From contig NZ_CP160680.1 of the NCBI RefSeq assembly GCF_040784935.1, positions 2,223,501 to 2,287,500 of the forward strand: DNA of 64,000 nucleotides, written 5' to 3'. Shown one piece after another: positions 1 through 64,000 of the stretch (the stretch's first letter is position 1; the number at the start of each line of letters is the position of its first letter). Position numbers and translations under genes: made by a program. Source of the stretch: Lewinella sp. LCG006 (GTDB taxonomy: Bacteria; Bacteroidota; Bacteroidia; Chitinophagales; Saprospiraceae). The notes below the pieces were generated by a model that worked only from the letters and a program-made list of their open reading frames with translations, did not search any database and was not told the origin of the DNA.

Positions 1-3000
1 ACGTCTTCAGGTATGCCTTGGAAAACAGGAGCAGTTTCGTCTACCAGGTACCAGTTGATGGTTGCCGTAGCGGTATTGCCGCATTCGTCCTTGCTCGTCC
101 AGGTACTTATCAAGTGACCAGAATAACCGACTTCCAGACAATTGAAGGTGCCGAGGTCTTGCAATTCATAATCAACTTCCACCAGGCCACTACAGTTATC
201 AATAGCGTACGCTGAATTGGCGATCAGCTGAGAGATGTTGCCATATTCAGAACACTCCACAAATACGTCCTGTCCTGGCTCGTACTGATTAATGTAGCCA
301 TCGCTGAACTCGATCACCGGCGGGGTAGTATCTTCAAAGGTGACGACTTGTACTTCCGTCGTTGAATTACCACAGCCATCGGTAGCCGTCCAGGTACGGG
401 TCAGGGTATAGTTGTTATGGCAGTCGCCATCGGTACGTACTTCCGTAAAGTTGTACACTACTTCAGAGCAGGAATCAAATGCCTGGAGATTTGGCAGGCC
501 GATCTCAGCATCACATTCCACCGTATAATCGGTGGGTGAGAAATTGAATACCGGTGGCGTAGTGTCTACTACCGTGATGATCTGTACACAAGTGCTGGGA
601 TTGCCACACGCATCAGTAGCCGTCCAGGTACGGGTAATCGTTTCGGTGTTGCCACAACCAGGGACCGTGTTGTCGCTGAAGGTAATCGCTACCGTGCCGC
701 AAACGTCGGAGCCAGTGGCCATACCCGTAGCAGCAGGCGCTGTTGACATCCCGCATTCTACCGTAACGTCACCTGGGCAGGTGATGCTCGGGGGCGTGGT
801 GTCTACTACCGTGATGATCTGTTCACTACTAGCCATATTCCCACACGCATCGGTCACTGTCCACGTCCGAGTGATGGTTTCGGTATTGCCGCAGCCTGGT
901 ACAGAAGTATCAAGATAGTCAACCGAAGGTGTACCACAGCCATCGGTGCCGATGGCGGTACCTGTTGCGGAAGGGGCTGTAGATGCCCCACATTCTACCG
1001 TTTCGTCAGGAGGAACGACAATCGTGGGCGGAGTGGTGTCTACTATGGTGATGATCTGGTTACAGCTTGATGGGTTGCCCGCAGCATCCGTCGCCATCCA
1101 AATACGGGTAATTACGCCGGTATTGCCACAAGCTGCGGCAAAAATGTCATTCCACGTAACAATTGGCATACTACAATTATCGATACCAGTGGCAATGCCA
1201 GTGGCTGAGGGCAATGTAGATTCATCACACTCCACGGTGGCGTCCGCCGGACAATCAATGCTAGGTGGTGTGGCATCAATTACCGTCAACGTAGTCATAC
1301 ACTGGCTCGAAAGCATTCCATCGCTTACTGTTAGGGTTACGTTGGTAATACCTAACCCGTAGGGACCTTCTGGACTCACGGAAAACGTCAGCATATCCAT
1401 GTCCGGATCGGTGGAGCCTCCGTCGAATGCAGTAGCCACAGCTTCTGCCAGGCAGTTTTCATTCGCATCGACACTGACCGACTGACAAGCAGCGACGGGC
1501 GGTTGATTACAAAAGCTCAAAGGATCATCTACCGTGATGGTAACTGTACAAGGTTCAGAAACATTGTTTTCAAAATCCCTGACACTGACCGTTAACGAAA
1601 ACGTTCCCACATCGCTACAGTCTAAAGTGCGGGGGTTTTCGGTTAATCCAGTTGCCCGTATACCACAAGCATCTATGGCGCTAACGATAACATCCGTCCG
1701 AACGAAGGTGAAATCAAAATCTGCCTCGCCGTTTTGGTCCAGGCTAATGGTAGCATCCTGACAAGTCAAGAGAGGAGCCACCGTGTCCCGCACCGTCACC
1801 TCAGCAATACAATCACTGATATTACCCGACATATCTTCAACGGTTAAGGTAACCGGAATAGGAAGCTGACCAGCTGGTATATTGGTACGGTCGTCACAAT
1901 CAAACATCGTCCGGGAAACGGAAAGCGAGACGTTACCACAATCATAGGAGGTGCCGCCGTCTACGTCTGCGGCGGTGATCGTAGCGTTACCGGTTTCATC
2001 CAGATAAACGGTAATGTCTTGACAAACAGCTTGGAGTGCCGGAGCTGTTTCTTGAAACTCGTACGCTCCCAGGTCAATGGTCATGCCACCGTTTACCGCG
2101 TCAAAGTTGCGGGGGTTACCATCAAAGTCAGTGCTGGTCGAATTAACGGTATCGTCACCGGTGTCAATCGCGGGGGAGCATTCCTGGAGCTGAAGGTCAC
2201 CATTTGCCTGGTCAACGAAGAGGGGATCTACATCACCATTACCGTCAGGGCAGTTGGCGCAAGGGGCATAGCCTCCCTGTATAATGGAATTAGAGACAAT
2301 AGAAGGAAAAAAACTTGGTTCTAAGAAGAATAGTTCAGAACTATTGTTCCATAGTATTGAATTTCTTAAAGTTATTGATCCCTCACTTGATATACAAATT
2401 CCTCCGCCATTGAAAGCGGAATTTCCACTTATACTACAGTTAATCATAGTCGGTTGTCCAGTGGAGACATACATTCCTCCGCCCACTTGACCTGCCTGAT
2501 TTCCATACAACTTACAATTGATTATTGTGGGCCGGGCTAATTCTCTGTTCATCAGACCTCCACCAAAATTAGTCGCACTATTTCCTGCAAAAGAACAGTT
2601 GAGGATTAGCGGTTTCGACCCAAATAAATCATTATGAATTCCTCCGCCATTGACAGCTGAATTTCCATTAAAGAAACAGTGGGATATCGTAGGTGAAGCA
2701 TTAAAATTCGCAATACCTCCTCCGGCAGATATAGCGGTGTTACCACTGAAGGTACAGTTGGACACCGTGGGGGAGGAGGAGACGTTTGACATTCCACCGC
2801 CGGTGTCGTTTGGAAAGCCTCCATCTGCATTCCCGCCCGTGATGGTGAAGCCATCGAGCACAGCGGTACTGTTGAGGCCATTGCCATTGTTGAAAATGAC
2901 ATGATAGCTGTTGTTTGCCAAGGTATTGTCCCCGTCGATATCGCCACTGAGGACCGTACCATTGGTGGCAGGGGCTTCATCGCGCTCGCCAAATCCTGGG

Positions 3001-3845
3001 TTACCCGTATTGGGGAAACCACCGTAGATGGCGAGGTTGTTTTTCATGACAAAGGCATCGGTACGCAAAGTGCCAGGGACATACGTGCCTTCGGCCACCC
3101 AGATTTGGGTAATGCCCGGACAAGTACTCGCCAGTGCATCCTGCAAATCGGTGAAGGCGTCGGCCCAGGAGGAGCCATCATTATTACCCGTCGCGTCGTC
3201 GTTCACGTAGAGGATATTGCCAGACGGGCAGGTTTCAAAACTCCATAGAAAGTTAGGACCAAACCATCCCTCGTCTGCTCCAGAAACAATATTCGGAAAT
3301 GCCATAGCGGGAGGAACCATAAAGAAAAGATTTGTTTGGCGGGACTCCCTGTAGGTAATGGGCGTTGCATAGGTTTGTGTCGAACTAAAAATGAACTTAT
3401 CGCTGCTAAATTGGGGATAAAAAGCACCAATTATATAAACTTGACCGGCACTTAATGTAATGGATGGAATGGGAACATAACGATACCCACCAATCAAGGT
3501 AGTACCATTACCACTGGGAATGGTGGCTGAAGTCAACAGTGTGCCACTGCTATTCCAAATGCCAATATCATGGGCAGTTGCCAAACCATTTCCACCGGAA
3601 TCATAAATACCCAAACTAGATACAGTAATCTCGGACTCAGCGGTGAAGGACCACCCCATAGTACCTCTTGCATCATCAAGCCCCGCTTCGCCAATTATGT
3701 CCTCACGTGTTGCATTGGCCGTCTGTATGGCGGGAACGCCGGTTTGGGCTATAAGAGAAAAAGGTAGTAGCAGTAGCGCCGCCCATAAAAGTGCCGTGCG
3801 GCCAAAGAAGTTGCCCGCTTGTTTTGTGGTGGATAGTAATATCAT
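1..3845 (-). CDS. Giant secreted surface protein, beta-helix plus HYR repeats (3' end outside window)
   Basis: The frame is open from the ATG at 3845 to the window edge, and an in-frame TAA 12 bases upstream makes this the only start. A hydrophobic signal (ALLLLPFSLIAQ) is followed by a beta-sandwich-like region. A right-handed beta-helix comes next (about 2950 to 2300), with repeated coils of the form NCxFxGNxAxxxGGG, of the choice-of-anchor Q/pectate-lyase-like type. From about 2000 to base 1 there are Ig-like HYR repeats marked by TVECG, TRTWTATDACGN and VVDTTPP, with a period of 78 to 79 residues. Proteins of this build in Saprospiria are normally exported by T9SS and anchored to or released from the surface; the C-terminal sorting domain would lie outside the window. 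Role inferred: adhesion or matrix. A three-site operator-like array lies upstream (3940-4013). Family identity is confident, function is not. Confidence 0.9.
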   Translation of the reverse strand, partial: MILLSTTKQAGNFFGRTALLWAALLLLPFSLIAQTGVPAIQTANATREDIIGEAGLDDARGTMGWSFTAESEITVSSLGIYDSGGNGLATAHDIGIWNSSGTLLTSATIPSGNGTTLIGGYRYVPIPSITLSAGQVYIIGAFYPQFSSDKFIFSSTQTYATPITYRESRQTNLFFMVPPAMAFPNIVSGADEGWFGPNFLWSFETCPSGNILYVNDDATGNNDGSSWADAFTDLQDALASTCPGITQIWVAEGTYVPGTLRTDAFVMKNNLAIYGGFPNTGNPGFGERDEAPATNGTVLSGDIDGDNTLANNSYHVIFNNGNGLNSTAVLDGFTITGGNADGGFPNDTGGGMSNVSSSPTVSNCTFSGNTAISAGGGIANFNASPTISHCFFNGNSAVNGGGIHNDLFGSKPLILNCSFAGNSATNFGGGLMNRELARPTIINCKLYGNQAGQVGGGMYVSTGQPTMINCSISGNSAFNGGGICISSEGSITLRNSILWNNSSELFFLEPSFFPSIVSNSIIQGGYAPCANCPDGNGDVDPLFVDQANGDLQLQECSPAIDTGDDTVNSTSTDFDGNPRNFDAVNGGMTIDLGAYEFQETAPALQAVCQDITVYLDETGNATITAADVDGGTSYDCGNVSLSVSRTMFDCDDRTNIPAGQLPIPVTLTVEDMSGNISDCIAEVTVRDTVAPLLTCQDATISLDQNGEADFDFTFVRTDVIVSAIDACGIRATGLTENPRTLDCSDVGTFSLTVSVRDFENNVSEPCTVTITVDDPLSFCNQPPVAACQSVSVDANENCLAEAVATAFDGGSTDPDMDMLTFSVSPEGPYGLGITNVTLTVSDGMLSSQCMTTLTVIDATPPSIDCPADATVECDESTLPSATGIATGIDNCSMPIVTWNDIFAAACGNTGVITRIWMATDAAGNPSSCNQIITIVDTTPPTIVVPPDETVECGASTAPSATGTAIGTDGCGTPSVDYLDTSVPGCGNTETITRTWTVTDACGNMASSEQIITVVDTTPPSITCPGDVTVECGMSTAPAATGMATGSDVCGTVAITFSDNTVPGCGNTETITRTWTATDACGNPSTCVQIITVVDTTPPVFNFSPTDYTVECDAEIGLPNLQAFDSCSEVVYNFTEVRTDGDCHNNYTLTRTWTATDGCGNSTTEVQVVTFEDTTPPVIEFSDGYINQYEPGQDVFVECSEYGNISQLIANSAYAIDNCSGLVEVDYELQDLGTFNCLEVGYSGHLISTWTSKDECGNTATATINWYLVDETAPVFQGIPED

Positions 3846-3911
3846 TTGGATGAAGTTTTAAGATTAGTGTTTGTTAGTGTCGAGTAATCAAACCTGGAAT
3901 ATTTCCGATAC

Positions 3912-3920
3912 CATAAAGGT
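3912..3920 (-). promoter_or_regulatory. Putative -7 element ACCTTTATG of the HYR gene
   Basis: Read on the minus strand, ACCTTTATG starts exactly 39 bases after the first T of the proximal TTGTAA site. The same word (ACCTTTGTG) lies at exactly the same offset in front of the gene ending at 9478 (10428-10436). It resembles, imperfectly, the Bacteroidota -7 box TAnnTTTG. No clear TTG at -33 is seen, which is compatible with activator dependence. Promoter status is inferred from the conserved position. Confidence 0.45.
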
Positions 3921-3939
3921 CAGTGGAAGCGACAAAAAT

Positions 3940-4013
3940 GCCTTTCACGTACTTTACAAAAGCATGGACTTAACTTACAAGGGAGAAATAAAGGCATGGA
4001 CTTATTTTACAAG
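3940..4013 (-). promoter_or_regulatory. Three-site operator-like array upstream of the HYR gene
   Basis: Reading toward the gene, three sites occur: CTTGTAAAATAAGTCCATGC (4013-3994), CTTGTAAGTTAAGTCCATGC (3981-3962) and a divergent proximal site TTTGTAAAGTACGTGAAAGG (3960-3941). The TTGTAA cores are 32 and 21 bases apart, close to three and two helical turns, so the sites would face the same side of the DNA. The identical architecture recurs at 10456-10529. All sites are direct repeats on the coding strand, which suits AraC-type regulators. The regulator is inferred to be the kinase/AraC hybrid at 10559-13450. Confidence 0.7.
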
Positions 4014-4074
4014 GGTTGGCAATATAAGTGCCAAGTCACTGATTTGTAGCAGCTTAAAAAAGCGAGTAATAATT

Positions 4075-4251
4075 GCTAACTTGAAAACCTCGCCAAGGGA
4101 ATAATGGCTGGATTAAACTCAACTCCCAAGTCTTGCTTGGCAGCATTATTTTGATAAATCATCCGGGCCTTTCCTTGATAATTTCCAGAAATTTTTTGGT
4201 GTTGTAACCTCCGATGAAACCGGAGCCACCGATGATTCCTACTTTTTTCAT
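4075..4251 (-). pseudogene. Internally deleted NAD-dependent epimerase remnant
   Basis: An ATG at 4251 opens 30 codons reading MKKVGIIGGSGFIGG, the N-terminal Rossmann strand and GGSGFIG dinucleotide loop of extended SDR/epimerase proteins. That frame stops at 4159. In a shifted frame the next bases read ARMIYQNNAAKQDLGVEF and end at a TAG at 4075. This resembles the C-terminal part of such epimerases, where a conserved [KA]xxxLGxxP segment precedes the end. The central 250 or so residues expected for the family are missing. The fragment is too short to fold and is best read as a gene reduced by an internal deletion with a frame change at the junction. Confidence 0.6.
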
Positions 4252-4383
4252 TGTTTTTATTTCTCCACGGTTCTACGACTCAAAATCGTAGGGCGTGGAA
4301 TCTCTTACTGATTTAGTTAATTAAGTTCAGGCAGGCTAGAAGCAGCCCATCATTAAATGATGGAGCAGAATTGCGTATACTCT

Positions 4384-5151
4384 TCAGTACCGGCTACTGC
4401 TTACACCCAGTCGGTCTTGTTCCGCTCCCCGGGAAAGCTCGTAGACGTAGCGCCCGGTGACAGTACTCACCGCTTCGGCCAGCAATGGCAGCTTGTTGCG
4501 CCAATAGCGCAGTGCTCCGGGGGCGTTGTTCTCGTGAACTGCCCGCCTTTCGGCAAGGTCATCCGGATCTTCGGCGGAATAGACTAGTTTAAAGGTGTTT
4601 TCTGCTCCTTCTCCTCCTTGCGAATAGCAGGTAAAGGTGAGCGGACTATTCATTTTATTGTGAATAAGCGCAAGTTCTTGCAGGTGCTCCATTGCTTGGC
4701 CCCACTGCCCGGCAGCAACCCGATAAGTGACCACCTCATAATAGGGATCGGGCCAGCTTTTCCCGTCCAACTCCGTTGGCAGATAACTCAAATTGGAATG
4801 CTTATAAAGCGGTTGGGCAGGCGCAACGACTACCATGTTACGCACGGTTTCCAGTTCGGTAAAATACCCAGTAATAAGGCTGGTTGGACAATCCTTTTCT
4901 GCCCCCTCCCAAGTTGGTAAGACCACTTCGAAAGTATGATCACTGAAAACATAAAAATGCCAGGGCCAGTCACAAGCAGATTGATAACGTTCCATCATTT
5001 TGGCCTGTGCGTGGATAAATGCCTGCTCTTGGCCCGGCACGACCCGAAGTCGCACTAATTCGTAATGCTGCTGCTCCGACTGGCCATAAACCGGCGAACT
5101 TGTCAAGATGATAGCGATGATGAATAAAGGGATGATTTTTAAGTATTGCAT
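4384..5151 (-). CDS. Secreted protein with two alpha/beta-barrel-like repeats
   Basis: The 255-residue protein begins with a typical signal peptide (IIPLFIIAIILTSSPVYG, cleavage near residue 23). The mature part looks like an internal duplication. YELVRLRVVPGQEQAF near residue 31 and YEVVTYRVAAGQWGQAM in the second half both start a strand-helix pattern like that of dimeric alpha/beta-barrel (ABM/NIPSNAP-like) domains. No catalytic residues can be assigned. It lies about 50 bases downstream of the TonB receptor gene on the same strand, so co-transcription is likely. Its fold class matches the C-terminal domain of the protein at 8569-9285, which suggests that the locus deals with a common small molecule. 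The function is unknown and the fold call is by eye. Confidence 0.75.
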   Translation of the reverse strand: MQYLKIIPLFIIAIILTSSPVYGQSEQQHYELVRLRVVPGQEQAFIHAQAKMMERYQSACDWPWHFYVFSDHTFEVVLPTWEGAEKDCPTSLITGYFTELETVRNMVVVAPAQPLYKHSNLSYLPTELDGKSWPDPYYEVVTYRVAAGQWGQAMEHLQELALIHNKMNSPLTFTCYSQGGEGAENTFKLVYSAEDPDDLAERRAVHENNAPGALRYWRNKLPLLAEAVSTVTGRYVYELSRGAEQDRLGVSSSRY

Positions 5152-5201
5152 AAGGTTAAGGTTTTATGGTGCTCACCCAGAATAGGGCTACCTGAATGCT
5201 A

Positions 5202-7667
5202 CTAGTTGTTAATTCGGTTAAGTTCTTCGTCGAGTGCGCTATTGGTATTTTTGCGGGTCTTCGCCTGTTGATTGCCAAACTTCCAGGTGATACCCAGACC
5301 GAAGCGTTGGGTATCAAAAGACCGCACACCATCGATCCGAATACCACCATAATCGCCGCGGTAGAAATAGTCGTTGGTCGTCCTGAAGATATCGGCACCC
5401 GTAATCCGTAGCTGTAATTGTTTGTCGAAGAAATCCTTGCGCAATCCAAAGTTTACGCTTTGATTTCCCCGCACCCGCACCGAGCCTCTCCAGACCCAAT
5501 CGCTTCCTACGGAATAGGTGAGATCCAGGAGTATGTTGCCGGGCAGCTTGATACTGTTCTGCAAGCGACAGTTGTAGTTGGTGTTATCCAAATCGATCAG
5601 CGTGCCTTCCAGGTTCCCATTGTAGGTAGCGTAAGATCCTTCCAGGAAGGTATTAACCGTCCAGTTTTTCGTTACTTCCACCGGGTAGCTGAGCGATACG
5701 CCATAATCGGTGGCCCGTTGCATATTGCGGGGGATGATCTGGTTGCTGCCCGTTCCGGTAATTTCAAAAATGCTGGCAAAAAAGTCCCGGGTTACACTGT
5801 AGGTATTCGTTACAATTAGCTTTTGCTTATAACTGTAGGACAACTGATAGTTCATGGTGTATTTCGGACTCAGGAACGGATTGCCCTTCCAAACGGTAAG
5901 CTGGCTAATCGGCGTTTCAAAGGGGTTGAGATCCTGGTAATTGGGGCGAGTAATCCGCCTACCCAAACTAAGGCCCCAGGCGTGATCTTTCTGCCCAGCA
6001 AAGGACAAACTCACATTGGGAAAAAAATCGGTGTAGGTACGGGGGACGTCTTTGTTGTCGAGGGGCAAATCACTGATCAATTGCCCGCGAGAGTTGGTGC
6101 GTTCCATCCGTAGTCCGCCATTCAGGGTCAAGGCTGGCGACAGTTGGGCGTTAACGATGGCGTAAGCGGCAGCCACATCTTCGGTGTACTGAAAGTCATT
6201 GCTCTTGGTGGGATCCAGAACCAATTCCTCACTATCCGCATCATAGAAGACAAAATTATTTTGCGTACTGATGTGGGAATACTTCCCACCAGCGGAGAGG
6301 GTAAAGTGCTCCCATTCGCGTTCGTAGTCCGTCTTGGCCGACCACAGCCCGATGGTCGTCATCGCATCGAATTCAGCATTGTCAATACCTGCCACCGTTA
6401 CTTCGTCGGCTGCCAGCAGGGTATTGGGCTGCGCTGTATGCCGGTCACTGCTAAACGCACCTAGGCTGAGCGCTGAATTCAGGCTACTTGTACTGTTCAG
6501 CTGCCACTGGTGATGCAGATCAGCAGCATAATTCTGTGAGGGTTGCTCAACCAAGGATTGAGAAAGGAGTACGTTGGATCGTTCGTTGCTCCCATTGTTA
6601 AAAATGTCCGTTCGGCTACCGAGTACATCGTTGTTCTGATTGAGCAAGCCTCGGGCGTTGAGGCTGAGTAAATGACGCTCCCCCAACTGTGATTCCAGGC
6701 CCGCCGCAACGTTCCAACCCCGGCGTTTGCTGATCTCGGTGGAGTTCAAATCCAGGGTGGTATTGTTCTGCTCCTTGGTGTCGAGAAAAGTATCAAAGGA
6801 GGTTTGGCTAGATTGCGTGACGTCCAGATTGGCACGTAACTTTTCCCCGCTGTAATTAAGCGTAGTAGTGTTGTTGTTACGAAAATAGCGACCTTGGCTA
6901 AAACTCGAGGACAAGCTTCCATTGTAACCCAATGCCAGGTTGCTCTTCATCACAAAATTGATGATGCCGGCGTTCCCTTCTGCTTCGTATTTCGCCGATG
7001 GATTCGTGATGATTTCAATGGTTTGGACATTGTCCGAAGAGATACTTTGTAGCAAAGTAACCAGATCATCACCCGACAGGCGGGAGGGCACATCATTGAT
7101 GTAAATACGTACGCCACTTTTCCCAAGCAGAGAGATATTGTTATCCATATCTACGCTTACCCCAGGAGATTTTCTCAATAGGTCGAGTCCATTCGTGCCC
7201 GACGCACTGGGACTGCTGTCCACATTGAAAACCAGGCGATCGGCCTTTATTTCTACTGGGGGTTTGCGGTAGGTGACCACTACTTCGCCTAATTCGGCGA
7301 TGGCCTTCGTTAGCCTAATATCCGGAACCGTGATCGCTTCTTTACCAGAAACAGTGATGGGTTCGGTGGTATAGGTAGCGTATTCCAGATGGTCGACTCT
7401 CAGGCGGTAGCTGCCGGCAGCGACATTTTCAATGCGAAAATCACCCGTAGGAGTACTGATGGCGCTGCCAACTACCAGCGAATCATTTTGCAATAAAGCC
7501 ACCGAGGCATACATGACTTCGGTTTGCCATTCATCCAGTAACTTTCCTATGATTGCTCCTTTAGCTACCGGATTGGCAGACTGGGCAGCGAGGAAAAATG
7601 ATGCCAGGAGGCAGATGACCAGGCTTGTAATTGCCCGGTGACAGTGGGAATGGGATGTGTAGTTCAT
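5202..7667 (-). CDS. TonB-dependent outer-membrane receptor (OMP_b-brl_3 type)
   Basis: The 821-residue protein has a signal peptide (ITSLVICLLASFFLAAQ), a carboxypeptidase-regulatory-like domain at about residues 35 to 115, a plug domain with the typical segment VRIYINDVPSRLSGDDL and the EIITNPSAKYEAEGNAGIIN motif, and then a large beta-barrel with many alternating aromatic strands. This layout fits the outer-membrane beta-barrel family related to SusC/TonB receptors. It imports an unknown ligand across the outer membrane using TonB energy. No SusD partner follows, which is normal for this subfamily. It sits between the TPR gene and the secreted double-domain protein and probably shares their transcript. 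The ligand cannot be read from the sequence. Confidence 0.93.
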   Translation of the reverse strand: MNYTSHSHCHRAITSLVICLLASFFLAAQSANPVAKGAIIGKLLDEWQTEVMYASVALLQNDSLVVGSAISTPTGDFRIENVAAGSYRLRVDHLEYATYTTEPITVSGKEAITVPDIRLTKAIAELGEVVVTYRKPPVEIKADRLVFNVDSSPSASGTNGLDLLRKSPGVSVDMDNNISLLGKSGVRIYINDVPSRLSGDDLVTLLQSISSDNVQTIEIITNPSAKYEAEGNAGIINFVMKSNLALGYNGSLSSSFSQGRYFRNNNTTTLNYSGEKLRANLDVTQSSQTSFDTFLDTKEQNNTTLDLNSTEISKRRGWNVAAGLESQLGERHLLSLNARGLLNQNNDVLGSRTDIFNNGSNERSNVLLSQSLVEQPSQNYAADLHHQWQLNSTSSLNSALSLGAFSSDRHTAQPNTLLAADEVTVAGIDNAEFDAMTTIGLWSAKTDYEREWEHFTLSAGGKYSHISTQNNFVFYDADSEELVLDPTKSNDFQYTEDVAAAYAIVNAQLSPALTLNGGLRMERTNSRGQLISDLPLDNKDVPRTYTDFFPNVSLSFAGQKDHAWGLSLGRRITRPNYQDLNPFETPISQLTVWKGNPFLSPKYTMNYQLSYSYKQKLIVTNTYSVTRDFFASIFEITGTGSNQIIPRNMQRATDYGVSLSYPVEVTKNWTVNTFLEGSYATYNGNLEGTLIDLDNTNYNCRLQNSIKLPGNILLDLTYSVGSDWVWRGSVRVRGNQSVNFGLRKDFFDKQLQLRITGADIFRTTNDYFYRGDYGGIRIDGVRSFDTQRFGLGITWKFGNQQAKTRKNTNSALDEELNRINN

Positions 7668-7716
7668 AACTTTTTATTATTAATGGGTAGTAGGTTGGCG
7701 GAGGGAAACAGCACAG

Positions 7717-8235
7717 CTACTCCCAGCCTGATTTTTGTTCTTCTACGATACTATTGAGTTGTTCTTCGCGGGCGAGAGTGGCACGCTCTTGTGCCCGCTC
7801 CATGCCCAATGCCGTTGCTTGATCAAAGTATCGAGCTGCTTTGTCGTATTCTTTGGTCTCCAGATAGTACTCGCCCATACTGAAGTAGGCGTAGGGATCC
7901 TGGGCGGCCATCGTCATGTAGATCGAAAAAGCCTGCTTGGCTTCTTCCAATTGCTGGTTTTCCAGGTAGTAGTAGCCCATGCTGTTGAAATCGGGGTAAA
8001 AGTCCGAACTGGTTTCTATCAGTTTAGTATTCAACTCGAGCGGCGCGTTAGAACCAGTTTCAGTCAACGTGACTGGTGCTTCCAGAACGGCATCCATGTT
8101 GCCTTCCATGTAAGCCTGGTGCAATTCCGCCCTGGACGCGGCAGAGGGATGAGCCTGGGAAAAGTGAACTTTTTGGGCAACCAGTGTAGTAGTAAGGCCC
8201 AGAAACAGAAACATTGAGGACAATAAGAGTCTCAT
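7717..8235 (-). CDS. Secreted TPR-repeat protein
   Basis: The 172-residue protein has a signal peptide (LLLSSMFLFLGLTTTLVAQ). The C-terminal half holds about two TPR units (FNSMGYYYLENQQLEEAKQA and YFSMGEYYLETKEYDKAARY), which form a helical scaffold for protein contacts. It precedes the TonB receptor by about 50 bases and is probably the first gene of a three-gene unit. A MITE lies only about 20 bases upstream of its start codon, so any promoter must be within or beyond the MITE. A role as periplasmic partner of the receptor is inferred from position only. Confidence 0.85.
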   Translation of the reverse strand: MRLLLSSMFLFLGLTTTLVAQKVHFSQAHPSAASRAELHQAYMEGNMDAVLEAPVTLTETGSNAPLELNTKLIETSSDFYPDFNSMGYYYLENQQLEEAKQAFSIYMTMAAQDPYAYFSMGEYYLETKEYDKAARYFDQATALGMERAQERATLAREEQLNSIVEEQKSGWE

Positions 8236-8255
8236 GGTAATAGGTTTTTATAGTT

Positions 8256-8502
8256 AAGGTGAGGTTGGAGGTATTATATGCGACCTCTCCGAGGTCGGGT
8301 GAGTGAAATCGTTTGTATTTGCTACCAATATGACATCTCTCCGAGATGTTATGCATGACCTCGGAGAGCCCGTCTGGCCAAGGCTTGCCGGACAGGGTCA
8401 AAAATTGGTAGAATAGTCGTTCAGGCCTTGCTTCGACCTCGGAGAGGTCGCACATGGTGTATTACTATTGAAAATCAAGTGATTAATACCAAATCTCACG
8501 TT
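8256..8502. mobile_element. MITE copy 1 (uninterrupted)
   Basis: The left end AAGGTGAGGTTGGAGGTATT and the inverse of the right end AACGTGAGATTTGGTATTAA form imperfect terminal inverted repeats. Inside are two palindromes built on CGACCTCTCCGAGGTCG and CATCTCTCCGAGATG, and no gene. A second copy lies at 30261-31570. AGTT borders both ends (8252-8255 and 8503-8506) and may be a target duplication. Relative to copy 2 this one carries about 26 extra bases near 8370-8396 (CCCGTCTGGCCAAGGCTTGC and following), which resemble part of the repeat at 33741-33760. A small non-autonomous transposon is the best reading. Confidence 0.8.
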
Positions 8503-8516
8503 AGTTAATAACAGCG

Positions 8517-8545
8517 CAAAAAATACCACAGGGATGCCTATGGCT
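8517..8545 (-). terminator. Intrinsic terminator after the 238-residue NTF2 gene
   Basis: On the minus strand GCCATAGG and CCTGTGGT form an eight-pair stem with two G-U pairs, followed by ATTTTTTG. It lies 24 bases past the stop codon at 8569. Confidence 0.6.
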
Positions 8546-8568
8546 TTTTTTGTGCTGTCTTTTATAAA

Positions 8569-9285
8569 CTATTGACGATCCAGAATCAGCACCGTCGGCT
8601 TTCCGGTCACACCGGCTTCGCCCATCGATGCTTTCAAATTAGGGTCTGAAAAGAAGGCCTGGAAAGCTTCTATTGATGGCCATTCGCTGATAACGTAGGC
8701 GGTGTTCGGGGCGCCTTGTAGCGTTCCGATTTCGCAGTTACGTCCACCCGCTGCATTCAGTTCGGGCAGCCCCTCACTGAAGACCGACTTCCAATGGGCA
8801 AAGTCTTTCACCTCATGATAGACCAGGACCTTGACGATGGGCGTCAGTACAGTTTTGGCAATTTTCCACTGGTCCTTGTCTCTGATCATCGTATTGGCGT
8901 AGGTACCCGTGGTATGGACATCGATATCGTAGACGATCGTTTTGCCGTAAATCTCGTAAGTACCTAAGGCGACCCAGGCGCGCTCGGCATCTGACCAGTG
9001 AACACTCGACTGGCGTAGGAGCAGCGTGGCGTTGTTGAGGCGGAACTGCGAAGACAGGTAAGCCATGACCTCGTTGGCGCCGACCATTTCGTTGCCATTC
9101 TGATCGATACGGGATACGTATTCCGAATACATACCTTTTAAGGCATCGGTATCCTGCTGATTATACCCTGCCATGTAGTCGCGGGCAAAACGTTGCATTT
9201 CACTATTATTGGTACTCATTTGTGCGTGAATTTTGGTGAAGGTGACAGCACTTAACAGTGCCGTGAAGAGCAGAATGCTTTTCAT
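8569..9285 (-). CDS. Secreted NTF2-like protein with C-terminal ABM-like domain
   Basis: The 238-residue protein starts with a signal peptide (MKSILLFTALLSAVTFTKIHAQ). Residues about 28 to 145 form an NTF2/SnoaL-like domain (FARDYMAGYNQQDTDALKGM, then VHWSDAERAWVALGTYEIYG). The last 85 residues (VLVYHEVKDFAHWKSVF to the end) look like a dimeric alpha/beta-barrel domain of the antibiotic-biosynthesis-monooxygenase type. The N-terminal domain is clearly paralogous to the first domain of the protein encoded at 9478-10362; both share the pattern M.Y....D..AL...Y..Y..RID..G. Such domains bind small hydrophobic molecules or act as isomerases; the substrate here is unknown. A terminator follows the gene. 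Confidence 0.85.
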   Translation of the reverse strand: MKSILLFTALLSAVTFTKIHAQMSTNNSEMQRFARDYMAGYNQQDTDALKGMYSEYVSRIDQNGNEMVGANEVMAYLSSQFRLNNATLLLRQSSVHWSDAERAWVALGTYEIYGKTIVYDIDVHTTGTYANTMIRDKDQWKIAKTVLTPIVKVLVYHEVKDFAHWKSVFSEGLPELNAAGGRNCEIGTLQGAPNTAYVISEWPSIEAFQAFFSDPNLKASMGEAGVTGKPTVLILDRQ

Positions 9286-9477
9286 GAAATGAAGGATTTT
9301 AAAATTTGTGATAGGATGATCCCCATGGCAGAATCGGGACTTTCAGCTGGTACGGACAGGTAGAGGGATACGGGTCCCGTATTGGACCCTAAAGTAGAGG
9401 GTAAAGAGATAGTAAAGAAGACAGAAAACAGTCTCTCTACTCTCTACCAAAAATCCTTCTACGCCTTATACCGTAGG

Positions 9478-10362
9478 CTAAGGCCGGGCGGCAGCATCGG
9501 CCAACTGCTTGGTGTCAACGTATTGCTGAAAGCCCGTAACCTTGCCATCCTGGAGGGTCCAGAGGTGAGCTACCTGGGCGTCGATGAGGGCACCATTGCT
9601 CTTGCGCTTGGCATCATAGCGAAGGATAGCAAGCACCTGGTTATCAACCATTTCGCGCAGTTGAATATCTTTGAGGTTGAAGTACTCGTGCTCGGCACCG
9701 ATCTTGGCAAAAACACCATTCAGCACGGCATCGGGGCCGATGTAGGGATTACCCACAGCTAAGGCGTTGCCTTCGGCTTCATTCCATACTACCTGAGGGT
9801 CTAAAGCGCCAAGTACAGAGGGTATGTCGCCGCTGGAGAACGCCTGGTAGAGACCATCGATAACCGCAAGGTTATCTTGCTCAGGCTCCAGTGGCAGGTG
9901 CACAGATTCAGCGATTAGCCAGCGGCCCTTGTCTTCCATCATAGAATTGTAATACCTGCCCGTGAAATGAACCGCAGTACCGTCCGATTTTAGGTTACCG
10001 AAAACTTCGTAAGTACCACTGGTTACAAAAGCGTGTTCCCGATCCGACCAGTTAACTGCTGAATGCCGCACGAATAAGGTATTGTCACTCTGCTCAAATT
10101 GCTCGGCAAAAAAGGCGGCTATCTGGTCGGCGCCGGTCAGTTTTTTACCGTCCTGATCAATCCGCGTCGCATATTCGGTGTATAAATTTTGCAGGGCGGC
10201 GGCATCCTGCTGGTTGTAGGCTCGCATAAAGTCGTGAGCAACCATTTCCATAGCAGCTTCCTCCTTCGCCGACTGGGCTTGTAGCTTGGTGAAGACGGTC
10301 GTGCATAGCAGTAGCAGGAACAATGAAATGTTCTTCATCAACATGCATTTTGAAACTTTCAT
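9478..10362 (-). CDS. Secreted double NTF2-like (SnoaL/DUF4440) protein
   Basis: The start at 10362 is chosen because the longer open frame to 10464 would run into the operator array; it gives 294 residues. MLMKNISLFLLLLCTTVFTK inside the start region is a signal peptide, so starts at 10344 or 10338 are also possible. Two NTF2-like domains follow: residues about 30 to 150 (AHDFMRAYNQQDAAALQNLY, NWSDREHAFVTSGTYEVFG) and about 165 to 290, a SnoaL-like ketosteroid-isomerase fold (AVIDGLYQAFSSGDIPSVLGAL, HLWTLQDGKVTGFQQYVDTK). A double NTF2 arrangement in a secreted protein suggests a small-molecule binding or isomerising role. The start lies 113 bases after the proximal operator site, nearly the same distance as in the HYR gene. 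Confidence 0.85.
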   Translation of the reverse strand: MKVSKCMLMKNISLFLLLLCTTVFTKLQAQSAKEEAAMEMVAHDFMRAYNQQDAAALQNLYTEYATRIDQDGKKLTGADQIAAFFAEQFEQSDNTLFVRHSAVNWSDREHAFVTSGTYEVFGNLKSDGTAVHFTGRYYNSMMEDKGRWLIAESVHLPLEPEQDNLAVIDGLYQAFSSGDIPSVLGALDPQVVWNEAEGNALAVGNPYIGPDAVLNGVFAKIGAEHEYFNLKDIQLREMVDNQVLAILRYDAKRKSNGALIDAQVAHLWTLQDGKVTGFQQYVDTKQLADAAARP

Positions 10363-10427
10363 AAGTAAGGTGTTGAGTAAAAAAGGTGTTGAGTAATGGA
10401 GAAGGAATAGCAATATCCTTCTGACAA

Positions 10428-10436
10428 CACAAAGGT
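10428..10436 (-). promoter_or_regulatory. Putative -7 element ACCTTTGTG of the double NTF2 gene
   Basis: On the minus strand ACCTTTGTG begins 39 bases after the first T of the proximal TTGTAA, the same offset as ACCTTTATG in front of the HYR gene. It contains CACCTTTG, one base away from the Bacteroidota -7 consensus TAnnTTTG. Its function as a promoter is inferred. Confidence 0.5.
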
Positions 10437-10455
10437 GCAGGCCAGGCCGTGAGAT

Positions 10456-10529
10456 GCCATTCAACTATCTTACAAAAGCAGGGACTTATCTTACGAAATG
10501 GAAAAAAAGAGATAGACTTATCTTACAAG
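10456..10529 (-). promoter_or_regulatory. Three-site operator-like array upstream of the double NTF2 gene
   Basis: Reading toward the gene the sites are CTTGTAAGATAAGTCTATCT (10529-10510), TTCGTAAGATAAGTCCCTGC (10497-10478) and TTTGTAAGATAGTTGAATGG (10476-10457). The TTGTAA or TCGTAA cores are 32 and 21 bases apart, the same two spacings as at 3940-4013. In both arrays the proximal site has the divergent tail GTGAAnGGCAT or GTTGAATGGCAT. The array lies directly downstream of the hybrid kinase/AraC gene, the most likely source of the binding protein. Confidence 0.72.
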
Positions 10530-10558
10530 ACGCTGTAAAATAAATGCTAAACAACTGA

Positions 10559-13450
10559 CTATAAGCTATTTAAGAAATCACTGGGATTTTTCTTAAATTC
10601 CTGTTGAAAGGTTCTGGAAAAGTAACTGGGATCAGTGAAGCCTACCTCGTAAGCCACTTCGGAAACGGTCAACCCACCCTTTTTGAGGAGTTCAAGACCT
10701 TGATGTAGGCGGTAAGAGCGGATAAACTGAGAAGGTGTCTTGTCCGTCAGTGCTTTGAGCTTACGGTAGAGTTGCATCTGGCTGAGGTGGCTGGCAGTAG
10801 CCAGTTGGGGCACCCCAAACTCAGCATTACTGAGCTGGGCGTGAATGTGCTCGTGCAGTTTTTGCAGAAAAATGTCCTCTATGGAAGGGCTGGCAGCATT
10901 ATCAGCAATACTTGAGGCACTCTCGGCATAGCGTCGTTGCAATTGCTGGCGCATAACTACCAAAGTTTTCAGCCGGATCAGCAATTCTTCTTTGTCAAAA
11001 GGTTTGGTCAGGTAGGCATCCGCACCGTAGGACAGGCCCTGCACCTTGTCTTGCTGGGTAGATTTTGCGGTCAGTAAAATGATGGGGATATGACTGGTGC
11101 GCTCGTCCTGCTTCAGGGTTTCGCACACCTCGTAACCATTCTTTTCGGGCATCATCACATCGCTGATGATGATGTCTGGAATAATTTCGAATGCTTGTTC
11201 AATACCCAGCACCCCATTTTTGGCCGTATGGAAAATATATTGTCCATTTAATACGGTTTTGATGTAAGTGATGATATCCTGGTTGTCTTCGATGATCAAT
11301 AACTCGGGAAGCGCTGAAGTGTCGGCCTCTGGTGTTTCCTCATTTGGTGTGGAGGAAATAGCCTCGTCCAGGGTTTCCTCGATCGGCAGTTGGGGGAAGG
11401 TCCTTTCGTATGGTAGCGACGTAGCAGCTATTTTGGCTTCAATAGGGAGGTAAAGTATAAATTCGGTACCAACCCCTCGCTCGCTCTCTACGGTAATCCG
11501 GCCGTTCAGCAACTCCACCAACTCTTTGGTCAATGCCAGGCCAATGCCCGTTCCTTCTGCTTCCTGGTTGTCGGCGTGATTCACTTGATAAAAACGGTCG
11601 AAAATATGATCGATATTCTCAGGAGAAATACCCCGCCCCGTATCCTTGACTTTCAATTTGAGCAAAGGCTGCCCTTTTTCCTCTATTTTACTCGCGTGGA
11701 AAATGATTTTTCCGCCCTCCGTCGTAAACTTCAATGCATTGGAAAGGAGGTTATAAACGATTTGCTGTACAACACCCTCGTCATAATCCATGAACACCTC
11801 TTTTTCTTCCGAATGAAAAACCAGGCGAATGTTTTTCTGCGTAGCGTTGGAATAGAAAGATTCGGTCAAATACTGCAGGTAAACGATAATATCCTGATGT
11901 ATCGGGTTCATGGCCAGACTACCCGACTCTAGTTTGGATAAGTCCAGCAGCTGATTGATGAGCCGTAGCAGGTTAACACTGTTGCGTTTGATCAGTGTTT
12001 TCTCCTTTGGATGGTCTTTGATATGCTCGCTCATACCCATGATTACCGTCAGTGGAGTGCGGAATTCGTGAGTAATATTGGTATAGAAGCGAGCTTTAAA
12101 CTCGTTGAGTTCTTTGAGACGATCAGCCTCCAGTTGTTTTTTTTCCTGGATGAGTTGGCTTTCCTTAAGCGCAAAATTGGCTTGTTCCCCCGCCTGAACC
12201 TGCTGACGTTGGCGATAGGCTAAACCCAATGAAAAGACGATTACCTCAATAATTGCACCTATTTGTAAATAGAAAATGGAATAAGTAGTAGGCAGCAACC
12301 GCGAGAGCAGCGTCAGGAAGAAACCCAAGGTAATGATTGCAATCCCCACTACCACGAAGCGCCCTTTTGTATCTCCTGTTTTGTACAAAGGAAAAAGGAA
12401 CAACAAGCAAGACAAAGTCACCAAGGCGATGTAGAACATGCTCACCCGATCTTCCACTTTATAGCTGAAGTTAGAGTAAACAGACAGCACTATGGACAAT
12501 GCGATTAACGGAATTCCTAAATAAACAAGGTACTTAAAGTAACGATCCCACTTAGGCAACAACTGCTCTAAATCCAGGAAACTACGAATGAACGCGAGAT
12601 AACACATCAATCCTCCAAACAAGACCAGCTTAAACAAGCTGTAATACGCCGGATGTTGCGTAAACAGCACATTACCCAACCAGTCGGTCAGGTCACTGGA
12701 TGAAAAACTGACGTATAGCACCACGGCCAGGATGTAACCAGCATAGAAGACAAAACTGCGGTCGCGGTCAAAGAAGTAGACAATCAGGTTGTAAAACAAC
12801 ATCATCAATAAAAAACCGATAAAAATGGAGTTGCCCGTTTTGTCGATCACCAATTTGTCATAAAAATCATCGAGTGGTTGCGCATAGAGGTAAAAAGAAG
12901 GGACAATCGCTTGCTGTTCACTGATCCCACGAAAATAGATGGTAACAACCTCTCCGGGCGGTAAGATTGTTTTCACCAAATTACTTCTGGTGGAAGGCAC
13001 AAATTTCTTTTGGGAGTATGGCGTAAAAGCACCATTAGCTTGTTGCTCCCAGGAACCATCTGGGGTGGGAAGGTACACTTCCAGCACAGACCAGGTATCT
13101 GAAAAAGAGAAAACCCATTCAGGGTACTGATCTGCTTCCGGCAAACGGTTTTCCACCTGAATCTTTCCCCAATAGTATTGATAATTCTCTACAGGAAGGG
13201 GGTATTCTTCATAAAACAGAAACTCGCTTTGTCGGGCGGGTTGTAGCACATCGTCCAGCGTATAGCTACCCGTACTGTCAACTAAGACCTGAGTGAAGGT
13301 TCTTAATTTATAATTCGTCTGGACCTCTTTCAGCACCGCTACTGGCGGGGTACTGCCAGGTACCGCCAGAAAAAAATCAGTTCCCTGACAACTGACGAGC
13401 AGCAGGAATAACAACACCCCTAAAAAAACAGAATATTTATGCTCGTGCAT
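10559..13450 (-). CDS. Hybrid sensor histidine kinase / response regulator / AraC transcription factor
   Basis: This 963-residue one-protein two-component system starts with a lipoprotein-like signal (FLLLVSCQG). A 7TMR-DISM extracellular domain follows (about 50 to 195), then seven membrane helices (about 205 to 415) and a short coiled coil. The HisKA domain has phospho-acceptor His461 in ITHEFRTPLTVIMG. The ATPase domain shows the N box NLLSNALKF, G1 DTGRGIS and G2 GTGIGLAL. The receiver domain has Asp764 in DIIISDVMMPEKNG, and an AraC-type helix-turn-helix fills the last 100 residues (SEVAYEVGFTDPSYFSRTFQ). All key residues are present, so it should be active. It senses an external or periplasmic ligand and binds DNA directly. 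Target sites are proposed in the arrays at 10456-10529 and 3940-4013. Confidence 0.96.
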   Translation of the reverse strand: MHEHKYSVFLGVLLFLLLVSCQGTDFFLAVPGSTPPVAVLKEVQTNYKLRTFTQVLVDSTGSYTLDDVLQPARQSEFLFYEEYPLPVENYQYYWGKIQVENRLPEADQYPEWVFSFSDTWSVLEVYLPTPDGSWEQQANGAFTPYSQKKFVPSTRSNLVKTILPPGEVVTIYFRGISEQQAIVPSFYLYAQPLDDFYDKLVIDKTGNSIFIGFLLMMLFYNLIVYFFDRDRSFVFYAGYILAVVLYVSFSSSDLTDWLGNVLFTQHPAYYSLFKLVLFGGLMCYLAFIRSFLDLEQLLPKWDRYFKYLVYLGIPLIALSIVLSVYSNFSYKVEDRVSMFYIALVTLSCLLFLFPLYKTGDTKGRFVVVGIAIITLGFFLTLLSRLLPTTYSIFYLQIGAIIEVIVFSLGLAYRQRQQVQAGEQANFALKESQLIQEKKQLEADRLKELNEFKARFYTNITHEFRTPLTVIMGMSEHIKDHPKEKTLIKRNSVNLLRLINQLLDLSKLESGSLAMNPIHQDIIVYLQYLTESFYSNATQKNIRLVFHSEEKEVFMDYDEGVVQQIVYNLLSNALKFTTEGGKIIFHASKIEEKGQPLLKLKVKDTGRGISPENIDHIFDRFYQVNHADNQEAEGTGIGLALTKELVELLNGRITVESERGVGTEFILYLPIEAKIAATSLPYERTFPQLPIEETLDEAISSTPNEETPEADTSALPELLIIEDNQDIITYIKTVLNGQYIFHTAKNGVLGIEQAFEIIPDIIISDVMMPEKNGYEVCETLKQDERTSHIPIILLTAKSTQQDKVQGLSYGADAYLTKPFDKEELLIRLKTLVVMRQQLQRRYAESASSIADNAASPSIEDIFLQKLHEHIHAQLSNAEFGVPQLATASHLSQMQLYRKLKALTDKTPSQFIRSYRLHQGLELLKKGGLTVSEVAYEVGFTDPSYFSRTFQQEFKKNPSDFLNSL

Positions 13451-13667
13451 CCCAGTTATTTATGCAGTCCCGAGGTAAAAATAAGACATTCTGGGAGAGA
13501 ACGATTAATAATTTTGCGCTGGCTCCTCTTTGGCTTGCTAAAGTGCGCTAAAGTTATTGCCTCTTAATTTTTTTTAACATTTTCTTCTCCCTGTGCAACC
13601 TTCGCATCCGCCCCCTGTCATTACCCATGTAAGTAAAACAGAATCACCCCACTGTAATTTAAAAAAA

Positions 13668-13705
13668 GCCGGGGGCGTTTGTTCCCCGGCAATTTTATAC
13701 TTTAG
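13668..13705 (+). promoter_or_regulatory. GC-rich hairpin overlapping the probable ECF sigma promoter
   Basis: GCCGGGG at 13668-13674 and CCCCGGC at 13684-13690 form a seven-pair stem. On the minus strand it is followed by seven Ts, so it can act as a terminator in that direction. On the plus strand a possible -33 TTG (13679-13681) and -7 TACTTTAG (13698-13705, near the consensus TAnnTTTG) flank the right arm. The palindrome may therefore be an operator, an attenuator, or a block against antisense transcription; the sequence alone does not decide. The rest of 13451-13709 shows no gene. Confidence 0.4.
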
Positions 13706-13709
13706 AGTG

Positions 13710-14291
13710 ATGGCAACATTGGTCATGAAAAGCAAAAGGGCCACTTTGGACTACGTAAATACGCATCGGGAAATCATCCAGGAATGTCAGCTCGGTAATC
13801 GGCAGGCTCAGTTTGAGCTTTACAAGCACTACAACCGTGCGATGTTTAATGTATGCCTACGAATGGTAGGCAATGAACACGATGCCGAAGATGTCTTACA
13901 AGTGTCTTTTGTGCAGATCTTCAAAAAGATTGACACCTTCCGCTTTGAGAGTGCTATCGGTGCCTGGATAAAAAGAATCGTGGTGAACAACTGCATCAAC
14001 TTCCACAAAAAACGAAAGCTTCAGTTTTCGGAATGGGATGCAAAAATTGACCCTGTTGATGAATCATCCGAGCCACCGGCACCGGCAGGAATGCAGGTAG
14101 AACACATCAAACAAGCCATGACCCAGTTATCCGATGGTTACCGTACCGTCTTCAGTCTTTACGCCATTGAAGGCTACGATCATCAGGAAATAGCAGACAT
14201 TTTGGGGATCAGTGAAGCGACGTCAAAGTCGCAGTATTGCCGGGCCCGCAAAAGGTTAAAAGAAATTTTACAAGCACAGAAGATTGATTAG
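13710..14291 (+). CDS. ECF-type RNA polymerase sigma factor
   Basis: The 193-residue protein has sigma region 2 (QFELYKHYNRAMFNVCLRMV, with EHDAEDVLQVSFVQIF as the core-binding helix and WIKRIVVNNCINFHKK) and region 4 (MTQLSDGYRTVFSLYAIEGY, then EIADILGISEATSKSQYCRA). It belongs to the Bacteroidota ECF group. The start at 13710 is preferred over a longer upstream frame, whose extra residues look non-coding; 13725 is equally possible given a TACTTTAG box at 13698-13705. The two genes that follow encode an anti-sigma-like membrane protein and a DUF4097-like protein, the usual trio for envelope-stress or surface regulation. Confidence 0.93.
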   Translation: MATLVMKSKRATLDYVNTHREIIQECQLGNRQAQFELYKHYNRAMFNVCLRMVGNEHDAEDVLQVSFVQIFKKIDTFRFESAIGAWIKRIVVNNCINFHKKRKLQFSEWDAKIDPVDESSEPPAPAGMQVEHIKQAMTQLSDGYRTVFSLYAIEGYDHQEIADILGISEATSKSQYCRARKRLKEILQAQKID

Positions 14292-14378
14292 TGTCAATTG
14301 CCCGTGTTTGATTTAAATAGGATTATCTCCATCGGGTTGAGCATATTGCCAGGTCCGAGGATATAAAGCGAGTGAAAA

Positions 14379-14948
14379 ATGCAACAGAACGATTTAGAAA
14401 AATTCATCCTTGACAACAAGGATGCTTTTGATGACGCGCGCCCTAGTCTCAAGCTTTGGGCCGCCATTGAAAAAGACCTTAACGGTGAAGAGGAGCAACC
14501 TTCGGGCCAGCTACGCGTCAGCCGTCCTTGGTACCAGATCGCCGCTACGGTACTGATCTTACTCACCGTTGGAGGAGCGGGAGGTGCTTATCTCAACCAG
14601 CAGACACAACAACCTACCGCACAAGAAATGATTGAAGAAGTGGCTCCTGAATTCTCAGAGATGGAGCAATACTACAATCAACGCATTCAGGAGAATTATG
14701 CCCGCTTAACTACCTATACCCAAGACCCCGAAATTGATGCTGACCTTAAGCAATTAGACAATGCCATGGTAGAGCTTCGGGAAGACTTGGCCAATGCTCC
14801 TACCGGACAAGAAGAAATGATCGTTCAACAACTAATCGACAGTTATCGCCTCAAGCTGCAAATTCTTGAGCGTATTCTGGAGCGCATCGAAAATCTTGAC
14901 AACAGTATTACTACACCAGACAACAACAGCAATGAAACCAGTATTTAA
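14379..14948 (+). CDS. Single-pass membrane protein, probable anti-sigma factor
   Basis: The 189-residue protein has a soluble N-terminal 50 residues (DLEKFILDNKDAFDDARPS, the sigma-binding side in this family), a membrane helix at about 51 to 72 (WYQIAATVLILLTVGGAGGA) and a charged, helical periplasmic half rich in E, Q and L that is likely a coiled coil. No zinc-binding HxxxCxxC motif is visible. Its position directly after the ECF sigma gene and its topology support an anti-sigma role. Its last 17 bases overlap the next gene, which points to translational coupling. Confidence 0.8.
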   Translation: MQQNDLEKFILDNKDAFDDARPSLKLWAAIEKDLNGEEEQPSGQLRVSRPWYQIAATVLILLTVGGAGGAYLNQQTQQPTAQEMIEEVAPEFSEMEQYYNQRIQENYARLTTYTQDPEIDADLKQLDNAMVELREDLANAPTGQEEMIVQQLIDSYRLKLQILERILERIENLDNSITTPDNNSNETSI

Positions 14949-16065
14949 ACTACTCCGGGCGGGCAGCCTTTTTTTCGCTGCCCTGCTCACCGTCAGTAGC
15001 CTGACGGCCGGAAACACGCCTTCAAGAGAGTTTTCAAAGACCATTAATAAACAGTTCAACATGGCATCTAATGGCCTGGTACAACTCTCGAACCGACACG
15101 GAAAAATTGACATCAAAACCTGGGACCAGAACAATGTCCGCGTTTCTGTAAAAATTTTGGTCGATGCCAAAAGCGAAGAAGATGCCCAAGAGGTCTTCGA
15201 ACGCATCAGCATCAGTTTTTCCAACAGCAGCAGCAATGTATCTGCCATCACTGAAATTGCTGACAAAAAATCCAGTTGGTGGGGATGGGGAGATAACAGC
15301 GATGAATTCTCCATCAACTATGAAGTATTCATGCCCGCAGCTGGCAACTTGGATGTAACCGCTAAATACTGTGATGTGTACGCCGCCGCTATCGGTGGAG
15401 CAGGTAAATTCCAGGTCAAGTATGGCAACTTCAAACTTGATGGCTTCGGAGAGGATAGCGATATCACCCTGGCTTACGGCAATGGCTCCGTCAATCGTGG
15501 CCGTGACTTAAAAGTAGACCTGTCTTATGGCAACCTTGATATAGAAGAAGCCAGTGACTTGACGATTGATGTTCGCTATGGCAATATCGATGTTGCGAAA
15601 GCAGGAGATATTATTAGTGACTCACGCTATTCCAATTTTAAACTGGGGGAAATACGGGAGTTTCGCAACAACGGTAAGTACGATAATGTAGAAATTGGCT
15701 TTGCCGAAGAAGTGGTGTGCGAAACGCACTACACCAGTGTCCTGGTAGGTCGCCTTTCACGACGTATGAATCTCGATATGGCCTACGGCTCTGCCAAAAC
15801 CGGAAAGATCGATCCCAGCTTCGACGAAATCAACCTTAATGGTCGCTATACTGATTTCAAAATCAATATGGACCCTGGCATGAATTGTTCGCTCGACTTA
15901 GCAGGCAATTACTCGGATATTCGCCTACCATCAACCGGTGTGAGAACCAGCTACGACGCCCAAAATGGCAACTCTCACGAGGTAAGAGGCACCATGGGCA
16001 ATGGTGGCAACAGTAGCATTAAGGCAAGAATGAGCTACGGAGGAATTGTCGTTCGAACGAATTAA
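14932..16065 (+). CDS. Secreted DUF4097-like beta-strand repeat protein
   Basis: The ATG at 14932 gives a good signal peptide (LLRAGSLFFAALLTVSSLTAG) and 377 residues; the frame stays open further upstream, but only inside the anti-sigma gene. After residue 130 the protein is a series of short strands with recurring YGN, YSN and YGS turns (KYGNFKLDGFG, YGNGSVNRG, SYGNLDIEE, RYGNIDVAK). This is the repetitive beta-solenoid style of DUF4097/putative adhesin domains. It overlaps the anti-sigma gene by 17 bases. In this family context it is probably an envelope protein controlled by, or sensing for, the sigma/anti-sigma pair. Confidence 0.85.
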   Translation: MKPVFKLLRAGSLFFAALLTVSSLTAGNTPSREFSKTINKQFNMASNGLVQLSNRHGKIDIKTWDQNNVRVSVKILVDAKSEEDAQEVFERISISFSNSSSNVSAITEIADKKSSWWGWGDNSDEFSINYEVFMPAAGNLDVTAKYCDVYAAAIGGAGKFQVKYGNFKLDGFGEDSDITLAYGNGSVNRGRDLKVDLSYGNLDIEEASDLTIDVRYGNIDVAKAGDIISDSRYSNFKLGEIREFRNNGKYDNVEIGFAEEVVCETHYTSVLVGRLSRRMNLDMAYGSAKTGKIDPSFDEINLNGRYTDFKINMDPGMNCSLDLAGNYSDIRLPSTGVRTSYDAQNGNSHEVRGTMGNGGNSSIKARMSYGGIVVRTN

Positions 16066-16080
16066 TCTGAAGTTTTCACT

Positions 16081-16125
16081 AAAAGCATCAGGCAGGGCGA
16101 TCACATCACCCTGCCTGATGCTTTT
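16081..16125. terminator. Bidirectional terminator
   Basis: AAAAGCATCAGGCAGGG and CCCTGCCTGATGCTTTT form a perfect 17-pair stem with an 11-base loop, with A and T ends that give a U-run in both directions. It separates the convergent genes ending at 16065 and 16137. Confidence 0.9.
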
Positions 16126-16136
16126 CAGACTATATG

Positions 16137-16961
16137 TTAGGCGTTTATCTTTTGAAAAATCAATAAGCCCCATTCGAGTGCATCTTGTTTTACGGCATTT
16201 TCCCAGGTAGAGAGCTCTTGCTCCAGACTTTCTAAAAAGTCAGATGAGGGAGCTTTGAGACCATCTGGAAACGGAGCAGTAATCGCACTCCGGAGTGCTG
16301 CCAAATGCTGAGGAAGGTATTGAGAGAGCATCGCGGTATAGACTTTGAGTAACAAGGCCCGGTCAGCAAATTTCTCGTAATTGGAAACCTCAGGAAAACT
16401 ATCCAACTCCAACAGGTCGGCTACGGTAGCCAAGGCATCCTCTGAAGCTCCTTCCTTTTTCACCAGACTCGTAAAAACGAAACGCCCCTTGGGGTTGAGC
16501 ACTCTTTGTACTTCCCTAAAAAGCTTAGCTTTCTTCTCAACACCAATCATGGTATCCTGCGCCCAGACAATGTCGAAGGTCTCGCGATCAAACGGAAAAG
16601 AGCTCAGCAGGCCTTCAGAAACGCCCACTTTTTTCTCCATCTCTTCCGCTGTAATCTTTTTTTCCAGGAGCTGATTGTAGTCCGTATTAGGATCAAGGCA
16701 TTCGATCTTGCAGCCAAACTCCCTTTCCAGCGCTAACACGGTAGCTCCTAACTGCGAACCAATAACCAGCATTTTGGTACTCTTCGCAATTTTAGGAATC
16801 AACCGCACCATCTTGGCCGTTGTCTGCTCGCAAGCCTCAATTAAGCTTAAGGAATCTGGGCGATAAATGCCCAAATGGAAATACCCCCCGAAAAGTTGTT
16901 CAAAAAACGCGGTAGCAGTGGGGTCACCGCTAAACTTATTAATCGTATTGCTAAATATCAT
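16137..16961 (-). CDS. Class I SAM-dependent methyltransferase
   Basis: The 274-residue protein begins EQLFGGYFHLGIYRPDSLSL, similar to the entry segment of glycine/sarcosine-type and cyclopropane-synthase-like methyltransferases. The SAM-binding motif I is MLVIGSQLGATVLALEREFG; the usual GxGxG appears as GSQLG. An acidic residue after strand 2 (CLDPN) and motif FDIVWAQDTMIGV follow. RVLNPKGRFVFTSLV is the usual post-motif strand. The substrate is unknown; a small amine or lipid is plausible. It stands alone between a terminator and a tRNA. Confidence 0.85.
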   Translation of the reverse strand: MIFSNTINKFSGDPTATAFFEQLFGGYFHLGIYRPDSLSLIEACEQTTAKMVRLIPKIAKSTKMLVIGSQLGATVLALEREFGCKIECLDPNTDYNQLLEKKITAEEMEKKVGVSEGLLSSFPFDRETFDIVWAQDTMIGVEKKAKLFREVQRVLNPKGRFVFTSLVKKEGASEDALATVADLLELDSFPEVSNYEKFADRALLLKVYTAMLSQYLPQHLAALRSAITAPFPDGLKAPSSDFLESLEQELSTWENAVKQDALEWGLLIFQKINA

Positions 16962-16991
16962 AGGCCACCAAAGATAGGAAAAGTTTGGGGC

Positions 16992-17022
16992 AAAAAAAAA
17001 GGAACCTACCGAAGTAGATTCC
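16992..17022 (-). terminator. Intrinsic terminator of the tRNA-Val transcript
   Basis: On the minus strand GGAATCTAC-TTCG-GTAGGTTCC is a stem with a stable UUCG loop followed by nine Ts. It lies 10 bases after the tRNA 3' end. Confidence 0.9.
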
Positions 17023-17031
17023 TAATTTTGT

Positions 17032-17105
17032 GGGCGATGAGAGACTCGAACTCCCGACCCCCTCGGTGTAAACGAGGTGCTCTGAACCAACTGAGCTAAT
17101 CGCCC
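17032..17105 (-). tRNA. tRNA-Val (anticodon TAC)
   Basis: The 74-base minus-strand sequence folds as a cloverleaf. Acceptor arms are GGGCGAT and ATCGCCC, the D arm is GCTC-AGTTGGTTCA-GAGC, the anticodon stem CCTCG/CGAGG encloses TTTACAC, and the T arm is GTCGG-GAGTTCGAGT-with its partner strand. The anticodon TAC reads GTA and, by wobble, other valine codons. CCA is not encoded. A strong promoter (17123-17153) and a terminator (16992-17022) show a single-gene transcript. Confidence 0.96.
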
Positions 17106-17122
17106 TTTGCGTTAAGCGACTG

Positions 17123-17153
17123 CAAATATAGAAGCTATTTTTTTTCTGTGCAA
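17123..17153 (-). promoter_or_regulatory. Bacteroidota-type promoter of tRNA-Val
   Basis: On the minus strand, TTG (17153-17151), a 20-base spacer and TATATTTG (17130-17123) match the TTG / TAnnTTTG consensus exactly. Transcription would begin about 10 bases before the tRNA. It is the cleanest promoter in the window and supports the phylum assignment. Confidence 0.8.
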
Positions 17154-17228
17154 TACCCCAGCAAAAAAAAATAAATTTTTTTCCTCTCTGACTTCCGTAT
17201 TTTTACCTGTATATCCACTTCAATTACT

Positions 17229-19841
17229 ATGAAACGCTTCTTCAAACGTTTGCTCATCATCTTTAGCATTCTTTTTCTGCTCTTATGTGGGGCGGTTTTT
17301 CTGGTTTCTAGCCTGTTTTCAGACCAAATTGGCGAACGCGTCGTCAGGGAATTAAATCAACAACTCAAAAGCGAATTGGAGGTAGAGGGCTTTGAACTTT
17401 CTTTTCTAAGGACCTTCCCCAACATCGGTGCCAACCTCAGAGGAGTCAAACTCAAAGGAACCGACCAGGAAGATCTTCTACTGGCCGAAGAACTTTCTTT
17501 TCGAGCAGGACTGTGGAGCCTGCTGAGTTCAGACATCAAACTCAAATCAGTGGTGCTCAGTGATGGCGTCTTGCGGATTGCGATCGACCGGCAAGGCAAG
17601 GCCAACTATGACATCTTCAAAGACGAAGAAGAGGTGGCCGCAACCCCTACCGAAGGGGAAGCTTCTGCAAGCATCAATCTGGAAAAAGCGGTGGTAAGCA
17701 ACATGAAGCTTTTTTATAGTGACGCGCAGAGCAAGCAACGCCTGACGATGGATATAGAAAAAGCGACTTTCGCCGGAAATTTTGGCAGTAGCCAATACCA
17801 ACTAAAGAGTGATGCCAATTTATTTGTCCAATATTTGGAATCTGACGGCAGCAACCTGCTCAGCAATCGTCCACTGATTTACAATACAGAAATTGCCGTC
17901 AATTCAGAGGAAGGCCAATACCAAATTGACAAACTACAACTTCAAGTGGGAGAGCTCCCCCTGGAAGCCTCGGGTAATTTCCGCATCCAAGGGGAAGAAA
18001 CCTACATCGACCTAAGCTTTAGTAGTGAGGATGGGCAATTGCAAGATGTCCTCACCTTGCTTCCTGACGAATATAAAAACCAGTTAAATGGTATAGAGAC
18101 GGATGGTGATTTTAGTTTGAATGCAACCATTCAAGGAATACAAACCAAGCAAAAACAACCAAAAATAACCGCCGAGCTTCGCTTCTCTGATGGTCGTATC
18201 TCTGGCGAGCGGGTCAATGCCAGGGTCCGCGACCTGGGCTTTTTGGCGTATTATACCAATGGCCCCCAACAAAACGACAAGACCTCAAAATTGGTGATTG
18301 AAAACCTCCACGGTGAATTTGAGCGCGAACCTTTTGCGCTTGATCTGACGATCGAGAATTTCACCGAACCCAGTGTCGTTTTTGCAGCTGATGGCACCTT
18401 GGCCCCTGGTGCCCTCCTTGCTTTCATTCCCGACGAGCGGATTACTGCCGGTAATGGAAAAATTCATATCAACCGACTTAATATAAGAGGTCGGTACGAG
18501 GACATGCTACGCAGCAGCAGCATTGGAAGGGTAGACATGAGTGGCTCCGTAAGTTTTGCCGACGCTGGCTTTACCATCAACGGGGAAGATCTGAAATTAA
18601 GCAGCGGCGAGATCACGCTAGAACAAAATACCATGTTCGCCAAAGCAATCACGCTGGAAGCACCAGGTACGCAAATGTTTTTCGACGGCCGCGCCACCAA
18701 TTTCCTTCCCGTCATACTGGCTGATTCCGTCAACTCACAAGGAGCTACGCTCTTTTTTGATGCGCGCTTAAGGGCAACCGAACTGGATATTGACCAACTC
18801 ATGGCCTTCGGAGCTCCATCTGAAATGGCCCAGGAAGAAGCCCAGGCTACTGGAACAGTCGACTCCCTTGCTCAGGCGGAAGTGGAAAAGCGACAATTTT
18901 TCACCCAATTCCTGGATGGTACCTTCGCTGCCGACATCCAAAGTTTCAATTACGAGTTAATCGAAGGACAAGATTTCAAAGGCAACCTCACCTTCAAAGA
19001 CGGTACAATGACCATTGCCGGCAACACCAAAACCATGGATGGTGAATTCCTATTGGATGGTGAGATGAAGTTTACAGAAGCCCCTGTGTTGACCGCAAAA
19101 CTGAGTGGCAACAGGATAAACATCTATGAATTCTTCCGCCAAGCAGAAAATTTTGGTCAAGACTTCCTCGTAGCTGACAACCTGGAAGGACGCCTTGATA
19201 CCCGAATTTTTATTGAAGCCCACTTTGACAATGCGGGCAATTTTGTAGAGGACCAACTCCGGGTTTTGGCTGGTGTTGGGCTCAAAGACGGGGTGTTGAA
19301 AAATTTTGCGATGCTGGAAGATTTTTCTTCTTTCGTAAACATCCGTGATTTAAGAGAGATACGTTTTACCAATCTCCAGAACTTCTTCGAGGTAAAAAAC
19401 AGTAAACTCTACATCCCCGTGATGTTTATCCAGAGCAATGCGCTCAACATGACCATTAGTGGAGAGCATACTTTCGAGCAGGACATCAACTACTTTGTAA
19501 AGGTGAATGCCGGACAAGTGATGGCCGATCGCTTCCGCCGACACAATCCAAAACTCAAGCCGAAGCCCGCAAAGAGAAAGGGCTTCTTCAACCTTTACTA
19601 CGCTATTTTAGGCAACCTGGACAATTACAACTTTGTCTCTGACAAACGCCGGGTACAAAATGATTTTCAGGAAAGCGAAGCTCGCAAACGCGACATCCAC
19701 TACGAGTTGGAACGCATCTTTGGCACCATCATCGAACTCGTTGATGAACCTCTCGATTGGCGGGACATTCCTGAATACCAGGAAGACCCTAACAGTGATG
19801 AGCCAGAATTTTTGGACATGGAAATTGAGGGAGGGAATTAA
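17229..19841 (+). CDS. AsmA-like inner-membrane protein
   Basis: The 870-residue protein has one N-terminal membrane anchor (LLIIFSILFLLLCGAVFLVSS) followed directly by an AsmA-type domain (ERVVRELNQQLKSELEVEGF, FPNIGANLRGVKLKG). A long repetitive beta region follows, and a C-terminal AsmA_2-like part (LEGRLDTRIFIEAHF, LKDGVLKNFAMLEDFSSF). Proteins of the AsmA/TamB group form long bridge-like beta structures thought to move lipids between membranes. The final 100 residues are charged and probably cytoplasm-free linker. The gene stands alone, and its stop overlaps that of the convergent neighbour by 4 bases. The exact substrate is unknown. Confidence 0.9.
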   Translation: MKRFFKRLLIIFSILFLLLCGAVFLVSSLFSDQIGERVVRELNQQLKSELEVEGFELSFLRTFPNIGANLRGVKLKGTDQEDLLLAEELSFRAGLWSLLSSDIKLKSVVLSDGVLRIAIDRQGKANYDIFKDEEEVAATPTEGEASASINLEKAVVSNMKLFYSDAQSKQRLTMDIEKATFAGNFGSSQYQLKSDANLFVQYLESDGSNLLSNRPLIYNTEIAVNSEEGQYQIDKLQLQVGELPLEASGNFRIQGEETYIDLSFSSEDGQLQDVLTLLPDEYKNQLNGIETDGDFSLNATIQGIQTKQKQPKITAELRFSDGRISGERVNARVRDLGFLAYYTNGPQQNDKTSKLVIENLHGEFEREPFALDLTIENFTEPSVVFAADGTLAPGALLAFIPDERITAGNGKIHINRLNIRGRYEDMLRSSSIGRVDMSGSVSFADAGFTINGEDLKLSSGEITLEQNTMFAKAITLEAPGTQMFFDGRATNFLPVILADSVNSQGATLFFDARLRATELDIDQLMAFGAPSEMAQEEAQATGTVDSLAQAEVEKRQFFTQFLDGTFAADIQSFNYELIEGQDFKGNLTFKDGTMTIAGNTKTMDGEFLLDGEMKFTEAPVLTAKLSGNRINIYEFFRQAENFGQDFLVADNLEGRLDTRIFIEAHFDNAGNFVEDQLRVLAGVGLKDGVLKNFAMLEDFSSFVNIRDLREIRFTNLQNFFEVKNSKLYIPVMFIQSNALNMTISGEHTFEQDINYFVKVNAGQVMADRFRRHNPKLKPKPAKRKGFFNLYYAILGNLDNYNFVSDKRRVQNDFQESEARKRDIHYELERIFGTIIELVDEPLDWRDIPEYQEDPNSDEPEFLDMEIEGGN

Positions 19842-21289
19842 TTCTTCCAATCCTTCTTCTCCTGCTCAATGTGGTGCAATACCACCTTGACACCATACTT
19901 CTCCTTGATATGCCGCGCCAGGCAATCCGCTGCATAAACCGAACGGTGCTGCCCACCGGTACAGCCAAAGTTTACTTGTAAGTGGGTAAAACTACGGTCA
20001 ATGTAGTCTTCAACGGCGTTGTCTACGATACGGTAAACATCCTGGAGGTAATTGCCTATTTCGCTGTGGTGCTGAAGAAAATTAATCACCGCTTCATCTC
20101 TTCCGGTCAGTTTTTTGTAGGGCTCATAGCGGCCGGGGTTGTGAATAAAGCGACAATCAAAAACAAAGCCGCCGCCGTTGCCGCTTGTGTCTTCAGGTAC
20201 ACCTGTTTGTTTGTAACTAAAACTATTGATCCCTACGGTGAGTAAACTGGAGCTTGCCTTGATCTTATCAAAGGGTTCAAATTGTTTTGAGGCGATCAAC
20301 TCTTCCAGTGCCCGCCGCAATTCCGGGATAGCTACGGGTATTTTATCGTTGTCGAAGAGCCATTTTATATTTCGCAAAGCGAAAGGAATACTCTGCAAAA
20401 AGTGCTCTTTTCGCTCGTAAAGGCCGCGGAAGCCATACGCGCCCAACACCTGTACACAACGCATGAATACATAGCCGTAATAGTGAGGGATGAAAGCCTC
20501 ACGATCAATGGGGCAAATCGGCTCCAAAGCATCTAGATAATGGTGCAGCAATTCTTCCCGGATATCTTCTGGGATGTTGGCCTTAGCTTGATAGAGCAGG
20601 CTGGCCAAATCGTACTGCAATGCACCCCGGCGCCCTCCCTGGTAATCAATGAAAATGGGTTCACCGTTCTTGATCATGATGTTGCGGGTCTGAAAATCCC
20701 GGAACATAAAATGATCGGTATTGGTCTCCAACAAGAAATCCGAGAGAGTATGAGCGTCTTCTTCCAGGGCCTGTTCGTCAAAAGGAATATAAGCCAGCCT
20801 TAAAAAGTAATACTTGAAGTAGTTGAAGTCCCATAACATCGACTGCTTATCGAAGTTGGTGCGAGGAAAGCATTTTTCATAGTCCAAACCATCCCCTCCG
20901 AGTACTTGCAAGCGAGCGAGTTGCTCTACAACCCTTTTGTAGATTTTCACCAGATAATCCGGGAAGTAGTCTCCTTTTTGCAAGAGATAACTATATAAGG
21001 TAGTTGCGCCCAGGTCTTCTTGCAGATAGATATGCTGCGCCAGATTTTCTGCAAAAATTTCCGGCACAGGTAATCCTTTGGCATGAAAATGCCGGGAAAA
21101 ACTCAGGAAAGCCTCATTTTCTTGCAGGTGTGGGTTGTAGGCCCCTACTGCCAATTTATGCTTACTCTGTAGCCGGTAATAAATACGATCCGAACCGGAA
21201 GGAGCAAGTGGGAGTACCAATGTTGGGATTTCACCCGCCCACTCCTCAAAAAGAGTGCTCAGGCGTTGTTCTATTGCAATTGAGGCCAT
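19838..21289 (-). CDS. AmgK-like sugar kinase fused to a RapZ C-terminal domain
   Basis: Residues about 1 to 330 are an aminoglycoside-phosphotransferase-fold kinase with catalytic loop FRDFQTRNIMI and metal-binding IDYQGGRRG. These motifs resemble AmgK-type N-acetylmuramate/GlcNAc anomeric kinases more than antibiotic kinases. Residues about 350 to 483 match the C-terminal half of RapZ (INSFSYKQTGVP, FVFDCRFIHNPG, LTGRD, FGCTGGQHRSVYAADCLA), the domain that binds glucosamine-6-phosphate and RNA in Enterobacteria. The N-terminal P-loop NTPase of RapZ is absent. The fusion suggests coupling of cell-wall amino-sugar recycling to sensing of an amino sugar. The order of domains is clear; the role is inferred. 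Confidence 0.9.
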   Translation of the reverse strand: MASIAIEQRLSTLFEEWAGEIPTLVLPLAPSGSDRIYYRLQSKHKLAVGAYNPHLQENEAFLSFSRHFHAKGLPVPEIFAENLAQHIYLQEDLGATTLYSYLLQKGDYFPDYLVKIYKRVVEQLARLQVLGGDGLDYEKCFPRTNFDKQSMLWDFNYFKYYFLRLAYIPFDEQALEEDAHTLSDFLLETNTDHFMFRDFQTRNIMIKNGEPIFIDYQGGRRGALQYDLASLLYQAKANIPEDIREELLHHYLDALEPICPIDREAFIPHYYGYVFMRCVQVLGAYGFRGLYERKEHFLQSIPFALRNIKWLFDNDKIPVAIPELRRALEELIASKQFEPFDKIKASSSLLTVGINSFSYKQTGVPEDTSGNGGGFVFDCRFIHNPGRYEPYKKLTGRDEAVINFLQHHSEIGNYLQDVYRIVDNAVEDYIDRSFTHLQVNFGCTGGQHRSVYAADCLARHIKEKYGVKVVLHHIEQEKKDWKN

Positions 21290-21318
21290 TGATTATTAAG
21301 TATTATTCCGCAAAGGTA

Positions 21319-21363
21319 AAAAAGAAAAAGCCTTGTTAGCAGTCAAAAACCACTAACAAGGCT
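21319..21363 (-). terminator. Intrinsic terminator of the moaD-moaE-GT2-sigma operon
   Basis: AGCCTTGTTAG and CTAACAAGGCT form a perfect 11-pair stem around a 13-base loop. On the minus strand it is followed by TTTTTCTTTTTT. It lies downstream of the ECF sigma gene. Confidence 0.88.
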
Positions 21364-21421
21364 GGGGGAGCAAACGGTAAAAAATGGTTTACTCCAATGG
21401 TAACCTCTCAATTTTATAAGC

Positions 21422-22078
21422 TCAAACTGCTGCGGCTCGGCGATGCCCACGGTGTACTTCCAAATAAGCACTAGCACCCGGGCGGCTCAATAAATCCAAA
21501 AGCAATTCTTTGGCTCTAAATAGCTGTGCTTTCACCGTTCCTAAAGGAATATCAAGCTCGGTAGCTATTTCATCATAACTCAGCTCTTGAAAATAGCGCA
21601 ACTCAATCATAGTACGGTATTTTTCGTTCAAGCGCCCTAGTACCTGCCGCATCAAACCTATCCGTTGTTCCCGAATAACGGCTTCCTCGGGATTGAGGCC
21701 CGTAGCGTGTAGGGTGCTGGAATAATCTTGCTGGCCTTCTTCGTCCATTCTTTCATCAATAGACAGCACTGTCAATCTTTTCTTGCGAACATGGTCAATA
21801 CAATTATTGACGGCTATCTTATAGAGCCAAGTGCTAAAGGCATAAGTGGGTACGTAAGAGCCCATTCGGGTAAAAGCTTTACCAAAAGCTTCCATGGTGA
21901 GATCATAGGCGTCTTCACGGTCATTGGTCATTCTCAGCATCAAGTGATAGATGCTGGATTTGTGACGTTCCATGAGTAAGGTGTACGACTGCTGACACCC
22001 ATCTTTAGCTCGTTCTACGAGCTCAAAATCATTGAGTGCTTTTTGCGTAAGTCTGGGATTTTTAACTGCTACTTCCAT
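21422..22078 (-). CDS. ECF-type RNA polymerase sigma factor
   Basis: The 218-residue protein has region 2 (YTLLMERHKSSIYHLMLRMT, DREDAYDLTMEAFGKAFTRM, FSTWLYKIAVNNCIDHVRKK) and region 4 (LNEKYRTMIELRYFQELSYD, EIATELDIPLGTVKAQLFRA). A linker of about 35 residues separates them. No anti-sigma gene is adjacent. The start at 22078 overlaps the end of the glycosyltransferase gene by 10 bases, so the sigma factor is translated as part of an operon with moaD, moaE and the glycosyltransferase. It may regulate envelope functions, but no target is evident. Confidence 0.93.
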   Translation of the reverse strand: MEVAVKNPRLTQKALNDFELVERAKDGCQQSYTLLMERHKSSIYHLMLRMTNDREDAYDLTMEAFGKAFTRMGSYVPTYAFSTWLYKIAVNNCIDHVRKKRLTVLSIDERMDEEGQQDYSSTLHATGLNPEEAVIREQRIGLMRQVLGRLNEKYRTMIELRYFQELSYDEIATELDIPLGTVKAQLFRAKELLLDLLSRPGASAYLEVHRGHRRAAAV

Positions 22079-23229
22079 TGTTGTATTCGGCTACCGGTTA
22101 ATAATGTCGGCACGAATAAGAAGTAATAACCTAGGTATAGAAAATCCAGTAAGGGGAGAAAGGGCAGCAAATTTTGCTCGCCCAGGAGTTTACTGGCTCC
22201 CAATGATACCCGGAGGACTACTCCCATCCGCACCATGTAATTTAGTGTCAGATAGTACCACACTTCGGGAAGGAGTATTAACAAAAGGAAAGTAGCCGCG
22301 TAAAAGATGAAATGGCTTAAAGCCAAAGCACCTAGTGCGATCTGATCTTGCCAGCGATAATAACTGCCTACACTAAGGTGGCGTCGTTTTTGGATGTAGT
22401 AGCCTCGCCAAGAGGAATGGGGACGAGAGTAAACTCTGGTCTCCGGAAAAACATTAATCGTAGTATTTTCCGCACAAGCTACCTGGTTTACCAGAAGATC
22501 ATCGTCTCCTGATATGAGGTGAGCATGCTTGCTAAAGCCATTGGCTTGCCAAAAAATAGATCGGTGATAGGCTAAATTACGCCCAACACCCATGTAGGGA
22601 TGGCCAGCTAATGCAAATGATAAATATTGTATGGCAGTGTAGAAAGCCTCGAAGCGAATAAAGCGGTTAAGCCATCCTCTTCGTTTTTGGTAGGGACCAT
22701 AACCAAGAACAATGGTTTTGTTCTTCAGAAATGATCTTTGCATCATCTTCAACCACTGCTTGCTTATAGGCTGGCAGTCAGCATCAGATAGGAAAAGTAA
22801 TTCAAAGCTCGATTGTGTAATGCCGTAGCTCAAAGCTGCTTTCTTACCCGGAGGAGTTTGCTCCTTCATCGAAAGCAGGCGTAAGATCGAATATTTTTTT
22901 TGAAATTCCAAAACAACTTCCTCAGTTTTATCTGAAGAATTATCATTTACTACCAACACCTCGAATTTCGGGTAGTCTTGTTCAAGGAAAAAAGGTAGAT
23001 TTTTTTGCAGTTGCTCCGCTTCGTTGTGCGCACATATAATAATGGTGACCGGGGGAAGTTCTTCTGTTGGCTTTATGGGTAGCTCCGGCAATTGGTACTT
23101 GGCAAACCGCTGGAAACGTATCCCCCAAAAAAAGTATTGCACCAGGGAAGCCAATACCAATGCAACAACGGTTAAAGTAATCAACATCAGACTAAGGATG
23201 GGCCGCCACCCAAACTTCTCCATCCGCAA
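22069..23229 (-). CDS. Membrane glycosyltransferase family 2
   Basis: The 386-residue protein has an N-terminal membrane helix (ILSLMLITLTVVALVLASLV), then a GT-A domain: PPVTIIICAHNEAEQLQKNL, VLVVNDNSSDKTEEVV and FLSDADCQPI. The last contains the DxD metal site, and SGDDDLLVNQ acts as acceptor-side motif. At least two C-terminal helices follow (IFYAATFLLLILLPEVWYYL). It fits processive or lipid-linked GT2 enzymes of the inner membrane. The start at 23229 overlaps moaE by 38 bases; 23223 keeps the whole first helix and 23187 would avoid the overlap but shorten it. Confidence 0.92.
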   Translation of the reverse strand: MRMEKFGWRPILSLMLITLTVVALVLASLVQYFFWGIRFQRFAKYQLPELPIKPTEELPPVTIIICAHNEAEQLQKNLPFFLEQDYPKFEVLVVNDNSSDKTEEVVLEFQKKYSILRLLSMKEQTPPGKKAALSYGITQSSFELLFLSDADCQPISKQWLKMMQRSFLKNKTIVLGYGPYQKRRGWLNRFIRFEAFYTAIQYLSFALAGHPYMGVGRNLAYHRSIFWQANGFSKHAHLISGDDDLLVNQVACAENTTINVFPETRVYSRPHSSWRGYYIQKRRHLSVGSYYRWQDQIALGALALSHFIFYAATFLLLILLPEVWYYLTLNYMVRMGVVLRVSLGASKLLGEQNLLPFLPLLDFLYLGYYFLFVPTLLTGSRIQQWK

Positions 23230-23611
23230 AAATCTCTTTCTTCCAGATGGGTACCGTTTCTTTTAAGGTATCAATGGCATATTGACAAGCAGCAAAGGCC
23301 GCCGCGCGATGGGCGGTGCCTACAGCAATAACCACGGCAATATCTCCGATAGCCAGCTCCCCTACACGGTGGTGGATGGCCACCTTACTTCCCGGCCAGC
23401 GCTCAGTAACCGTAGTAGCGATTTTATGCATTTCTTTAATCGCCATTGGCTCATAAGCCTCAAAATCAAGGCGTAAGACCTCCTTGCCTTGGGTATGGTT
23501 GCGCACCGTACCCACAAATAGCACCAAGCCACCCTTATCGGGGGCCGCTACCCATTGCTGACAGGCCGCCGCATCTAACGGAGTACTCAATAGTTGTATA
23601 TCAATAGCCAT
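23192..23611 (-). CDS. moaE: Molybdopterin synthase catalytic subunit
   Basis: The 139-residue protein matches MoaE over its length. GGLVLFVGTVRNHTQGKEV is the signature, YEPMAIKEM and IHHRVGELAIGDIAV follow, and the C-terminal VPIWKKEIFADGEVW carries the catalytic lysines. With MoaD it transfers two sulfurs to precursor Z to form molybdopterin. It lies 37 bases after moaD. No other moa genes are in the window. Confidence 0.95.
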   Translation of the reverse strand: MAIDIQLLSTPLDAAACQQWVAAPDKGGLVLFVGTVRNHTQGKEVLRLDFEAYEPMAIKEMHKIATTVTERWPGSKVAIHHRVGELAIGDIAVVIAVGTAHRAAAFAACQYAIDTLKETVPIWKKEIFADGEVWVAAHP

Positions 23612-23648
23612 AATGAGGTATTCGTATTGTGTATAAAATCGAGTGGCC

Positions 23649-23897
23649 CTATCCTCCTGCTACTGGAGGGATAATGACCACCTCATCGTCAGCACTGATA
23701 AGTTGACTCTCACCAGCGTATTCAGCGTTTACAGCTATCGCCAATGAAGTCAATTCTTTAAAAGCGGGGTAGCGTTCTTTGAGTAGCTCCAACAACTGGC
23801 CTACCGTCAGGTTTTTCTCGCTGGATAACTTAATATTTGGGCCTCCAAGAATATCTCTGGCTATCCCAAATGCTAATATGTTTATCTCCATCAACAC
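23649..23897 (-). CDS. moaD: Molybdopterin synthase sulfur-carrier subunit
   Basis: The 82-residue protein has the ubiquitin-like beta-grasp pattern and ends in the required Gly-Gly (EVVIIPPVAGG), whose terminal thiocarboxylate donates sulfur to MoaE. VNAEYAGESQLISADDEV is the typical loop before the last strand. A start two codons later (23891) is also possible. It is first in an operon with moaE. Confidence 0.95.
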   Translation of the reverse strand: MLMEINILAFGIARDILGGPNIKLSSEKNLTVGQLLELLKERYPAFKELTSLAIAVNAEYAGESQLISADDEVVIIPPVAGG

Positions 23898-24395
23898 TTT
23901 ATATTAATTATAAATACGAATCAACAAACGAGGCTCATGCTTAAATTTCTTACTTTTTTAACAAAACTTTAACACTTAAATGATCGCTTCGCCAGAAAGA
24001 CCCCAAGATCGTTATTTTATTCTGCCGCGTCTTACCCTTCCGGCGATTTATATGGACAGAACCACCATAAAGCATAGAAACAAAGGAGAAAATTTCACTC
24101 TTTAAACTCCCCAACCCTCTGAAAAATAGGAAACTAGGCTCTTTTTCAATGTGTTACCCCGCAAAACTTGCTATCCGTTGAAAAAGGGAATAATTTTGCG
24201 CTCAAGTTACCGCACAGTGTGGCAACATCATTTGTTAAAGTTACGATGACAAGTAACAATTTATCTTTTAAAAGGATAAAGCAAGTGAAACCCGGTTTAC
24301 CCCAGTTAAGAAATATTATATCCCCAATCACTGTAATCCCCAGTGATTTAATATTTCAAAACTACAACCGGCTTTGTTTGACGAAACTGAAAAGA
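23898..24395. other. Intergenic region without a recognised gene
   Basis: About 500 bases separate divergent moaD and the first transglycosylase. The frame of the transglycosylase stays open upstream to 24168, but the extra residues have no family likeness and precede a proper signal peptide. CTTTTTCAA near 24140 and TTGAAAAAG near 24178 could pair. I see no known riboswitch or RNA gene. Confidence 0.5.
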
Positions 24396-25514
24396 ATGAA
24401 ATTCCCGTGGACAATCCTTGTCACGGCCCTCTTATTTGCGGCCGTGGTAACAGGTAACACTACGTCTTATCCCAGAGCAACTGAAAATTCACCCTACACT
24501 TTCAATCGCCTTTCGGATGAGCTCATGAACGAGCGGATCAACCAAATGGATCTTCCTTTTGCCGCTCAAAACTCCCCACAGATCAAATCTGTTATCCGCC
24601 GTTTCACGGTGGAAGGACAGCGTGACTCAGAGTACATTCTGGGTCGTGCAAAAATCTACTTCCCGATCTTTGAGCATTATTTACGGCTTTATAAGCTTCC
24701 TGAAACGCTCAAGTATTTACCGATCATTGAATCTTCTCTGCGCCCTAGCGTTACTTCTGCTGTAGGTGCTGCAGGTTTGTGGCAATTTGTACCTAGTACA
24801 GCTCGCCTCTATGGTCTAACGGTAAACGGACAAATTGATGAGCGGCTTGATCCGCACAAAGCGACAGAAGCAGCTGTAAGAATGCTGGCTTCTTTGTACG
24901 AACAATTTGAAGATTGGGGCCTTGTGCTAGCAGCCTATAATTGTGGCCCTGGCCGGGTAAGAAAAGCAATGCGTTCCGCTAATAGCTCTGATTACTGGAC
25001 CGTACGTCAGTACCTTCCTTCTGAATCACAGCATTATGTGCCTCGCTTTATTGCAGCAGCTTACTTGATGAACTACCATGCGGCTCACGATATTACCCCT
25101 CGCATGCCAGACTACGATATGCTTGATACGCGTACTTTCAAAGTTACCCGTGCGCTGCATCTCGGAACCTTGGCACGCCAATTGGAACTGAGCTACCGTA
25201 CACTGACTTATCTAAACCCTTCTTACTTGCAGGGTTTGGTGCCAGCGAGTGCCAAAGGCCAGTTTATCACTGTACCTACGCATGTAGCCGCCGATTTTAA
25301 AGGGCGCTATATCGACACCAGCTCACTACCAGTACCTGCTAATCACCAAAAAAGTGAGTACACGACGGTAGCTGGCGACAAACTGGAAACATTGGCTATT
25401 TTGTTTCAATGTAGCCCAAAAGACTTGATTGCCTGGAACGGTTTGATCAACAACAAGATTACCGTCAACCAGCCACTTACTGTTTATCTGCCACAACGCG
25501 TAGCTAAACCGTAA
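24396..25514 (+). CDS. Lytic transglycosylase (MltD-like) with LysM domains
   Basis: The start at 24396 gives a signal peptide (MKFPWTILVTALLFAAVVTG) and 372 residues. The SLT (GH23) domain at about 80 to 230 has catalytic Glu112 in LPIIESSLRP, then GAAGLWQFVPSTARLYGL and LAAYNCGPGRVRKAM, which are hallmark motifs. A LysM-like segment spans about 235 to 285, and a clearer LysM is at the C-terminus (YTTVAGDKLETLAILFQCSP, WNGLINNKI). It cleaves peptidoglycan between MurNAc and GlcNAc in the periplasm. A terminator follows, and a paralogue lies 340 bases downstream. Confidence 0.94.
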   Translation: MKFPWTILVTALLFAAVVTGNTTSYPRATENSPYTFNRLSDELMNERINQMDLPFAAQNSPQIKSVIRRFTVEGQRDSEYILGRAKIYFPIFEHYLRLYKLPETLKYLPIIESSLRPSVTSAVGAAGLWQFVPSTARLYGLTVNGQIDERLDPHKATEAAVRMLASLYEQFEDWGLVLAAYNCGPGRVRKAMRSANSSDYWTVRQYLPSESQHYVPRFIAAAYLMNYHAAHDITPRMPDYDMLDTRTFKVTRALHLGTLARQLELSYRTLTYLNPSYLQGLVPASAKGQFITVPTHVAADFKGRYIDTSSLPVPANHQKSEYTTVAGDKLETLAILFQCSPKDLIAWNGLINNKITVNQPLTVYLPQRVAKP

Positions 25515-25561
25515 ACCAAAAAACAGCACAAACAGTACGCTTTGGTTTTGTGTGAAAGACG

Positions 25562-25602
25562 AACGTCCCTTTTTCCCTTAGGTGAAAAAGGGACGTTTTT
25601 TA
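25562..25602 (+). terminator. Intrinsic terminator
   Basis: AACGTCCCTTTTT and AAAAAGGGACGTT form a perfect 13-pair stem followed by TTTTATT, 48 bases after the first transglycosylase gene. Confidence 0.93.
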
Positions 25603-25731
25603 TTCCCCCAGTGCAACCTTCTTTATCCTATCCCGTAAACAGTTCATAACAAGAGTTTTGAGAGGCTTCTACACCCAGTGGATCCACTAGCAACTAACTA
25701 CACAACACACACGCTTTTGACTTTTGACTTT

Positions 25732-25763
25732 GAGCGCCGAAAGAAAATTTTCTTTCGGCGCTC
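25732..25763. repeat. Perfect 32-base palindrome between the two transglycosylase genes
   Basis: GAGCGCCGAAAGAAAA is followed at once by its exact reverse complement, with no loop. It has no T-run and so is not an ordinary terminator. It is preceded by a direct repeat CTTTTGACTTTTGACTTTGA. It could be a dimeric operator of the downstream transglycosylase gene (start 25856) or a REP-like remnant. The rest of 25603-25855 shows nothing else I recognise. Confidence 0.6.
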
Positions 25764-25855
25764 CCCTATGAGAAAACGATACTGGCTGTAATAGACTTGC
25801 CCTGATTAAACATCAGTGTAAAATATTGCAAAGCTGGTGCACAACGCCCTATACC

Positions 25856-26869
25856 ATGAGAAACCCACTCAAAAAAGTATTGCTGTGCCTCATCGGCACC
25901 TTTGCTTTCTCCCCTCTTTTGAAGTCGGATTGTCTTGCCGACTTAAGCTACTTAAAAGACTGCCTAGCTCCCAAAGATGCTACTTACCTGGACAAGGCGC
26001 TGTTCCGCTATACTGTCAGTGGCCAAAAGGAGACGATAAAAATGCTCAAGCAACTTCCTTTTTTTGAGGCGACCATCGAAAAAGCATTTGTTGATGCTGA
26101 TATCCCAGCATGGCTAAAATACATTCCCTTAGCAGAAAGCCGATTAAAGATCAGCGCGGTTTCTCCTGCGGGTGCCGTTGGGTTGTGGCAAATCATGCCT
26201 CGAACCGGTCGTAGTCTTGGGTTGACCATTAATGAACAAGTAGATGAACGCCTGGATACGTACAAGGCCAGCGTTGCCGCAGCAAAATACTTAAAGCAAC
26301 TCCACCAGCAATTCGACGATTGGCTCCTGGCCCTAGCTGCCTATAATTGCGGCGCCAGTAATGTGCGAAAAGCACAGCGGAGATCCGGTGGGTATTTTTA
26401 TCATGAAATCAGCCGTTTTCTACCTCAACAAACCAGGCGTTATATCCCCAGGGTACTTACCATTGCAAGGATTGCGCGTAAACCTCAAGCCTTTGGCTTG
26501 TCTGTACCTCGCCTAAGTAGTCCTCCAGTTGTAGTGACCGTTACCAAATCTACCCGGCTTTCTGATATTGCACGGTACTTCTGCATGTCGCCAACACAGC
26601 TGCGCACGCTGAATCCGTCCTTTTTAACGGGAAAAATTAGTACGGCAGACTTACCCGCGCAGGTCGTGATTCCTGCTATTGTTTATCTCAGCAATGAACG
26701 CATCAGTATTCTAAAAATCTCTCAGCACCTCCAAGTGGAAGCAATTTCACCAGCGTCAATATTAATCGATCAAGCACAACAGGCTCCGCTTGCCTTTGAA
26801 AAGAAGGCTCAAAATGAAGGTGCTCAAATCCACCCATTGCTTGCTTTTTCTTTACCACTTCCGGTTTAG
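25856..26869 (+). CDS. Lytic transglycosylase, second copy
   Basis: The start at 25856 gives MRNPLKKVLLCLIGTFAFSP as signal peptide and 337 residues. The SLT domain has catalytic Glu94 in IPLAESRLKI, then GAVGLWQIMPRTGRSLGLTI, DERLDTYKA and LALAAYNCGASNVRKAQR. It is clearly paralogous to the gene at 24396-25514 (shared DERLD, AAYNCG, RYIPR or HYVPR). One LysM-like segment (STRLSDIARYFCMSPTQLRT) follows. The last 60 residues have no recognisable domain. It is a periplasmic peptidoglycan-cleaving enzyme. Confidence 0.92.
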   Translation: MRNPLKKVLLCLIGTFAFSPLLKSDCLADLSYLKDCLAPKDATYLDKALFRYTVSGQKETIKMLKQLPFFEATIEKAFVDADIPAWLKYIPLAESRLKISAVSPAGAVGLWQIMPRTGRSLGLTINEQVDERLDTYKASVAAAKYLKQLHQQFDDWLLALAAYNCGASNVRKAQRRSGGYFYHEISRFLPQQTRRYIPRVLTIARIARKPQAFGLSVPRLSSPPVVVTVTKSTRLSDIARYFCMSPTQLRTLNPSFLTGKISTADLPAQVVIPAIVYLSNERISILKISQHLQVEAISPASILIDQAQQAPLAFEKKAQNEGAQIHPLLAFSLPLPV

Positions 26870-26877
26870 TGAGTTGG

Positions 26878-26936
26878 GTAGCTTGGGCTTTCAGCCCGAG
26901 CGCAATCTTCACGCTTGGGCTGAAAGCCCAAGCTAC
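26878..26936. repeat. REP-like inverted repeat between convergent genes
   Basis: GTAGCTTGGGCTTTCAGCCC and GGGCTGAAAGCCCAAGCTAC are perfect 20-base inverse copies around 19 bases. Each half is itself a near palindrome (GCTTGGGCTTTCAGCCCGAGC-like), so one large or two small hairpins can form. It fills the gap between convergent genes ending at 26869 and 26943 and may stop transcription from both sides. Confidence 0.8.
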
Positions 26937-26942
26937 CGTCGT

Positions 26943-28586
26943 TTACCGAACCAAGCTAATCTGCTTAGAATGCTGCTGGTTGCCTACGCGCAGATTTACG
27001 ACGTACACTCCAGCGGCCCAACCAATATCCGATAAAGGAAGGCTGAAACGCTGATTGCCATTCATCTGGTATCCCTGAAAAACCGTTTTCATTGGCTGTC
27101 CCAGCATATTGTAGAGGGTTATCTGTACCGGACTAGCACTCGCCAAATCATAGCTCAAGAACAATTGCCCGGCATGATAGTAAGCCTGTAAGTTCACGGA
27201 ACTTCTCTCCTGTGGTGACCAGGTACTTACGGGGGCACAACTCAAGCCGAGACCGCTAAGGCGTTCGTAAGTCTCGCCCATCACCTGATCGACCAGATTG
27301 CCGTCTATACACAACCATTGTTCTAGAACCGTGGCATAAATCTGCCGAAAATCGGTGGTGTACTGTAGGTTGCCATTGTTATCTACTTCCTGCAAATCAG
27401 GTAATCCTCCCAAGCTACCGTTTCCATTCAGCCCCTCCCCAAACATCAGCAAAGGTGCTGCTGCACCGTGATCGGTACCACCGGAAGCATTTTGCTCGAT
27501 CCTGCGACCAAACTCAGAAAAAGTCATGGACAGCGTCCGATCGCCGTGTCCGCCGTTGCTCAAATCTTCATGAAAATGCTGGACTGCTCGGGATAACTGA
27601 TTCATTAATCCCGGATGATTATTGCTCTGGTTGGCGTGGGTATCAAAACCATCATGCACCACCATGTACAGGCGCGTGCCCAAGCCACCACGCACCATAC
27701 GTGCTACCAAAGCAAGCTGTTCGGCTAGGCTATTGTTATCGTACTCCACGCTGTTGGTGCCCTGCTCAAAAGCCTCCGCTACCACCTGCGCATACCGGAA
27801 GGTGTTATTCGCAACCGACCTTAGGTAACTCAATTGTTCTCCGTAATGACAATCTGGTACTGCCAGTGGATCGTACAGCTGCCCCGTTTGGGCAATGGCG
27901 TACAATTGTTCAGGGTTGGCCACATTCAAAGACATGTCAAAGCCATCCGTATTATTGAAGACCAGATTACCCGCACTCCCCATTTGGATCGCCGGAGGAG
28001 TAAGGGGTGGATTGCTCAGAAAATCAGGAAATTCCTGCTCCAGCAGACGACCCAGCCAGCCGGAGCTAGCGGGTTCGTTGGCATCTGCGCCCGAAGACCA
28101 AATATCGGTCGACCGAAAATGCGATAAGCTGTGGTCTTCATAGCCAACGTTGTTGACGATTTTCATCTGACCATCCAACCACATATTTTCCAGGGCGGCC
28201 ATGCTATTGGGCATACCCAGTTCGCCGGTAAGGTTAATAACCTCACTCTCCGGAATAGCGATTTCCGCGCGACCAGCCTGGTAGGTACCGTAATCAAACA
28301 ATGGAATGATGGTATTGAGACCATCATTTCCGCCTTTCAAGCGAATCAATACCAAAATCCGATCTTCTGTGGTAGCCCCGGAAAGGGCCATTGCCAGGGG
28401 AGAACTCGTAATGGCCGTCAGCGGCATTTTACCCAACAAGAAGGAAGCAGTACCCGCTACACCTAATTGACGCAAGAAGGTCCGCCGGCTCCAGTTTTGA
28501 TGATCCTGGTGATGGGCCTGGCCATGCTCAAGCGCTATACCACGTTTGGTATTTTTCTTATCGTTATGTTTATCGTGATTACACAT
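26943..28586 (-). CDS. DUF1501 family secreted protein with T9SS sorting domain
   Basis: The 547-residue protein has a twin-arginine signal (RRTFLRQLGVAGTASFLLGK) after a His/Lys-rich start. The DUF1501 body, a sulfatase-like fold, shows ILVLIRLKGGNDGLNTIIPL, VGYEDHSLSHFRSTDIWSSG and MVVHDGFDTHANQ, then TFSEFGRRI and GGTDHGAAAPLLMFG. The last 80 residues are a T9SS type A sorting domain (ITLYNMLGQPMKTVFQGYQM, AAGVYVVNLRV). It lies 12 bases after its usual partner DUF1800. The biochemical role of this pair is not established. Confidence 0.92.
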   Translation of the reverse strand: MCNHDKHNDKKNTKRGIALEHGQAHHQDHQNWSRRTFLRQLGVAGTASFLLGKMPLTAITSSPLAMALSGATTEDRILVLIRLKGGNDGLNTIIPLFDYGTYQAGRAEIAIPESEVINLTGELGMPNSMAALENMWLDGQMKIVNNVGYEDHSLSHFRSTDIWSSGADANEPASSGWLGRLLEQEFPDFLSNPPLTPPAIQMGSAGNLVFNNTDGFDMSLNVANPEQLYAIAQTGQLYDPLAVPDCHYGEQLSYLRSVANNTFRYAQVVAEAFEQGTNSVEYDNNSLAEQLALVARMVRGGLGTRLYMVVHDGFDTHANQSNNHPGLMNQLSRAVQHFHEDLSNGGHGDRTLSMTFSEFGRRIEQNASGGTDHGAAAPLLMFGEGLNGNGSLGGLPDLQEVDNNGNLQYTTDFRQIYATVLEQWLCIDGNLVDQVMGETYERLSGLGLSCAPVSTWSPQERSSVNLQAYYHAGQLFLSYDLASASPVQITLYNMLGQPMKTVFQGYQMNGNQRFSLPLSDIGWAAGVYVVNLRVGNQQHSKQISLVR

Positions 28587-28598
28587 GATGATCGGGGT

Positions 28599-30059
28599 TT
28601 AGGATAATTGAAATTCGGGGAGGCGAGAGATATGCTGCATTAACAAGCCGACTTGTGCGGGAACTGTTTCCCAATACAAGTTCCATTCTCCATTATCATA
28701 ATAATTTTGCGGAACCTCCCATTTAAAAACATCCGTGGCGGCAGCGTAGGCTTCGGGGGTGGTGAGTCCTCCTGGCACCAGGTAATCGATAATCGCCTGG
28801 GTAACCAATTCCGGATCATTGGCATTATCGGTTGTGAGCGCCTGGGCCAAACTCACCAACCGCGCCGGAGCCCCCTGAAAATTGGTAAAGATGAAAAAGT
28901 CGGAGGTTTGCCAGCGTCCCGTGATGGTGTTGGTATTCACCCAGTCGCGATCGCCGGGCCAGCCAGCTACATCAATAGGATTGAATAAGCCTTGATTGAG
29001 TTGATACCCCGCGTAAAGAATATAATTTTGGATCTCTTCATTGATGATGAAGTCACTTTCGATCACCGTGTTGATCATTAAACCCAGCGGGCTTTTAATC
29101 TGCGTACCCATGACCTTTTCGTCAAAAAAATGCTCACTCTTGAACAGCTGCCGAAAAACGGGTTCCAACTCCCAGTCGTTAGCGCGCAAAGTTTCCGCCA
29201 GTCCAGCGACAATATCCTCCGCGATTTCCGGGTGGACAAAGTGGCGATAGATTTTTCCACAGATGTATTCCGAAATTTCGGTAGCCCTTTGGGTAAACAG
29301 GATATCGTGTAGCTCATCGTAACCCCAGTTGCCGGTTTGCCCGAAAATGGTTTTGATACCCGTATCGTGGAGTATTGGCGTGAAGGTAATCGGTGCACAA
29401 GCGGAAGTAAAACCATTCCAGCCGGTGAGTGCACGAGCCGCTTCTACGACATCTTGTTGGGTGTAGCCATTGTCTTGTCCGAGGGTAAAGAGCTCGAACA
29501 ATTCGCGGGCATAGTTTTCATTGGGCTCAAAGCGGTTGTTTTGCACCCCGTTGAGGAACACCAGCATGGCGGGTGTTTTGCCCATTTCGTAGACAAAATT
29601 CCGGAAATTCCCGAGTGCATAAGTCTGTAGCAGCTGGTGATAAGTGTAAGCCCAGGATGGACAAAAATAGTCTTCAAAACGGGTCACAAAATGATTGTGC
29701 CAAAACAGGGTGACGCGCTCCTTGGCACCATTTTCCAGCATGGCACCGATCCAGTCGTTGGCGTATTCAATGAGCTGGGCAGCACTTTCGTTACCAAAAT
29801 CAGCATAGTCATCAATCGTCCAGTTGGACCAAACGGGTGCTGGTAAATTGGGCGCACTGAGCATATTGTCGATCAATTGATCAACCACATTGGCCGGGTT
29901 TTGCTGTTCGGCGGCAGCAATCACGTCTTGAGCAGCACCATAACCGAGGCGGCGAAACAAGTGCTGTACGCGGCTGCGATTCCAAGGAGCCTCGGGCGTA
30001 TCAGCATAAGGTGCCAGCGTACCCGTAGCACAATTAGGAGGGGGTGGGGCAGTCAACAT
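28599..30059 (-). CDS. DUF1800 family protein
   Basis: The 486-residue protein has the DUF1800 features HLFRRLGYGA near the start, RVTLFWHNHFVTR, NYARELFELFTLG and AARALTGW, then SEHFFDEKVMGTQIKSPLGL. No signal peptide is evident at the chosen start, so export may rely on an N-terminal segment that I cannot see or on the partner. It forms an operon with the DUF1501 gene (gap 12 bases), the standard pair in Bacteroidota. Function is unknown. Confidence 0.92.
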   Translation of the reverse strand: MLTAPPPPNCATGTLAPYADTPEAPWNRSRVQHLFRRLGYGAAQDVIAAAEQQNPANVVDQLIDNMLSAPNLPAPVWSNWTIDDYADFGNESAAQLIEYANDWIGAMLENGAKERVTLFWHNHFVTRFEDYFCPSWAYTYHQLLQTYALGNFRNFVYEMGKTPAMLVFLNGVQNNRFEPNENYARELFELFTLGQDNGYTQQDVVEAARALTGWNGFTSACAPITFTPILHDTGIKTIFGQTGNWGYDELHDILFTQRATEISEYICGKIYRHFVHPEIAEDIVAGLAETLRANDWELEPVFRQLFKSEHFFDEKVMGTQIKSPLGLMINTVIESDFIINEEIQNYILYAGYQLNQGLFNPIDVAGWPGDRDWVNTNTITGRWQTSDFFIFTNFQGAPARLVSLAQALTTDNANDPELVTQAIIDYLVPGGLTTPEAYAAATDVFKWEVPQNYYDNGEWNLYWETVPAQVGLLMQHISRLPEFQLS

Positions 30060-30388
30060 AAGGGGGTGGAATTAGGGGTCAACAATAATAAGGCTTAACG
30101 TAAATTTACGGAAAAGCTTGTTACTTCGCCGAAACTCATCAACGATGTCTTTCTTCAGCGAATTGTTCGGGGATTCCCAAAACGGGGGTTAGATGGTTGG
30201 AGGGGTAAGATGGTTTAAAGTGCGTTTTTTTGTTCTTACAGAATCAAAATATTTTAAAATAACGTGAGGTTGGAGGTATTATATGCGACCTCTCCGAGGT
30301 CGGGTGAGTGAAATCGTTTGTATTTGCTACCAATATGGCATCTCTCCGAGATGTTATGCATGACCTCGGTAGGTAAGTACGTAAAAAA

Positions 30389-30943
30389 TTAATATTCCAT
30401 TATTTTGACATCGGAATGCCTAAAAGCCGCACGGATTCTATCTGGCATCATCGCTAAGTATTCCAGCCCAGCCTCTACCGTTTTGTGAAGCTGGCTCTTA
30501 GTTTTGCACCAGCGGTGCTTTAGGAATTCCGATTTCAAGAAGTTCCAAACCTGTTCGTCAGGGTTGTACTGGGGGCAGTATACAGGGGTTGAATAGAGTT
30601 GTAAGCGATTACGTGCTTGTGAATCTGATCGTAAAAAATGTTTTAGCTCTTTACTCTTGTGGATACTTGCATTGTCCCAAATGATATTGAGTTGACCTTC
30701 CATTTTGTTCAGGCAAAGTTTTAAAAAAGCGATGATCTGCTTCGTGCTAATAGCAGTGCGGTAAACCTCACTAAACAACTCTCCTCGTGGTGTTATGCCG
30801 CTAATGGCATAAACTCTTTCAGTTACACTGTTTACTTCCTTGAGTACCGGACTATGTCCAATCAATTCATAGACTTTAGTAGAACTAGAGGCACTACAAA
30901 AGCTGCTCTCATCTACAAAAACGATGTTTTGATCTGGCTCCAT
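30389..30943 (-). CDS. IS630 transposase OrfB, DDE catalytic part
   Basis: The 184-residue frame carries the DDE_3 domain: Asp11 in VFVDESSF, Asp90 in IIWDNASIHKS, and Glu130 in YNPDEQVWNFLKSEF. The spacing Asp90 to Glu130 fits the family. Its ATG overlaps the TAA of OrfA in TAATG, in the -1 frame relative to OrfA. Fusion by frameshifting at the A9 run just upstream is likely, because the DNA-binding part is in OrfA. Confidence 0.92.
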   Translation of the reverse strand: MEPDQNIVFVDESSFCSASSSTKVYELIGHSPVLKEVNSVTERVYAISGITPRGELFSEVYRTAISTKQIIAFLKLCLNKMEGQLNIIWDNASIHKSKELKHFLRSDSQARNRLQLYSTPVYCPQYNPDEQVWNFLKSEFLKHRWCKTKSQLHKTVEAGLEYLAMMPDRIRAAFRHSDVKIMEY

Positions 30944-31407
30944 TAGTTTTTTTTTAGCTCCGGGATTACTTCTGTTTCGTAATAAGCTATTTGTTCAGAA
31001 CGCTGTCTAGTGTCTTTGACTTGAGGCTGCTTAAGACTGTAACCTAGTCTGGTCATTAACCTACTAATATGAGGAAGGCTATAATCTACTTGGAAACGAA
31101 CACTTATAAAGGATTGAATCCTCATCCGAGTCCAACCATCGCTTGGAAAACCATTGGCCTTAGCTCCTTTGGCTAGCAACCTCTTCAATTCTTGTCGCTG
31201 ATGACGTTTAAGCTTTGCTGGTCTACCACTAGGCTTGCCTACTTTGTAGTTTTCTACACCATTCGCGGATTTGATTTTGGCAAGCGTATGGCTTATTCCT
31301 GCCTGGGTATAACCCGTCGCAAGGGCAATATCTTTTTGTGTTAATCCCTGTTCCGCAAGGCGATAAATGATTTTGTGAATATGTTCTTTGTGCTCAGTAG
31401 CTGTCAC
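30943..31407 (-). CDS. IS630 transposase OrfA, DNA-binding part
   Basis: The 154-residue frame has a helix-turn-helix (GLTQKDIALATGYTQAGISH) and a second winged-helix segment (WTRMRIQSFISVRFQVDYSL), then GYSLKQPQVKDTRQRSEQIA, the usual linker into the DDE domain. It ends in the codons GAG CTA AAA AAA AAC TAA. The A9 run contains the slippery heptamers A AAA AAA and A AAA AAC in the correct phase for -1 frameshifting into OrfB. Confidence 0.9.
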   Translation of the reverse strand: MTATEHKEHIHKIIYRLAEQGLTQKDIALATGYTQAGISHTLAKIKSANGVENYKVGKPSGRPAKLKRHQRQELKRLLAKGAKANGFPSDGWTRMRIQSFISVRFQVDYSLPHISRLMTRLGYSLKQPQVKDTRQRSEQIAYYETEVIPELKKN

Positions 31408-31593
31408 GACTTAAGTATTTGGTACACAAGAATATACAAAATATATTTGTACTTACCTAGAGAGGTCAAAAATTGGTAGAATGGTCATTCATGCATTGTT
31501 TCGACCTCGGAGAGGTCGCACATGGTGTATCGCTATTGAAAATCAAGCGATTAATACCAAACCTCACGTTAAAATAAAAGAACGACGATATAA

Positions 31594-32427
31594 TTAACTA
31601 GCAACGGGTGGGAGCGTTATCCTGCCTTCATCTATATCTTCCTGATAGATAATTTTCCCATCGAGCGGAATGCAATGGTCATTATAAACAGATTCGAATG
31701 GAAAGGAATAATCCCATCTATAATTATAATGCAATAGTTTTCCCTCCGATTCAAATTCCCACTTACATCCGTATTTATCTACCAACTGTCGCAAGTCTCG
31801 TAAAAAACTATTCAACCTTGGCGTATTTCTGTATGCCAGTATTTTATTGTCGTGAAAAACACCTTCGCTTGTCCTTGTAGTTTCAAACCAAATACTGAGA
31901 TATGAGGCAATTCGAAATGAAAAATTAACGATGGATTGGTCTAATACGATTTTAGGCTTCAATCCATTACAATCTAAAGGATAAAAAGGATAATATTTAT
32001 TATTGTTGATATCATCTGGGGAATAGGATACAAATGGACTTACTTCATATTTCCGAAGATACTTGGCCAATTCAAGCACAAAAGCGTATTCCAAGCCTTC
32101 AAGCCCCCAAAAGTGCATTTTATTCACATAGATTGCAGGCCCTCCTGGTTCATTGGATAAAGCGTAAATATCTAAAAGACTAGGGATGTGTTTTCCTAAT
32201 TTGTTAATCTCGTCTTTCTTATTATTATAATATTGTAATAAATCAAAGAGGGACTTGTCCGAATTGAGTAGGAAACCATATTTATGACTCAAGACTAAAA
32301 ATTCTTTAGAAAATTGGTCTACAATGTTAATTGCCGAGGACTGCTCTATCTCTAAGTAGATATTATAGGTCAGTACAGGATAATCATAATTTGACCAAAC
32401 ATTTTTATTACTATCAATTGGTTTCAT
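31594..32427 (-). CDS. Unknown AT-rich protein, possible orphan immunity protein
   Basis: The 277-residue protein has no signal peptide or membrane helix and is acidic. No known catalytic motif is visible. Its codon use is AT-richer than that of its neighbours (many ATA, TTA and AAT codons), which suggests acquisition by transfer. It begins 3 bases after the stop of a 70-codon gene tail (32431-32643), the spacing typical of toxin-immunity pairs. It adjoins a MITE/IS insertion. The immunity role is inferred from context; I do not recognise the family. Confidence 0.7.
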   Translation of the reverse strand: MKPIDSNKNVWSNYDYPVLTYNIYLEIEQSSAINIVDQFSKEFLVLSHKYGFLLNSDKSLFDLLQYYNNKKDEINKLGKHIPSLLDIYALSNEPGGPAIYVNKMHFWGLEGLEYAFVLELAKYLRKYEVSPFVSYSPDDINNNKYYPFYPLDCNGLKPKIVLDQSIVNFSFRIASYLSIWFETTRTSEGVFHDNKILAYRNTPRLNSFLRDLRQLVDKYGCKWEFESEGKLLHYNYRWDYSFPFESVYNDHCIPLDGKIIYQEDIDEGRITLPPVAS

Positions 32428-32430
32428 AAG

Positions 32431-32643
32431 TTATTGCCATTCAGATTTTAAAATAATAAAAGGTGATCCTGGGTGTCCATTCTCAATAATAAACCTTGTC
32501 GCTCTATCCATATAACTACCGCCCTGCGGCGATTGCCTTGCATCACGTAAAATCTCAACAAGAGCTTCCCTATTTGCGGTATTTAAAGGGTTGCCATTGG
32601 GGATTTTTCCTCTACTAGTAATACATGCAAATATATGAGTGTA
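32431..32643 (-). pseudogene. C-terminal tail of a lost gene, toxin-like
   Basis: An open frame without any plausible start follows an in-frame TAG at 32644-32646. It reads TSRGKIPNGNPLNTANREAL, then VEILRDARQSPQGGSYMDRA and ends ILKSEWQ. The start-less frame, AT-rich composition and position 3 bases before the 277-residue gene suggest that it is the 3' end of a larger gene, perhaps a polymorphic toxin, whose 5' part is gone. The reading as toxin is tentative. Confidence 0.5.
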
Positions 32644-32797
32644 CTACAAATCATAGACATTCCCACCAAAAAGCGCAAAAGACTTTCAAGCAAGCCATGT
32701 AACTCACAGCGTCGAACATTCGCTTTCCTCTTTTTGAAGGTATAGCTATATTTCAGGATTCTTACTATCTTTCACCTGATCAAATCAACCCCAACCT

Positions 32798-33664
32798 ATG
32801 AGGTTTCTGGCATTTTTGCTTTTCGCGGCCTTTGTGCTCTTTGCTATTTTTGCCCGGTGGTTCTTTATTTGCGACATTCTGAATCTCTGCGAGGAGCCTC
32901 CTGTCGAAGTAGTAGCTCCCCCCAGGTTACAAAATCTACAGCTTACGGAAAATGACTCCGTCTTGCTCAGCGGTTACGACCAGTTTGCCTTTGCTACTGG
33001 CGTCGACCAACCAGACCTGAACGCTAACAACGAGCAGTTTCTGGATACCATCGCACAGATGATGGCTGCCGACTCTACCAAGTCATTGGAAATAACGGGT
33101 CGTTATACCTTGCAGGAGAAAGATGTAATGGCTGGTTTTTATGAGAATATGGGACTGGCGCGTGCCGCTACCATCCGAGACCTGATGACCGCCCGCGGAG
33201 TGGCGGAAGACCGGATCAGCCTCAAGCACGCTACAACTGCCGACAGCTTGTTGCAAGAACCACTCTTGTTTGCTTTTATGCAGAAAGACCTACCTAGCGA
33301 GTATGCTACGGCTTCTTATAGCTTTACGAACATGACCTACTCCGATGCTAACTTCCCGAGTAATAGTGCCATTTTTGAGCCTGGTGAAGCATTCCGAAAT
33401 TATGCCGACTCGGTTAAAGTATACATGGAACTGCACCCGGAAAAATCCATCCGCATTGTTGGTCATACCGACAACGTAGACACGGAGAAATACAACCTCA
33501 AATTGGGCATGCGGCGGGCAGAAAGTGCTAAAGAATACTTGGAGAACCTGGGTATCACTGCCGTAATAAAAACCGAATCCAAAGGCGAAACGGAGCACGT
33601 AGCTTCTAACGACACCCCTGAAGGTCGGCAGGAAAACCGCCGGGTCAACTTTATTATAGAATAA
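32798..33664 (+). CDS. OmpA-family peptidoglycan-binding protein
   Basis: The 288-residue protein has an N-terminal membrane helix (FLAFLLFAAFVLFAIFARWF) and a C-terminal OmpA domain. SIRIVGHTDNVDTEKYNLKL, RRAESAKEYLENLGI and GRQENRRVNFIIE hold the diaminopimelate-binding Asp and Arg. The middle part (QMMAADSTKSLEITGRYTLQ, NMGLARAATIRDLMTARGV) looks like a second, degenerate OmpA-like domain. The OmpA domain should face the periplasm and bind the cell wall. The coiled-coil/HhH gene follows on the same strand. Confidence 0.9.
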   Translation: MRFLAFLLFAAFVLFAIFARWFFICDILNLCEEPPVEVVAPPRLQNLQLTENDSVLLSGYDQFAFATGVDQPDLNANNEQFLDTIAQMMAADSTKSLEITGRYTLQEKDVMAGFYENMGLARAATIRDLMTARGVAEDRISLKHATTADSLLQEPLLFAFMQKDLPSEYATASYSFTNMTYSDANFPSNSAIFEPGEAFRNYADSVKVYMELHPEKSIRIVGHTDNVDTEKYNLKLGMRRAESAKEYLENLGITAVIKTESKGETEHVASNDTPEGRQENRRVNFIIE

Positions 33665-33690
33665 ACAGGTCTACAATTAAGTATTGCGCA

Positions 33691-33814
33691 GAAAATAAAC
33701 TGCGATTTTTCTCAAGTTTTTCAAATAGCTAAAACGCCTTTCCGGCTGGCCAGACGGGCTTAAAATGAATCGCTTATTTAGCTATTCTGAAAAACAAAAT
33801 CGCTTTTTATTTTC
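33691..33814. repeat. Long imperfect inverted repeat, MITE-like
   Basis: Arms GAAAATAAACTGCGATTTT plus GTTTTTCAAATAGCTAAA on the left, and TTTAGCTATTCTGAAAAAC plus AAAATCGCTTTTTATTTTC on the right, pair over most of 124 bases. The centre holds CCGGCTGGCCAGACGGGCT, a word also found, with six extra bases, in MITE copy 1 near 8370-8390 (opposite strand). It ends 26 bases before the next start codon, so the following gene may use a promoter within it. Confidence 0.7.
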
Positions 33815-33839
33815 GTGCTGTTCCTAAATATCAACCAAA

Positions 33840-35063
33840 ATGACTGATCAGACACTTGTAAATTATTTTACGCAGATTAACTCTCGGGAGGGGTTGTTCT
33901 TGTGGATGTGTATGCTTGTTGCTTTCCTCCTCGGCTTTATCATTGCGTACTTGCTACGCTCGGGCAAAGTGCGTCGACTCAAAAAAGAGCTGAGTGAAGC
34001 TAGACAACAATTGGAAACCAACCAAACGCTCCTCACCAGCGCGCAAGATCAGTTGAAGCAACGCAACGCCGAGTTGCAGGAAGAAAGCCGGGAAAAGGTA
34101 GACCTGATGGAACGTTTGAGGGGTATCGAACAAAACAAAGACCAACAGTTGCACGAGGTGGTAGCGCTCAATCAGCGGCTAGAGGAAGTTCAAGCTACCA
34201 ATCGTACTTACAGCCATACCATTGAGGATCTCAATAAGCAAATTGTTGCGCTGAAGACCCAGCATGAGCAACTTTCACAAAGCCCACAAAATTTCGTAGA
34301 TACTACTGCAGGTTCCACAAATGCAGCACCTTCGAAAGAAGTTGCCGAACTCCGTGAGCGACTTAATGCCTTTGAGACCTCCCTCAGCCGCCTATCAGGA
34401 GAGAATCAAGCCTTAAGGTCAGACTTGGCGGCCCTCAAAAGCCAGCCTACTGTAAGTGCGCCCATTGTGGAAGAAGATACCAATGGAGAGCTCGTATTAG
34501 GCAATGACAAAACCGTACTCTACGATAAAATCATTGTTGCCGACCGCGACAAAGATGTACTGACCAAAATAGAAGGCATTGGTGATTTTTTAGAAAAAAA
34601 ACTCAATAGTATTGGCGTTTTCTCTTACGAAGACATTGCCAACTGGACCCCTTCCAGAATTGAAGAGGTTACCGGGCAGATAGGCTACATCCCTGGTCGT
34701 ATAGAGAAGGACAACTGGGTGGGGCAAGCGGCTTTGTTGCTGCAACAAGAACAAGAAAACCCTACACCCAGGGGATTCTCTGAGGGCGCTGAAACGTCAA
34801 CTCCGGGAGAAGCCAGCGATTTAAAAATTATTGAAGGCATAGGCCCAAAAATAGAAGAAGTGCTGAAAGGAGCTGGTATCGGAGACTGGTCTGCGCTAGC
34901 CGCAGCAGAACCTGGCCGATTGAAAGAAATACTTGAAGATGCTGGAGACCAGTACCGGATGCACAATCCATACACCTGGCCTTTACAGGCACGCCTGGCA
35001 GCTGCTGGTAGGTGGGAAGAGTTTGCTACTTACCAGGAAGAGCTAAAAGGCGGCAGAGAGTAG
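33840..35063 (+). CDS. Membrane-anchored coiled-coil protein with two helix-hairpin-helix domains
   Basis: The 407-residue protein has a membrane helix at about 18 to 40 (FLWMCMLVAFLLGFIIAYLL) and a long coiled coil (about 45 to 205, rich in E, Q, L and K heptads). Two helix-hairpin-helix units of the DUF4332/flap-endonuclease-like type follow: KIEGIGDFLEKKLNSIGVFS and IIEGIGPKIEEVLKGAGIGD. The second is followed by MHNPYTWPLQARLAAAGRW, a segment typical of this Bacteroidota family. HhH units usually contact DNA backbones or proteins. It lies downstream of ompA. Function is unknown. Confidence 0.88.
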   Translation: MTDQTLVNYFTQINSREGLFLWMCMLVAFLLGFIIAYLLRSGKVRRLKKELSEARQQLETNQTLLTSAQDQLKQRNAELQEESREKVDLMERLRGIEQNKDQQLHEVVALNQRLEEVQATNRTYSHTIEDLNKQIVALKTQHEQLSQSPQNFVDTTAGSTNAAPSKEVAELRERLNAFETSLSRLSGENQALRSDLAALKSQPTVSAPIVEEDTNGELVLGNDKTVLYDKIIVADRDKDVLTKIEGIGDFLEKKLNSIGVFSYEDIANWTPSRIEEVTGQIGYIPGRIEKDNWVGQAALLLQQEQENPTPRGFSEGAETSTPGEASDLKIIEGIGPKIEEVLKGAGIGDWSALAAAEPGRLKEILEDAGDQYRMHNPYTWPLQARLAAAGRWEEFATYQEELKGGRE

Positions 35064-35183
35064 ACAACACAAAAGCAGGAGAAGAAAGAGCAGTATAACG
35101 ATCTGTCTCTGCGGTATCAGGCGCAGTAGAGGCTTGTCGAAAATGCTCTTCTCTCCGTACTGTTATTGGCTATGTAAATGAGA

Positions 35184-35220
35184 AAAATGAGATAATCCTC
35201 TGTTTGGATTATCTCATTTT
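35184..35220. terminator. Bidirectional terminator
   Basis: AAAATGAGATAATCC and GGATTATCTCATTTT form a perfect 15-pair stem with a 7-base loop, just before the convergent gene's stop at 35223. Confidence 0.9.
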
Positions 35221-35222
35221 AT

Positions 35223-36023
35223 TTACGCAGCTACCAAATGCTTTTCCAACGGCTCCTTGAGGCGGTGTACCAGCTCAGGGTCGACGGCTTCCGTGAAAAG
35301 ATCAATCTTACGGTGGTCATCAATTAGCTGTAGCTCCATGCGTTCGGCTAAATCTTTGGCCAAATCACCCATTCGAACAGCATAATCCTGGGGCTTACCC
35401 ACTGCCATGAAGAGGTCGATAACACCAGCCCTGATCAAATCCAGCGGATTCAACTGTGCCAGTAGTTCTCTTTGGTTACCATTGACTTCCACAGCTCCTC
35501 TGCGGCGAAGCTTATCGCGCAGGCTTTCAGAGGTATAGCCCAGCACTTCCGCTCGGTATTGCCACCAATTGGTCGCCATGCCATTGTTGCGCTCTCGGTA
35601 TACCCGCAAATGGCGACGTTCACATTCTTCCTGACAAGAGATCAAGGTCATCGCCTTGGTGATATCTATCAGGTGTTTGAATTGGGAGGCGTTTAGACCC
35701 GCTGTATCTACTCCTTCCGTCAACATGGCTAGCTGACGGGCATATTTTTGCTTGACTTTGCTGCGAGAGCGAAGTACAATTTGCTTGGCAAAGTCTACAG
35801 ATATATAGTAGTCAGACCATAAAACAGGTCCTTCTACTTGACGTGAGGCAAATTCCTGCATTTTCAGGGGCTTGCGAATACCATCCGAAAATTCGTAATA
35901 ATCATTCAGCCAGCGTTTAACATTAGCCGGATACTGCTGAGCTGGCAACTGAAGTGCTTGGTAGAGATCAGTGGCCAAAACCACCTTTGTACCTTTTTTG
36001 CTTACAAATATATCAAGATCCAT
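35223..36023 (-). CDS. AntA/AntB-like antirepressor-type DNA-binding protein
   Basis: The 266-residue soluble protein has an N-terminal segment like phage antirepressor/AntA domains. VVLATDLYQALQLPAQ, then VKRWLNDYYEFSDG, DYYISVDFAKQIVL and KQKYARQLAML match the layout of AntA, where a target-DNA contact helix precedes a [DE]Y[YF].[ST].D.AK motif. The C-terminal half (EVLGYTSESLRDKLRRRGAV) may be a helix-turn-helix. No phage genes are nearby, so it is probably a domesticated chromosomal regulator. Its upstream region (36024-36120) is extremely AT-rich and could hold its own operator. Confidence 0.65.
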   Translation of the reverse strand: MDLDIFVSKKGTKVVLATDLYQALQLPAQQYPANVKRWLNDYYEFSDGIRKPLKMQEFASRQVEGPVLWSDYYISVDFAKQIVLRSRSKVKQKYARQLAMLTEGVDTAGLNASQFKHLIDITKAMTLISCQEECERRHLRVYRERNNGMATNWWQYRAEVLGYTSESLRDKLRRRGAVEVNGNQRELLAQLNPLDLIRAGVIDLFMAVGKPQDYAVRMGDLAKDLAERMELQLIDDHRKIDLFTEAVDPELVHRLKEPLEKHLVAA

Positions 36024-36147
36024 GTCTTTAACTATTTGATCCGCTACAAATATATTCTATTTTGTTTTAAAAAACAAATATTTTAAAACAATAAAATATT
36101 GCAACAATAAAAAATAATCACGCCTGCTCAATGCAAACAACTGATTA

Positions 36148-37290
36148 TCATACATCAAAGAATAGATCACTGCTAATTCTATCGGCCAACAATCTTCCTT
36201 CTTTTGTCAAAACAAAAACACCATCTTCTTCAAAAACCAACTTTGTGTCAACATATTGCTGAATGTTTTTTTCAAAAAAAGCCTTAAAAGGTGTTTCCAT
36301 CTTAGTGGTTGACACCCCCCAACTGGTACGTAAGCCCGTTAGGATATATTCATTGTACTGATCTGCGGGGCTCAGTGCTTCTTTTTCAAACAAATCTATT
36401 GCACTTTCAACGACCCCATCTTTCAAAGCAACAATTGCTTGCAGGTACTTGGCATTATTGGCTACATTCCACTGCCGGGAATGCCCATTAAAACTATGAG
36501 CAGAGGGGCCAACACCCAAATAATGATGCGCCCGCCAATAGTTACTATTGTGCATAGCGCGATGCCCTGGTAAAGCAAAATTGCTGATTTCGTAATGTTC
36601 ATAGCCCGCGTCTTCCAACCAGCGCATGAGCAACTCAAACTGGCGGGCTGCTTTCTCTTCTTCTACCTCCGGGCTTTTACCGGTTTTGATTTGATGCGCC
36701 AGTGCTGTCTTTGGTTCCACCGTAAGGGCGTAGCAAGACAGGTGCGGCACCTGCGCCTCGATCAGCGTACGGACATTTTTCTCCCAAACAAGATCCGACA
36801 TGGTGGGGGTACCATAAATAAGGTCGACGGTGAGGTTGTTGAATCCAAAACTTTGGGCCAGCGCAATACAACGGCGAGCCTCTTCGGCGTTGTGCGCTCG
36901 ATTCATGTACACCAGATCAGCATCAGCAAACGACTGAATACCTATGCTTAGGCGATTGATAGGTGAAGATTGCCAACGTGCCAGGTTTTCTGCCGTGATA
37001 TCATCGGGGTTGGCTTCCAGCGTGATTTCGGCATCGGCCGCTAATGTAAAGCACTTGTCAATCATTACGAAAAGTGATCTCAATTCCTCTTCAGCCAGTA
37101 AAGAAGGCGTACCACCACCGAAATAAACCGAACTCAGGTGTTTGTCTTCCAAATAGTCTTTGCGCAGTAGCAATTCCTGAACGATGGCCTCCGTCATTTC
37201 CCCTTTGTATTTCAGCGAGGTAGAAAAATGAAAATTGCAATAGTTACAAGCTTGCTTGCAAAAAGGAACATGAAGATAGAGACCCGACAT
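36148..37290 (-). CDS. hemW: Radical SAM heme chaperone HemW
   Basis: The 380-residue protein has the radical SAM cluster motif CxxxCxxC (Cys11, Cys15, Cys18 in FCKQACNYC), followed by SVYFGGGTPSLL, LEANPDD, RLSIGIQSF and DLIYGTP. The C-terminal HemW domain has HYEISNFALPGHRAMHNSNYW and LGVGPSAHS. Many annotations call this family coproporphyrinogen III oxidase, but the motif with NxxYW and the length match HemW, which inserts heme into proteins. It probably has its own promoter (TATGTTTA about 20 bases upstream). Confidence 0.92.
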   Translation of the reverse strand: MSGLYLHVPFCKQACNYCNFHFSTSLKYKGEMTEAIVQELLLRKDYLEDKHLSSVYFGGGTPSLLAEEELRSLFVMIDKCFTLAADAEITLEANPDDITAENLARWQSSPINRLSIGIQSFADADLVYMNRAHNAEEARRCIALAQSFGFNNLTVDLIYGTPTMSDLVWEKNVRTLIEAQVPHLSCYALTVEPKTALAHQIKTGKSPEVEEEKAARQFELLMRWLEDAGYEHYEISNFALPGHRAMHNSNYWRAHHYLGVGPSAHSFNGHSRQWNVANNAKYLQAIVALKDGVVESAIDLFEKEALSPADQYNEYILTGLRTSWGVSTTKMETPFKAFFEKNIQQYVDTKLVFEEDGVFVLTKEGRLLADRISSDLFFDV

Positions 37291-37339
37291 AAAAGGCTAT
37301 TTTTGAACTGTAAACATAACGAATGAGGACTTAGTAATT

Positions 37340-37463
37340 TGACGGAAATAACTGATTCCATTTTTTCAACGATTCGCGAATATTTTCACGCAAGCTCCTT
37401 TTAGTTGCTTGCTTAGAAAATTTTAGCGAATCAAAAATGGAATCAGTTATTTTTGTTCCGTCA
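37340..37463. repeat. Long inverted repeat, MITE-like
   Basis: TGACGGAAATAACTGATTCC with ATTTTTTCAACGATTCGC on the left faces TTAGCGAATCAAAAATGG and AATCAGTTATTTTTGTTCCG plus TCA on the right. The arms pair over most of the length, with CAAGC/GCTTG nearer the centre. The total is 124 bases, the same length as the element at 33691-33814, but the sequences are unrelated. It sits 37 bases before the POTRA/barrel gene and could supply a TTG box at 37453-37455. Confidence 0.75.
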
Positions 37464-37499
37464 CTTAAGACGTTTTAGTATTTCATCTGTTCTTACTGT

Positions 37500-39275
37500 A
37501 TGCGACCACTTTTAGTCATAGGCTGCCTCTTGTTATTGGCCATTGAAGGCATCGGGCAGGTGGTTGCCCTCCGCATACTGACGCCAGACGCTGACCTTGG
37601 AGAACTGCGAAAGTTCAAGTCTTTTCCCGACAGTACCTTTACCGATAGCCTGCAATTGAACCTCAGTCTTAGCACTTTCCTTAACGATCTTCAAGAAGGC
37701 GGTTATCTAGAAGCGTCGACCGACACTCTCCTGGTCAACAACAATCGCTATACTGCTATTCTGCACCTTGGGCCAATTTACCGTTGGGTTACACTCTCCG
37801 GGGACGATATTCCTAAAGAATGGTTGAGCAAGGCAGGCTTCCGCAGTAGGCTTTACAGCAATAAACCACTGGAGATCAATCGCTGGCTGCAATTTCAACA
37901 ACAACTCGCCGGGATTGCCGCCAACAATGGTTTTCCATTCGCCAAGGTGATGCTGGACAGTATTATTTGGCAAGCACCCGGGGCTTTGGAAGCAAAAATC
38001 AAGCTCCAGCGAGGACCTTTGATTTTTTTTGAAAAAATAGACCTCACTGGCGAAGCACAGATCAGCACAACCTACCTTCACAGCCACCTTGGTTTGTTTC
38101 CGGGGCAAGTCTACAACGAGGCTTTGATCAGGAAGGTCCAGCAACGTATCCAGGAGCTTCCCTTTGTACAGTTGCAGGAAGCGCCACGGGTACAATTCAT
38201 TGGTGATCAGGCCCGGCTGATCCTAAAGCTCGCTCCCAAGAAGGCCAGCCGCTTTGATTTTATCGTAGGGGTGCTTCCACAAAGCCAGCAAACCGGCCGA
38301 CTGCTGGTGACGGCCCAACTGGAAGGTGCACTACAAAATGCCCTGGGGAAAGGCGAGCGTGTAGCCATTGCTTTTGAGCAACTTCGCCCTTTGACCCAAG
38401 AGCTTGACCTGGCCTTTAACTACCCCTATTTGCTCAACCTACCTTTTGGGGTAGACGCTCAGCTCAACTTGTACAAAAGAGACACCAATTTCATCAACCT
38501 CAACTGGCAACTGGGCATCGACTACCTGCTGAGTGGAGGGCGGAGTGTACAAGCTTTTTGGTCGCAAAACCAAACCAACTTACTCAGTATTGACAGTTTT
38601 CAAATCCAGCAATTAGATCGCCTGCCCGATACGCTGGACGTCAGGAGACGAACGTTTGGACTGCGTTTTCACCTCAACCAACTCGACTATCGCACCAACC
38701 CTACCAAAGGTTGGGATTGGCAGCTATCTGCAGGCGTAGGGCAGAAAACTATCCGCCGCAATGCATCCATTGAATCAGCAGGATTCGACAATCTTTACGA
38801 CAGTCTCACTTTGCGTAGTGCCCAGTACCGGCTAGAGACCTCCTTGGCCCGCTACCAAAATATTGGCCAACGCAGTGTGATCAAAACCGCCCTGACGGGG
38901 GCAGCCATTCTTGCACCAGAACCGGTATTGGCCAATGAACAACTCCGTATTGGCGGCAACCAACTGCTCCGTGGTTTCGACGAGGAAGGCATTTTTGCAA
39001 CCAACTTTGCCTTGCTGACGCTGGAATATCGCTTCTTACTCACGACCAATTCCTACCTCTATAGTTTTTTTGATTGGGCCAGGGTCGACAATGCCTCCCT
39101 TAATAGTCCACCAGACATTGGCACCATCTTTTGGTACCAGGGCATCGGGGCCGGCATCACTTTCGAAACCCGGGCGGGACTATTTGGTCTGAGCATCGCT
39201 TTGGGTCGACAGGATCAGCAGCCCTTTGATTTTGGAGCACCCAAAGTACATTTTGGGTATGTGAGTTTGTTTTAA
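37500..39275 (+). CDS. Outer-membrane POTRA/beta-barrel protein (BamA/TamA superfamily)
   Basis: The 591-residue protein has a signal peptide (LLVIGCLLLLAIEGIG), POTRA-like segments (about 25 to 245, including IFFEKIDLTGEAQISTTYL and IQELPFVQLQEAPRVQF), and a 16-strand-type barrel. The barrel holds the conserved RIGGNQLLRGFDEEGIFATN motif, which matches the [VR]RG[FY] loop of the family, and YLYSFFDWARVDN. It ends in a short strand with terminal Phe (VHFGYVSLF), as outer-membrane barrels do. It is smaller than BamA and more like the TamA-type or FhaC-type members; the substrate is unknown. Confidence 0.88.
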   Translation: MRPLLVIGCLLLLAIEGIGQVVALRILTPDADLGELRKFKSFPDSTFTDSLQLNLSLSTFLNDLQEGGYLEASTDTLLVNNNRYTAILHLGPIYRWVTLSGDDIPKEWLSKAGFRSRLYSNKPLEINRWLQFQQQLAGIAANNGFPFAKVMLDSIIWQAPGALEAKIKLQRGPLIFFEKIDLTGEAQISTTYLHSHLGLFPGQVYNEALIRKVQQRIQELPFVQLQEAPRVQFIGDQARLILKLAPKKASRFDFIVGVLPQSQQTGRLLVTAQLEGALQNALGKGERVAIAFEQLRPLTQELDLAFNYPYLLNLPFGVDAQLNLYKRDTNFINLNWQLGIDYLLSGGRSVQAFWSQNQTNLLSIDSFQIQQLDRLPDTLDVRRRTFGLRFHLNQLDYRTNPTKGWDWQLSAGVGQKTIRRNASIESAGFDNLYDSLTLRSAQYRLETSLARYQNIGQRSVIKTALTGAAILAPEPVLANEQLRIGGNQLLRGFDEEGIFATNFALLTLEYRFLLTTNSYLYSFFDWARVDNASLNSPPDIGTIFWYQGIGAGITFETRAGLFGLSIALGRQDQQPFDFGAPKVHFGYVSLF

Positions 39276-39862
39276 AAATAAATATCGAAGTAGTCGACCA
39301 CATTCCCTCCTTCACAATTTTCTTTTTCTTGTAAACGCCAATACTTCCTTGTACCAGTAGCTCTAAAATGCACTGGGCCTTTCTTTACACAGGTTTCGCC
39401 ACCGTTGACGAAAGAAACCCGGGAAGTAATCTCTCCATCAAATTGAAAAACCTGGTTGCCTTCCCAAGTGAGGACGCCATCAATAGCGGCAAAATCCCCG
39501 TTCTCTGCACCTTTTTGCTCGCCCTTCACCTTGTACTTGTTCTCGGATAGAAAATCAACCTGCACCAGCCCCGGCTTTTCCCAACTGATCCACTGGAGGG
39601 TAAAATTGTGCTTACCGGGGTTGATGGGGTGGTTAATAGCTTTGGTGTCGGTAGCAGGTTCATCTTTGGTAGCAGTCTGATTTTCTGCTTCAGTAGGAGT
39701 GCTCAATGTAGCGGGAGGCACTTGATCGGTAAGCGTGGTGTCTTCTATCGACGTTGGTACCTCTTCGGTGGCTGTATCTTCCGAACTGGGCTGATCAGTG
39801 GTGCAATTACTCATTGCCATTAGACAAAAGAACAATAGGAGGGTGGGGATGGAGTTGTGCAT
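39272..39862 (-). CDS. Lipoprotein of unknown function
   Basis: The start at 39862 gives 196 residues with a lipoprotein signal (LLLFFCLMAMSNC, lipobox Cys near 19); the longer frame would bury the signal. A Thr/Glu/Ser-rich linker of about 55 residues follows, then a compact beta domain (HNFTLQWISWEKPGLVQVDF, CVKKGPVHFRATGTRKYW). The stop overlaps that of the convergent barrel gene by 4 bases. I do not recognise the family. Confidence 0.8.
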   Translation of the reverse strand: MHNSIPTLLLFFCLMAMSNCTTDQPSSEDTATEEVPTSIEDTTLTDQVPPATLSTPTEAENQTATKDEPATDTKAINHPINPGKHNFTLQWISWEKPGLVQVDFLSENKYKVKGEQKGAENGDFAAIDGVLTWEGNQVFQFDGEITSRVSFVNGGETCVKKGPVHFRATGTRKYWRLQEKENCEGGNVVDYFDIYF

Positions 39863-39896
39863 CTTTTTTTTATAAAGATAATCGCTTGTTGGGATA

Positions 39897-39936
39897 AAAA
39901 AATCCCGAACGCAGCAAAAGCAACATCCGGGATTTT
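39897..39936 (-). terminator. Intrinsic terminator of gyrB
   Basis: On the minus strand AAAATCCCGG and CGGGATTT close a stem around 22 bases, followed by a T-run. It lies 26 bases after the gyrB stop. Confidence 0.75.
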
Positions 39937-39961
39937 GTATTTCGTAGTTCAAAGCCCTTCG

Positions 39962-41980
<2,019 letters not shown>

Positions 41981-42040
41981 CTATTCCCCCACTTCAAATG
42001 GCTAAATATTTTTACCTGCCTAAATTCCTTCTATATGCCT

Positions 42041-42048
42041 TATTTTTG
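42041..42048 (+). promoter_or_regulatory. -7 box TATTTTTG of ald
   Basis: TATTTTTG matches TAnnTTTG and lies 47 bases before the ald start. A second identical TATTTTTG at 42083-42090 is too close to the ATG to be the main box. No clear -33 TTG is seen. Confidence 0.4.
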
Positions 42049-42094
42049 TACCAACTCTTACCATTATCCTGCCTGAAAATCCTATTTTTGATAC

Positions 42095-43324
42095 ATGAGT
42101 GATAAGGAGAAAAAAATCCCCGTGCCAAAAGAGTTCACTGAAGGCCAATTAGTGACCCAATCGGAGACTTTGCAACGCAGCAGCAGGCAGCGGCATCTGT
42201 ATATAGGGCTTCCTAAGGAAATTACTTTACAGGAAAACCGGGTCGCCCTGGTGCCCTCCTCCGTTAGCACCTTGGTCGCACAAGGTCACCGGATCGTAAT
42301 GGAAGCCGGAGCAGGAGAAAAATCAAAATTTTCCGACCACGATTATTCGGAAGCAGGGGCCGAAATTGCCTATAGCCCCGAGGCTGTCTACAAAGCCGAT
42401 GTTATCATTAAGGTAGCACCACCTACCCTCGATGAGATCGACTTGATGCGCCCCAACCAGCTACTGATTTCTCCGTTACAGTTGCCCATCATCAACGCAG
42501 AATACATCTACCGGCTAAAAAACAAGCGCGTCATTGCTTTGGCAATGGAGTACATCAAGGACGATTCCGGCTACTTCCCCATTGTGCGCATCATGAGCGA
42601 AATGGCGGGGATCAGCGCCATGCTTACGGCGGGCGAACTGCTGTCAAATACCAGTGGAGGAGCAGGCGTCTTGCTTGGTGGAATATCCGGTGTACCCAGT
42701 GCCAAAGTAGTCATCTTGGGAGCAGGTATCGTTGCGGAGTACGCCACACGCACGGCATTGGGTCTGGGTGCAGAAGTGAGAATTTTTGATGATAACATCT
42801 ACAAACTCAAAAGAATTCAAAACCAGGTTGGGCGGCCCCTGTACACCAGTTCGCTTAATCCAATCTATCTGGAACGGGAGTTGGTTTCCGCCGAAGTGGT
42901 CATTGGTGCCATGCACTCCGAAAGTGGGCGCACGCCGATTGTAGTGAGCGAAGAAATGGTCGCAAAGATGAAAGACGGGGCCGTTATCATTGATGTGAGC
43001 ATTGACCAAGGGGGATGTTTTGCAACCTCACGGGTAACCTCGCTGGATCAACCTACCTTTATCAAACACGGGGTGATTCATTATTGCGTCCCTAATCTGG
43101 CCTCACGTATTGCCCGCACCGCTTCCATTGCTACCAGCAATATTCTGACGCCCATTTTGCTCAGAGCAGGTGATATTCAGAGTATTGAAAAAGTGCTTTT
43201 CGGAGATCATGGCCTGCGCCACGGTGTCTACACCTACAAAGGTTGCTTGACCAACGAATACCTCGGCAAACGTTTTTCTATCAAATCTACTGATCTGGAT
43301 TTATTGATTACTTCCTCGCTATAG
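42095..43324 (+). CDS. ald: Alanine dehydrogenase family protein
   Basis: The 409-residue protein has the substrate domain (GLPKEITLQENRVALVPSSV, VIKVAPPTLDEIDLM) and the NAD domain. The NAD domain holds GGISGVPSAKVVILGAGIVA with the GxGxxA dinucleotide loop, then VVIGAMHSESGRTPIVVSEE and VIIDVSIDQGGCFATS. It ends in PNLASRIARTASIATSN. It would interconvert alanine and pyruvate with NAD. A 30-residue N-terminal extension rich in K and Q is unusual for the family. Confidence 0.9.
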   Translation: MSDKEKKIPVPKEFTEGQLVTQSETLQRSSRQRHLYIGLPKEITLQENRVALVPSSVSTLVAQGHRIVMEAGAGEKSKFSDHDYSEAGAEIAYSPEAVYKADVIIKVAPPTLDEIDLMRPNQLLISPLQLPIINAEYIYRLKNKRVIALAMEYIKDDSGYFPIVRIMSEMAGISAMLTAGELLSNTSGGAGVLLGGISGVPSAKVVILGAGIVAEYATRTALGLGAEVRIFDDNIYKLKRIQNQVGRPLYTSSLNPIYLERELVSAEVVIGAMHSESGRTPIVVSEEMVAKMKDGAVIIDVSIDQGGCFATSRVTSLDQPTFIKHGVIHYCVPNLASRIARTASIATSNILTPILLRAGDIQSIEKVLFGDHGLRHGVYTYKGCLTNEYLGKRFSIKSTDLDLLITSSL

Positions 43325-43385
43325 CAAACAAGCCCAACTGCTACGGCCCTTTTGCTTCATTATTTTTAAGAAAACACCGCAACAC

Positions 43386-45464
43386 ATGTCTGCAAATACC
43401 ACCTATTCCGATGTCATTGCTGCTGAAGACGAACTCTTAAGGGAAAGGCGTAGAAAAATCATGGGCGATGATTTTGCCGCAGCACTAGAAGAAAATCGTT
43501 TTGGTCTGGCCTTATCAGGTGGTGGCATTCGCTCGGCGACAATCAATCTGGGAATCCTCAAAACGCTTCATAAATTTGGCGTCCTCAAGCAAGCGGACTA
43601 CCTCAGTACGGTGTCTGGTGGTGGCTACACAGGAGCTTATATTCAGGCTACTACCAAAGAAAAAGGGCAAGAAGGAAAGTTATTTGCCCCTGAGCATCTG
43701 CACTATATGCGCTCGCACGGAGAATACCTTTTCCCCGGTACAGGCCTTGAGAAAATATGGAACCAACTTACTCTGGTCGTCGCTTTTATGGTAAGTTTTT
43801 TGATGAGCCTGATCAGTCCGGCCATTTTAGTGGGCTTGATCGTAGGTTCTTATTTTTTCTGTGATTACTACAATTTGATTAGCATCGATTTCATGGATGC
43901 GGTGCAGCAACACTGGCAATGGCTGATGCCGGAACTTTTTTACGGAGGGATCGTCATTTTTGTGCTTCATTATTTACTGAACATCGCCCAGGTTTATCGC
44001 TTGGATGGTTCCAATTTTTTCAATCGTTTAGAGACGCTTGTGGTCATTGGCATCCTCAGTACCTTTGGCTGGCCCTTGATCAAAAGTTTTCAATCGGTGA
44101 AGTCGCCTACCGCCGAGCAGTTGCTTTTCTTTGTAACCGCCGGTTTTATTCTCGTGTTGATGGGCATGTTTACCAATCCTAACGCTACGAGTTTTCACCG
44201 TTTCTATCGTAAACAATTGGCGGATGCCTATCTGCATTTTGCGACCACCAATAAGAATATTTTGCTGCACCAACTGTGCCAACCCCATAGCAATGAGCAT
44301 CAGGATTATCTCGCTCCTTATCCTTTGATCAATACTTGCTTGAATCTGCAATCCAGCAAAGACCCCAACTTCCAGGGAGCCAAAGCCAGCGATTACTTCC
44401 TGCTCTCCCCCCTTTACTGTGGTGCGAAATTGGTAGGTTATGTACCCACCGCAGAAACGATTGGCTACCGGCAAATGACACTTCCGGCAGCAGTCACCAT
44501 TTCGGCAGCAGCGGTAAATCCCGGGCTTGGAGCGTATTCCAACAAAATACTGAGTATCCTTCTGACTATTTTCAACCTGCGCCTCGGTTTTTGGACCTGG
44601 AATCCCATGAAAATAAAAACAACCTGGCCAGTGGTCTGGTGGCCTTTCTACTTTTTCTACGAACTTTTTGGTCGCATCGGCACCGACAAAAAAATGATCA
44701 ACATCAGTGATGGTGGGCATATTGAAAACCTCGGCGTCATGGAGTTACTCCGCCGCCAGTGCAAGCTCATCGTATCGGTAGATGCTGGTGCTGACCCCTT
44801 GTTTACTTTCGCTGATTTGGAAAACCTGGCCGTTCGTGCGCGCAACGAACTCGGTATCGATATCCGCTTCCGCCCCGATGAAATCCCGGAAAACATCATG
44901 CGGGTCAACCCCAGCCACGGCTATTCCAAAAAGCGCTTTGCCGTTGCCGATTTGTACCAATTGTGGGAAAAGGTTTGCACCGACGAAGGTGAAGAAAAGA
45001 TTGTTCACTATCCTGGTGGCAAGAAAACAGGTGTTTTTGTTTACGTCAAGAGTTCGGTTACCGCTCCTACTGGTCGGCCGGATGATGCTGCCTTCAAGGA
45101 TGCCTTCCAGTACGGCACTTACAAGTACAAAATTTACAACCCTGATTTCCCGCACGAATCTACTGCTGATCAGTTTTTTGACCCTATTCAATGGGAGGCT
45201 TACTTCCAGCTAGGACAGTTTATCGCGGCCGACATATTGGGTGTTGACAACCTCAACAACTTTGATGTAGAAGAAGAAGCTTTCACCATTCCTCTTGATG
45301 AGCTGTACCGCCATTTTGATGAAAATATGCAGTTGTTTGGTGCTGTAGAATTGCCACTGCCACGTGTACGCGGCCGCGGAATAGATGATATTCTTATCGA
45401 GGCCGCACAGCAGCAGGGGCCGGAAAAAGAGACGGAGGGAATGCCGACGGAGTATAAGATGTAG
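43386..45464 (+). CDS. Patatin-like phospholipase with inserted membrane domain
   Basis: The 692-residue protein has the patatin oxyanion loop (FGLALSGGGIRSATINLG), nucleophile Ser77 in TVSGGGY, and catalytic Asp442 in NISDGGHIENLGVME. Between Ser and Asp lie about five membrane helices (VVAFMVSFLMSLISPAILV, LFYGGIVIFVLHYLL and following). The nucleophile context is TVSGG instead of the usual GxSxG, as in some bacterial cPLA2-like members. It is probably an integral membrane lipid acyl-hydrolase. A terminator follows. Confidence 0.88.
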   Translation: MSANTTYSDVIAAEDELLRERRRKIMGDDFAAALEENRFGLALSGGGIRSATINLGILKTLHKFGVLKQADYLSTVSGGGYTGAYIQATTKEKGQEGKLFAPEHLHYMRSHGEYLFPGTGLEKIWNQLTLVVAFMVSFLMSLISPAILVGLIVGSYFFCDYYNLISIDFMDAVQQHWQWLMPELFYGGIVIFVLHYLLNIAQVYRLDGSNFFNRLETLVVIGILSTFGWPLIKSFQSVKSPTAEQLLFFVTAGFILVLMGMFTNPNATSFHRFYRKQLADAYLHFATTNKNILLHQLCQPHSNEHQDYLAPYPLINTCLNLQSSKDPNFQGAKASDYFLLSPLYCGAKLVGYVPTAETIGYRQMTLPAAVTISAAAVNPGLGAYSNKILSILLTIFNLRLGFWTWNPMKIKTTWPVVWWPFYFFYELFGRIGTDKKMINISDGGHIENLGVMELLRRQCKLIVSVDAGADPLFTFADLENLAVRARNELGIDIRFRPDEIPENIMRVNPSHGYSKKRFAVADLYQLWEKVCTDEGEEKIVHYPGGKKTGVFVYVKSSVTAPTGRPDDAAFKDAFQYGTYKYKIYNPDFPHESTADQFFDPIQWEAYFQLGQFIAADILGVDNLNNFDVEEEAFTIPLDELYRHFDENMQLFGAVELPLPRVRGRGIDDILIEAAQQQGPEKETEGMPTEYKM

Positions 45465-45479
45465 GAAGAAGGTGAAGTC

Positions 45480-45516
45480 ACGTGCACAAAAAAAACGATT
45501 TTTTGTGCACGTTTTT
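45480..45516 (+). terminator. Intrinsic terminator, followed by a second hairpin
   Basis: CGTGCACAAAAAA and TTTTTTGTGCACG pair over 13 bases and are followed by TTTTTAT. A second stem with the same TGCACAAAA/TTTTTGTGCA word lies at 45523-45549. Confidence 0.9.
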
Positions 45517-45635
45517 ATAACCTGCACAAAATTACTTCCTTTTTGTGCATATCAAGAAATACTGTTTTAAGTACCAGGGAAAACACATCAAGATGAGATG
45601 CGTTAGTTCGTCTTTTTTGTTAGAATCGCAAAGAC

Positions 45636-48146
45636 CTACCCACCACCATCTTTATCCTTCCCAAAGAGCACCTTGCTCCAATGCTCGCGGCGTTCTTCGC
45701 GGCGTTCTTCTCGTTCACTTTTACGACGAATGCGCTGGGCGTACTCTCCCAGGGTTTCGTCGTCACGGCGAGGATTTTCATTGAGGAGTTCTTGCAGGAG
45801 CGCAGGGTCCATAGATTCAATCGTACGGTTCCACTCCACCATCTGATCGACGGGGGCGTCTTCGTAGCCAACGATGGGCATTTCCGGCAGGTAAGGAGGG
45901 CATTCCAGCAAGGCCAACACCATCTCCGGCGGCTCGGGGTAAGTGGCTCTGCGGATCGCTTTGAAATTGTTGTCTTTGATCACGCGCACCATATAAGAAC
46001 CAAAAACGGGCAGCGCGGTGCGCGATGCTTGCCCACGGGAAAGGCTGCGAAAATGAATCCCGGGGTGGTCGGTACCCACCCATACACCCGTGACCAGTTT
46101 GGGGTTGAAGCCTACAAACCAACCATCGGCCTGATCTTGGGTAGTCCCCGTTTTCCCCATCAGGGTGCCGCCAATACCAAACTCGGTACGCAAGCGCTGG
46201 GCAGTGCCGCTATCTACGACGCTCTGCATGATGTTGAGGATCATATCTGCATGACCCGGTTCTAGCACTTTCTTAAATCGCTTCCCATCCGGGCGATCAA
46301 AAGTGAGCAGTACCTCTCCTTCGGCATTTTCTATCCGATCCAAATAATGGAGGCGATCCGGGCGGTAACCCCGGTTGGCGAAAGTGGCATAAGCCGTCAC
46401 CATGTCCAACAGGTTGGCCTCCACGGCACCCAGTGCGATGGCAGGCACTGCGGGGATATCGCTACTGATGCCCATATCGTGCGCCAGTTTCACCACATTC
46501 TTGACGCCTGCCCGCAGGAGTAGTTCTACCGCGATGGTGTTGACCGAGTTGCTGAGCGCACCTGCCAACGAGTACACACCGCCGTATTTGCCATCGCTAT
46601 TGTGGGGCTGCCAGCCTTTAAACTGGTCGTAGGTCCGTAGTTCATTGGGGGTATACTCGCAGGGCATCATACCACTCTGTAGGGCAGCTGTGTATACGAT
46701 CGGTTTAAAGGTAGACCCTACCGGCCGCCGCGATTTTACGTGGTCGTACTGGATAAAACGATGATCGCCGCCACCGACCCAAGCCCTGACCAAGCCCGTT
46801 TGTGGTTCTACCGACAGCACCCCTACATTGAGCAAGGTCAAATAATGTTTAAGTGAATCCATCGGACTTAGCAAGGTATCTACGGCACCTTCGCCCCAGA
46901 CGAAGATGGTCATTGGCAACGGCTCGTCGAAGCTTTTCTTGATCCGCGCTTCATTCGCGCCTTTTTTCTTTAAATCCTGGTAGCGCTGGGTACGCTCCAA
47001 AGCACTTTGCAGGGTTTTCTCGGACCAGGGCGTGCGTTTTTTCCAGTCGTCTTCAAACCGGCGCTGCACCAAGGGCAACTGGTAAGCCACTGCTGCTTCG
47101 GCGTGCCGCTGCATTCTACTGTTGATGGTCGTATGGATTTTCAGACCATCGGTATACAGGTTGTATGCACTACCATCCGGCTTCTTGAGGTCTTTGATCA
47201 AATCGGTGACTTCCTGGCGCATTTGCTCGCGGAAGTAGGTGGCCATTCCTTCGTTGTGGCCCTCTTGCTGGTAGTCGAGTTTAAGGGGCAAAGCCTTTAA
47301 GCTATCCAGGGCATCGGCATCCAGGTGGCCCGCACGCGCCATTTGACTGAGCACCACATTGCGACGTTCTGTAGCCGCTTCGGGGTGGCGGCGCGGATTG
47401 TAAGCCGTCGTAGCTTTGAGCATTCCTACCAAAACGGCGGCATCTTCGGTACTCAGATTTTCCGGCGACTGGTTGAAGTAACGAAAAGCCGCCACTTTGA
47501 TACCAAAAGCATTTTCACCGAAAGGGACCGTATTGAGATACAGCCCCAAAAGCTCTTCTTTATCGTAGGTTTTTTCGAGGCGGCGCGCCGTAAACATCTC
47601 GCGCAGTTTATTGATGGGCATCCCTAGCAAGGCATACTCCCGCCGTGGAAACAGGTTTTTGGCCAGCTGCTGGCTCAGCGTACTTCCTCCACCGGAAGAC
47701 TCATCACGCAGCAAGATTGACTTCACCAATACCCGCCCCCAGGAGCGCAAGTCGATCCCGCTGTGCTCAAAAAAACGGGAATCCTCGGTAGCAATCAAGG
47801 CATTGATCACGTCTTCAGAGATTTCATCTAATTTGGCATCCGTACGGTTTTCGATGTAGTACTTGCCCAGAAGCACACCGTCTTCGCTGTAGATTTCCGA
47901 AGATTGGTTATTCTGCACATTCTGCAACTCGCCGTAGGTAGGCAATGCGCCGAAAACACCCAGCCAAACCAACAAGGCCAGCACCACTACCGTTGCGATT
48001 CCCGCCAAAATGGGACCACCCACACCGTAAACAACGAGCCGCAGCGTCGACTGCTGCTTCAACCAAGTGCCAACCGCCTGTCCCTTTTTACCAAGAAACT
48101 GTTGAAAAGCGGTGCTGATTTTCTGAAATTCTTTTTGCCAATTCAT
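45636..48146 (-). CDS. Penicillin-binding protein 1A (bifunctional)
   Basis: The 836-residue protein has a cytoplasmic start, a membrane helix at about 45 to 70 and a GT51 glycosyltransferase domain (IATEDSRFFEHSGIDLRSWG, STLSQQLAKNLFPR). The transpeptidase has Ser478 in GSTFKP, SNSVNT and Lys665-Thr-Gly in MGKTGTTQDQADGW. The C-terminus is Arg/Glu-rich (REERREHWSKVLFGKDKDGG). It polymerises and cross-links peptidoglycan in the periplasm. It is single-gene; the region upstream (48147-48300) holds only repeats. Confidence 0.96.
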   Translation of the reverse strand: MNWQKEFQKISTAFQQFLGKKGQAVGTWLKQQSTLRLVVYGVGGPILAGIATVVVLALLVWLGVFGALPTYGELQNVQNNQSSEIYSEDGVLLGKYYIENRTDAKLDEISEDVINALIATEDSRFFEHSGIDLRSWGRVLVKSILLRDESSGGGSTLSQQLAKNLFPRREYALLGMPINKLREMFTARRLEKTYDKEELLGLYLNTVPFGENAFGIKVAAFRYFNQSPENLSTEDAAVLVGMLKATTAYNPRRHPEAATERRNVVLSQMARAGHLDADALDSLKALPLKLDYQQEGHNEGMATYFREQMRQEVTDLIKDLKKPDGSAYNLYTDGLKIHTTINSRMQRHAEAAVAYQLPLVQRRFEDDWKKRTPWSEKTLQSALERTQRYQDLKKKGANEARIKKSFDEPLPMTIFVWGEGAVDTLLSPMDSLKHYLTLLNVGVLSVEPQTGLVRAWVGGGDHRFIQYDHVKSRRPVGSTFKPIVYTAALQSGMMPCEYTPNELRTYDQFKGWQPHNSDGKYGGVYSLAGALSNSVNTIAVELLLRAGVKNVVKLAHDMGISSDIPAVPAIALGAVEANLLDMVTAYATFANRGYRPDRLHYLDRIENAEGEVLLTFDRPDGKRFKKVLEPGHADMILNIMQSVVDSGTAQRLRTEFGIGGTLMGKTGTTQDQADGWFVGFNPKLVTGVWVGTDHPGIHFRSLSRGQASRTALPVFGSYMVRVIKDNNFKAIRRATYPEPPEMVLALLECPPYLPEMPIVGYEDAPVDQMVEWNRTIESMDPALLQELLNENPRRDDETLGEYAQRIRRKSEREERREERREHWSKVLFGKDKDGGG

Positions 48147-48234
48147 ACTGCTGTGTTGGACGGAGGTTATTTATCGCTTTTTTTCTTTGCCGCAGAGGTC
48201 CGGAGACACGGAGGTTATTTTTGCTTTTTTCTTG

Positions 48235-48308
48235 CCACTAAGGCACAAAGACACAGAATAGCACAAAATATCTTTCGTGGGTTTTAGTGCTTTTAGTGCT
48301 TTCGTGGC
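48235..48308. repeat. Degenerate REP-like repeat
   Basis: CCACTAAGGCACAAAGACAC faces GTGCTTTTAGTGCTTTCGTG, an imperfect inverted pair of short GCAC/AAAG and CTTT/GTGC words. This low-complexity type occurs widely in Bacteroidota intergenic DNA. 48309-48590 is AT-rich without a gene that I can support. Confidence 0.6.
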
Positions 48309-48590
48309 TAAAATTTTCTCCCGCAAGAAAACGAATCGACGACAAAGATAGTGTTAATATAAAATGTTTTTTGTTTTCACTTGAATAATATTTTTTGTTT
48401 AAAAATTATTTTTTTAAAAAAAACGCCCTCCCACACTTACCTCTCCCACGCCATCGGACATATACCCATGTACGAAACGCAAAACCATGTTCTACACCAC
48501 TTTCCTGTGCCTTCTTTTAGTCTGTTCTGCTGTACTGCATCGTTACTTTTCAGTACCGCTATTTAGATGGCCCGGCGGGGAGAAGGAATA

Positions 48591-48674
48591 GGACCCACCC
48601 CGGCCCTGCCCTGAAAGGGAGGGAGTAAGGACAGGAACAGTTCCCTCCCTTCTAGGGAGGGCTAGGGTGGGTCC
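48591..48674. repeat. Dispersed GC-rich hairpin repeat, copy 1
   Basis: GGACCCACCCCGGCCCTGCC at the start faces GAGGGCTAGGGTGGGTCC at the end, and GGGAGGGA faces TCCCTCCC inside. A second copy lies at 51269-51343 on the other side of the T9SS gene, in the same orientation. Confidence 0.8.
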
Positions 48675-48761
48675 CTAAAAACCCATATTCAAAAAAACGG
48701 AGGACGCTGAAAATCCAGAACAGAGTAAGCATTGTACCCAATTTATGTACCAAAATTTTTA

Positions 48762-51170
48762 ATGATGAAAAATTTTTATCTCTTATTCTTACTGTGCTCT
48801 TTGAGCATGATGACGGCCAAGGCGCAGGTGACGGATATCCTTACCGGATTGAACTACCCGTACGGTGTTGCTTTAGATGGAAATGAACTTTATATTTCAG
48901 AATTAAGTTCTAGCCGCATCATTAAAATCGATATTACAGCGGCTGTGCCACCTGCTATTCAAGAAGTTTTGACGGGCCTTTCAGGACCAGCCGGATTATT
49001 TATAGAGGAAAACACCCTCTATTTTAGTGAGTTTTCTGCCAGTAGAGTTTCTAGTATTGATGTTACTGATGCGCCCCCTGTACCTGATGTAATCCCTGTA
49101 ACCTTTAGCGGGGCTGCCAGTTTATTCATTGACGGAGATATTCTATATGTAAGTCTAAACAATGCTTCTTCTGTCGTAAGTATAAACCTTACGGATGACA
49201 CTCCCTTGTCACAGACGATTGCAAACGCTATTGATACGCCTAACAGTATTGTTAAGTTTGGAAATGCTCTCTACGTAGCTTCTTTTCTGACTAACAGTAT
49301 TATAAAAATTGATATTACCCAAACACCCGCTGTAGTGACGACAGCAGTTTCAGGCGTTAGCTCCCCTGTAGGATTAACCCTTGATGGTAGCTTTCTCTAC
49401 ATTGCCGGAGCGGATAAAATTTCCAGAATTGACCTCAATGATCCTTCGCCAATGTTGGAAGAGGTGGTAGCCGGCCTATCTGGTGCTCAATCAGTAGCCT
49501 TCAACGGTGTAGATATGTACATCGCGCAGATCGGAAATGGTGGTTCTGGTCAGGGAAAAATTTCCAAACTGGTTGTCAATACCCCTGTGTTCTCTACCTT
49601 ACCTAACGTGTGCTTGGACGGTTCACCCACCATGCTAGGTGGTGCATCACCAAGCAGTGGCGTATATTCTGGCCCCGGCGTGACTGATAACGGCGACGGT
49701 AGCACCTTTTCCTTTGATCCAGTAGCTGCAGGTGGGGTTGGCACCTATACCGTCACTTACAGCCTTGGTGGCGAAATGGTTACAAGTACCATCACCGTAG
49801 TAGCCGCCCCCACCGTCACCTTCTCCACCGGCGGCCTCAGTGTGCAAGTAGATGCTGGCGTACAGACTGGTCTCAGCGGCGGTATGCCTGCTGGTGGTGT
49901 GTACAGTGGTAATGGCGTCACCGACGACGGCAACGGCATGACCTACAGCTTTGACCCGGCGGTAGCGGGCGAGGGGGAGAATGTGATCACTTACACTTAC
50001 GCTGATGCCAATGGTTGTGGTGGTGAGCAAGGTGCTGTCATTACGGTAACGGCACTGGCTGTACCCGGCGACCTCTGTGACGAGGCGATTGACATCTCTG
50101 CTCAGTTTGGCGGCCCTTTCAATGAGCCGCAAACGACCAACATGTTCAACAATACCAACTTTACAACGGGGGCTGACGACCCTACGGCTGGCTTCGACTG
50201 CTTCTATGAAGGTGACCAGCTTCAAAACAGTGGTTGGTTCTCCTTCACGGGCGATGGCAACACCTACCGCATGCGCAGTATCCAGTGTACGGGCCCAAAT
50301 GAGAACCTGGATCTACAAGTAGTCGTCTATAGCGGTGGCTGCGGCAGCCTGATGCCCGTGGCCTGCAATGAGGATGAAAACGGCGCTATCGGCATATTCA
50401 ATGTCCTCGTAGAATTCCCTACCGAGGAGGGTGTGGAGTACGTGGTGTTGATAGATGGCTACGATGGCACCACCGGCGAGTTCTGCCTGGAGGTGACCAA
50501 CCTGACGGAGCCGCTGCCGGGGGATGAGTGTGCTGATGCGATTGACATCAACAACCTTTTTGGCCAGGCAGAGATGGTGCCGCAGTTGTCGGAACTATAT
50601 GACAACAATGGTTACAGTGTATCTGGCACCGATCCGACTTCTACTGTTTGTGGAATTGGATTTAATCAGGCAAGTCCTATCTGGTTTGCCTTTACTGGCG
50701 ATGGTAATCGTTACACCATCGATAATGCAAATAGTTCTATTGATTTAGTTGCCGTTATATATAGTGGCGAATGTGAAGTACTCACGGAAGTTGATTGTGG
50801 ATTTGATGCTGTCAACCCCGTATTTGATTTCCAAACGGAAGAAGGAGTCGAATACCTTCTAATAGTGAGTAATGATGATTTAGATGCAACAGGCACCTTC
50901 AACCTCGAAGTCACCAACCAAGGCTCCGTAGGCGTCACTAACATCTCGGAAACTGCCCTGCGCGTCTACCCCAACCCGACCCAAGGCATGATTCAACTGC
51001 CCCAGATCAACCTGGAGCGTGTAGAAGCCTACGACGCTACCGGCCGCTTGGTCGTGAGTCAACTACAGCCCGGCACCAGCATCGACTTGGGCGCGCAGCC
51101 TGCGGGCTTGTATATCTTGAAGATGTACGCTGGCGAGGAGGTGTACTCGGCGAAGGTGGTGAAGGAATAG
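48762..51170 (+). CDS. Secreted beta-propeller protein with T9SS sorting domain
   Basis: The start at 48762 gives 802 residues with signal peptide MMKNFYLLFLLCSLSMMTAK. Residues about 20 to 275 are six-fold propeller-type repeats (LDGNELYISELSSSRIIKID, GLSGPAGLFIEENTLYFSE and similar). Two Ig-like modules follow (SGVYSGPGVTDNGDGSTFSF and GGVYSGNGVTDDGNGMTYSF), then two jelly-roll-like CUB/PPC-type modules (GDLCDEAIDI.. and GDECADAIDI..). The final 75 residues are a T9SS type A domain (LRVYPNPTQGMIQLPQI, AGLYILKMYAGEEVYSAKVV). It is exported to the cell surface or medium; ligand unknown. Confidence 0.93.
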   Translation: MMKNFYLLFLLCSLSMMTAKAQVTDILTGLNYPYGVALDGNELYISELSSSRIIKIDITAAVPPAIQEVLTGLSGPAGLFIEENTLYFSEFSASRVSSIDVTDAPPVPDVIPVTFSGAASLFIDGDILYVSLNNASSVVSINLTDDTPLSQTIANAIDTPNSIVKFGNALYVASFLTNSIIKIDITQTPAVVTTAVSGVSSPVGLTLDGSFLYIAGADKISRIDLNDPSPMLEEVVAGLSGAQSVAFNGVDMYIAQIGNGGSGQGKISKLVVNTPVFSTLPNVCLDGSPTMLGGASPSSGVYSGPGVTDNGDGSTFSFDPVAAGGVGTYTVTYSLGGEMVTSTITVVAAPTVTFSTGGLSVQVDAGVQTGLSGGMPAGGVYSGNGVTDDGNGMTYSFDPAVAGEGENVITYTYADANGCGGEQGAVITVTALAVPGDLCDEAIDISAQFGGPFNEPQTTNMFNNTNFTTGADDPTAGFDCFYEGDQLQNSGWFSFTGDGNTYRMRSIQCTGPNENLDLQVVVYSGGCGSLMPVACNEDENGAIGIFNVLVEFPTEEGVEYVVLIDGYDGTTGEFCLEVTNLTEPLPGDECADAIDINNLFGQAEMVPQLSELYDNNGYSVSGTDPTSTVCGIGFNQASPIWFAFTGDGNRYTIDNANSSIDLVAVIYSGECEVLTEVDCGFDAVNPVFDFQTEEGVEYLLIVSNDDLDATGTFNLEVTNQGSVGVTNISETALRVYPNPTQGMIQLPQINLERVEAYDATGRLVVSQLQPGTSIDLGAQPAGLYILKMYAGEEVYSAKVVKE

Positions 51171-51268
51171 TTGGAAGGGTGTAAAAGTTGGATGGGTGTA
51201 AGGGTTACAAGACTTTATACACGCTTATCCACCCGGAAATTTCCGGGATAACGCTTACCTTTTCACAT

Positions 51269-51343
51269 GACCCACCCCGGCCCCTGGAAGGGAGGGAGTA
51301 AGGACAGACACAGTCTCCTCCCTTCCAGGGCAGGGCTAGGGTG
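51269..51343. repeat. Dispersed GC-rich hairpin repeat, copy 2
   Basis: GACCCACCCCGGCCCCTGGA with GGGAGGGAGTAAGGACAG and CCCTTCCAGGGCAGGGCTAG is a variant of the repeat at 48591-48674. It is preceded by the 16-base palindrome CCCGGAAATTTCCGGG at 51232-51247. Confidence 0.8.
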
Positions 51344-51408
51344 CATCGCCTGCGGCAAGCCTACAGCGACCGAAGGGGTCCAAGAAATTAGCTTATTTTT
51401 AAGGGAGT

Positions 51409-51444
51409 GCCCGTCGTCTTCGAGAGAAGCGGCGGGCTTTTTTT
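51409..51444 (+). terminator. Intrinsic terminator
   Basis: GCCCGTCG and CGGCGGGC pair around a 13-base spacer with TCTTC/GAGAAG inside, followed by seven Ts. It is 239 bases after the T9SS gene, past the repeat copy. 51445-51576 holds only a GTCAGGTTG/CAACCTGAC inverted pair. Confidence 0.8.
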
Positions 51445-51576
51445 GTTGGTACAAAAAAAAACAAAGGGATCTGCTGCCCCTTGCGGACAACAAATCCCTC
51501 TACCTTATACCAAATACCTGATACCGTCAGGTTGAAAAAGCCATCAACCATAGCACTTCCAAGCCAACCTGACCAC

Positions 51577-54500
51577 CTACTCTACCACCACGGTCTTCAC
51601 ATTGTCCTCATCGACGCGGTCGATCAACAAACGGAGAGGGTCGATGGCGGCTTTGACGGGGAGTTTATCCAGAGTGAAGGTCAACTGGCCTTTTTCCTGG
51701 GTGAGGTGCACGCGCTGGCGCATGATCAGTTCGTCTTCGTCGCGGTCGGCGTAGAAGCCGATGTCTATCCAGTCGTTGAGCTGGGCTTCCTTGGCATTGC
51801 CGGCTCCATCCGCTTTTAGCTTTTTAGCCAAAAAGTTGACGGTCACTTCGTATTGGCCATTGTCCAGTGTTTTGGCCGTAGCGTCCTCCATGCGCAAATC
51901 GTATAGCGTGATGTCTTCAAACCAATCGGTAATCAGGTACTGCAATGAGTCGGGTACCTGTGGTTCGAGGTAACGCATAAAATCGTACGCTGTGGGGTAG
52001 GGAGGCTCCTTGTAGCGGAATTCTTCCAGGAAGCCACGCAGGGCGGCGTTCACCTTGTCTTCCCCAATGTAATCTTGCAAAGCGTAGAGAATCACCGAAC
52101 CTTTGCCGTAGTGGATATGCCCCTGGTTTTCCACTTTCATCAAGGGTTGCTCCTCCTCCGTCTCACTACTACGCCCACGTAGATAGCGCTGTAGGTCGTA
52201 CTTGAGAAAATCCTTCATTTTCACCTCATCGGTTTCTTGCTTCATCACCATCAGCGATGAATACTCGGCAAAGCTTTCGCTCAACATCGTCGAGCCTTTC
52301 ATATTGGCACCAATCACTTGGTGGGCCCAGTACTGGTGCGCCATCTCGTGGGCAATCACGGCGTCTACGACGTTGTTTTTGTCTTCGTCTTCCAGGTTGA
52401 TGATAAACCCGAAGGCTTCCGAATACGGCATGGTACCCGGGAACGCCTGGGCAAAGGTGGCATAACGAGGAAACTCGATGATCCGCGCTTGCTTGTGGAA
52501 ATACGGCCCAAAGTTTTCGGTGTAATACTTCATCGATTTCTCCAAGGCGTCCAGCATGCGTTCTACGTTGATGCCGTGATCGGGGTGGTAGTACACTTCC
52601 AGATCGATACCATTCCATACTCGGGTAGCCACTTTGTAATCCGCAGAAATAAAAGAATAGAAATTCTGGGAAGGGTGGTCCACTCTGTAGTGATAATTGG
52701 CCCGCCCGTCCTTCACTTCTTTACTCACCAAAGAGCCCGGCGCAATCGCGATCTGATCTTCGTTGGTAGAGATAAAGGTTTCTACTGTCACCCAGTCTGA
52801 GCTACCATTGGTCAGGTAATTGCTCCTACAGAGGTCGGTACAATTTTCTTGCAAATCGGGCATCCGCTGGCGCTCAGGCAGGTCGTATTTGCGGCGCTTG
52901 TTTTTGTCGCTCAGCTCCGCATTGACCTCGTAGCCCAAGGAAGGGAGAATATCTCCGTTGTTAAAGAAAGTACCATTCTTCAAGACCGACATATTGGAAA
53001 CCTCGTTCTCAAAGCCTTTAGGGGTGTAATCAAAGCGGGCAATCATTTGCATGCTATCCCTTGGCTGCAACGGTTCATTGAGTTCGTAGATCAAAAAGCC
53101 CAGGTCTTTATCTTCGTATACCAACTTACTATTGGGGATCTCTACCTCCTGCTGGTAATCTTCGGAGACCGTGAAGAAGAGAGAATCGATGACCTCGTTT
53201 GTTTTGTTGGACACCAACATCTCCACCCGTCCTTTGGCCGCACGCACCTTGGGGTAGATGTCGATAAAGTATTTAGCATCCAAAACACTGATCTTGGGCG
53301 CGTCTACGTATTTGCGGTACTGCTTTTCATAGCTCACCTGTAGCAACTCCCGTTCGTGCGAGGTCTTGTACGGATTGAGTACCTGGGTATTGTAGTACAC
53401 AAAACCTGCCACAATCACGAAAGCAATACTGAAGAAGCCAAGGGCGCCGTAATACCTTTTACCCAGGGCCTTTCGGCCCGCTGCCAAACGGTCTTTTACG
53501 GTCGTACTCGTACCGCGAGGCCAGAGCAAAGCTGCCAGTATTACGGTAAGGATACCAAACAAAACCCAGTAACCATTGAACCAAAAATTGCCCGTCACGC
53601 CTGGCCCAAATGCATTCATATCCGAATACATCGTGCTCGGCGTACCACCAACGCTCAGCATATTGGTCTCGATTTTTAATACCAGATAAATGATATCCAG
53701 CATAAACAACAGCACCACCGAAGCAAAATAGCCGAGGTACTTGTTGTTGATAATTACCTGTAGGAAAATCAACAAACCACCCCAGGTGAGGTACACAAAA
53801 AAGGCTCCCGTAAAAAAGTCTTGCAGATAGACGTTCAACTCAAAATTGGTGTAGCCATTAAAAGCCTGGTAAAGAATAGCCACCACCATCAGCGTAAGGT
53901 GCAGGATGCAAGCCAGTGACACCAGCGAGAGTGTTTTCGCTACCAGCGAAATCACCGAGCGGTGCGGGGTGCCATCGATTACTTCGTTGATGTGATTGTC
54001 TCGATCGCGCCAGACCAGCTCACCACTGAAAAACACCAGGATGATGAGCACAAAGAGCGAAGACAGGTTATTGACTTCATCCAGCATTTTATAGGTCACC
54101 GGATAGGATTTCAAGCCAAAATATTCAAAACCACCCCAAAGATTAGAGATCAGCAAGATCAGCGAAAACAACAGCAAAATCACAAAAGTGGTGCTCTTGA
54201 ACATCGACAAAAAGTTGATCTTGAAAAAGCTCACAAAGGTTTTCCAGCCCGAAATTTCTTCCACATTTTCAGGTACCAAAGGCTGGTAAATGATTTTCTT
54301 TTCTATCGTAGCTCCTTTGTCCTTTTTGGCTTTTTTCTGCTTGGTAGCTTTCGTTGCGAAAGAAAACCCAAAGTAAGAAAGCGCCAAAATCACCAGTCCT
54401 ATCCCCATCCACAACAAGCGGTTGGTCAGCAAATGCCCACCAAAAGCGGGGCCGATCGCATTGCGTTCTGCTGGCGTGAAATACTGGGTATCCAGGTCAT

Positions 54501-55158
54501 AAGCCGAAATTCCAAAAACATCCACCAAAGCTGCCGTCGCCTGGTTGTCGATATCGCTGGTAAGGCTCAAAGAAATGATGTAGCCCACGATAATCAGCAG
54601 GGTACCTACAAAAGAAATAATGGTGCTCTTGAAGCGAGTAGCCAGAAGAAAGATCACCGTACCCGCAAAAAACATATTAGGCACTACAAACAAAAAGTAG
54701 CTGCTAAAAAATGCCCCCCAAGGCGTAGGCCCGAGCCGCTCTGGCCCAATCCAGTCAAATATAGGGGCCAAAAATCCACCTACAACTACGCCCACATATA
54801 CGCCTACCATCACGAGGGTAGACAGTAGCCAGGCACCTGTAAAGCGCCCAAAGAAGTACCCCGCCTTGCTGAGGGGTGTACTGAACAGGATTTCGCTAAA
54901 CTGGTACTGGTAATCGCGCAAAGCCGCGTTGTTGAAAAAGGCAGTCGCAAAAAGCAGCCCAAAAATATTGAGCACACTCACAAACACCCCTATCACCGCC
55001 GGAGCATTCTTGTGCACATCACCTACCGCGCCGCCAATAATAACATTGTCGCTCACTACGGCAAAAAACACCAGCAGCGCCACGATAAACATGAAAATAT
55101 AGATCATCGGCCGTTTGAGGGCCGACATGACTTCTCGATTAAAAAAAGTAAAAAACAT
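51577..55158 (-). CDS. ABC-2 permease fused to an M1-like metallopeptidase
   Basis: The 1,193-residue protein has two blocks of about six membrane helices each (about 20 to 275 and 320 to 600). The first block starts with an ABC-2 permease pattern (LLFATAFFNNAALRDYQYQF, SEILFSTPLSKAGYFFGRFT). After residue 640 it is a soluble peptidase of the M1/gluzincin type with zinc motif HEMAH (His937, Glu938, His941) and SESFAEY about 19 residues later as third-ligand Glu. It likely exports and then processes peptides. It follows its ATPase gene with a gap of 12 bases. Both active parts look intact. Confidence 0.92.
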   Translation of the reverse strand: MFFTFFNREVMSALKRPMIYIFMFIVALLVFFAVVSDNVIIGGAVGDVHKNAPAVIGVFVSVLNIFGLLFATAFFNNAALRDYQYQFSEILFSTPLSKAGYFFGRFTGAWLLSTLVMVGVYVGVVVGGFLAPIFDWIGPERLGPTPWGAFFSSYFLFVVPNMFFAGTVIFLLATRFKSTIISFVGTLLIIVGYIISLSLTSDIDNQATAALVDVFGISAYDLDTQYFTPAERNAIGPAFGGHLLTNRLLWMGIGLVILALSYFGFSFATKATKQKKAKKDKGATIEKKIIYQPLVPENVEEISGWKTFVSFFKINFLSMFKSTTFVILLLFSLILLISNLWGGFEYFGLKSYPVTYKMLDEVNNLSSLFVLIILVFFSGELVWRDRDNHINEVIDGTPHRSVISLVAKTLSLVSLACILHLTLMVVAILYQAFNGYTNFELNVYLQDFFTGAFFVYLTWGGLLIFLQVIINNKYLGYFASVVLLFMLDIIYLVLKIETNMLSVGGTPSTMYSDMNAFGPGVTGNFWFNGYWVLFGILTVILAALLWPRGTSTTVKDRLAAGRKALGKRYYGALGFFSIAFVIVAGFVYYNTQVLNPYKTSHERELLQVSYEKQYRKYVDAPKISVLDAKYFIDIYPKVRAAKGRVEMLVSNKTNEVIDSLFFTVSEDYQQEVEIPNSKLVYEDKDLGFLIYELNEPLQPRDSMQMIARFDYTPKGFENEVSNMSVLKNGTFFNNGDILPSLGYEVNAELSDKNKRRKYDLPERQRMPDLQENCTDLCRSNYLTNGSSDWVTVETFISTNEDQIAIAPGSLVSKEVKDGRANYHYRVDHPSQNFYSFISADYKVATRVWNGIDLEVYYHPDHGINVERMLDALEKSMKYYTENFGPYFHKQARIIEFPRYATFAQAFPGTMPYSEAFGFIINLEDEDKNNVVDAVIAHEMAHQYWAHQVIGANMKGSTMLSESFAEYSSLMVMKQETDEVKMKDFLKYDLQRYLRGRSSETEEEQPLMKVENQGHIHYGKGSVILYALQDYIGEDKVNAALRGFLEEFRYKEPPYPTAYDFMRYLEPQVPDSLQYLITDWFEDITLYDLRMEDATAKTLDNGQYEVTVNFLAKKLKADGAGNAKEAQLNDWIDIGFYADRDEDELIMRQRVHLTQEKGQLTFTLDKLPVKAAIDPLRLLIDRVDEDNVKTVVVE

Positions 55159-55170
55159 AGTATCCAGGTT

Positions 55171-56049
55171 TTAGGCAACGGTGGCGTGAATAGTAGTAAA
55201 GAACACATCTTCCAGGCTCGGGGCTACTTCTACAAAGCCCTCTCCTGGTTGCTGATCGCTGAGCACGTGAATCTGGGGACGCCCACCCACCATCTTGTCC
55301 GAGATGATGGTGTACTGTGCCGCGTAAGCTGCCTTTTCAGCACGGTCGATGGTCTTGCGCCATACCCTGCCTTCCAGCGAGGTCAGGGCCTCGGTTGGCG
55401 TGCCTTTGTACACGATCTGGCCCAGGTTCATAATGGCCATGTCCGTACAAAGCTCCCGTACATCGTCTACGATGTGGGTCGACAGGATCACGATCACCTC
55501 TTCGCCTACTTCTGCCAGCAGGTTGTGGAAGCGGTTGCGCTCGCCGGGGTCAAGGCCGGCGGTAGGCTCGTCTACAATGATCAGTTGTGGGTTGCCAATC
55601 AGGGCTTGGGCTATGCCCACGCGCTGCTTCATCCCGCCCGAAAATCCGCTTACGCTTTTGTTGCGTTGCTCGTACAGGTTTACTTTTTGCAGCAGGTATT
55701 CCACCAAATCCTTGCGGGTATTCCCGTTGCTTATCCCCTTCAGGGTAGCAATATGGTCCAGGAGTTGAGCGGCAGTAATCCGTGGATATACGCCAAATTC
55801 CTGTGGCAGATAGCCCAGCACTTTACGCACCGATTGCGGGTCGTTGAGGATGTCAATATCACCGAGAAAAGCGGTACCGGAATCGGCCTCCTGCAAGGTA
55901 GCCAGGGTGCGCATCAGCGACGATTTCCCCGCACCGTTCGGCCCCAGCAGGCCAAACATTCCTTTTGAGAGTTCCAGATCGACATCCACGAGCGCGCGCG
56001 TGCCATTAGGGTAAGTTTTATTCAGGCCATTGATTTTGAGTAAAGACAT
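55171..56049 (-). CDS. ABC transporter ATP-binding protein
   Basis: The 292-residue protein (start at 56049 instead of 56091, giving MSLLKINGLNKTYPNGT) has Walker A GLLGPNGAGKSS, Q-loop YLPQEFGV, signature VSGFSGGMKQR, Walker B LIIVDEPTAGLDP and switch His in ILSTHIVDD. It drives the adjacent permease-peptidase. It is close to drug/lipid or antibiotic-peptide exporters of the ABC-2 group. Confidence 0.95.
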   Translation of the reverse strand: MSLLKINGLNKTYPNGTRALVDVDLELSKGMFGLLGPNGAGKSSLMRTLATLQEADSGTAFLGDIDILNDPQSVRKVLGYLPQEFGVYPRITAAQLLDHIATLKGISNGNTRKDLVEYLLQKVNLYEQRNKSVSGFSGGMKQRVGIAQALIGNPQLIIVDEPTAGLDPGERNRFHNLLAEVGEEVIVILSTHIVDDVRELCTDMAIMNLGQIVYKGTPTEALTSLEGRVWRKTIDRAEKAAYAAQYTIISDKMVGGRPQIHVLSDQQPGEGFVEVAPSLEDVFFTTIHATVA

Positions 56050-56186
56050 TTTATCCGTAGGTTTTCCAGAAAATGGGTGTGATAATCTCATCCAAGTTAC
56101 GTAAAACCTGCAAAGCTGCTCTCACCCGCCGTAGCATTATAGACAGACGGAGGCTATTCTCAGATGAGTTGCTGAGATTTGGGGCC

Positions 56187-56328
56187 GTAGCAACGCTGCG
56201 TTGGCTACCGGTCTTTCCGTTCTTGGTGCTTGCTGCGCGGCGAATACCTCACTCTTGGTTCTGTCCCTTCCGTCCTCCGGACATCTTGCTCGAGGTTCAA
56301 CCCCTCCGTCACTTTGTGACACCTCCCC
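56187..56328. repeat. REP-like hairpin cluster in a long intergenic region
   Basis: GTAGCAACGC with GCGTTGGCTAC (56187-56208) and CCCCTCCGTCACTTTGTGAC (56301-56320, containing the palindrome GTCACTTTGTGAC) are dispersed-repeat-type hairpins. The whole stretch 56050-56703 carries no gene that I can support. Confidence 0.5.
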
Positions 56329-56494
56329 GGGGGGAGAAAAGTAGGTTTATTTAGTGGATGGGGCTCGTTTTTTATAGAATGAAGTACGCATCCAACGTGA
56401 TGCTTTGCGGGGCAGTGATTGCGCAAGCGTATACGAAAAAAAGATTTTGCGTACCCTGCGTGCTCAAAATCGGAATTGGTAAAACGTAAGTTAT

Positions 56495-56638
56495 AAGTCG
56501 GAAGTGGGAAAGCGGAAATCGGAAGTATCTGTTGGCCACTAGTAGCCGCTTTGTGACTACGATTTGAGGTGTTTTTAGAGCCCTACCTATGTACGTGTGT
56601 CTAGTTACTTCCGACCTCCCACTTCCGCTTTCCGACTT
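56495..56638. repeat. Inverted repeat with GGAAGTCGGAA-type arms
   Basis: AAGTCGGAAGTGGGAAAGCG with GAAATCGGAAGTA on the left and TACTTCCGACCTCCCACTTC with CGCTTTCCGACTT on the right pair over about 33 bases. Arms of this type recur in Bacteroidota intergenic DNA. It lies downstream of the mnmG stop (56704). Confidence 0.75.
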
Positions 56639-56703
56639 GAAAATGGCCTACTGTTTCGTGTAAATGCATGAATGTATTTATACAAATGAGAAGACTACGA
56701 ACC

Positions 56704-58569
56704 CTACCGCCCCATATGCACCAGCAACACCGAAATATCCGAGGGACTCACCCCACTGATGCGGCTGGCCTGACCGATGGTGCGCGGCTTGAGTTGGGTA
56801 AGCTTCGTGCGGGCTTCCTTGCTGAGCGACGAGAGCGTGTGGTAGTCGATGTTTTCGTACAGACGCACTGATTCCAGGCGGTTCATCTTGTCGACCATCT
56901 CTTGCTCGCGGCGGATGTAGCCCTCATACTTCATGTTGATCTCGGCCAGCTCGCGGGATTCGCTGTCGTATTGCGCCAACTCCTGCGCGAAGGTGGGCAC
57001 ATGGGCGCAAATATCCGCCAGCGATACGTTGGGGCGCAGCAGTACCGTATTCATTTTTACACTTTGCTTCAGCGGCGAAGAGCCGATGCTTTCCAGGTAG
57101 GGATTGATCAGCTCGGGCTGTATGCTGTAATTGTCCAGCAGCTTTTCGATGGCGGCGGTGGCTTCCTGTTTTTGCGTTACCCTTTCCATGCGTGCTTCCA
57201 GGTGGTTCATGCCAATTTTGGCGGCCAGCGGGGTAAGGCGCAGGTCGGCATTGTCTTGCCGTAGCAAGATGCGGTATTCGGCACGCGAGGTAAACATGCG
57301 GTAAGGTTCCTCCGTGCCTTTGTTGATCAAATCATCGATCAATACACCGATGTAGGCTTCAGAGCGCTTAAGCACAAAAGGCTCTTCGTCTTTCACGGCC
57401 AGGTAGGCGTTGATGCCGGCCATTAGACCTTGACTGCCGGCTTCTTCGTAGCCGGTGGTGCCGTTGATCTGACCCGCAAAAAAGAGGTTCTTCACGAGGC
57501 GTGTTTCCAGCGAAGCACGCAGCTGCGTGGGCTGAAAAAAGTCGTACTCGATGGCGTAGCCAGGCCGAAACATCTTCATGTTTTCAAACCCTGGCACTTT
57601 GCGCAAAGCGTGGTATTGCACATCCTCCGGCAGCGAAGAGCTAAAGCCGTTGACGTAAATTTCGCAAGTGCTCCAACCTTCTGGCTCGACAAAAAGCTGG
57701 TGGCGATCACGGTCGGCAAAGCGTTCTATTTTGTCTTCGATGGAAGGACAGTAGCGAGGCCCCAAGCCCCGGATGCGCCCGTTGAACATGGGCGAGCGAT
57801 CAAAACCCGTCTTCAGGGTTTCGTGTACTTCCTGGCTGGTATAAGTAATGTGACAAGGCAACTGTTTGGTCAGGCGGGGGGTATCCGTATAGCTGAAACC
57901 TACGGGATCTTCATCGCCGTGCTGCACTTCCATCTTGGAGTAATCAAGGCTCCGGCCATCAATGCGTGGGGGAGTGCCGGTTTTCATGCGGCCAGCCTCG
58001 AAGCCAAGTTCGCGCAATTGTTCGGTGATGCCGGTAGAGGCGCGCTCGCCAGCCCGACCACCACCAAATTGTTTTTCGCCGATATGGATCAGTCCGTTGA
58101 GGAAAGTTCCGTTGGTCAATATGACGGCTTTGCCTGGGATTTCCAGTCCGATTCCGGTACGCACGCCTACTACGCGCTCGCCTTTCACCACGATACCGGT
58201 AACCATCTCCTGCCAGAAGTCGATATTTTCGTGCGCTTCCAGCATTTCGCGCCATTTGGCGGCAAACAGCATCCGGTCGCTCTGGGCGCGGGGGCTCCAC
58301 ATGGCGGGCCCTTTGGATTTGTTGAGCATCCGAAACTGCACAGCCGTATGGTCGGTGACAATACCCGAATAACCACCCAGTGCGTCAATTTCCCGCACAA
58401 TCTGCCCTTTGGCGACACCACCCATGGCGGGATTGCACGACATTTGGGCAATCGTATTCATATTCATCGTCGCCAGCATCACACGCGCGCCCATGTTGGC
58501 GGCGGCTACTGCTGCTTCACATCCCGCATGCCCTGCTCCAACCACGATGACATCATACTCCGGAAACAT
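56704..58569 (-). CDS. mnmG: tRNA uridine-5-carboxymethylaminomethyl modification enzyme MnmG
   Basis: The 621-residue protein has the FAD motif [19 protein letters not shown], then [58 protein letters not shown] and [20 protein letters not shown]. The C-terminal helical domain ([19 protein letters not shown]) is full length. With MnmE it modifies U34 of several tRNAs. It is single-gene here; the upstream region (58570-58849) is shared with the divergent adhesin. Confidence 0.97.
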
Positions 58570-58780
58570 AATTGTTGTTTTTATTTACCAGATAAAACCC
58601 AGTAAAATCGCCGCAAAAATACGTAATTACAACAGTACCAACCCACTATTCGTTCGCCCTTTTTTTACATTCAGGCAGCGATTAAAAGACTCATTGGGTC
58701 TTAGTGCTGTAACTGGAGTAATAACTGCTCCTAATTTTTCCTTTTAAATCAACACGTTTTGGGATTAGTACAAACGACCT

Positions 58781-58808
58781 TTGCCTACTGGCAAGGCTGT
58801 TACTTTTA
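58781..58808 (+). promoter_or_regulatory. Putative promoter of the giant adhesin
   Basis: TTG (58781-58783), a 17-base spacer and TACTTTTA (58801-58808) resemble TTG / TAnnTTTG with one mismatch. The start codon is 41 bases downstream. Confidence 0.4.
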
Positions 58809-58849
58809 TTGTCAAAATTTAACTTCACTACCACTAACCCCTCAACATT

Positions 58850-61800
58850 ATGAATCCCATGCACCGATCGTTATTTTCCATACTGAGCTTTTTCACACTT
58901 TTTGCGGCCTTACCACTGAATAATGCCAGCGCACAGGAACAGGCTTTTATCTTTGGCGACGAATACCTGTGTCCTGATCAGTGTGGTCAATGGTTTGTCG
59001 AGTTTCCGCAAGACCCTAACCTCAATTACCATTGGGTCGTTTATGACGGTACTTCTCCAGACAATGGAACCATCTGGAATGAGCAGATGGGAATTGGCCA
59101 ATTCACTTACACATTGTGTAACTCATCTATCACCTTACCTCCGGGGTTTTACACGATCTATTTAACGGTAAGTATCCCAGGGACAGGAGGCCCCAATGAT
59201 ATTGTTGCTACTGGGCAAACCAGCTTTTTTATAGACAATTTCTTCAATCTCTTCGGAGAAGCCTACGGCGAACACATTACCGAATGCGAGCAAGATTCTT
59301 TTGCCATCAGCCTCCCTGGAGGCTTGGAAGAATGCTACGAAGTGTGCGTGGGTTCGACCTCTACTCTCAACCTGGACAATATCATTGTCACTGACCCAAC
59401 GGGGCAAACCGGAACTGTTGACCTCAACCAGGGGCAGTGGTCGGTGACCAACGGCACAATCATTCCGACCGTCAATACGGATGATAGTAATTTCAACCTT
59501 GCCGAAGTGTACGCTTCACTGGGCCAGACGGTTTGTGTACCTTTGACCGTCAACAATTTTGACAATATCCTGGGGATGCAATTTAGTATCAATTACAACG
59601 CTGCTATCCTGCAATTTACGGGGGCACAAAATTTCAATGGCTCCCTGATAGGTTTTACAGCTGGCTCCATTGGCAATCCTTTTCCAGGAGCAATCACTAT
59701 TGGCTGGAATAATCCTTTCGGCAGCGGCGTTTCCTTGATGGACAATAGTACTATTCTGGAACTTTGTTTTGACGTTGTAGGGCAAACCTCATCTTCTCTT
59801 TCTTTTTCTAATCCAGAAGTCATCAACGGCAGCGAGGAAGAGGTGCCTTTTGACGGCAATACCGGCGCCGTCATCATCGGCTCACCACCCGCCAACACGA
59901 TCTCTATCCTCTGGGGCGAAGAAGGCCCAGGCCGGGCAACCTTCTCTTACTGGTACCTCAGCGCTAACGGTTGTGAGACGTTTTCCAGCATAGATATTTG
60001 TTTCGATGTTCTCCCTCCTCCACCCGCAGACTTCACCACGCAGCCCCCGGTAGGTGCCAATGGTCTCTTAGAAATATGTGAAGGCCAAACCGTGTTCTTT
60101 ACCAGCGAAGCCACGGATGCGGATACCTACCTCTGGGATTTTGGCGATGGCGGCGGTTCGTCCCTCCCCAATCCACAACATACCTACAATGCTGCCGGTA
60201 CTTTCGAGGTAGCACTGATTACCAGTGCAGGCTGTGAATGTGCCGACACCAGCCGACTGACCGTCATCGTAGAAGGCAACGACGCTCCTTTTGTAGATTG
60301 TGTCGCCACCATCTGTGAAGGCACTTCGGTCACCTACACCGCCAATACTGGTTGTAGCACCTACGATTGGAGCATTAGTGCCAATGGCAGTATTTTGGAC
60401 GGAGGCGGACCAGCGGATGATTTTATCACCATCCAGTGGGGCGCAGGCCCGATTGGAGAAATCACCTTACAAACCGACGGCTGCCCCGACCTCAGTAATT
60501 GTACCGAGGCCGCTTATTTGCAAGTGCCCATCATATCCAGTAGCACCACCATTGAAGGTCCGGCCCAGGTTTGTCGGGGCGACCAATCGGTCTACACCGT
60601 TCCTCCTTTTGAAGGAACAGAATTCAACTGGAGCGTTACTTCTTTTGGTACCATCATTGATGGGCAAGGCACCCCTAGCGTAACCATCGAGTGGTTTGAC
60701 GGTCCCATCCCTCCCGGCGCACAAACCGTAAGCGTTGATTATTCCAACTGTTACCTGGAATGTGGCGGCAGTACACAAATGGAAGTTTTTATCCGCCCCG
60801 AATTTTACCTTACGGGTGAAATAGAAGTTTGTGAAAACAGCAGCGAAAGCTATGCTGTAATCAATACCCAAACCAACTTGGGTTTTCCTGCCAACTTTAG
60901 TGTTATCGCTTCGGATGGCAGTACGGTGTGGACCAGTCCTGGTGCGGGAAGTTCTTTCCCTATCGATTGGAATTTTGGTGCCGGTGATTTCACCTTGGTG
61001 GCTACGCCTCAAAACCCTACGGATTATTGTCTTCAGCAGGCCGAGATGCCTGTAAAAGTGATCGCCCAACCAGCGGCAGTGGCCACGATAAATGGGCAAA
61101 CGGAAATTTGTGCTGGTATTGCCTACACTTATAGTATTGCGAACCCTGTAGACGGAGAACGCTATCGCTGGACCATCAATAACGGAGGGACCATCACCGA
61201 AAGAGAAGGTGCTTCGATTGCGGTGATCTGGAATGCTGGCGGGCCTTACGAATTAAGTGTCATCCGCCGCTCTCCACCCTTATTCTGTAGCTCTTCGGCC
61301 ACTTCGCTCAACATCGGAGCAGTGAGTAGTTTCGCCATTAGCGGCGACGATCAGGTATGTATGGATCAATTGTCGACTTACACCAGCGACCAGACGGGCG
61401 ATGTGTTTTACGATTGGGCCATCCAGCCCGCGAGTGCTGGTACTATTACCGGTGACCCCACCGCCGCCGACATTGAAGTCCTTTGGCACAGTGCCGGTCC
61501 TGCTACCGTAACCCTAGACATTTGTGGACAACAGGAAACCTTCGTGGTAACCATAAACGCGCCCCCTCAGCCGGTAGTGAATCATCCAGCTTCCATTTGT
61601 CCAGGTGTTACAACGCCCGTGAGTACAACCGCCGCTTTTGCCTCCTACTCCTGGCAAGATGCGGAAGGCGTAGAACTCTCTACCAGCGCAACGCCCGATC
61701 TGGCCGGAGGTTATTACCGTCTTGAGGTAACGGACGCCAATGGCTGTGTAGGGCGTACGATTTTCCACATTTACCAATATCCAACCGCTAGTATTAACAT

Positions 61801-64000
61801 CAGTACTCCTGATTTTACGCGATTTTGCAACGTTGCTCCTTTCAGCAGACTGTACGCTGCCAATACTGCTGATGGTTACGACTATCAATGGTTTCAAAAC
61901 GGAAGTGCTATCCCCGGAGCAACCAGCAGTGATTATACAGCTACGGCTTTGGGGAGTTACCACGTAGAAATCATTGATGGAAGCGGTTGTGCTTATGTAT
62001 CTAACGTCATTACCCTCCAAGAAGACTGTGGCAGCATCAGTGGTACTGGTGGAGGAGCGGGTTGCAACAACCCTGGTCATACCTTTATAGCAACCGATAA
62101 TGGCTCATGTGACAACAGGGCTTATTCGGCCATCGCTACGGGCGCAATACCTGGCAGCATTTTCTGGCTTTTCGACGATCCTTTTAACGGCACCATTGGT
62201 GGTAATGGTCAAAACATTACCTATCAATACACCAAGCCCGGCTTTTACCGGGTACTAATGGCGGCACTCTATGATGACGGCATGGGTGGTTCCGTACTGT
62301 GCCGGGAAATTATCCCGGATACCGTATTTGCCGTCGCTGATTTCGATTACGATGGTGTTTGCCCAGGTGCTCCGGTACAGTTTTATGACCTTACAACGTT
62401 CCTTGATTTAACCAGCATCACAAGCTGGAGTTGGGACTTTGGTGATCCTGCCAGTGGCCCAGATAATACTTCCTCTGACCAAGACCCTGTGCACATTTTT
62501 ACAGCCGGTGGTGATTTTCCGGTGACGCTTACCGTTACGACGGCTCAAGGTTGTACGACTACCATTACTAAAACGGTTAGCCTTTACCCCTTGCCATATA
62601 CCAATTTCACAGAACCCGACGTAAGTTGCGCATTAACTTCGATTGCTTTTAATGCCGATGTAGAGGCAACGGTATGGGAAGTAAACTGGAACTTTGGTGA
62701 AGTCACCAGTGGCGACGCTAATACTTCTACCCTGTTTGATTCTTACCACCGCTACGCCACAGCTGGCAACTTTGTGGTGACCTTGGAAGCGACCAGTATT
62801 TATGGTTGTGTCAACAGTTTTGACCGTACCATCGCGATCCTACCCAACACCCTGAGCGGCGAGATCGACCCACCCGGAGTTTCCACCCTTTGCGAAGGTG
62901 ACGACCTCCTTTTAAATGCTCCTGGTAACGGTGCAACCTCCTGGTTGTGGTCAACCACCGAGAACACCCAGGCAATTACCGTAAATGAAGCTGCGGCTTA
63001 CAGTGTCGTACTGACCGATGATGATGGTTGTACTTACAAGCCAGAGCCCGTGCTGGTAGATATTATTCCTGCGCCGCAAAGCCCGATTCGTTCGGTGACT
63101 TATAATGACTTCAACCAGCCAACGGCCTTTACTTACGATACGCTTTTCGTGTGTTTCGGAGAAGATATTTTCCTGGAAACAGAGAATACGGCTGGCTATA
63201 CCTACCTCTGGTCAAATGGCGATACTGGTACGGATACGGAATACACCGAAGACCGTGGCAACTTACTAGCCGCTGGTGAATACCTCGTCACTCTTGAGGT
63301 CACCGACACCAATACGGGATGTAGTGCTATCGAAGGCTTTGTCATCATTGTTCACCCAACACCAGACATCCCGGTTTTAGACGCCGGCAACGGTGCGCTT
63401 TGTGCAGGCACGGCTGCTACCATTTCGGTGAGCAACCCTCAGGCCAACGTGATTTACTTCTGGAGCAGCGGTGATACCGGTTCCAGCATCACCACCGATG
63501 AAGCTGGTGAATACTACGTTACTTCCGTCAATATTTACGGTTGCCGTAACGAAAGCGAGGTTACGGAAGTACTAGAAGGACCAGACATTAGCCTGGTACC
63601 CAACGGTTGTCATACCCGCTGTGCGCCGGATACCCTCTGTTTGCCTACAATCCCCGACGTCATTAGTTACCAATGGTACCTGGATGGCGTCTTGATTCCA
63701 GCACCAGACGGAACGATCCCCAATTTGATCGTCGATCAAAGCGGCAGTTATACTCTGGAAATGGAAGACGTGAATGGTTGTATACAGACGAGTAATCCGT
63801 TGAACATTGACCTTCTTCCCGGATTTGGCACCTTCCTTGGCAATGTCTACTACGACCTCAACAACAATGAGATGATCGACGCTGCGGATAGTTTAGCTGG
63901 CGGTATCGAAGTGGAGTTGATGGGCGATATGGGGCTGCAAGATGCCATAATCACCCCACTAAATGGCGCCTACGGATTCGTGAATGTTCCTGAAGATGAT
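58850..64000 (+). CDS. Giant cohesin/PKD-domain secreted adhesin (3' end outside window)
   Basis: The frame is open from the ATG at 58850 to the window edge (1,717 codons) with signal MNPMHRSLFSILSFFTLFAA. A cohesin-like domain lies at about 220 to 325 (GQTVCVPLTVNNFDNILGMQ, ILELCFDVVGQTSSSLSF). Many PKD and Ig-like domains follow (YLWDFGDGGGSSLPNPQHTY near 424, SWSWDFGDPASGPDNTS near 1193, VNWNFGEVTSGDAN near 1276), and at the end a SdrD-B-like segment (GNVYYDLNNNEMIDAADSLA). Recurring VVCEG/EICEGQTV-like Cys pairs are typical of Saprospiria surface proteins. A T9SS signal is expected beyond the window. Role inferred: adhesion or multi-protein assembly. Confidence 0.92.
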   Translation, partial: MNPMHRSLFSILSFFTLFAALPLNNASAQEQAFIFGDEYLCPDQCGQWFVEFPQDPNLNYHWVVYDGTSPDNGTIWNEQMGIGQFTYTLCNSSITLPPGFYTIYLTVSIPGTGGPNDIVATGQTSFFIDNFFNLFGEAYGEHITECEQDSFAISLPGGLEECYEVCVGSTSTLNLDNIIVTDPTGQTGTVDLNQGQWSVTNGTIIPTVNTDDSNFNLAEVYASLGQTVCVPLTVNNFDNILGMQFSINYNAAILQFTGAQNFNGSLIGFTAGSIGNPFPGAITIGWNNPFGSGVSLMDNSTILELCFDVVGQTSSSLSFSNPEVINGSEEEVPFDGNTGAVIIGSPPANTISILWGEEGPGRATFSYWYLSANGCETFSSIDICFDVLPPPPADFTTQPPVGANGLLEICEGQTVFFTSEATDADTYLWDFGDGGGSSLPNPQHTYNAAGTFEVALITSAGCECADTSRLTVIVEGNDAPFVDCVATICEGTSVTYTANTGCSTYDWSISANGSILDGGGPADDFITIQWGAGPIGEITLQTDGCPDLSNCTEAAYLQVPIISSSTTIEGPAQVCRGDQSVYTVPPFEGTEFNWSVTSFGTIIDGQGTPSVTIEWFDGPIPPGAQTVSVDYSNCYLECGGSTQMEVFIRPEFYLTGEIEVCENSSESYAVINTQTNLGFPANFSVIASDGSTVWTSPGAGSSFPIDWNFGAGDFTLVATPQNPTDYCLQQAEMPVKVIAQPAAVATINGQTEICAGIAYTYSIANPVDGERYRWTINNGGTITEREGASIAVIWNAGGPYELSVIRRSPPLFCSSSATSLNIGAVSSFAISGDDQVCMDQLSTYTSDQTGDVFYDWAIQPASAGTITGDPTAADIEVLWHSAGPATVTLDICGQQETFVVTINAPPQPVVNHPASICPGVTTPVSTTAAFASYSWQDAEGVELSTSATPDLAGGYYRLEVTDANGCVGRTIFHIYQYPTASINISTPDFTRFCNVAPFSRLYAANTADGYDYQWFQNGSAIPGATSSDYTATALGSYHVEIIDGSGCAYVSNVITLQEDCGSISGTGGGAGCNNPGHTFIATDNGSCDNRAYSAIATGAIPGSIFWLFDDPFNGTIGGNGQNITYQYTKPGFYRVLMAALYDDGMGGSVLCREIIPDTVFAVADFDYDGVCPGAPVQFYDLTTFLDLTSITSWSWDFGDPASGPDNTSSDQDPVHIFTAGGDFPVTLTVTTAQGCTTTITKTVSLYPLPYTNFTEPDVSCALTSIAFNADVEATVWEVNWNFGEVTSGDANTSTLFDSYHRYATAGNFVVTLEATSIYGCVNSFDRTIAILPNTLSGEIDPPGVSTLCEGDDLLLNAPGNGATSWLWSTTENTQAITVNEAAAYSVVLTDDDGCTYKPEPVLVDIIPAPQSPIRSVTYNDFNQPTAFTYDTLFVCFGEDIFLETENTAGYTYLWSNGDTGTDTEYTEDRGNLLAAGEYLVTLEVTDTNTGCSAIEGFVIIVHPTPDIPVLDAGNGALCAGTAATISVSNPQANVIYFWSSGDTGSSITTDEAGEYYVTSVNIYGCRNESEVTEVLEGPDISLVPNGCHTRCAPDTLCLPTIPDVISYQWYLDGVLIPAPDGTIPNLIVDQSGSYTLEMEDVNGCIQTSNPLNIDLLPGFGTFLGNVYYDLNNNEMIDAADSLAGGIEVELMGDMGLQDAIITPLNGAYGFVNVPEDD

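Follow-up and report, generated by a model that had tools for sequence, protein, structure and literature searches.

Two arrays of short repeated sites, A and B, are probably (at roughly 0.8 probability, judged from the sequence) the operator-promoters of the hybrid two-component system (HTCS) regulator encoded at positions 10559-13450 of the stretch of Lewinella sp. LCG006 DNA analyzed here (64,000 nucleotides; hereafter the window). Each array has three direct sites and one inverted site upstream of a -7-type promoter box. This four-site layout is conserved across several genera and is most often found next to a gene of the same regulator type.

Layout of the two arrays

The sites in the window are the following.

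Array A site 1: 3998-4012, minus strand, TTGTAAAATAAGTCC
Array A site 2: 3966-3980, minus strand, TTGTAAGTTAAGTCC
Array A site 3: 3945-3959, minus strand, TTGTAAAGTACGTGA
Array A inverted fourth site: 4017-4031, plus strand, TGGCAATATAAGTGC, degraded
Array B site 1: 10514-10528, minus strand, TTGTAAGATAAGTCT
Array B site 2: 10482-10496, minus strand, TCGTAAGATAAGTCC, 32 bases from site 1
Array B site 3: 10461-10475, minus strand, TTGTAAGATAGTTGA, 21 bases from site 2
Array B inverted fourth site: 10533-10547, plus strand, CTGTAAAATAAATGC, with one clear inverted matrix peak here over 33 arrays

The direct copies lie at offsets 0, +32 and +53 on the minus strand, and these coordinates bear out the equal spacings of 32 and 21 bases that a first-pass annotation had given for both arrays. 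Its divergent proximal tails are also as described (GTGAAAGGCAT and GTTGAATGGCAT, at site 3). The three direct copies that it reported are real, but it overlooked the inverted copy, which is 4 bases distal to site 1 in both arrays, and the -7-type box. All four sites of an array fit within about 90 bases. To call the arrays identical was too strong: 57 of 74 bases are equal and 17 differ, with both spacings kept. Over 101 bases there are 72 equal positions, distributed as 45 of 57 in the direct sites, 10 of 16 in the inverted site and 17 of 28 in the rest, and the 100-base flanks agree at 34 and 42 positions. Within the window, the runner-up 74-base match to array A has 35 equal bases. A search of positions 1-20000 with Rfam at gathering scores returned nothing but a tRNA.

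Conservation in related genomes

A profile built from 17 arrays of other genomes, themselves first found with an earlier profile that included the window arrays, scores arrays A and B at 86.5 and 85.9 bits in the 7.5-Mb genome, and the third-best match reaches 16.6. These scores and the runner-up in the window uphold the judgment that the agreement is unlikely by chance. By this profile, the regulon in Lewinella sp. LCG006 consists of two promoters only. The scan of the genome and its relatives that had been suggested thus gives two spaced arrays at home and a layout that is kept elsewhere. Scattered single copies, which had been named as potential counter-evidence, are not enriched (129 isolated cores with at most two mismatches, compared to 199 for the reversed pattern).

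Relatives were compared using 48 arrays, which are the profile matches printed above 30 bits (G081:C72, printed as 30 bits, is excluded). They are an uneven sample because 26 of the source genomes were hand-chosen, mostly for earlier matches, and 396 were sampled from the order under stricter filters with few candidates scored per genome. Autocorrelation over these arrays has maxima at lags 21, 32 and 53 (z = 18.6, 12.6 and 9.5). Lag 21 is again prominent (z = 9.1) in a set of 55 HTCS 3' regions whose loci were retrieved through the protein only, and lags 32, 52 and 53 are weak there (z = 3.1, 2.9 and 0.6). The inverted fourth copy is kept in relatives. When a weight matrix derived from direct sites only is run over 33 arrays, its direct peaks, three in number, are a product of the training and the inverted peak alone is informative; this single clear inverted peak falls at the fourth-site position. 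Looking another 21 bases outward with the same matrix over the 33 arrays gave no second inverted site. Some relatives (G224b, G087 and G228) appear to contain the 21-bp pair alone in an alignment judged by eye. Weak flavobacterial matches occur in Spongiivirga (24.3 bits) and Psychroserpens (19.4 bits), and each starts at most 14 bases from the end of an HTCS match.

A palindrome-like element near CTGATAATCAG, upstream of the inverted site, was considered as a fifth component. Its aggregate center has z = 9.0, yet its fixed-dyad count is weak (3.0 of 9 pairs compared to about 2.4 expected) and it overlaps the HTCS stop codon in many arrays, and it is not claimed here.

Association with HTCS genes

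The regulator gene is located as follows.

HTCS gene: 10559-13450, minus strand, 963 amino acids (Pfam), with 11 bases from its stop codon to the array B inverted site

Its product combines a 7TMR-DISMED2 sensor (residues 53-187) and a 7TM region with HisKA, HATPase, receiver and C-terminal AraC-type DNA-binding domains; the presence of the last four in one polypeptide, above Pfam curated cut-offs, defines it as an HTCS. The sensor is not of the COG3292 type that is usual in B. thetaiotaomicron, where an HTCS with another sensor, BT1754, is also described (PMC3878776). Among five HTCS proteins scanned, the sensors beside this operator type vary (7TMR-DISM or Reg_prop/Y_Y_Y), and the kinase, receiver and AraC domains are constant.

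Array B, unlike array A, lies directly behind the HTCS stop codon on the same strand. The adjacent AraC-domain regulator is a likely candidate for the protein that binds the arrays because 31 of the 48 matches (>30 bits) are found behind a same-strand stop codon of such a regulator, at a distance of up to 50 bases in 30 cases and of 229 bases in the last. The other 17, array A included, are not behind an HTCS gene. Outside the training set and the window, the arrangement holds for 17 of 29 matches. The first positions of profile R2 overlap HTCS 3' codons and may contribute part of this adjacency; five of eight matches that lack this part of R2 are adjacent to an HTCS all the same. With the shorter profile R1, which leaves out the stop-codon region, 10 of 15 matches of at least 28 bits outside its training set are behind an HTCS stop codon. 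An R1 match in G379 sits within a gene and was excluded from later counts.

A set of 51 loci retrieved through similarity to HTCS proteins contains 20 profile matches (E ≤ 0.01), of which 12 begin at most 60 bases from the HTCS match end; they represent 12 loci, three of which are training sequences. Of the remaining eight, one follows a second HTCS (L266), one begins at a distance of 71 bases (L277), L264 and L267 each contribute a match read on the reverse strand, and four lie elsewhere (L270, L272 and twice in L273). Among the 15 best of 36 other receiver-AraC matches in the Lewinella genome itself, none has a comparable array, and the self-similarity score at these loci is 22 to 30, compared to 38 for the window HTCS.

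Array identity correlates with AraC-domain identity (r = 0.56; partial 0.28) and with receiver-domain identity (r = 0.54; partial 0.23). These values are nearly equal, so co-evolution fails to single out the DNA-binding domain, and covariation of domain and array was set aside as evidence because it is not separable from general relatedness.

Promoter box and target genes

The predicted promoter boxes and target genes are listed below.

-7-like box of the SnoaL cluster promoter: 10430-10437, minus strand, CACCTTTG, TAnnTTTG class
-7-like box of the HYR gene promoter: 3914-3921, minus strand, GACCTTTA, last base off TTTG
Double SnoaL/NTF2 protein, array B target: 9478-10362, minus strand, signal-peptide-like N-terminus, start codon uncertain
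SnoaL-like cluster protein: 8569-9285, minus strand, signal-peptide-like N-terminus
TPR cluster protein: 7717-8235, minus strand
Outer-membrane beta-barrel cluster protein: 5202-7667, minus strand, OMP_b-brl_3 with CarboxypepD_reg
Cluster protein of 255 amino acids: 4384-5151, minus strand, no Pfam match
HYR protein, array A target: 1-3845, minus strand, extends beyond the window

The -7 consensus of Bacteroidota sigma-A is TAnnTTTG (PMC9723704). Its first T is missing in both window promoters, and the relaxed form NAnnTTTG is found in 36 of the 48 arrays, at positions 134-138 in all but one of the 36, which makes 35 (mean 3.1 and maximum 10 in shuffles). The box is missing from the other 12 arrays, and that of array A is imperfect; G003 has GACCTTTG where the array A promoter has GACCTTTA. 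No conserved -33 box is seen at the promoter.

The distances of 113 and 114 bases from proximal core to start codon that were initially noted depend on which ATG is chosen for the SnoaL gene, whose N-terminus (MKVSKCMLMKNIS) has more than one in frame. This distance is not kept in relatives, where it ranges from 139 to 396 bases measured from the first model positions of the array (44 of 48 arrays, those with a called ORF start within 450 bases). The beta-barrel protein and a protein of the G004 cluster are 51% identical across 557 residues. The whole HYR gene encodes 1962 amino acids, including a Por_Secre_tail, which is a type IX secretion tail. A hydrophobic N-terminus, a crude measure, is predicted for 38 of 44 ORFs downstream of arrays and for 141 of 230 longer ORFs at the same loci. 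This lends weak support to the suggestion of a regulon of surface and secreted genes, which by the profile has just the two promoters in this genome. Pfam analysis of the five cluster genes and the HYR gene finds a TonB-receptor-like barrel, whereas SusD is absent and so are glycan enzymes; with neither a SusC/SusD pair nor glycan enzymes among the targets, this is not a polysaccharide utilization locus.

Relation to known operators and alternative explanations

Ravcheev et al. (2013) predicted that the operators of Bacteroides thetaiotaomicron HTCSs are direct repeats averaging 21 bp apart, and such operators were predictable for 16 of 36 HTCSs in this species (PMC3878776). Sites 2 and 3 of both window arrays are direct repeats with this spacing upstream of their targets, and the systems also share an AraC-type hybrid regulator whose gene is near its targets. 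The kind of site is consequently already known, contrary to the first impression of novelty, and it is the four-part form that is unusual. B. thetaiotaomicron operators have two conserved sites and serve SusC/SusD glycan loci, whereas the window arrays have three direct sites and one inverted site and precede genes for SnoaL, outer-membrane and type IX-tailed proteins. Having four sites rather than exactly two, the arrays are a variant and not plain members of the HTCS operators. The araI1 and araI2 sites of AraC are direct repeats 21 bp apart. At araBAD, binding at araI2 of this proximal pair recruits RNA polymerase (PMC4760080). Both AraC and the window system would use several operators for one AraC-family protein, but AraC is a soluble one-component regulator with a distant looping site, and the window protein is a membrane phosphorelay protein with its sites close together. 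Among the literature matches listed, searched as titles and abstract openings, there is no four-site HTCS operator.

It is possible, though rather unlikely, that the HTCS operator is the 21-bp pair only, and that a second regulator, or a repressed state of the kind for which AraC uses its distal operators, makes use of site 1 and the inverted site, which would then have no part in activation. This would be a variant of the HTCS-operator explanation and not its opposite. The dominance of lag 21 in the protein-fetched 3' regions, the relatives in which the pair alone seems present by eye, and the proximal and distal operators of AraC itself (PMC4760080) are all in its favor. However, the four sites within one array share a pattern even where arrays differ from each other (TTGAAAAATAAGTCC in G084, TTGTAAGATAAGTCC-like in B), which suggests that one protein occupies all four. 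That a different transcription factor binds the array and is merely often encoded beside HTCS genes is improbable. The arrays without an adjacent HTCS and the indecisive domain covariation would agree with such a factor, but HTCS genes with varied sensors recur at arrays, our impression from the listed neighborhoods is that no other gene does likewise, and the motif predicted for HTCSs is itself a direct repeat of 21 bp (PMC3878776).

A further alternative treats the second array as a fresh segmental duplication that lacks function. In G003, the HTCS array leads directly into a HYR-type gene. The distal part of this array (site 1 and linker) is closer to B (29 of 32 bases) than to A (22), its promoter part is slightly closer to A (22 of 32) than to B (19), and array A shares leader letters with it. 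This arrangement and the split similarities make it plausible that duplication produced two arrays from one. A recent copy without function is nonetheless very improbable, as A and B have diverged at 17 of 74 bases while keeping both spacings, their 100-base flanks agree at so few places (34 and 42), and the same layout is maintained in several genera.

Proposed mechanism

Reading arrays A and B as HTCS operator-promoters, we infer HTCS binding, activation and a role for the distal module. Upon receiving a signal, the membrane HTCS would autophosphorylate, and its receiver would then free the AraC-type domain. In Bacteroides HTCSs, the receiver domain has been shown to inhibit DNA binding, and an S/CHIP motif, which also involves D-K residues, is reported to mark those that are inactive until phosphorylated (PMC11253607); the window protein carries the SHIP letters of this motif, within TSHIPIILL, the part on which the two were compared. 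A dimer may then occupy one DNA face at the direct pair formed by sites 2 and 3. If the CACCTTTG box corresponds to -12 to -5, then site 3 would span about -50 to -36 and stop just short of where a -33 element would lie, which would allow the dimer on the DNA to bring in RNA polymerase. In the distal module, the inverted site is back to back with site 1, approximately three helical turns from site 2, and this module most likely takes a second dimer, which would lead to cooperative occupancy. Array B would drive the SnoaL/outer-membrane cluster and array A the HYR gene.

More tentatively, the array may serve two HTCS dimers as a compound operator. Its tandem promoter pair and, three turns farther upstream, its inverted pair set back to back would let a membrane-tethered tetramer hold the DNA at the membrane and give a switch-like response. 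This would constitute a second HTCS operator class that belongs to one AraC-domain lineage, occurs in the Saprospirales family of this genome and weakly in flavobacteria, and has brought in further promoters, the HYR gene's among them, by being copied whole.

Implications

Among the membrane regulators of Bacteroidota, HTCSs form a major class (PMC11253607), and the Lewinella genome is of a marine type within this phylum. Among the literature matches listed, there is no sequence-based study of HTCS regulons for this bacterial group. A four-site operator that is mostly positioned just behind the stop codon of its own regulator makes such regulons readable from sequence, and it offers a clear way to examine how an activator anchored in the membrane works with more than two sites. 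Through the array, an HTCS is connected with SnoaL, outer-membrane and type IX-tailed proteins instead of with glycan uptake.

Four-site arrays in the window and in related genomes

Three direct copies of TTGTAAnnTAAGTCC are present on the minus strand before both the HYR gene (array A) and the double SnoaL gene (array B), where they have offsets of 0, +32, and +53 from the distal to the promoter-proximal site. The first-pass annotation had described two identical three-site arrays with spacings of 32 and 21 bases. The sites and spacings hold at both loci, but the two sequences are equal at 57 of 74 bases (the runner-up match to A within the window reaches 35 of 74), and a fourth copy in inverted orientation had been overlooked. 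The 100-base flanks of the two arrays are unlike (34/100 and 42/100 equal).

Features of the window
3914-3921, minus strand: -7-like box of array A, GACCTTTA (the array of related genome G003 has GACCTTTG at the same place)
10430-10437, minus strand: -7-like box of array B, CACCTTTG
17031-17105, minus strand: tRNA gene (Rfam RF00005, 67.6 bits)

The opposite-direction copy, with the consensus GCACTTATTTTACAA, lies 4 bases distal to site 1 in all six members of a gapless, 101-column alignment of A, B, and the arrays of four relatives (G002, G003, G004, and G023). A weight matrix trained on direct sites only gives one clear minus-strand peak in 33 arrays scoring at least 40 bits; it falls at the inverted site, with a mean of 4.9 compared to 0.7 at the next separate position. 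Alignment-free autocorrelation of 48 arrays (profile matches above 30 bits) recovers the same layout at lags 21 (z = 18.6), 32 (z = 12.6), and 53 (z = 9.5), which are close to whole helical turns, followed by lags 31 (z = 7.4) and 52 (z = 7.1), and for the inverted pair z is 11.2. Directly upstream of the inverted site (~10548-10572 and ~4032-4056 of the window), arrays have a stretch near CTGATAATCAG that is loosely conserved and partly palindromic. It overlaps the HTCS stop codon in many arrays and is faint in some arrays that lack an HTCS.

The two arrays stand far above everything else in a scan of the complete genome. Profile R2, a sequence-only model trained on 17 arrays that come from other genomes, scores A at 86.5 bits, B at 85.9 bits, and the third-best match at 16.6 bits; these 17 were picked with profile R1, which contains the window arrays, so that their choice depends on the window and their letters do not. 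R1 itself gives 91.2, 88.2, and then 15.1 bits. Scattered single copies of the motif, which the annotation had named as evidence against its reading, do not exceed background: isolated cores with at most two mismatches occur 129 times in the 7,507,556-base genome versus 199 times for a reversed control pattern. Across 396 genomes of the order, the top match outside the window's family reaches 24.0 bits. Weak matches at the right place also occur in flavobacteria (among named contigs, 24.3 bits in Spongiivirga citrea and 19.4 bits in Psychroserpens algicola).

Linkage to HTCS genes

The gene at 10559-13450 encodes a hybrid two-component system protein (HTCS) with 7TMR-DISMED2, 7TM, HisKA, HATPase, receiver, and AraC-type HTH domains, and its stop codon is 11 bases from array B. 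Among the 48 matches above 30 bits, 31 lie in the same orientation behind an HTCS stop (30 at a distance of up to 50 bases). This linkage extends to 17 of 29 arrays outside both the training set and the window, and to 10 of 15 R1 matches of at least 28 bits outside its training set. In the reverse direction, 51 loci (of 80) retrieved through similarity to HTCS proteins yield 20 profile matches at E <= 0.01. For 12 of these, in 12 loci, no more than 60 bases separate the start from where the HTCS match ends; 3 of the 12 loci are training sequences under public names.

The HTCS is the probable binder of the array; against this, 17 of the 48 arrays have no neighboring HTCS. Five scanned array-linked HTCS proteins share kinase, receiver, and AraC domains while their sensors differ (three 7TMR-DISM, two Reg_prop/Y_Y_Y). 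Co-variation with the array (r = 0.56 for the DNA-binding domain, 0.54 for the receiver) does not prove that this domain is the partner of the array. The HTCS gene beside the G004 array (L056 10598-12184) seems to lack the N-terminal sensor half in this assembly, as its 528 amino acids match residues 471-959.

A probable common operator and added module

A strong signal at lag 21 (z = 9.1) appears in 55 HTCS 3' regions whose loci were retrieved solely through protein searches, and 10 of these regions repeat at least 12 of 15 bases at that lag (0.0 in shuffles). The signal is weak at lags 32 (z = 3.1), 52 (z = 2.9), and 53 (z = 0.6). By this difference, the 21-bp pair of sites 2 and 3 looks like the common HTCS operator, which one lineage seems to have extended by the third direct site and the inverted site. 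The spacing agrees with the operators that Ravcheev et al. predicted for Bacteroides HTCS proteins, described there as two sites a mean of 21 bp apart with a dimer on one face (PMC3878776). By eye, some other HTCS genes of this genome (L163 to L167) are followed by weaker repeat pairs, whose sequences are quite unlike those of the arrays, and then by a -7-like box; in L163, TTGCGAC occurs twice, 21 bases apart. Individual HTCS proteins may therefore each have an operator of their own in this position behind the stop codon.

Putative promoter and target genes

An NAnnTTTG box occurs within the scanned interval of 36 of the 48 arrays, and 35 of these boxes are at array positions 134-138 (shuffle mean 3.1, maximum 10). 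Because R2 contains the box, this count is not wholly independent of it. R1 ends before the box, and 14 of its 21 matches of at least 28 bits have it. This element resembles the -7 box of one flavobacterium, given as TAnnTTTG at -12 to -5 (PMC9723704). Counted this way, site 3 of B runs from about -50 to -36. No conserved -33 box was seen in the array alignment, which we infer to be the arrangement of an activator-dependent promoter.

Array A precedes the gene of a 1962-aa product that combines HYR_4C domains with a type IX secretion tail, and array B precedes double SnoaL, SnoaL, TPR, outer-membrane beta-barrel, and 255-aa (no Pfam match) proteins. The first genes behind 13 scanned arrays of relatives encode SnoaL/TPR (four: G009, G381, G385, and G325), OMP_b-brl_3 (three: G221, G178b, and G002b), and DUF6616, hemopexin, Peptidase_S74, and PA14 with a secretion tail (one each); two have no domain match. 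Hydrophobic N-termini are in modest excess downstream of arrays by a crude measure (38/44 ORFs, compared with 141/230 ORFs from these loci with a length of 150 aa or more). The HYR gene has a neighbor that encodes another very large HYR-type protein (2216 aa, L064 6316-12966), and the profile search found no array before this neighbor.

Possible origin of the two arrays

The gene order in G003 is HTCS (69% identical), array, and HYR-type gene (protein 53% identical over 1394 residues). The distal part of its array (site 1 and linker) equals B at 29/32 bases and A at 22/32, whereas the promoter part is slightly nearer to A (22/32) than to B (19/32), and the leader letters beyond it are shared with A. 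The simplest account is that an ancestor had one array between the HTCS and HYR genes, and that the SnoaL cluster came between them with doubling of the array, so that both kept it. Between the cluster and array A lies a remnant of an NAD-dependent epimerase gene (4082-4251). Compared with its intact counterpart at L056 15062-16024, in a related cluster, it retains both ends and is missing the middle.

Proposed mechanism

Most likely, a tandem dimer of the phosphorylated HTCS would occupy sites 2 and 3 and recruit polymerase, and the distal pair would add a second dimer. The analysis shows the layout of the arrays, their conservation, and their linkage to HTCS genes; from these, the binding, the activation, and the part played by the distal module are inferred. 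A known case is AraC at araBAD, where a single AraC-family protein uses several operators and polymerase is recruited from one that is proximal to the promoter (PMC4760080).
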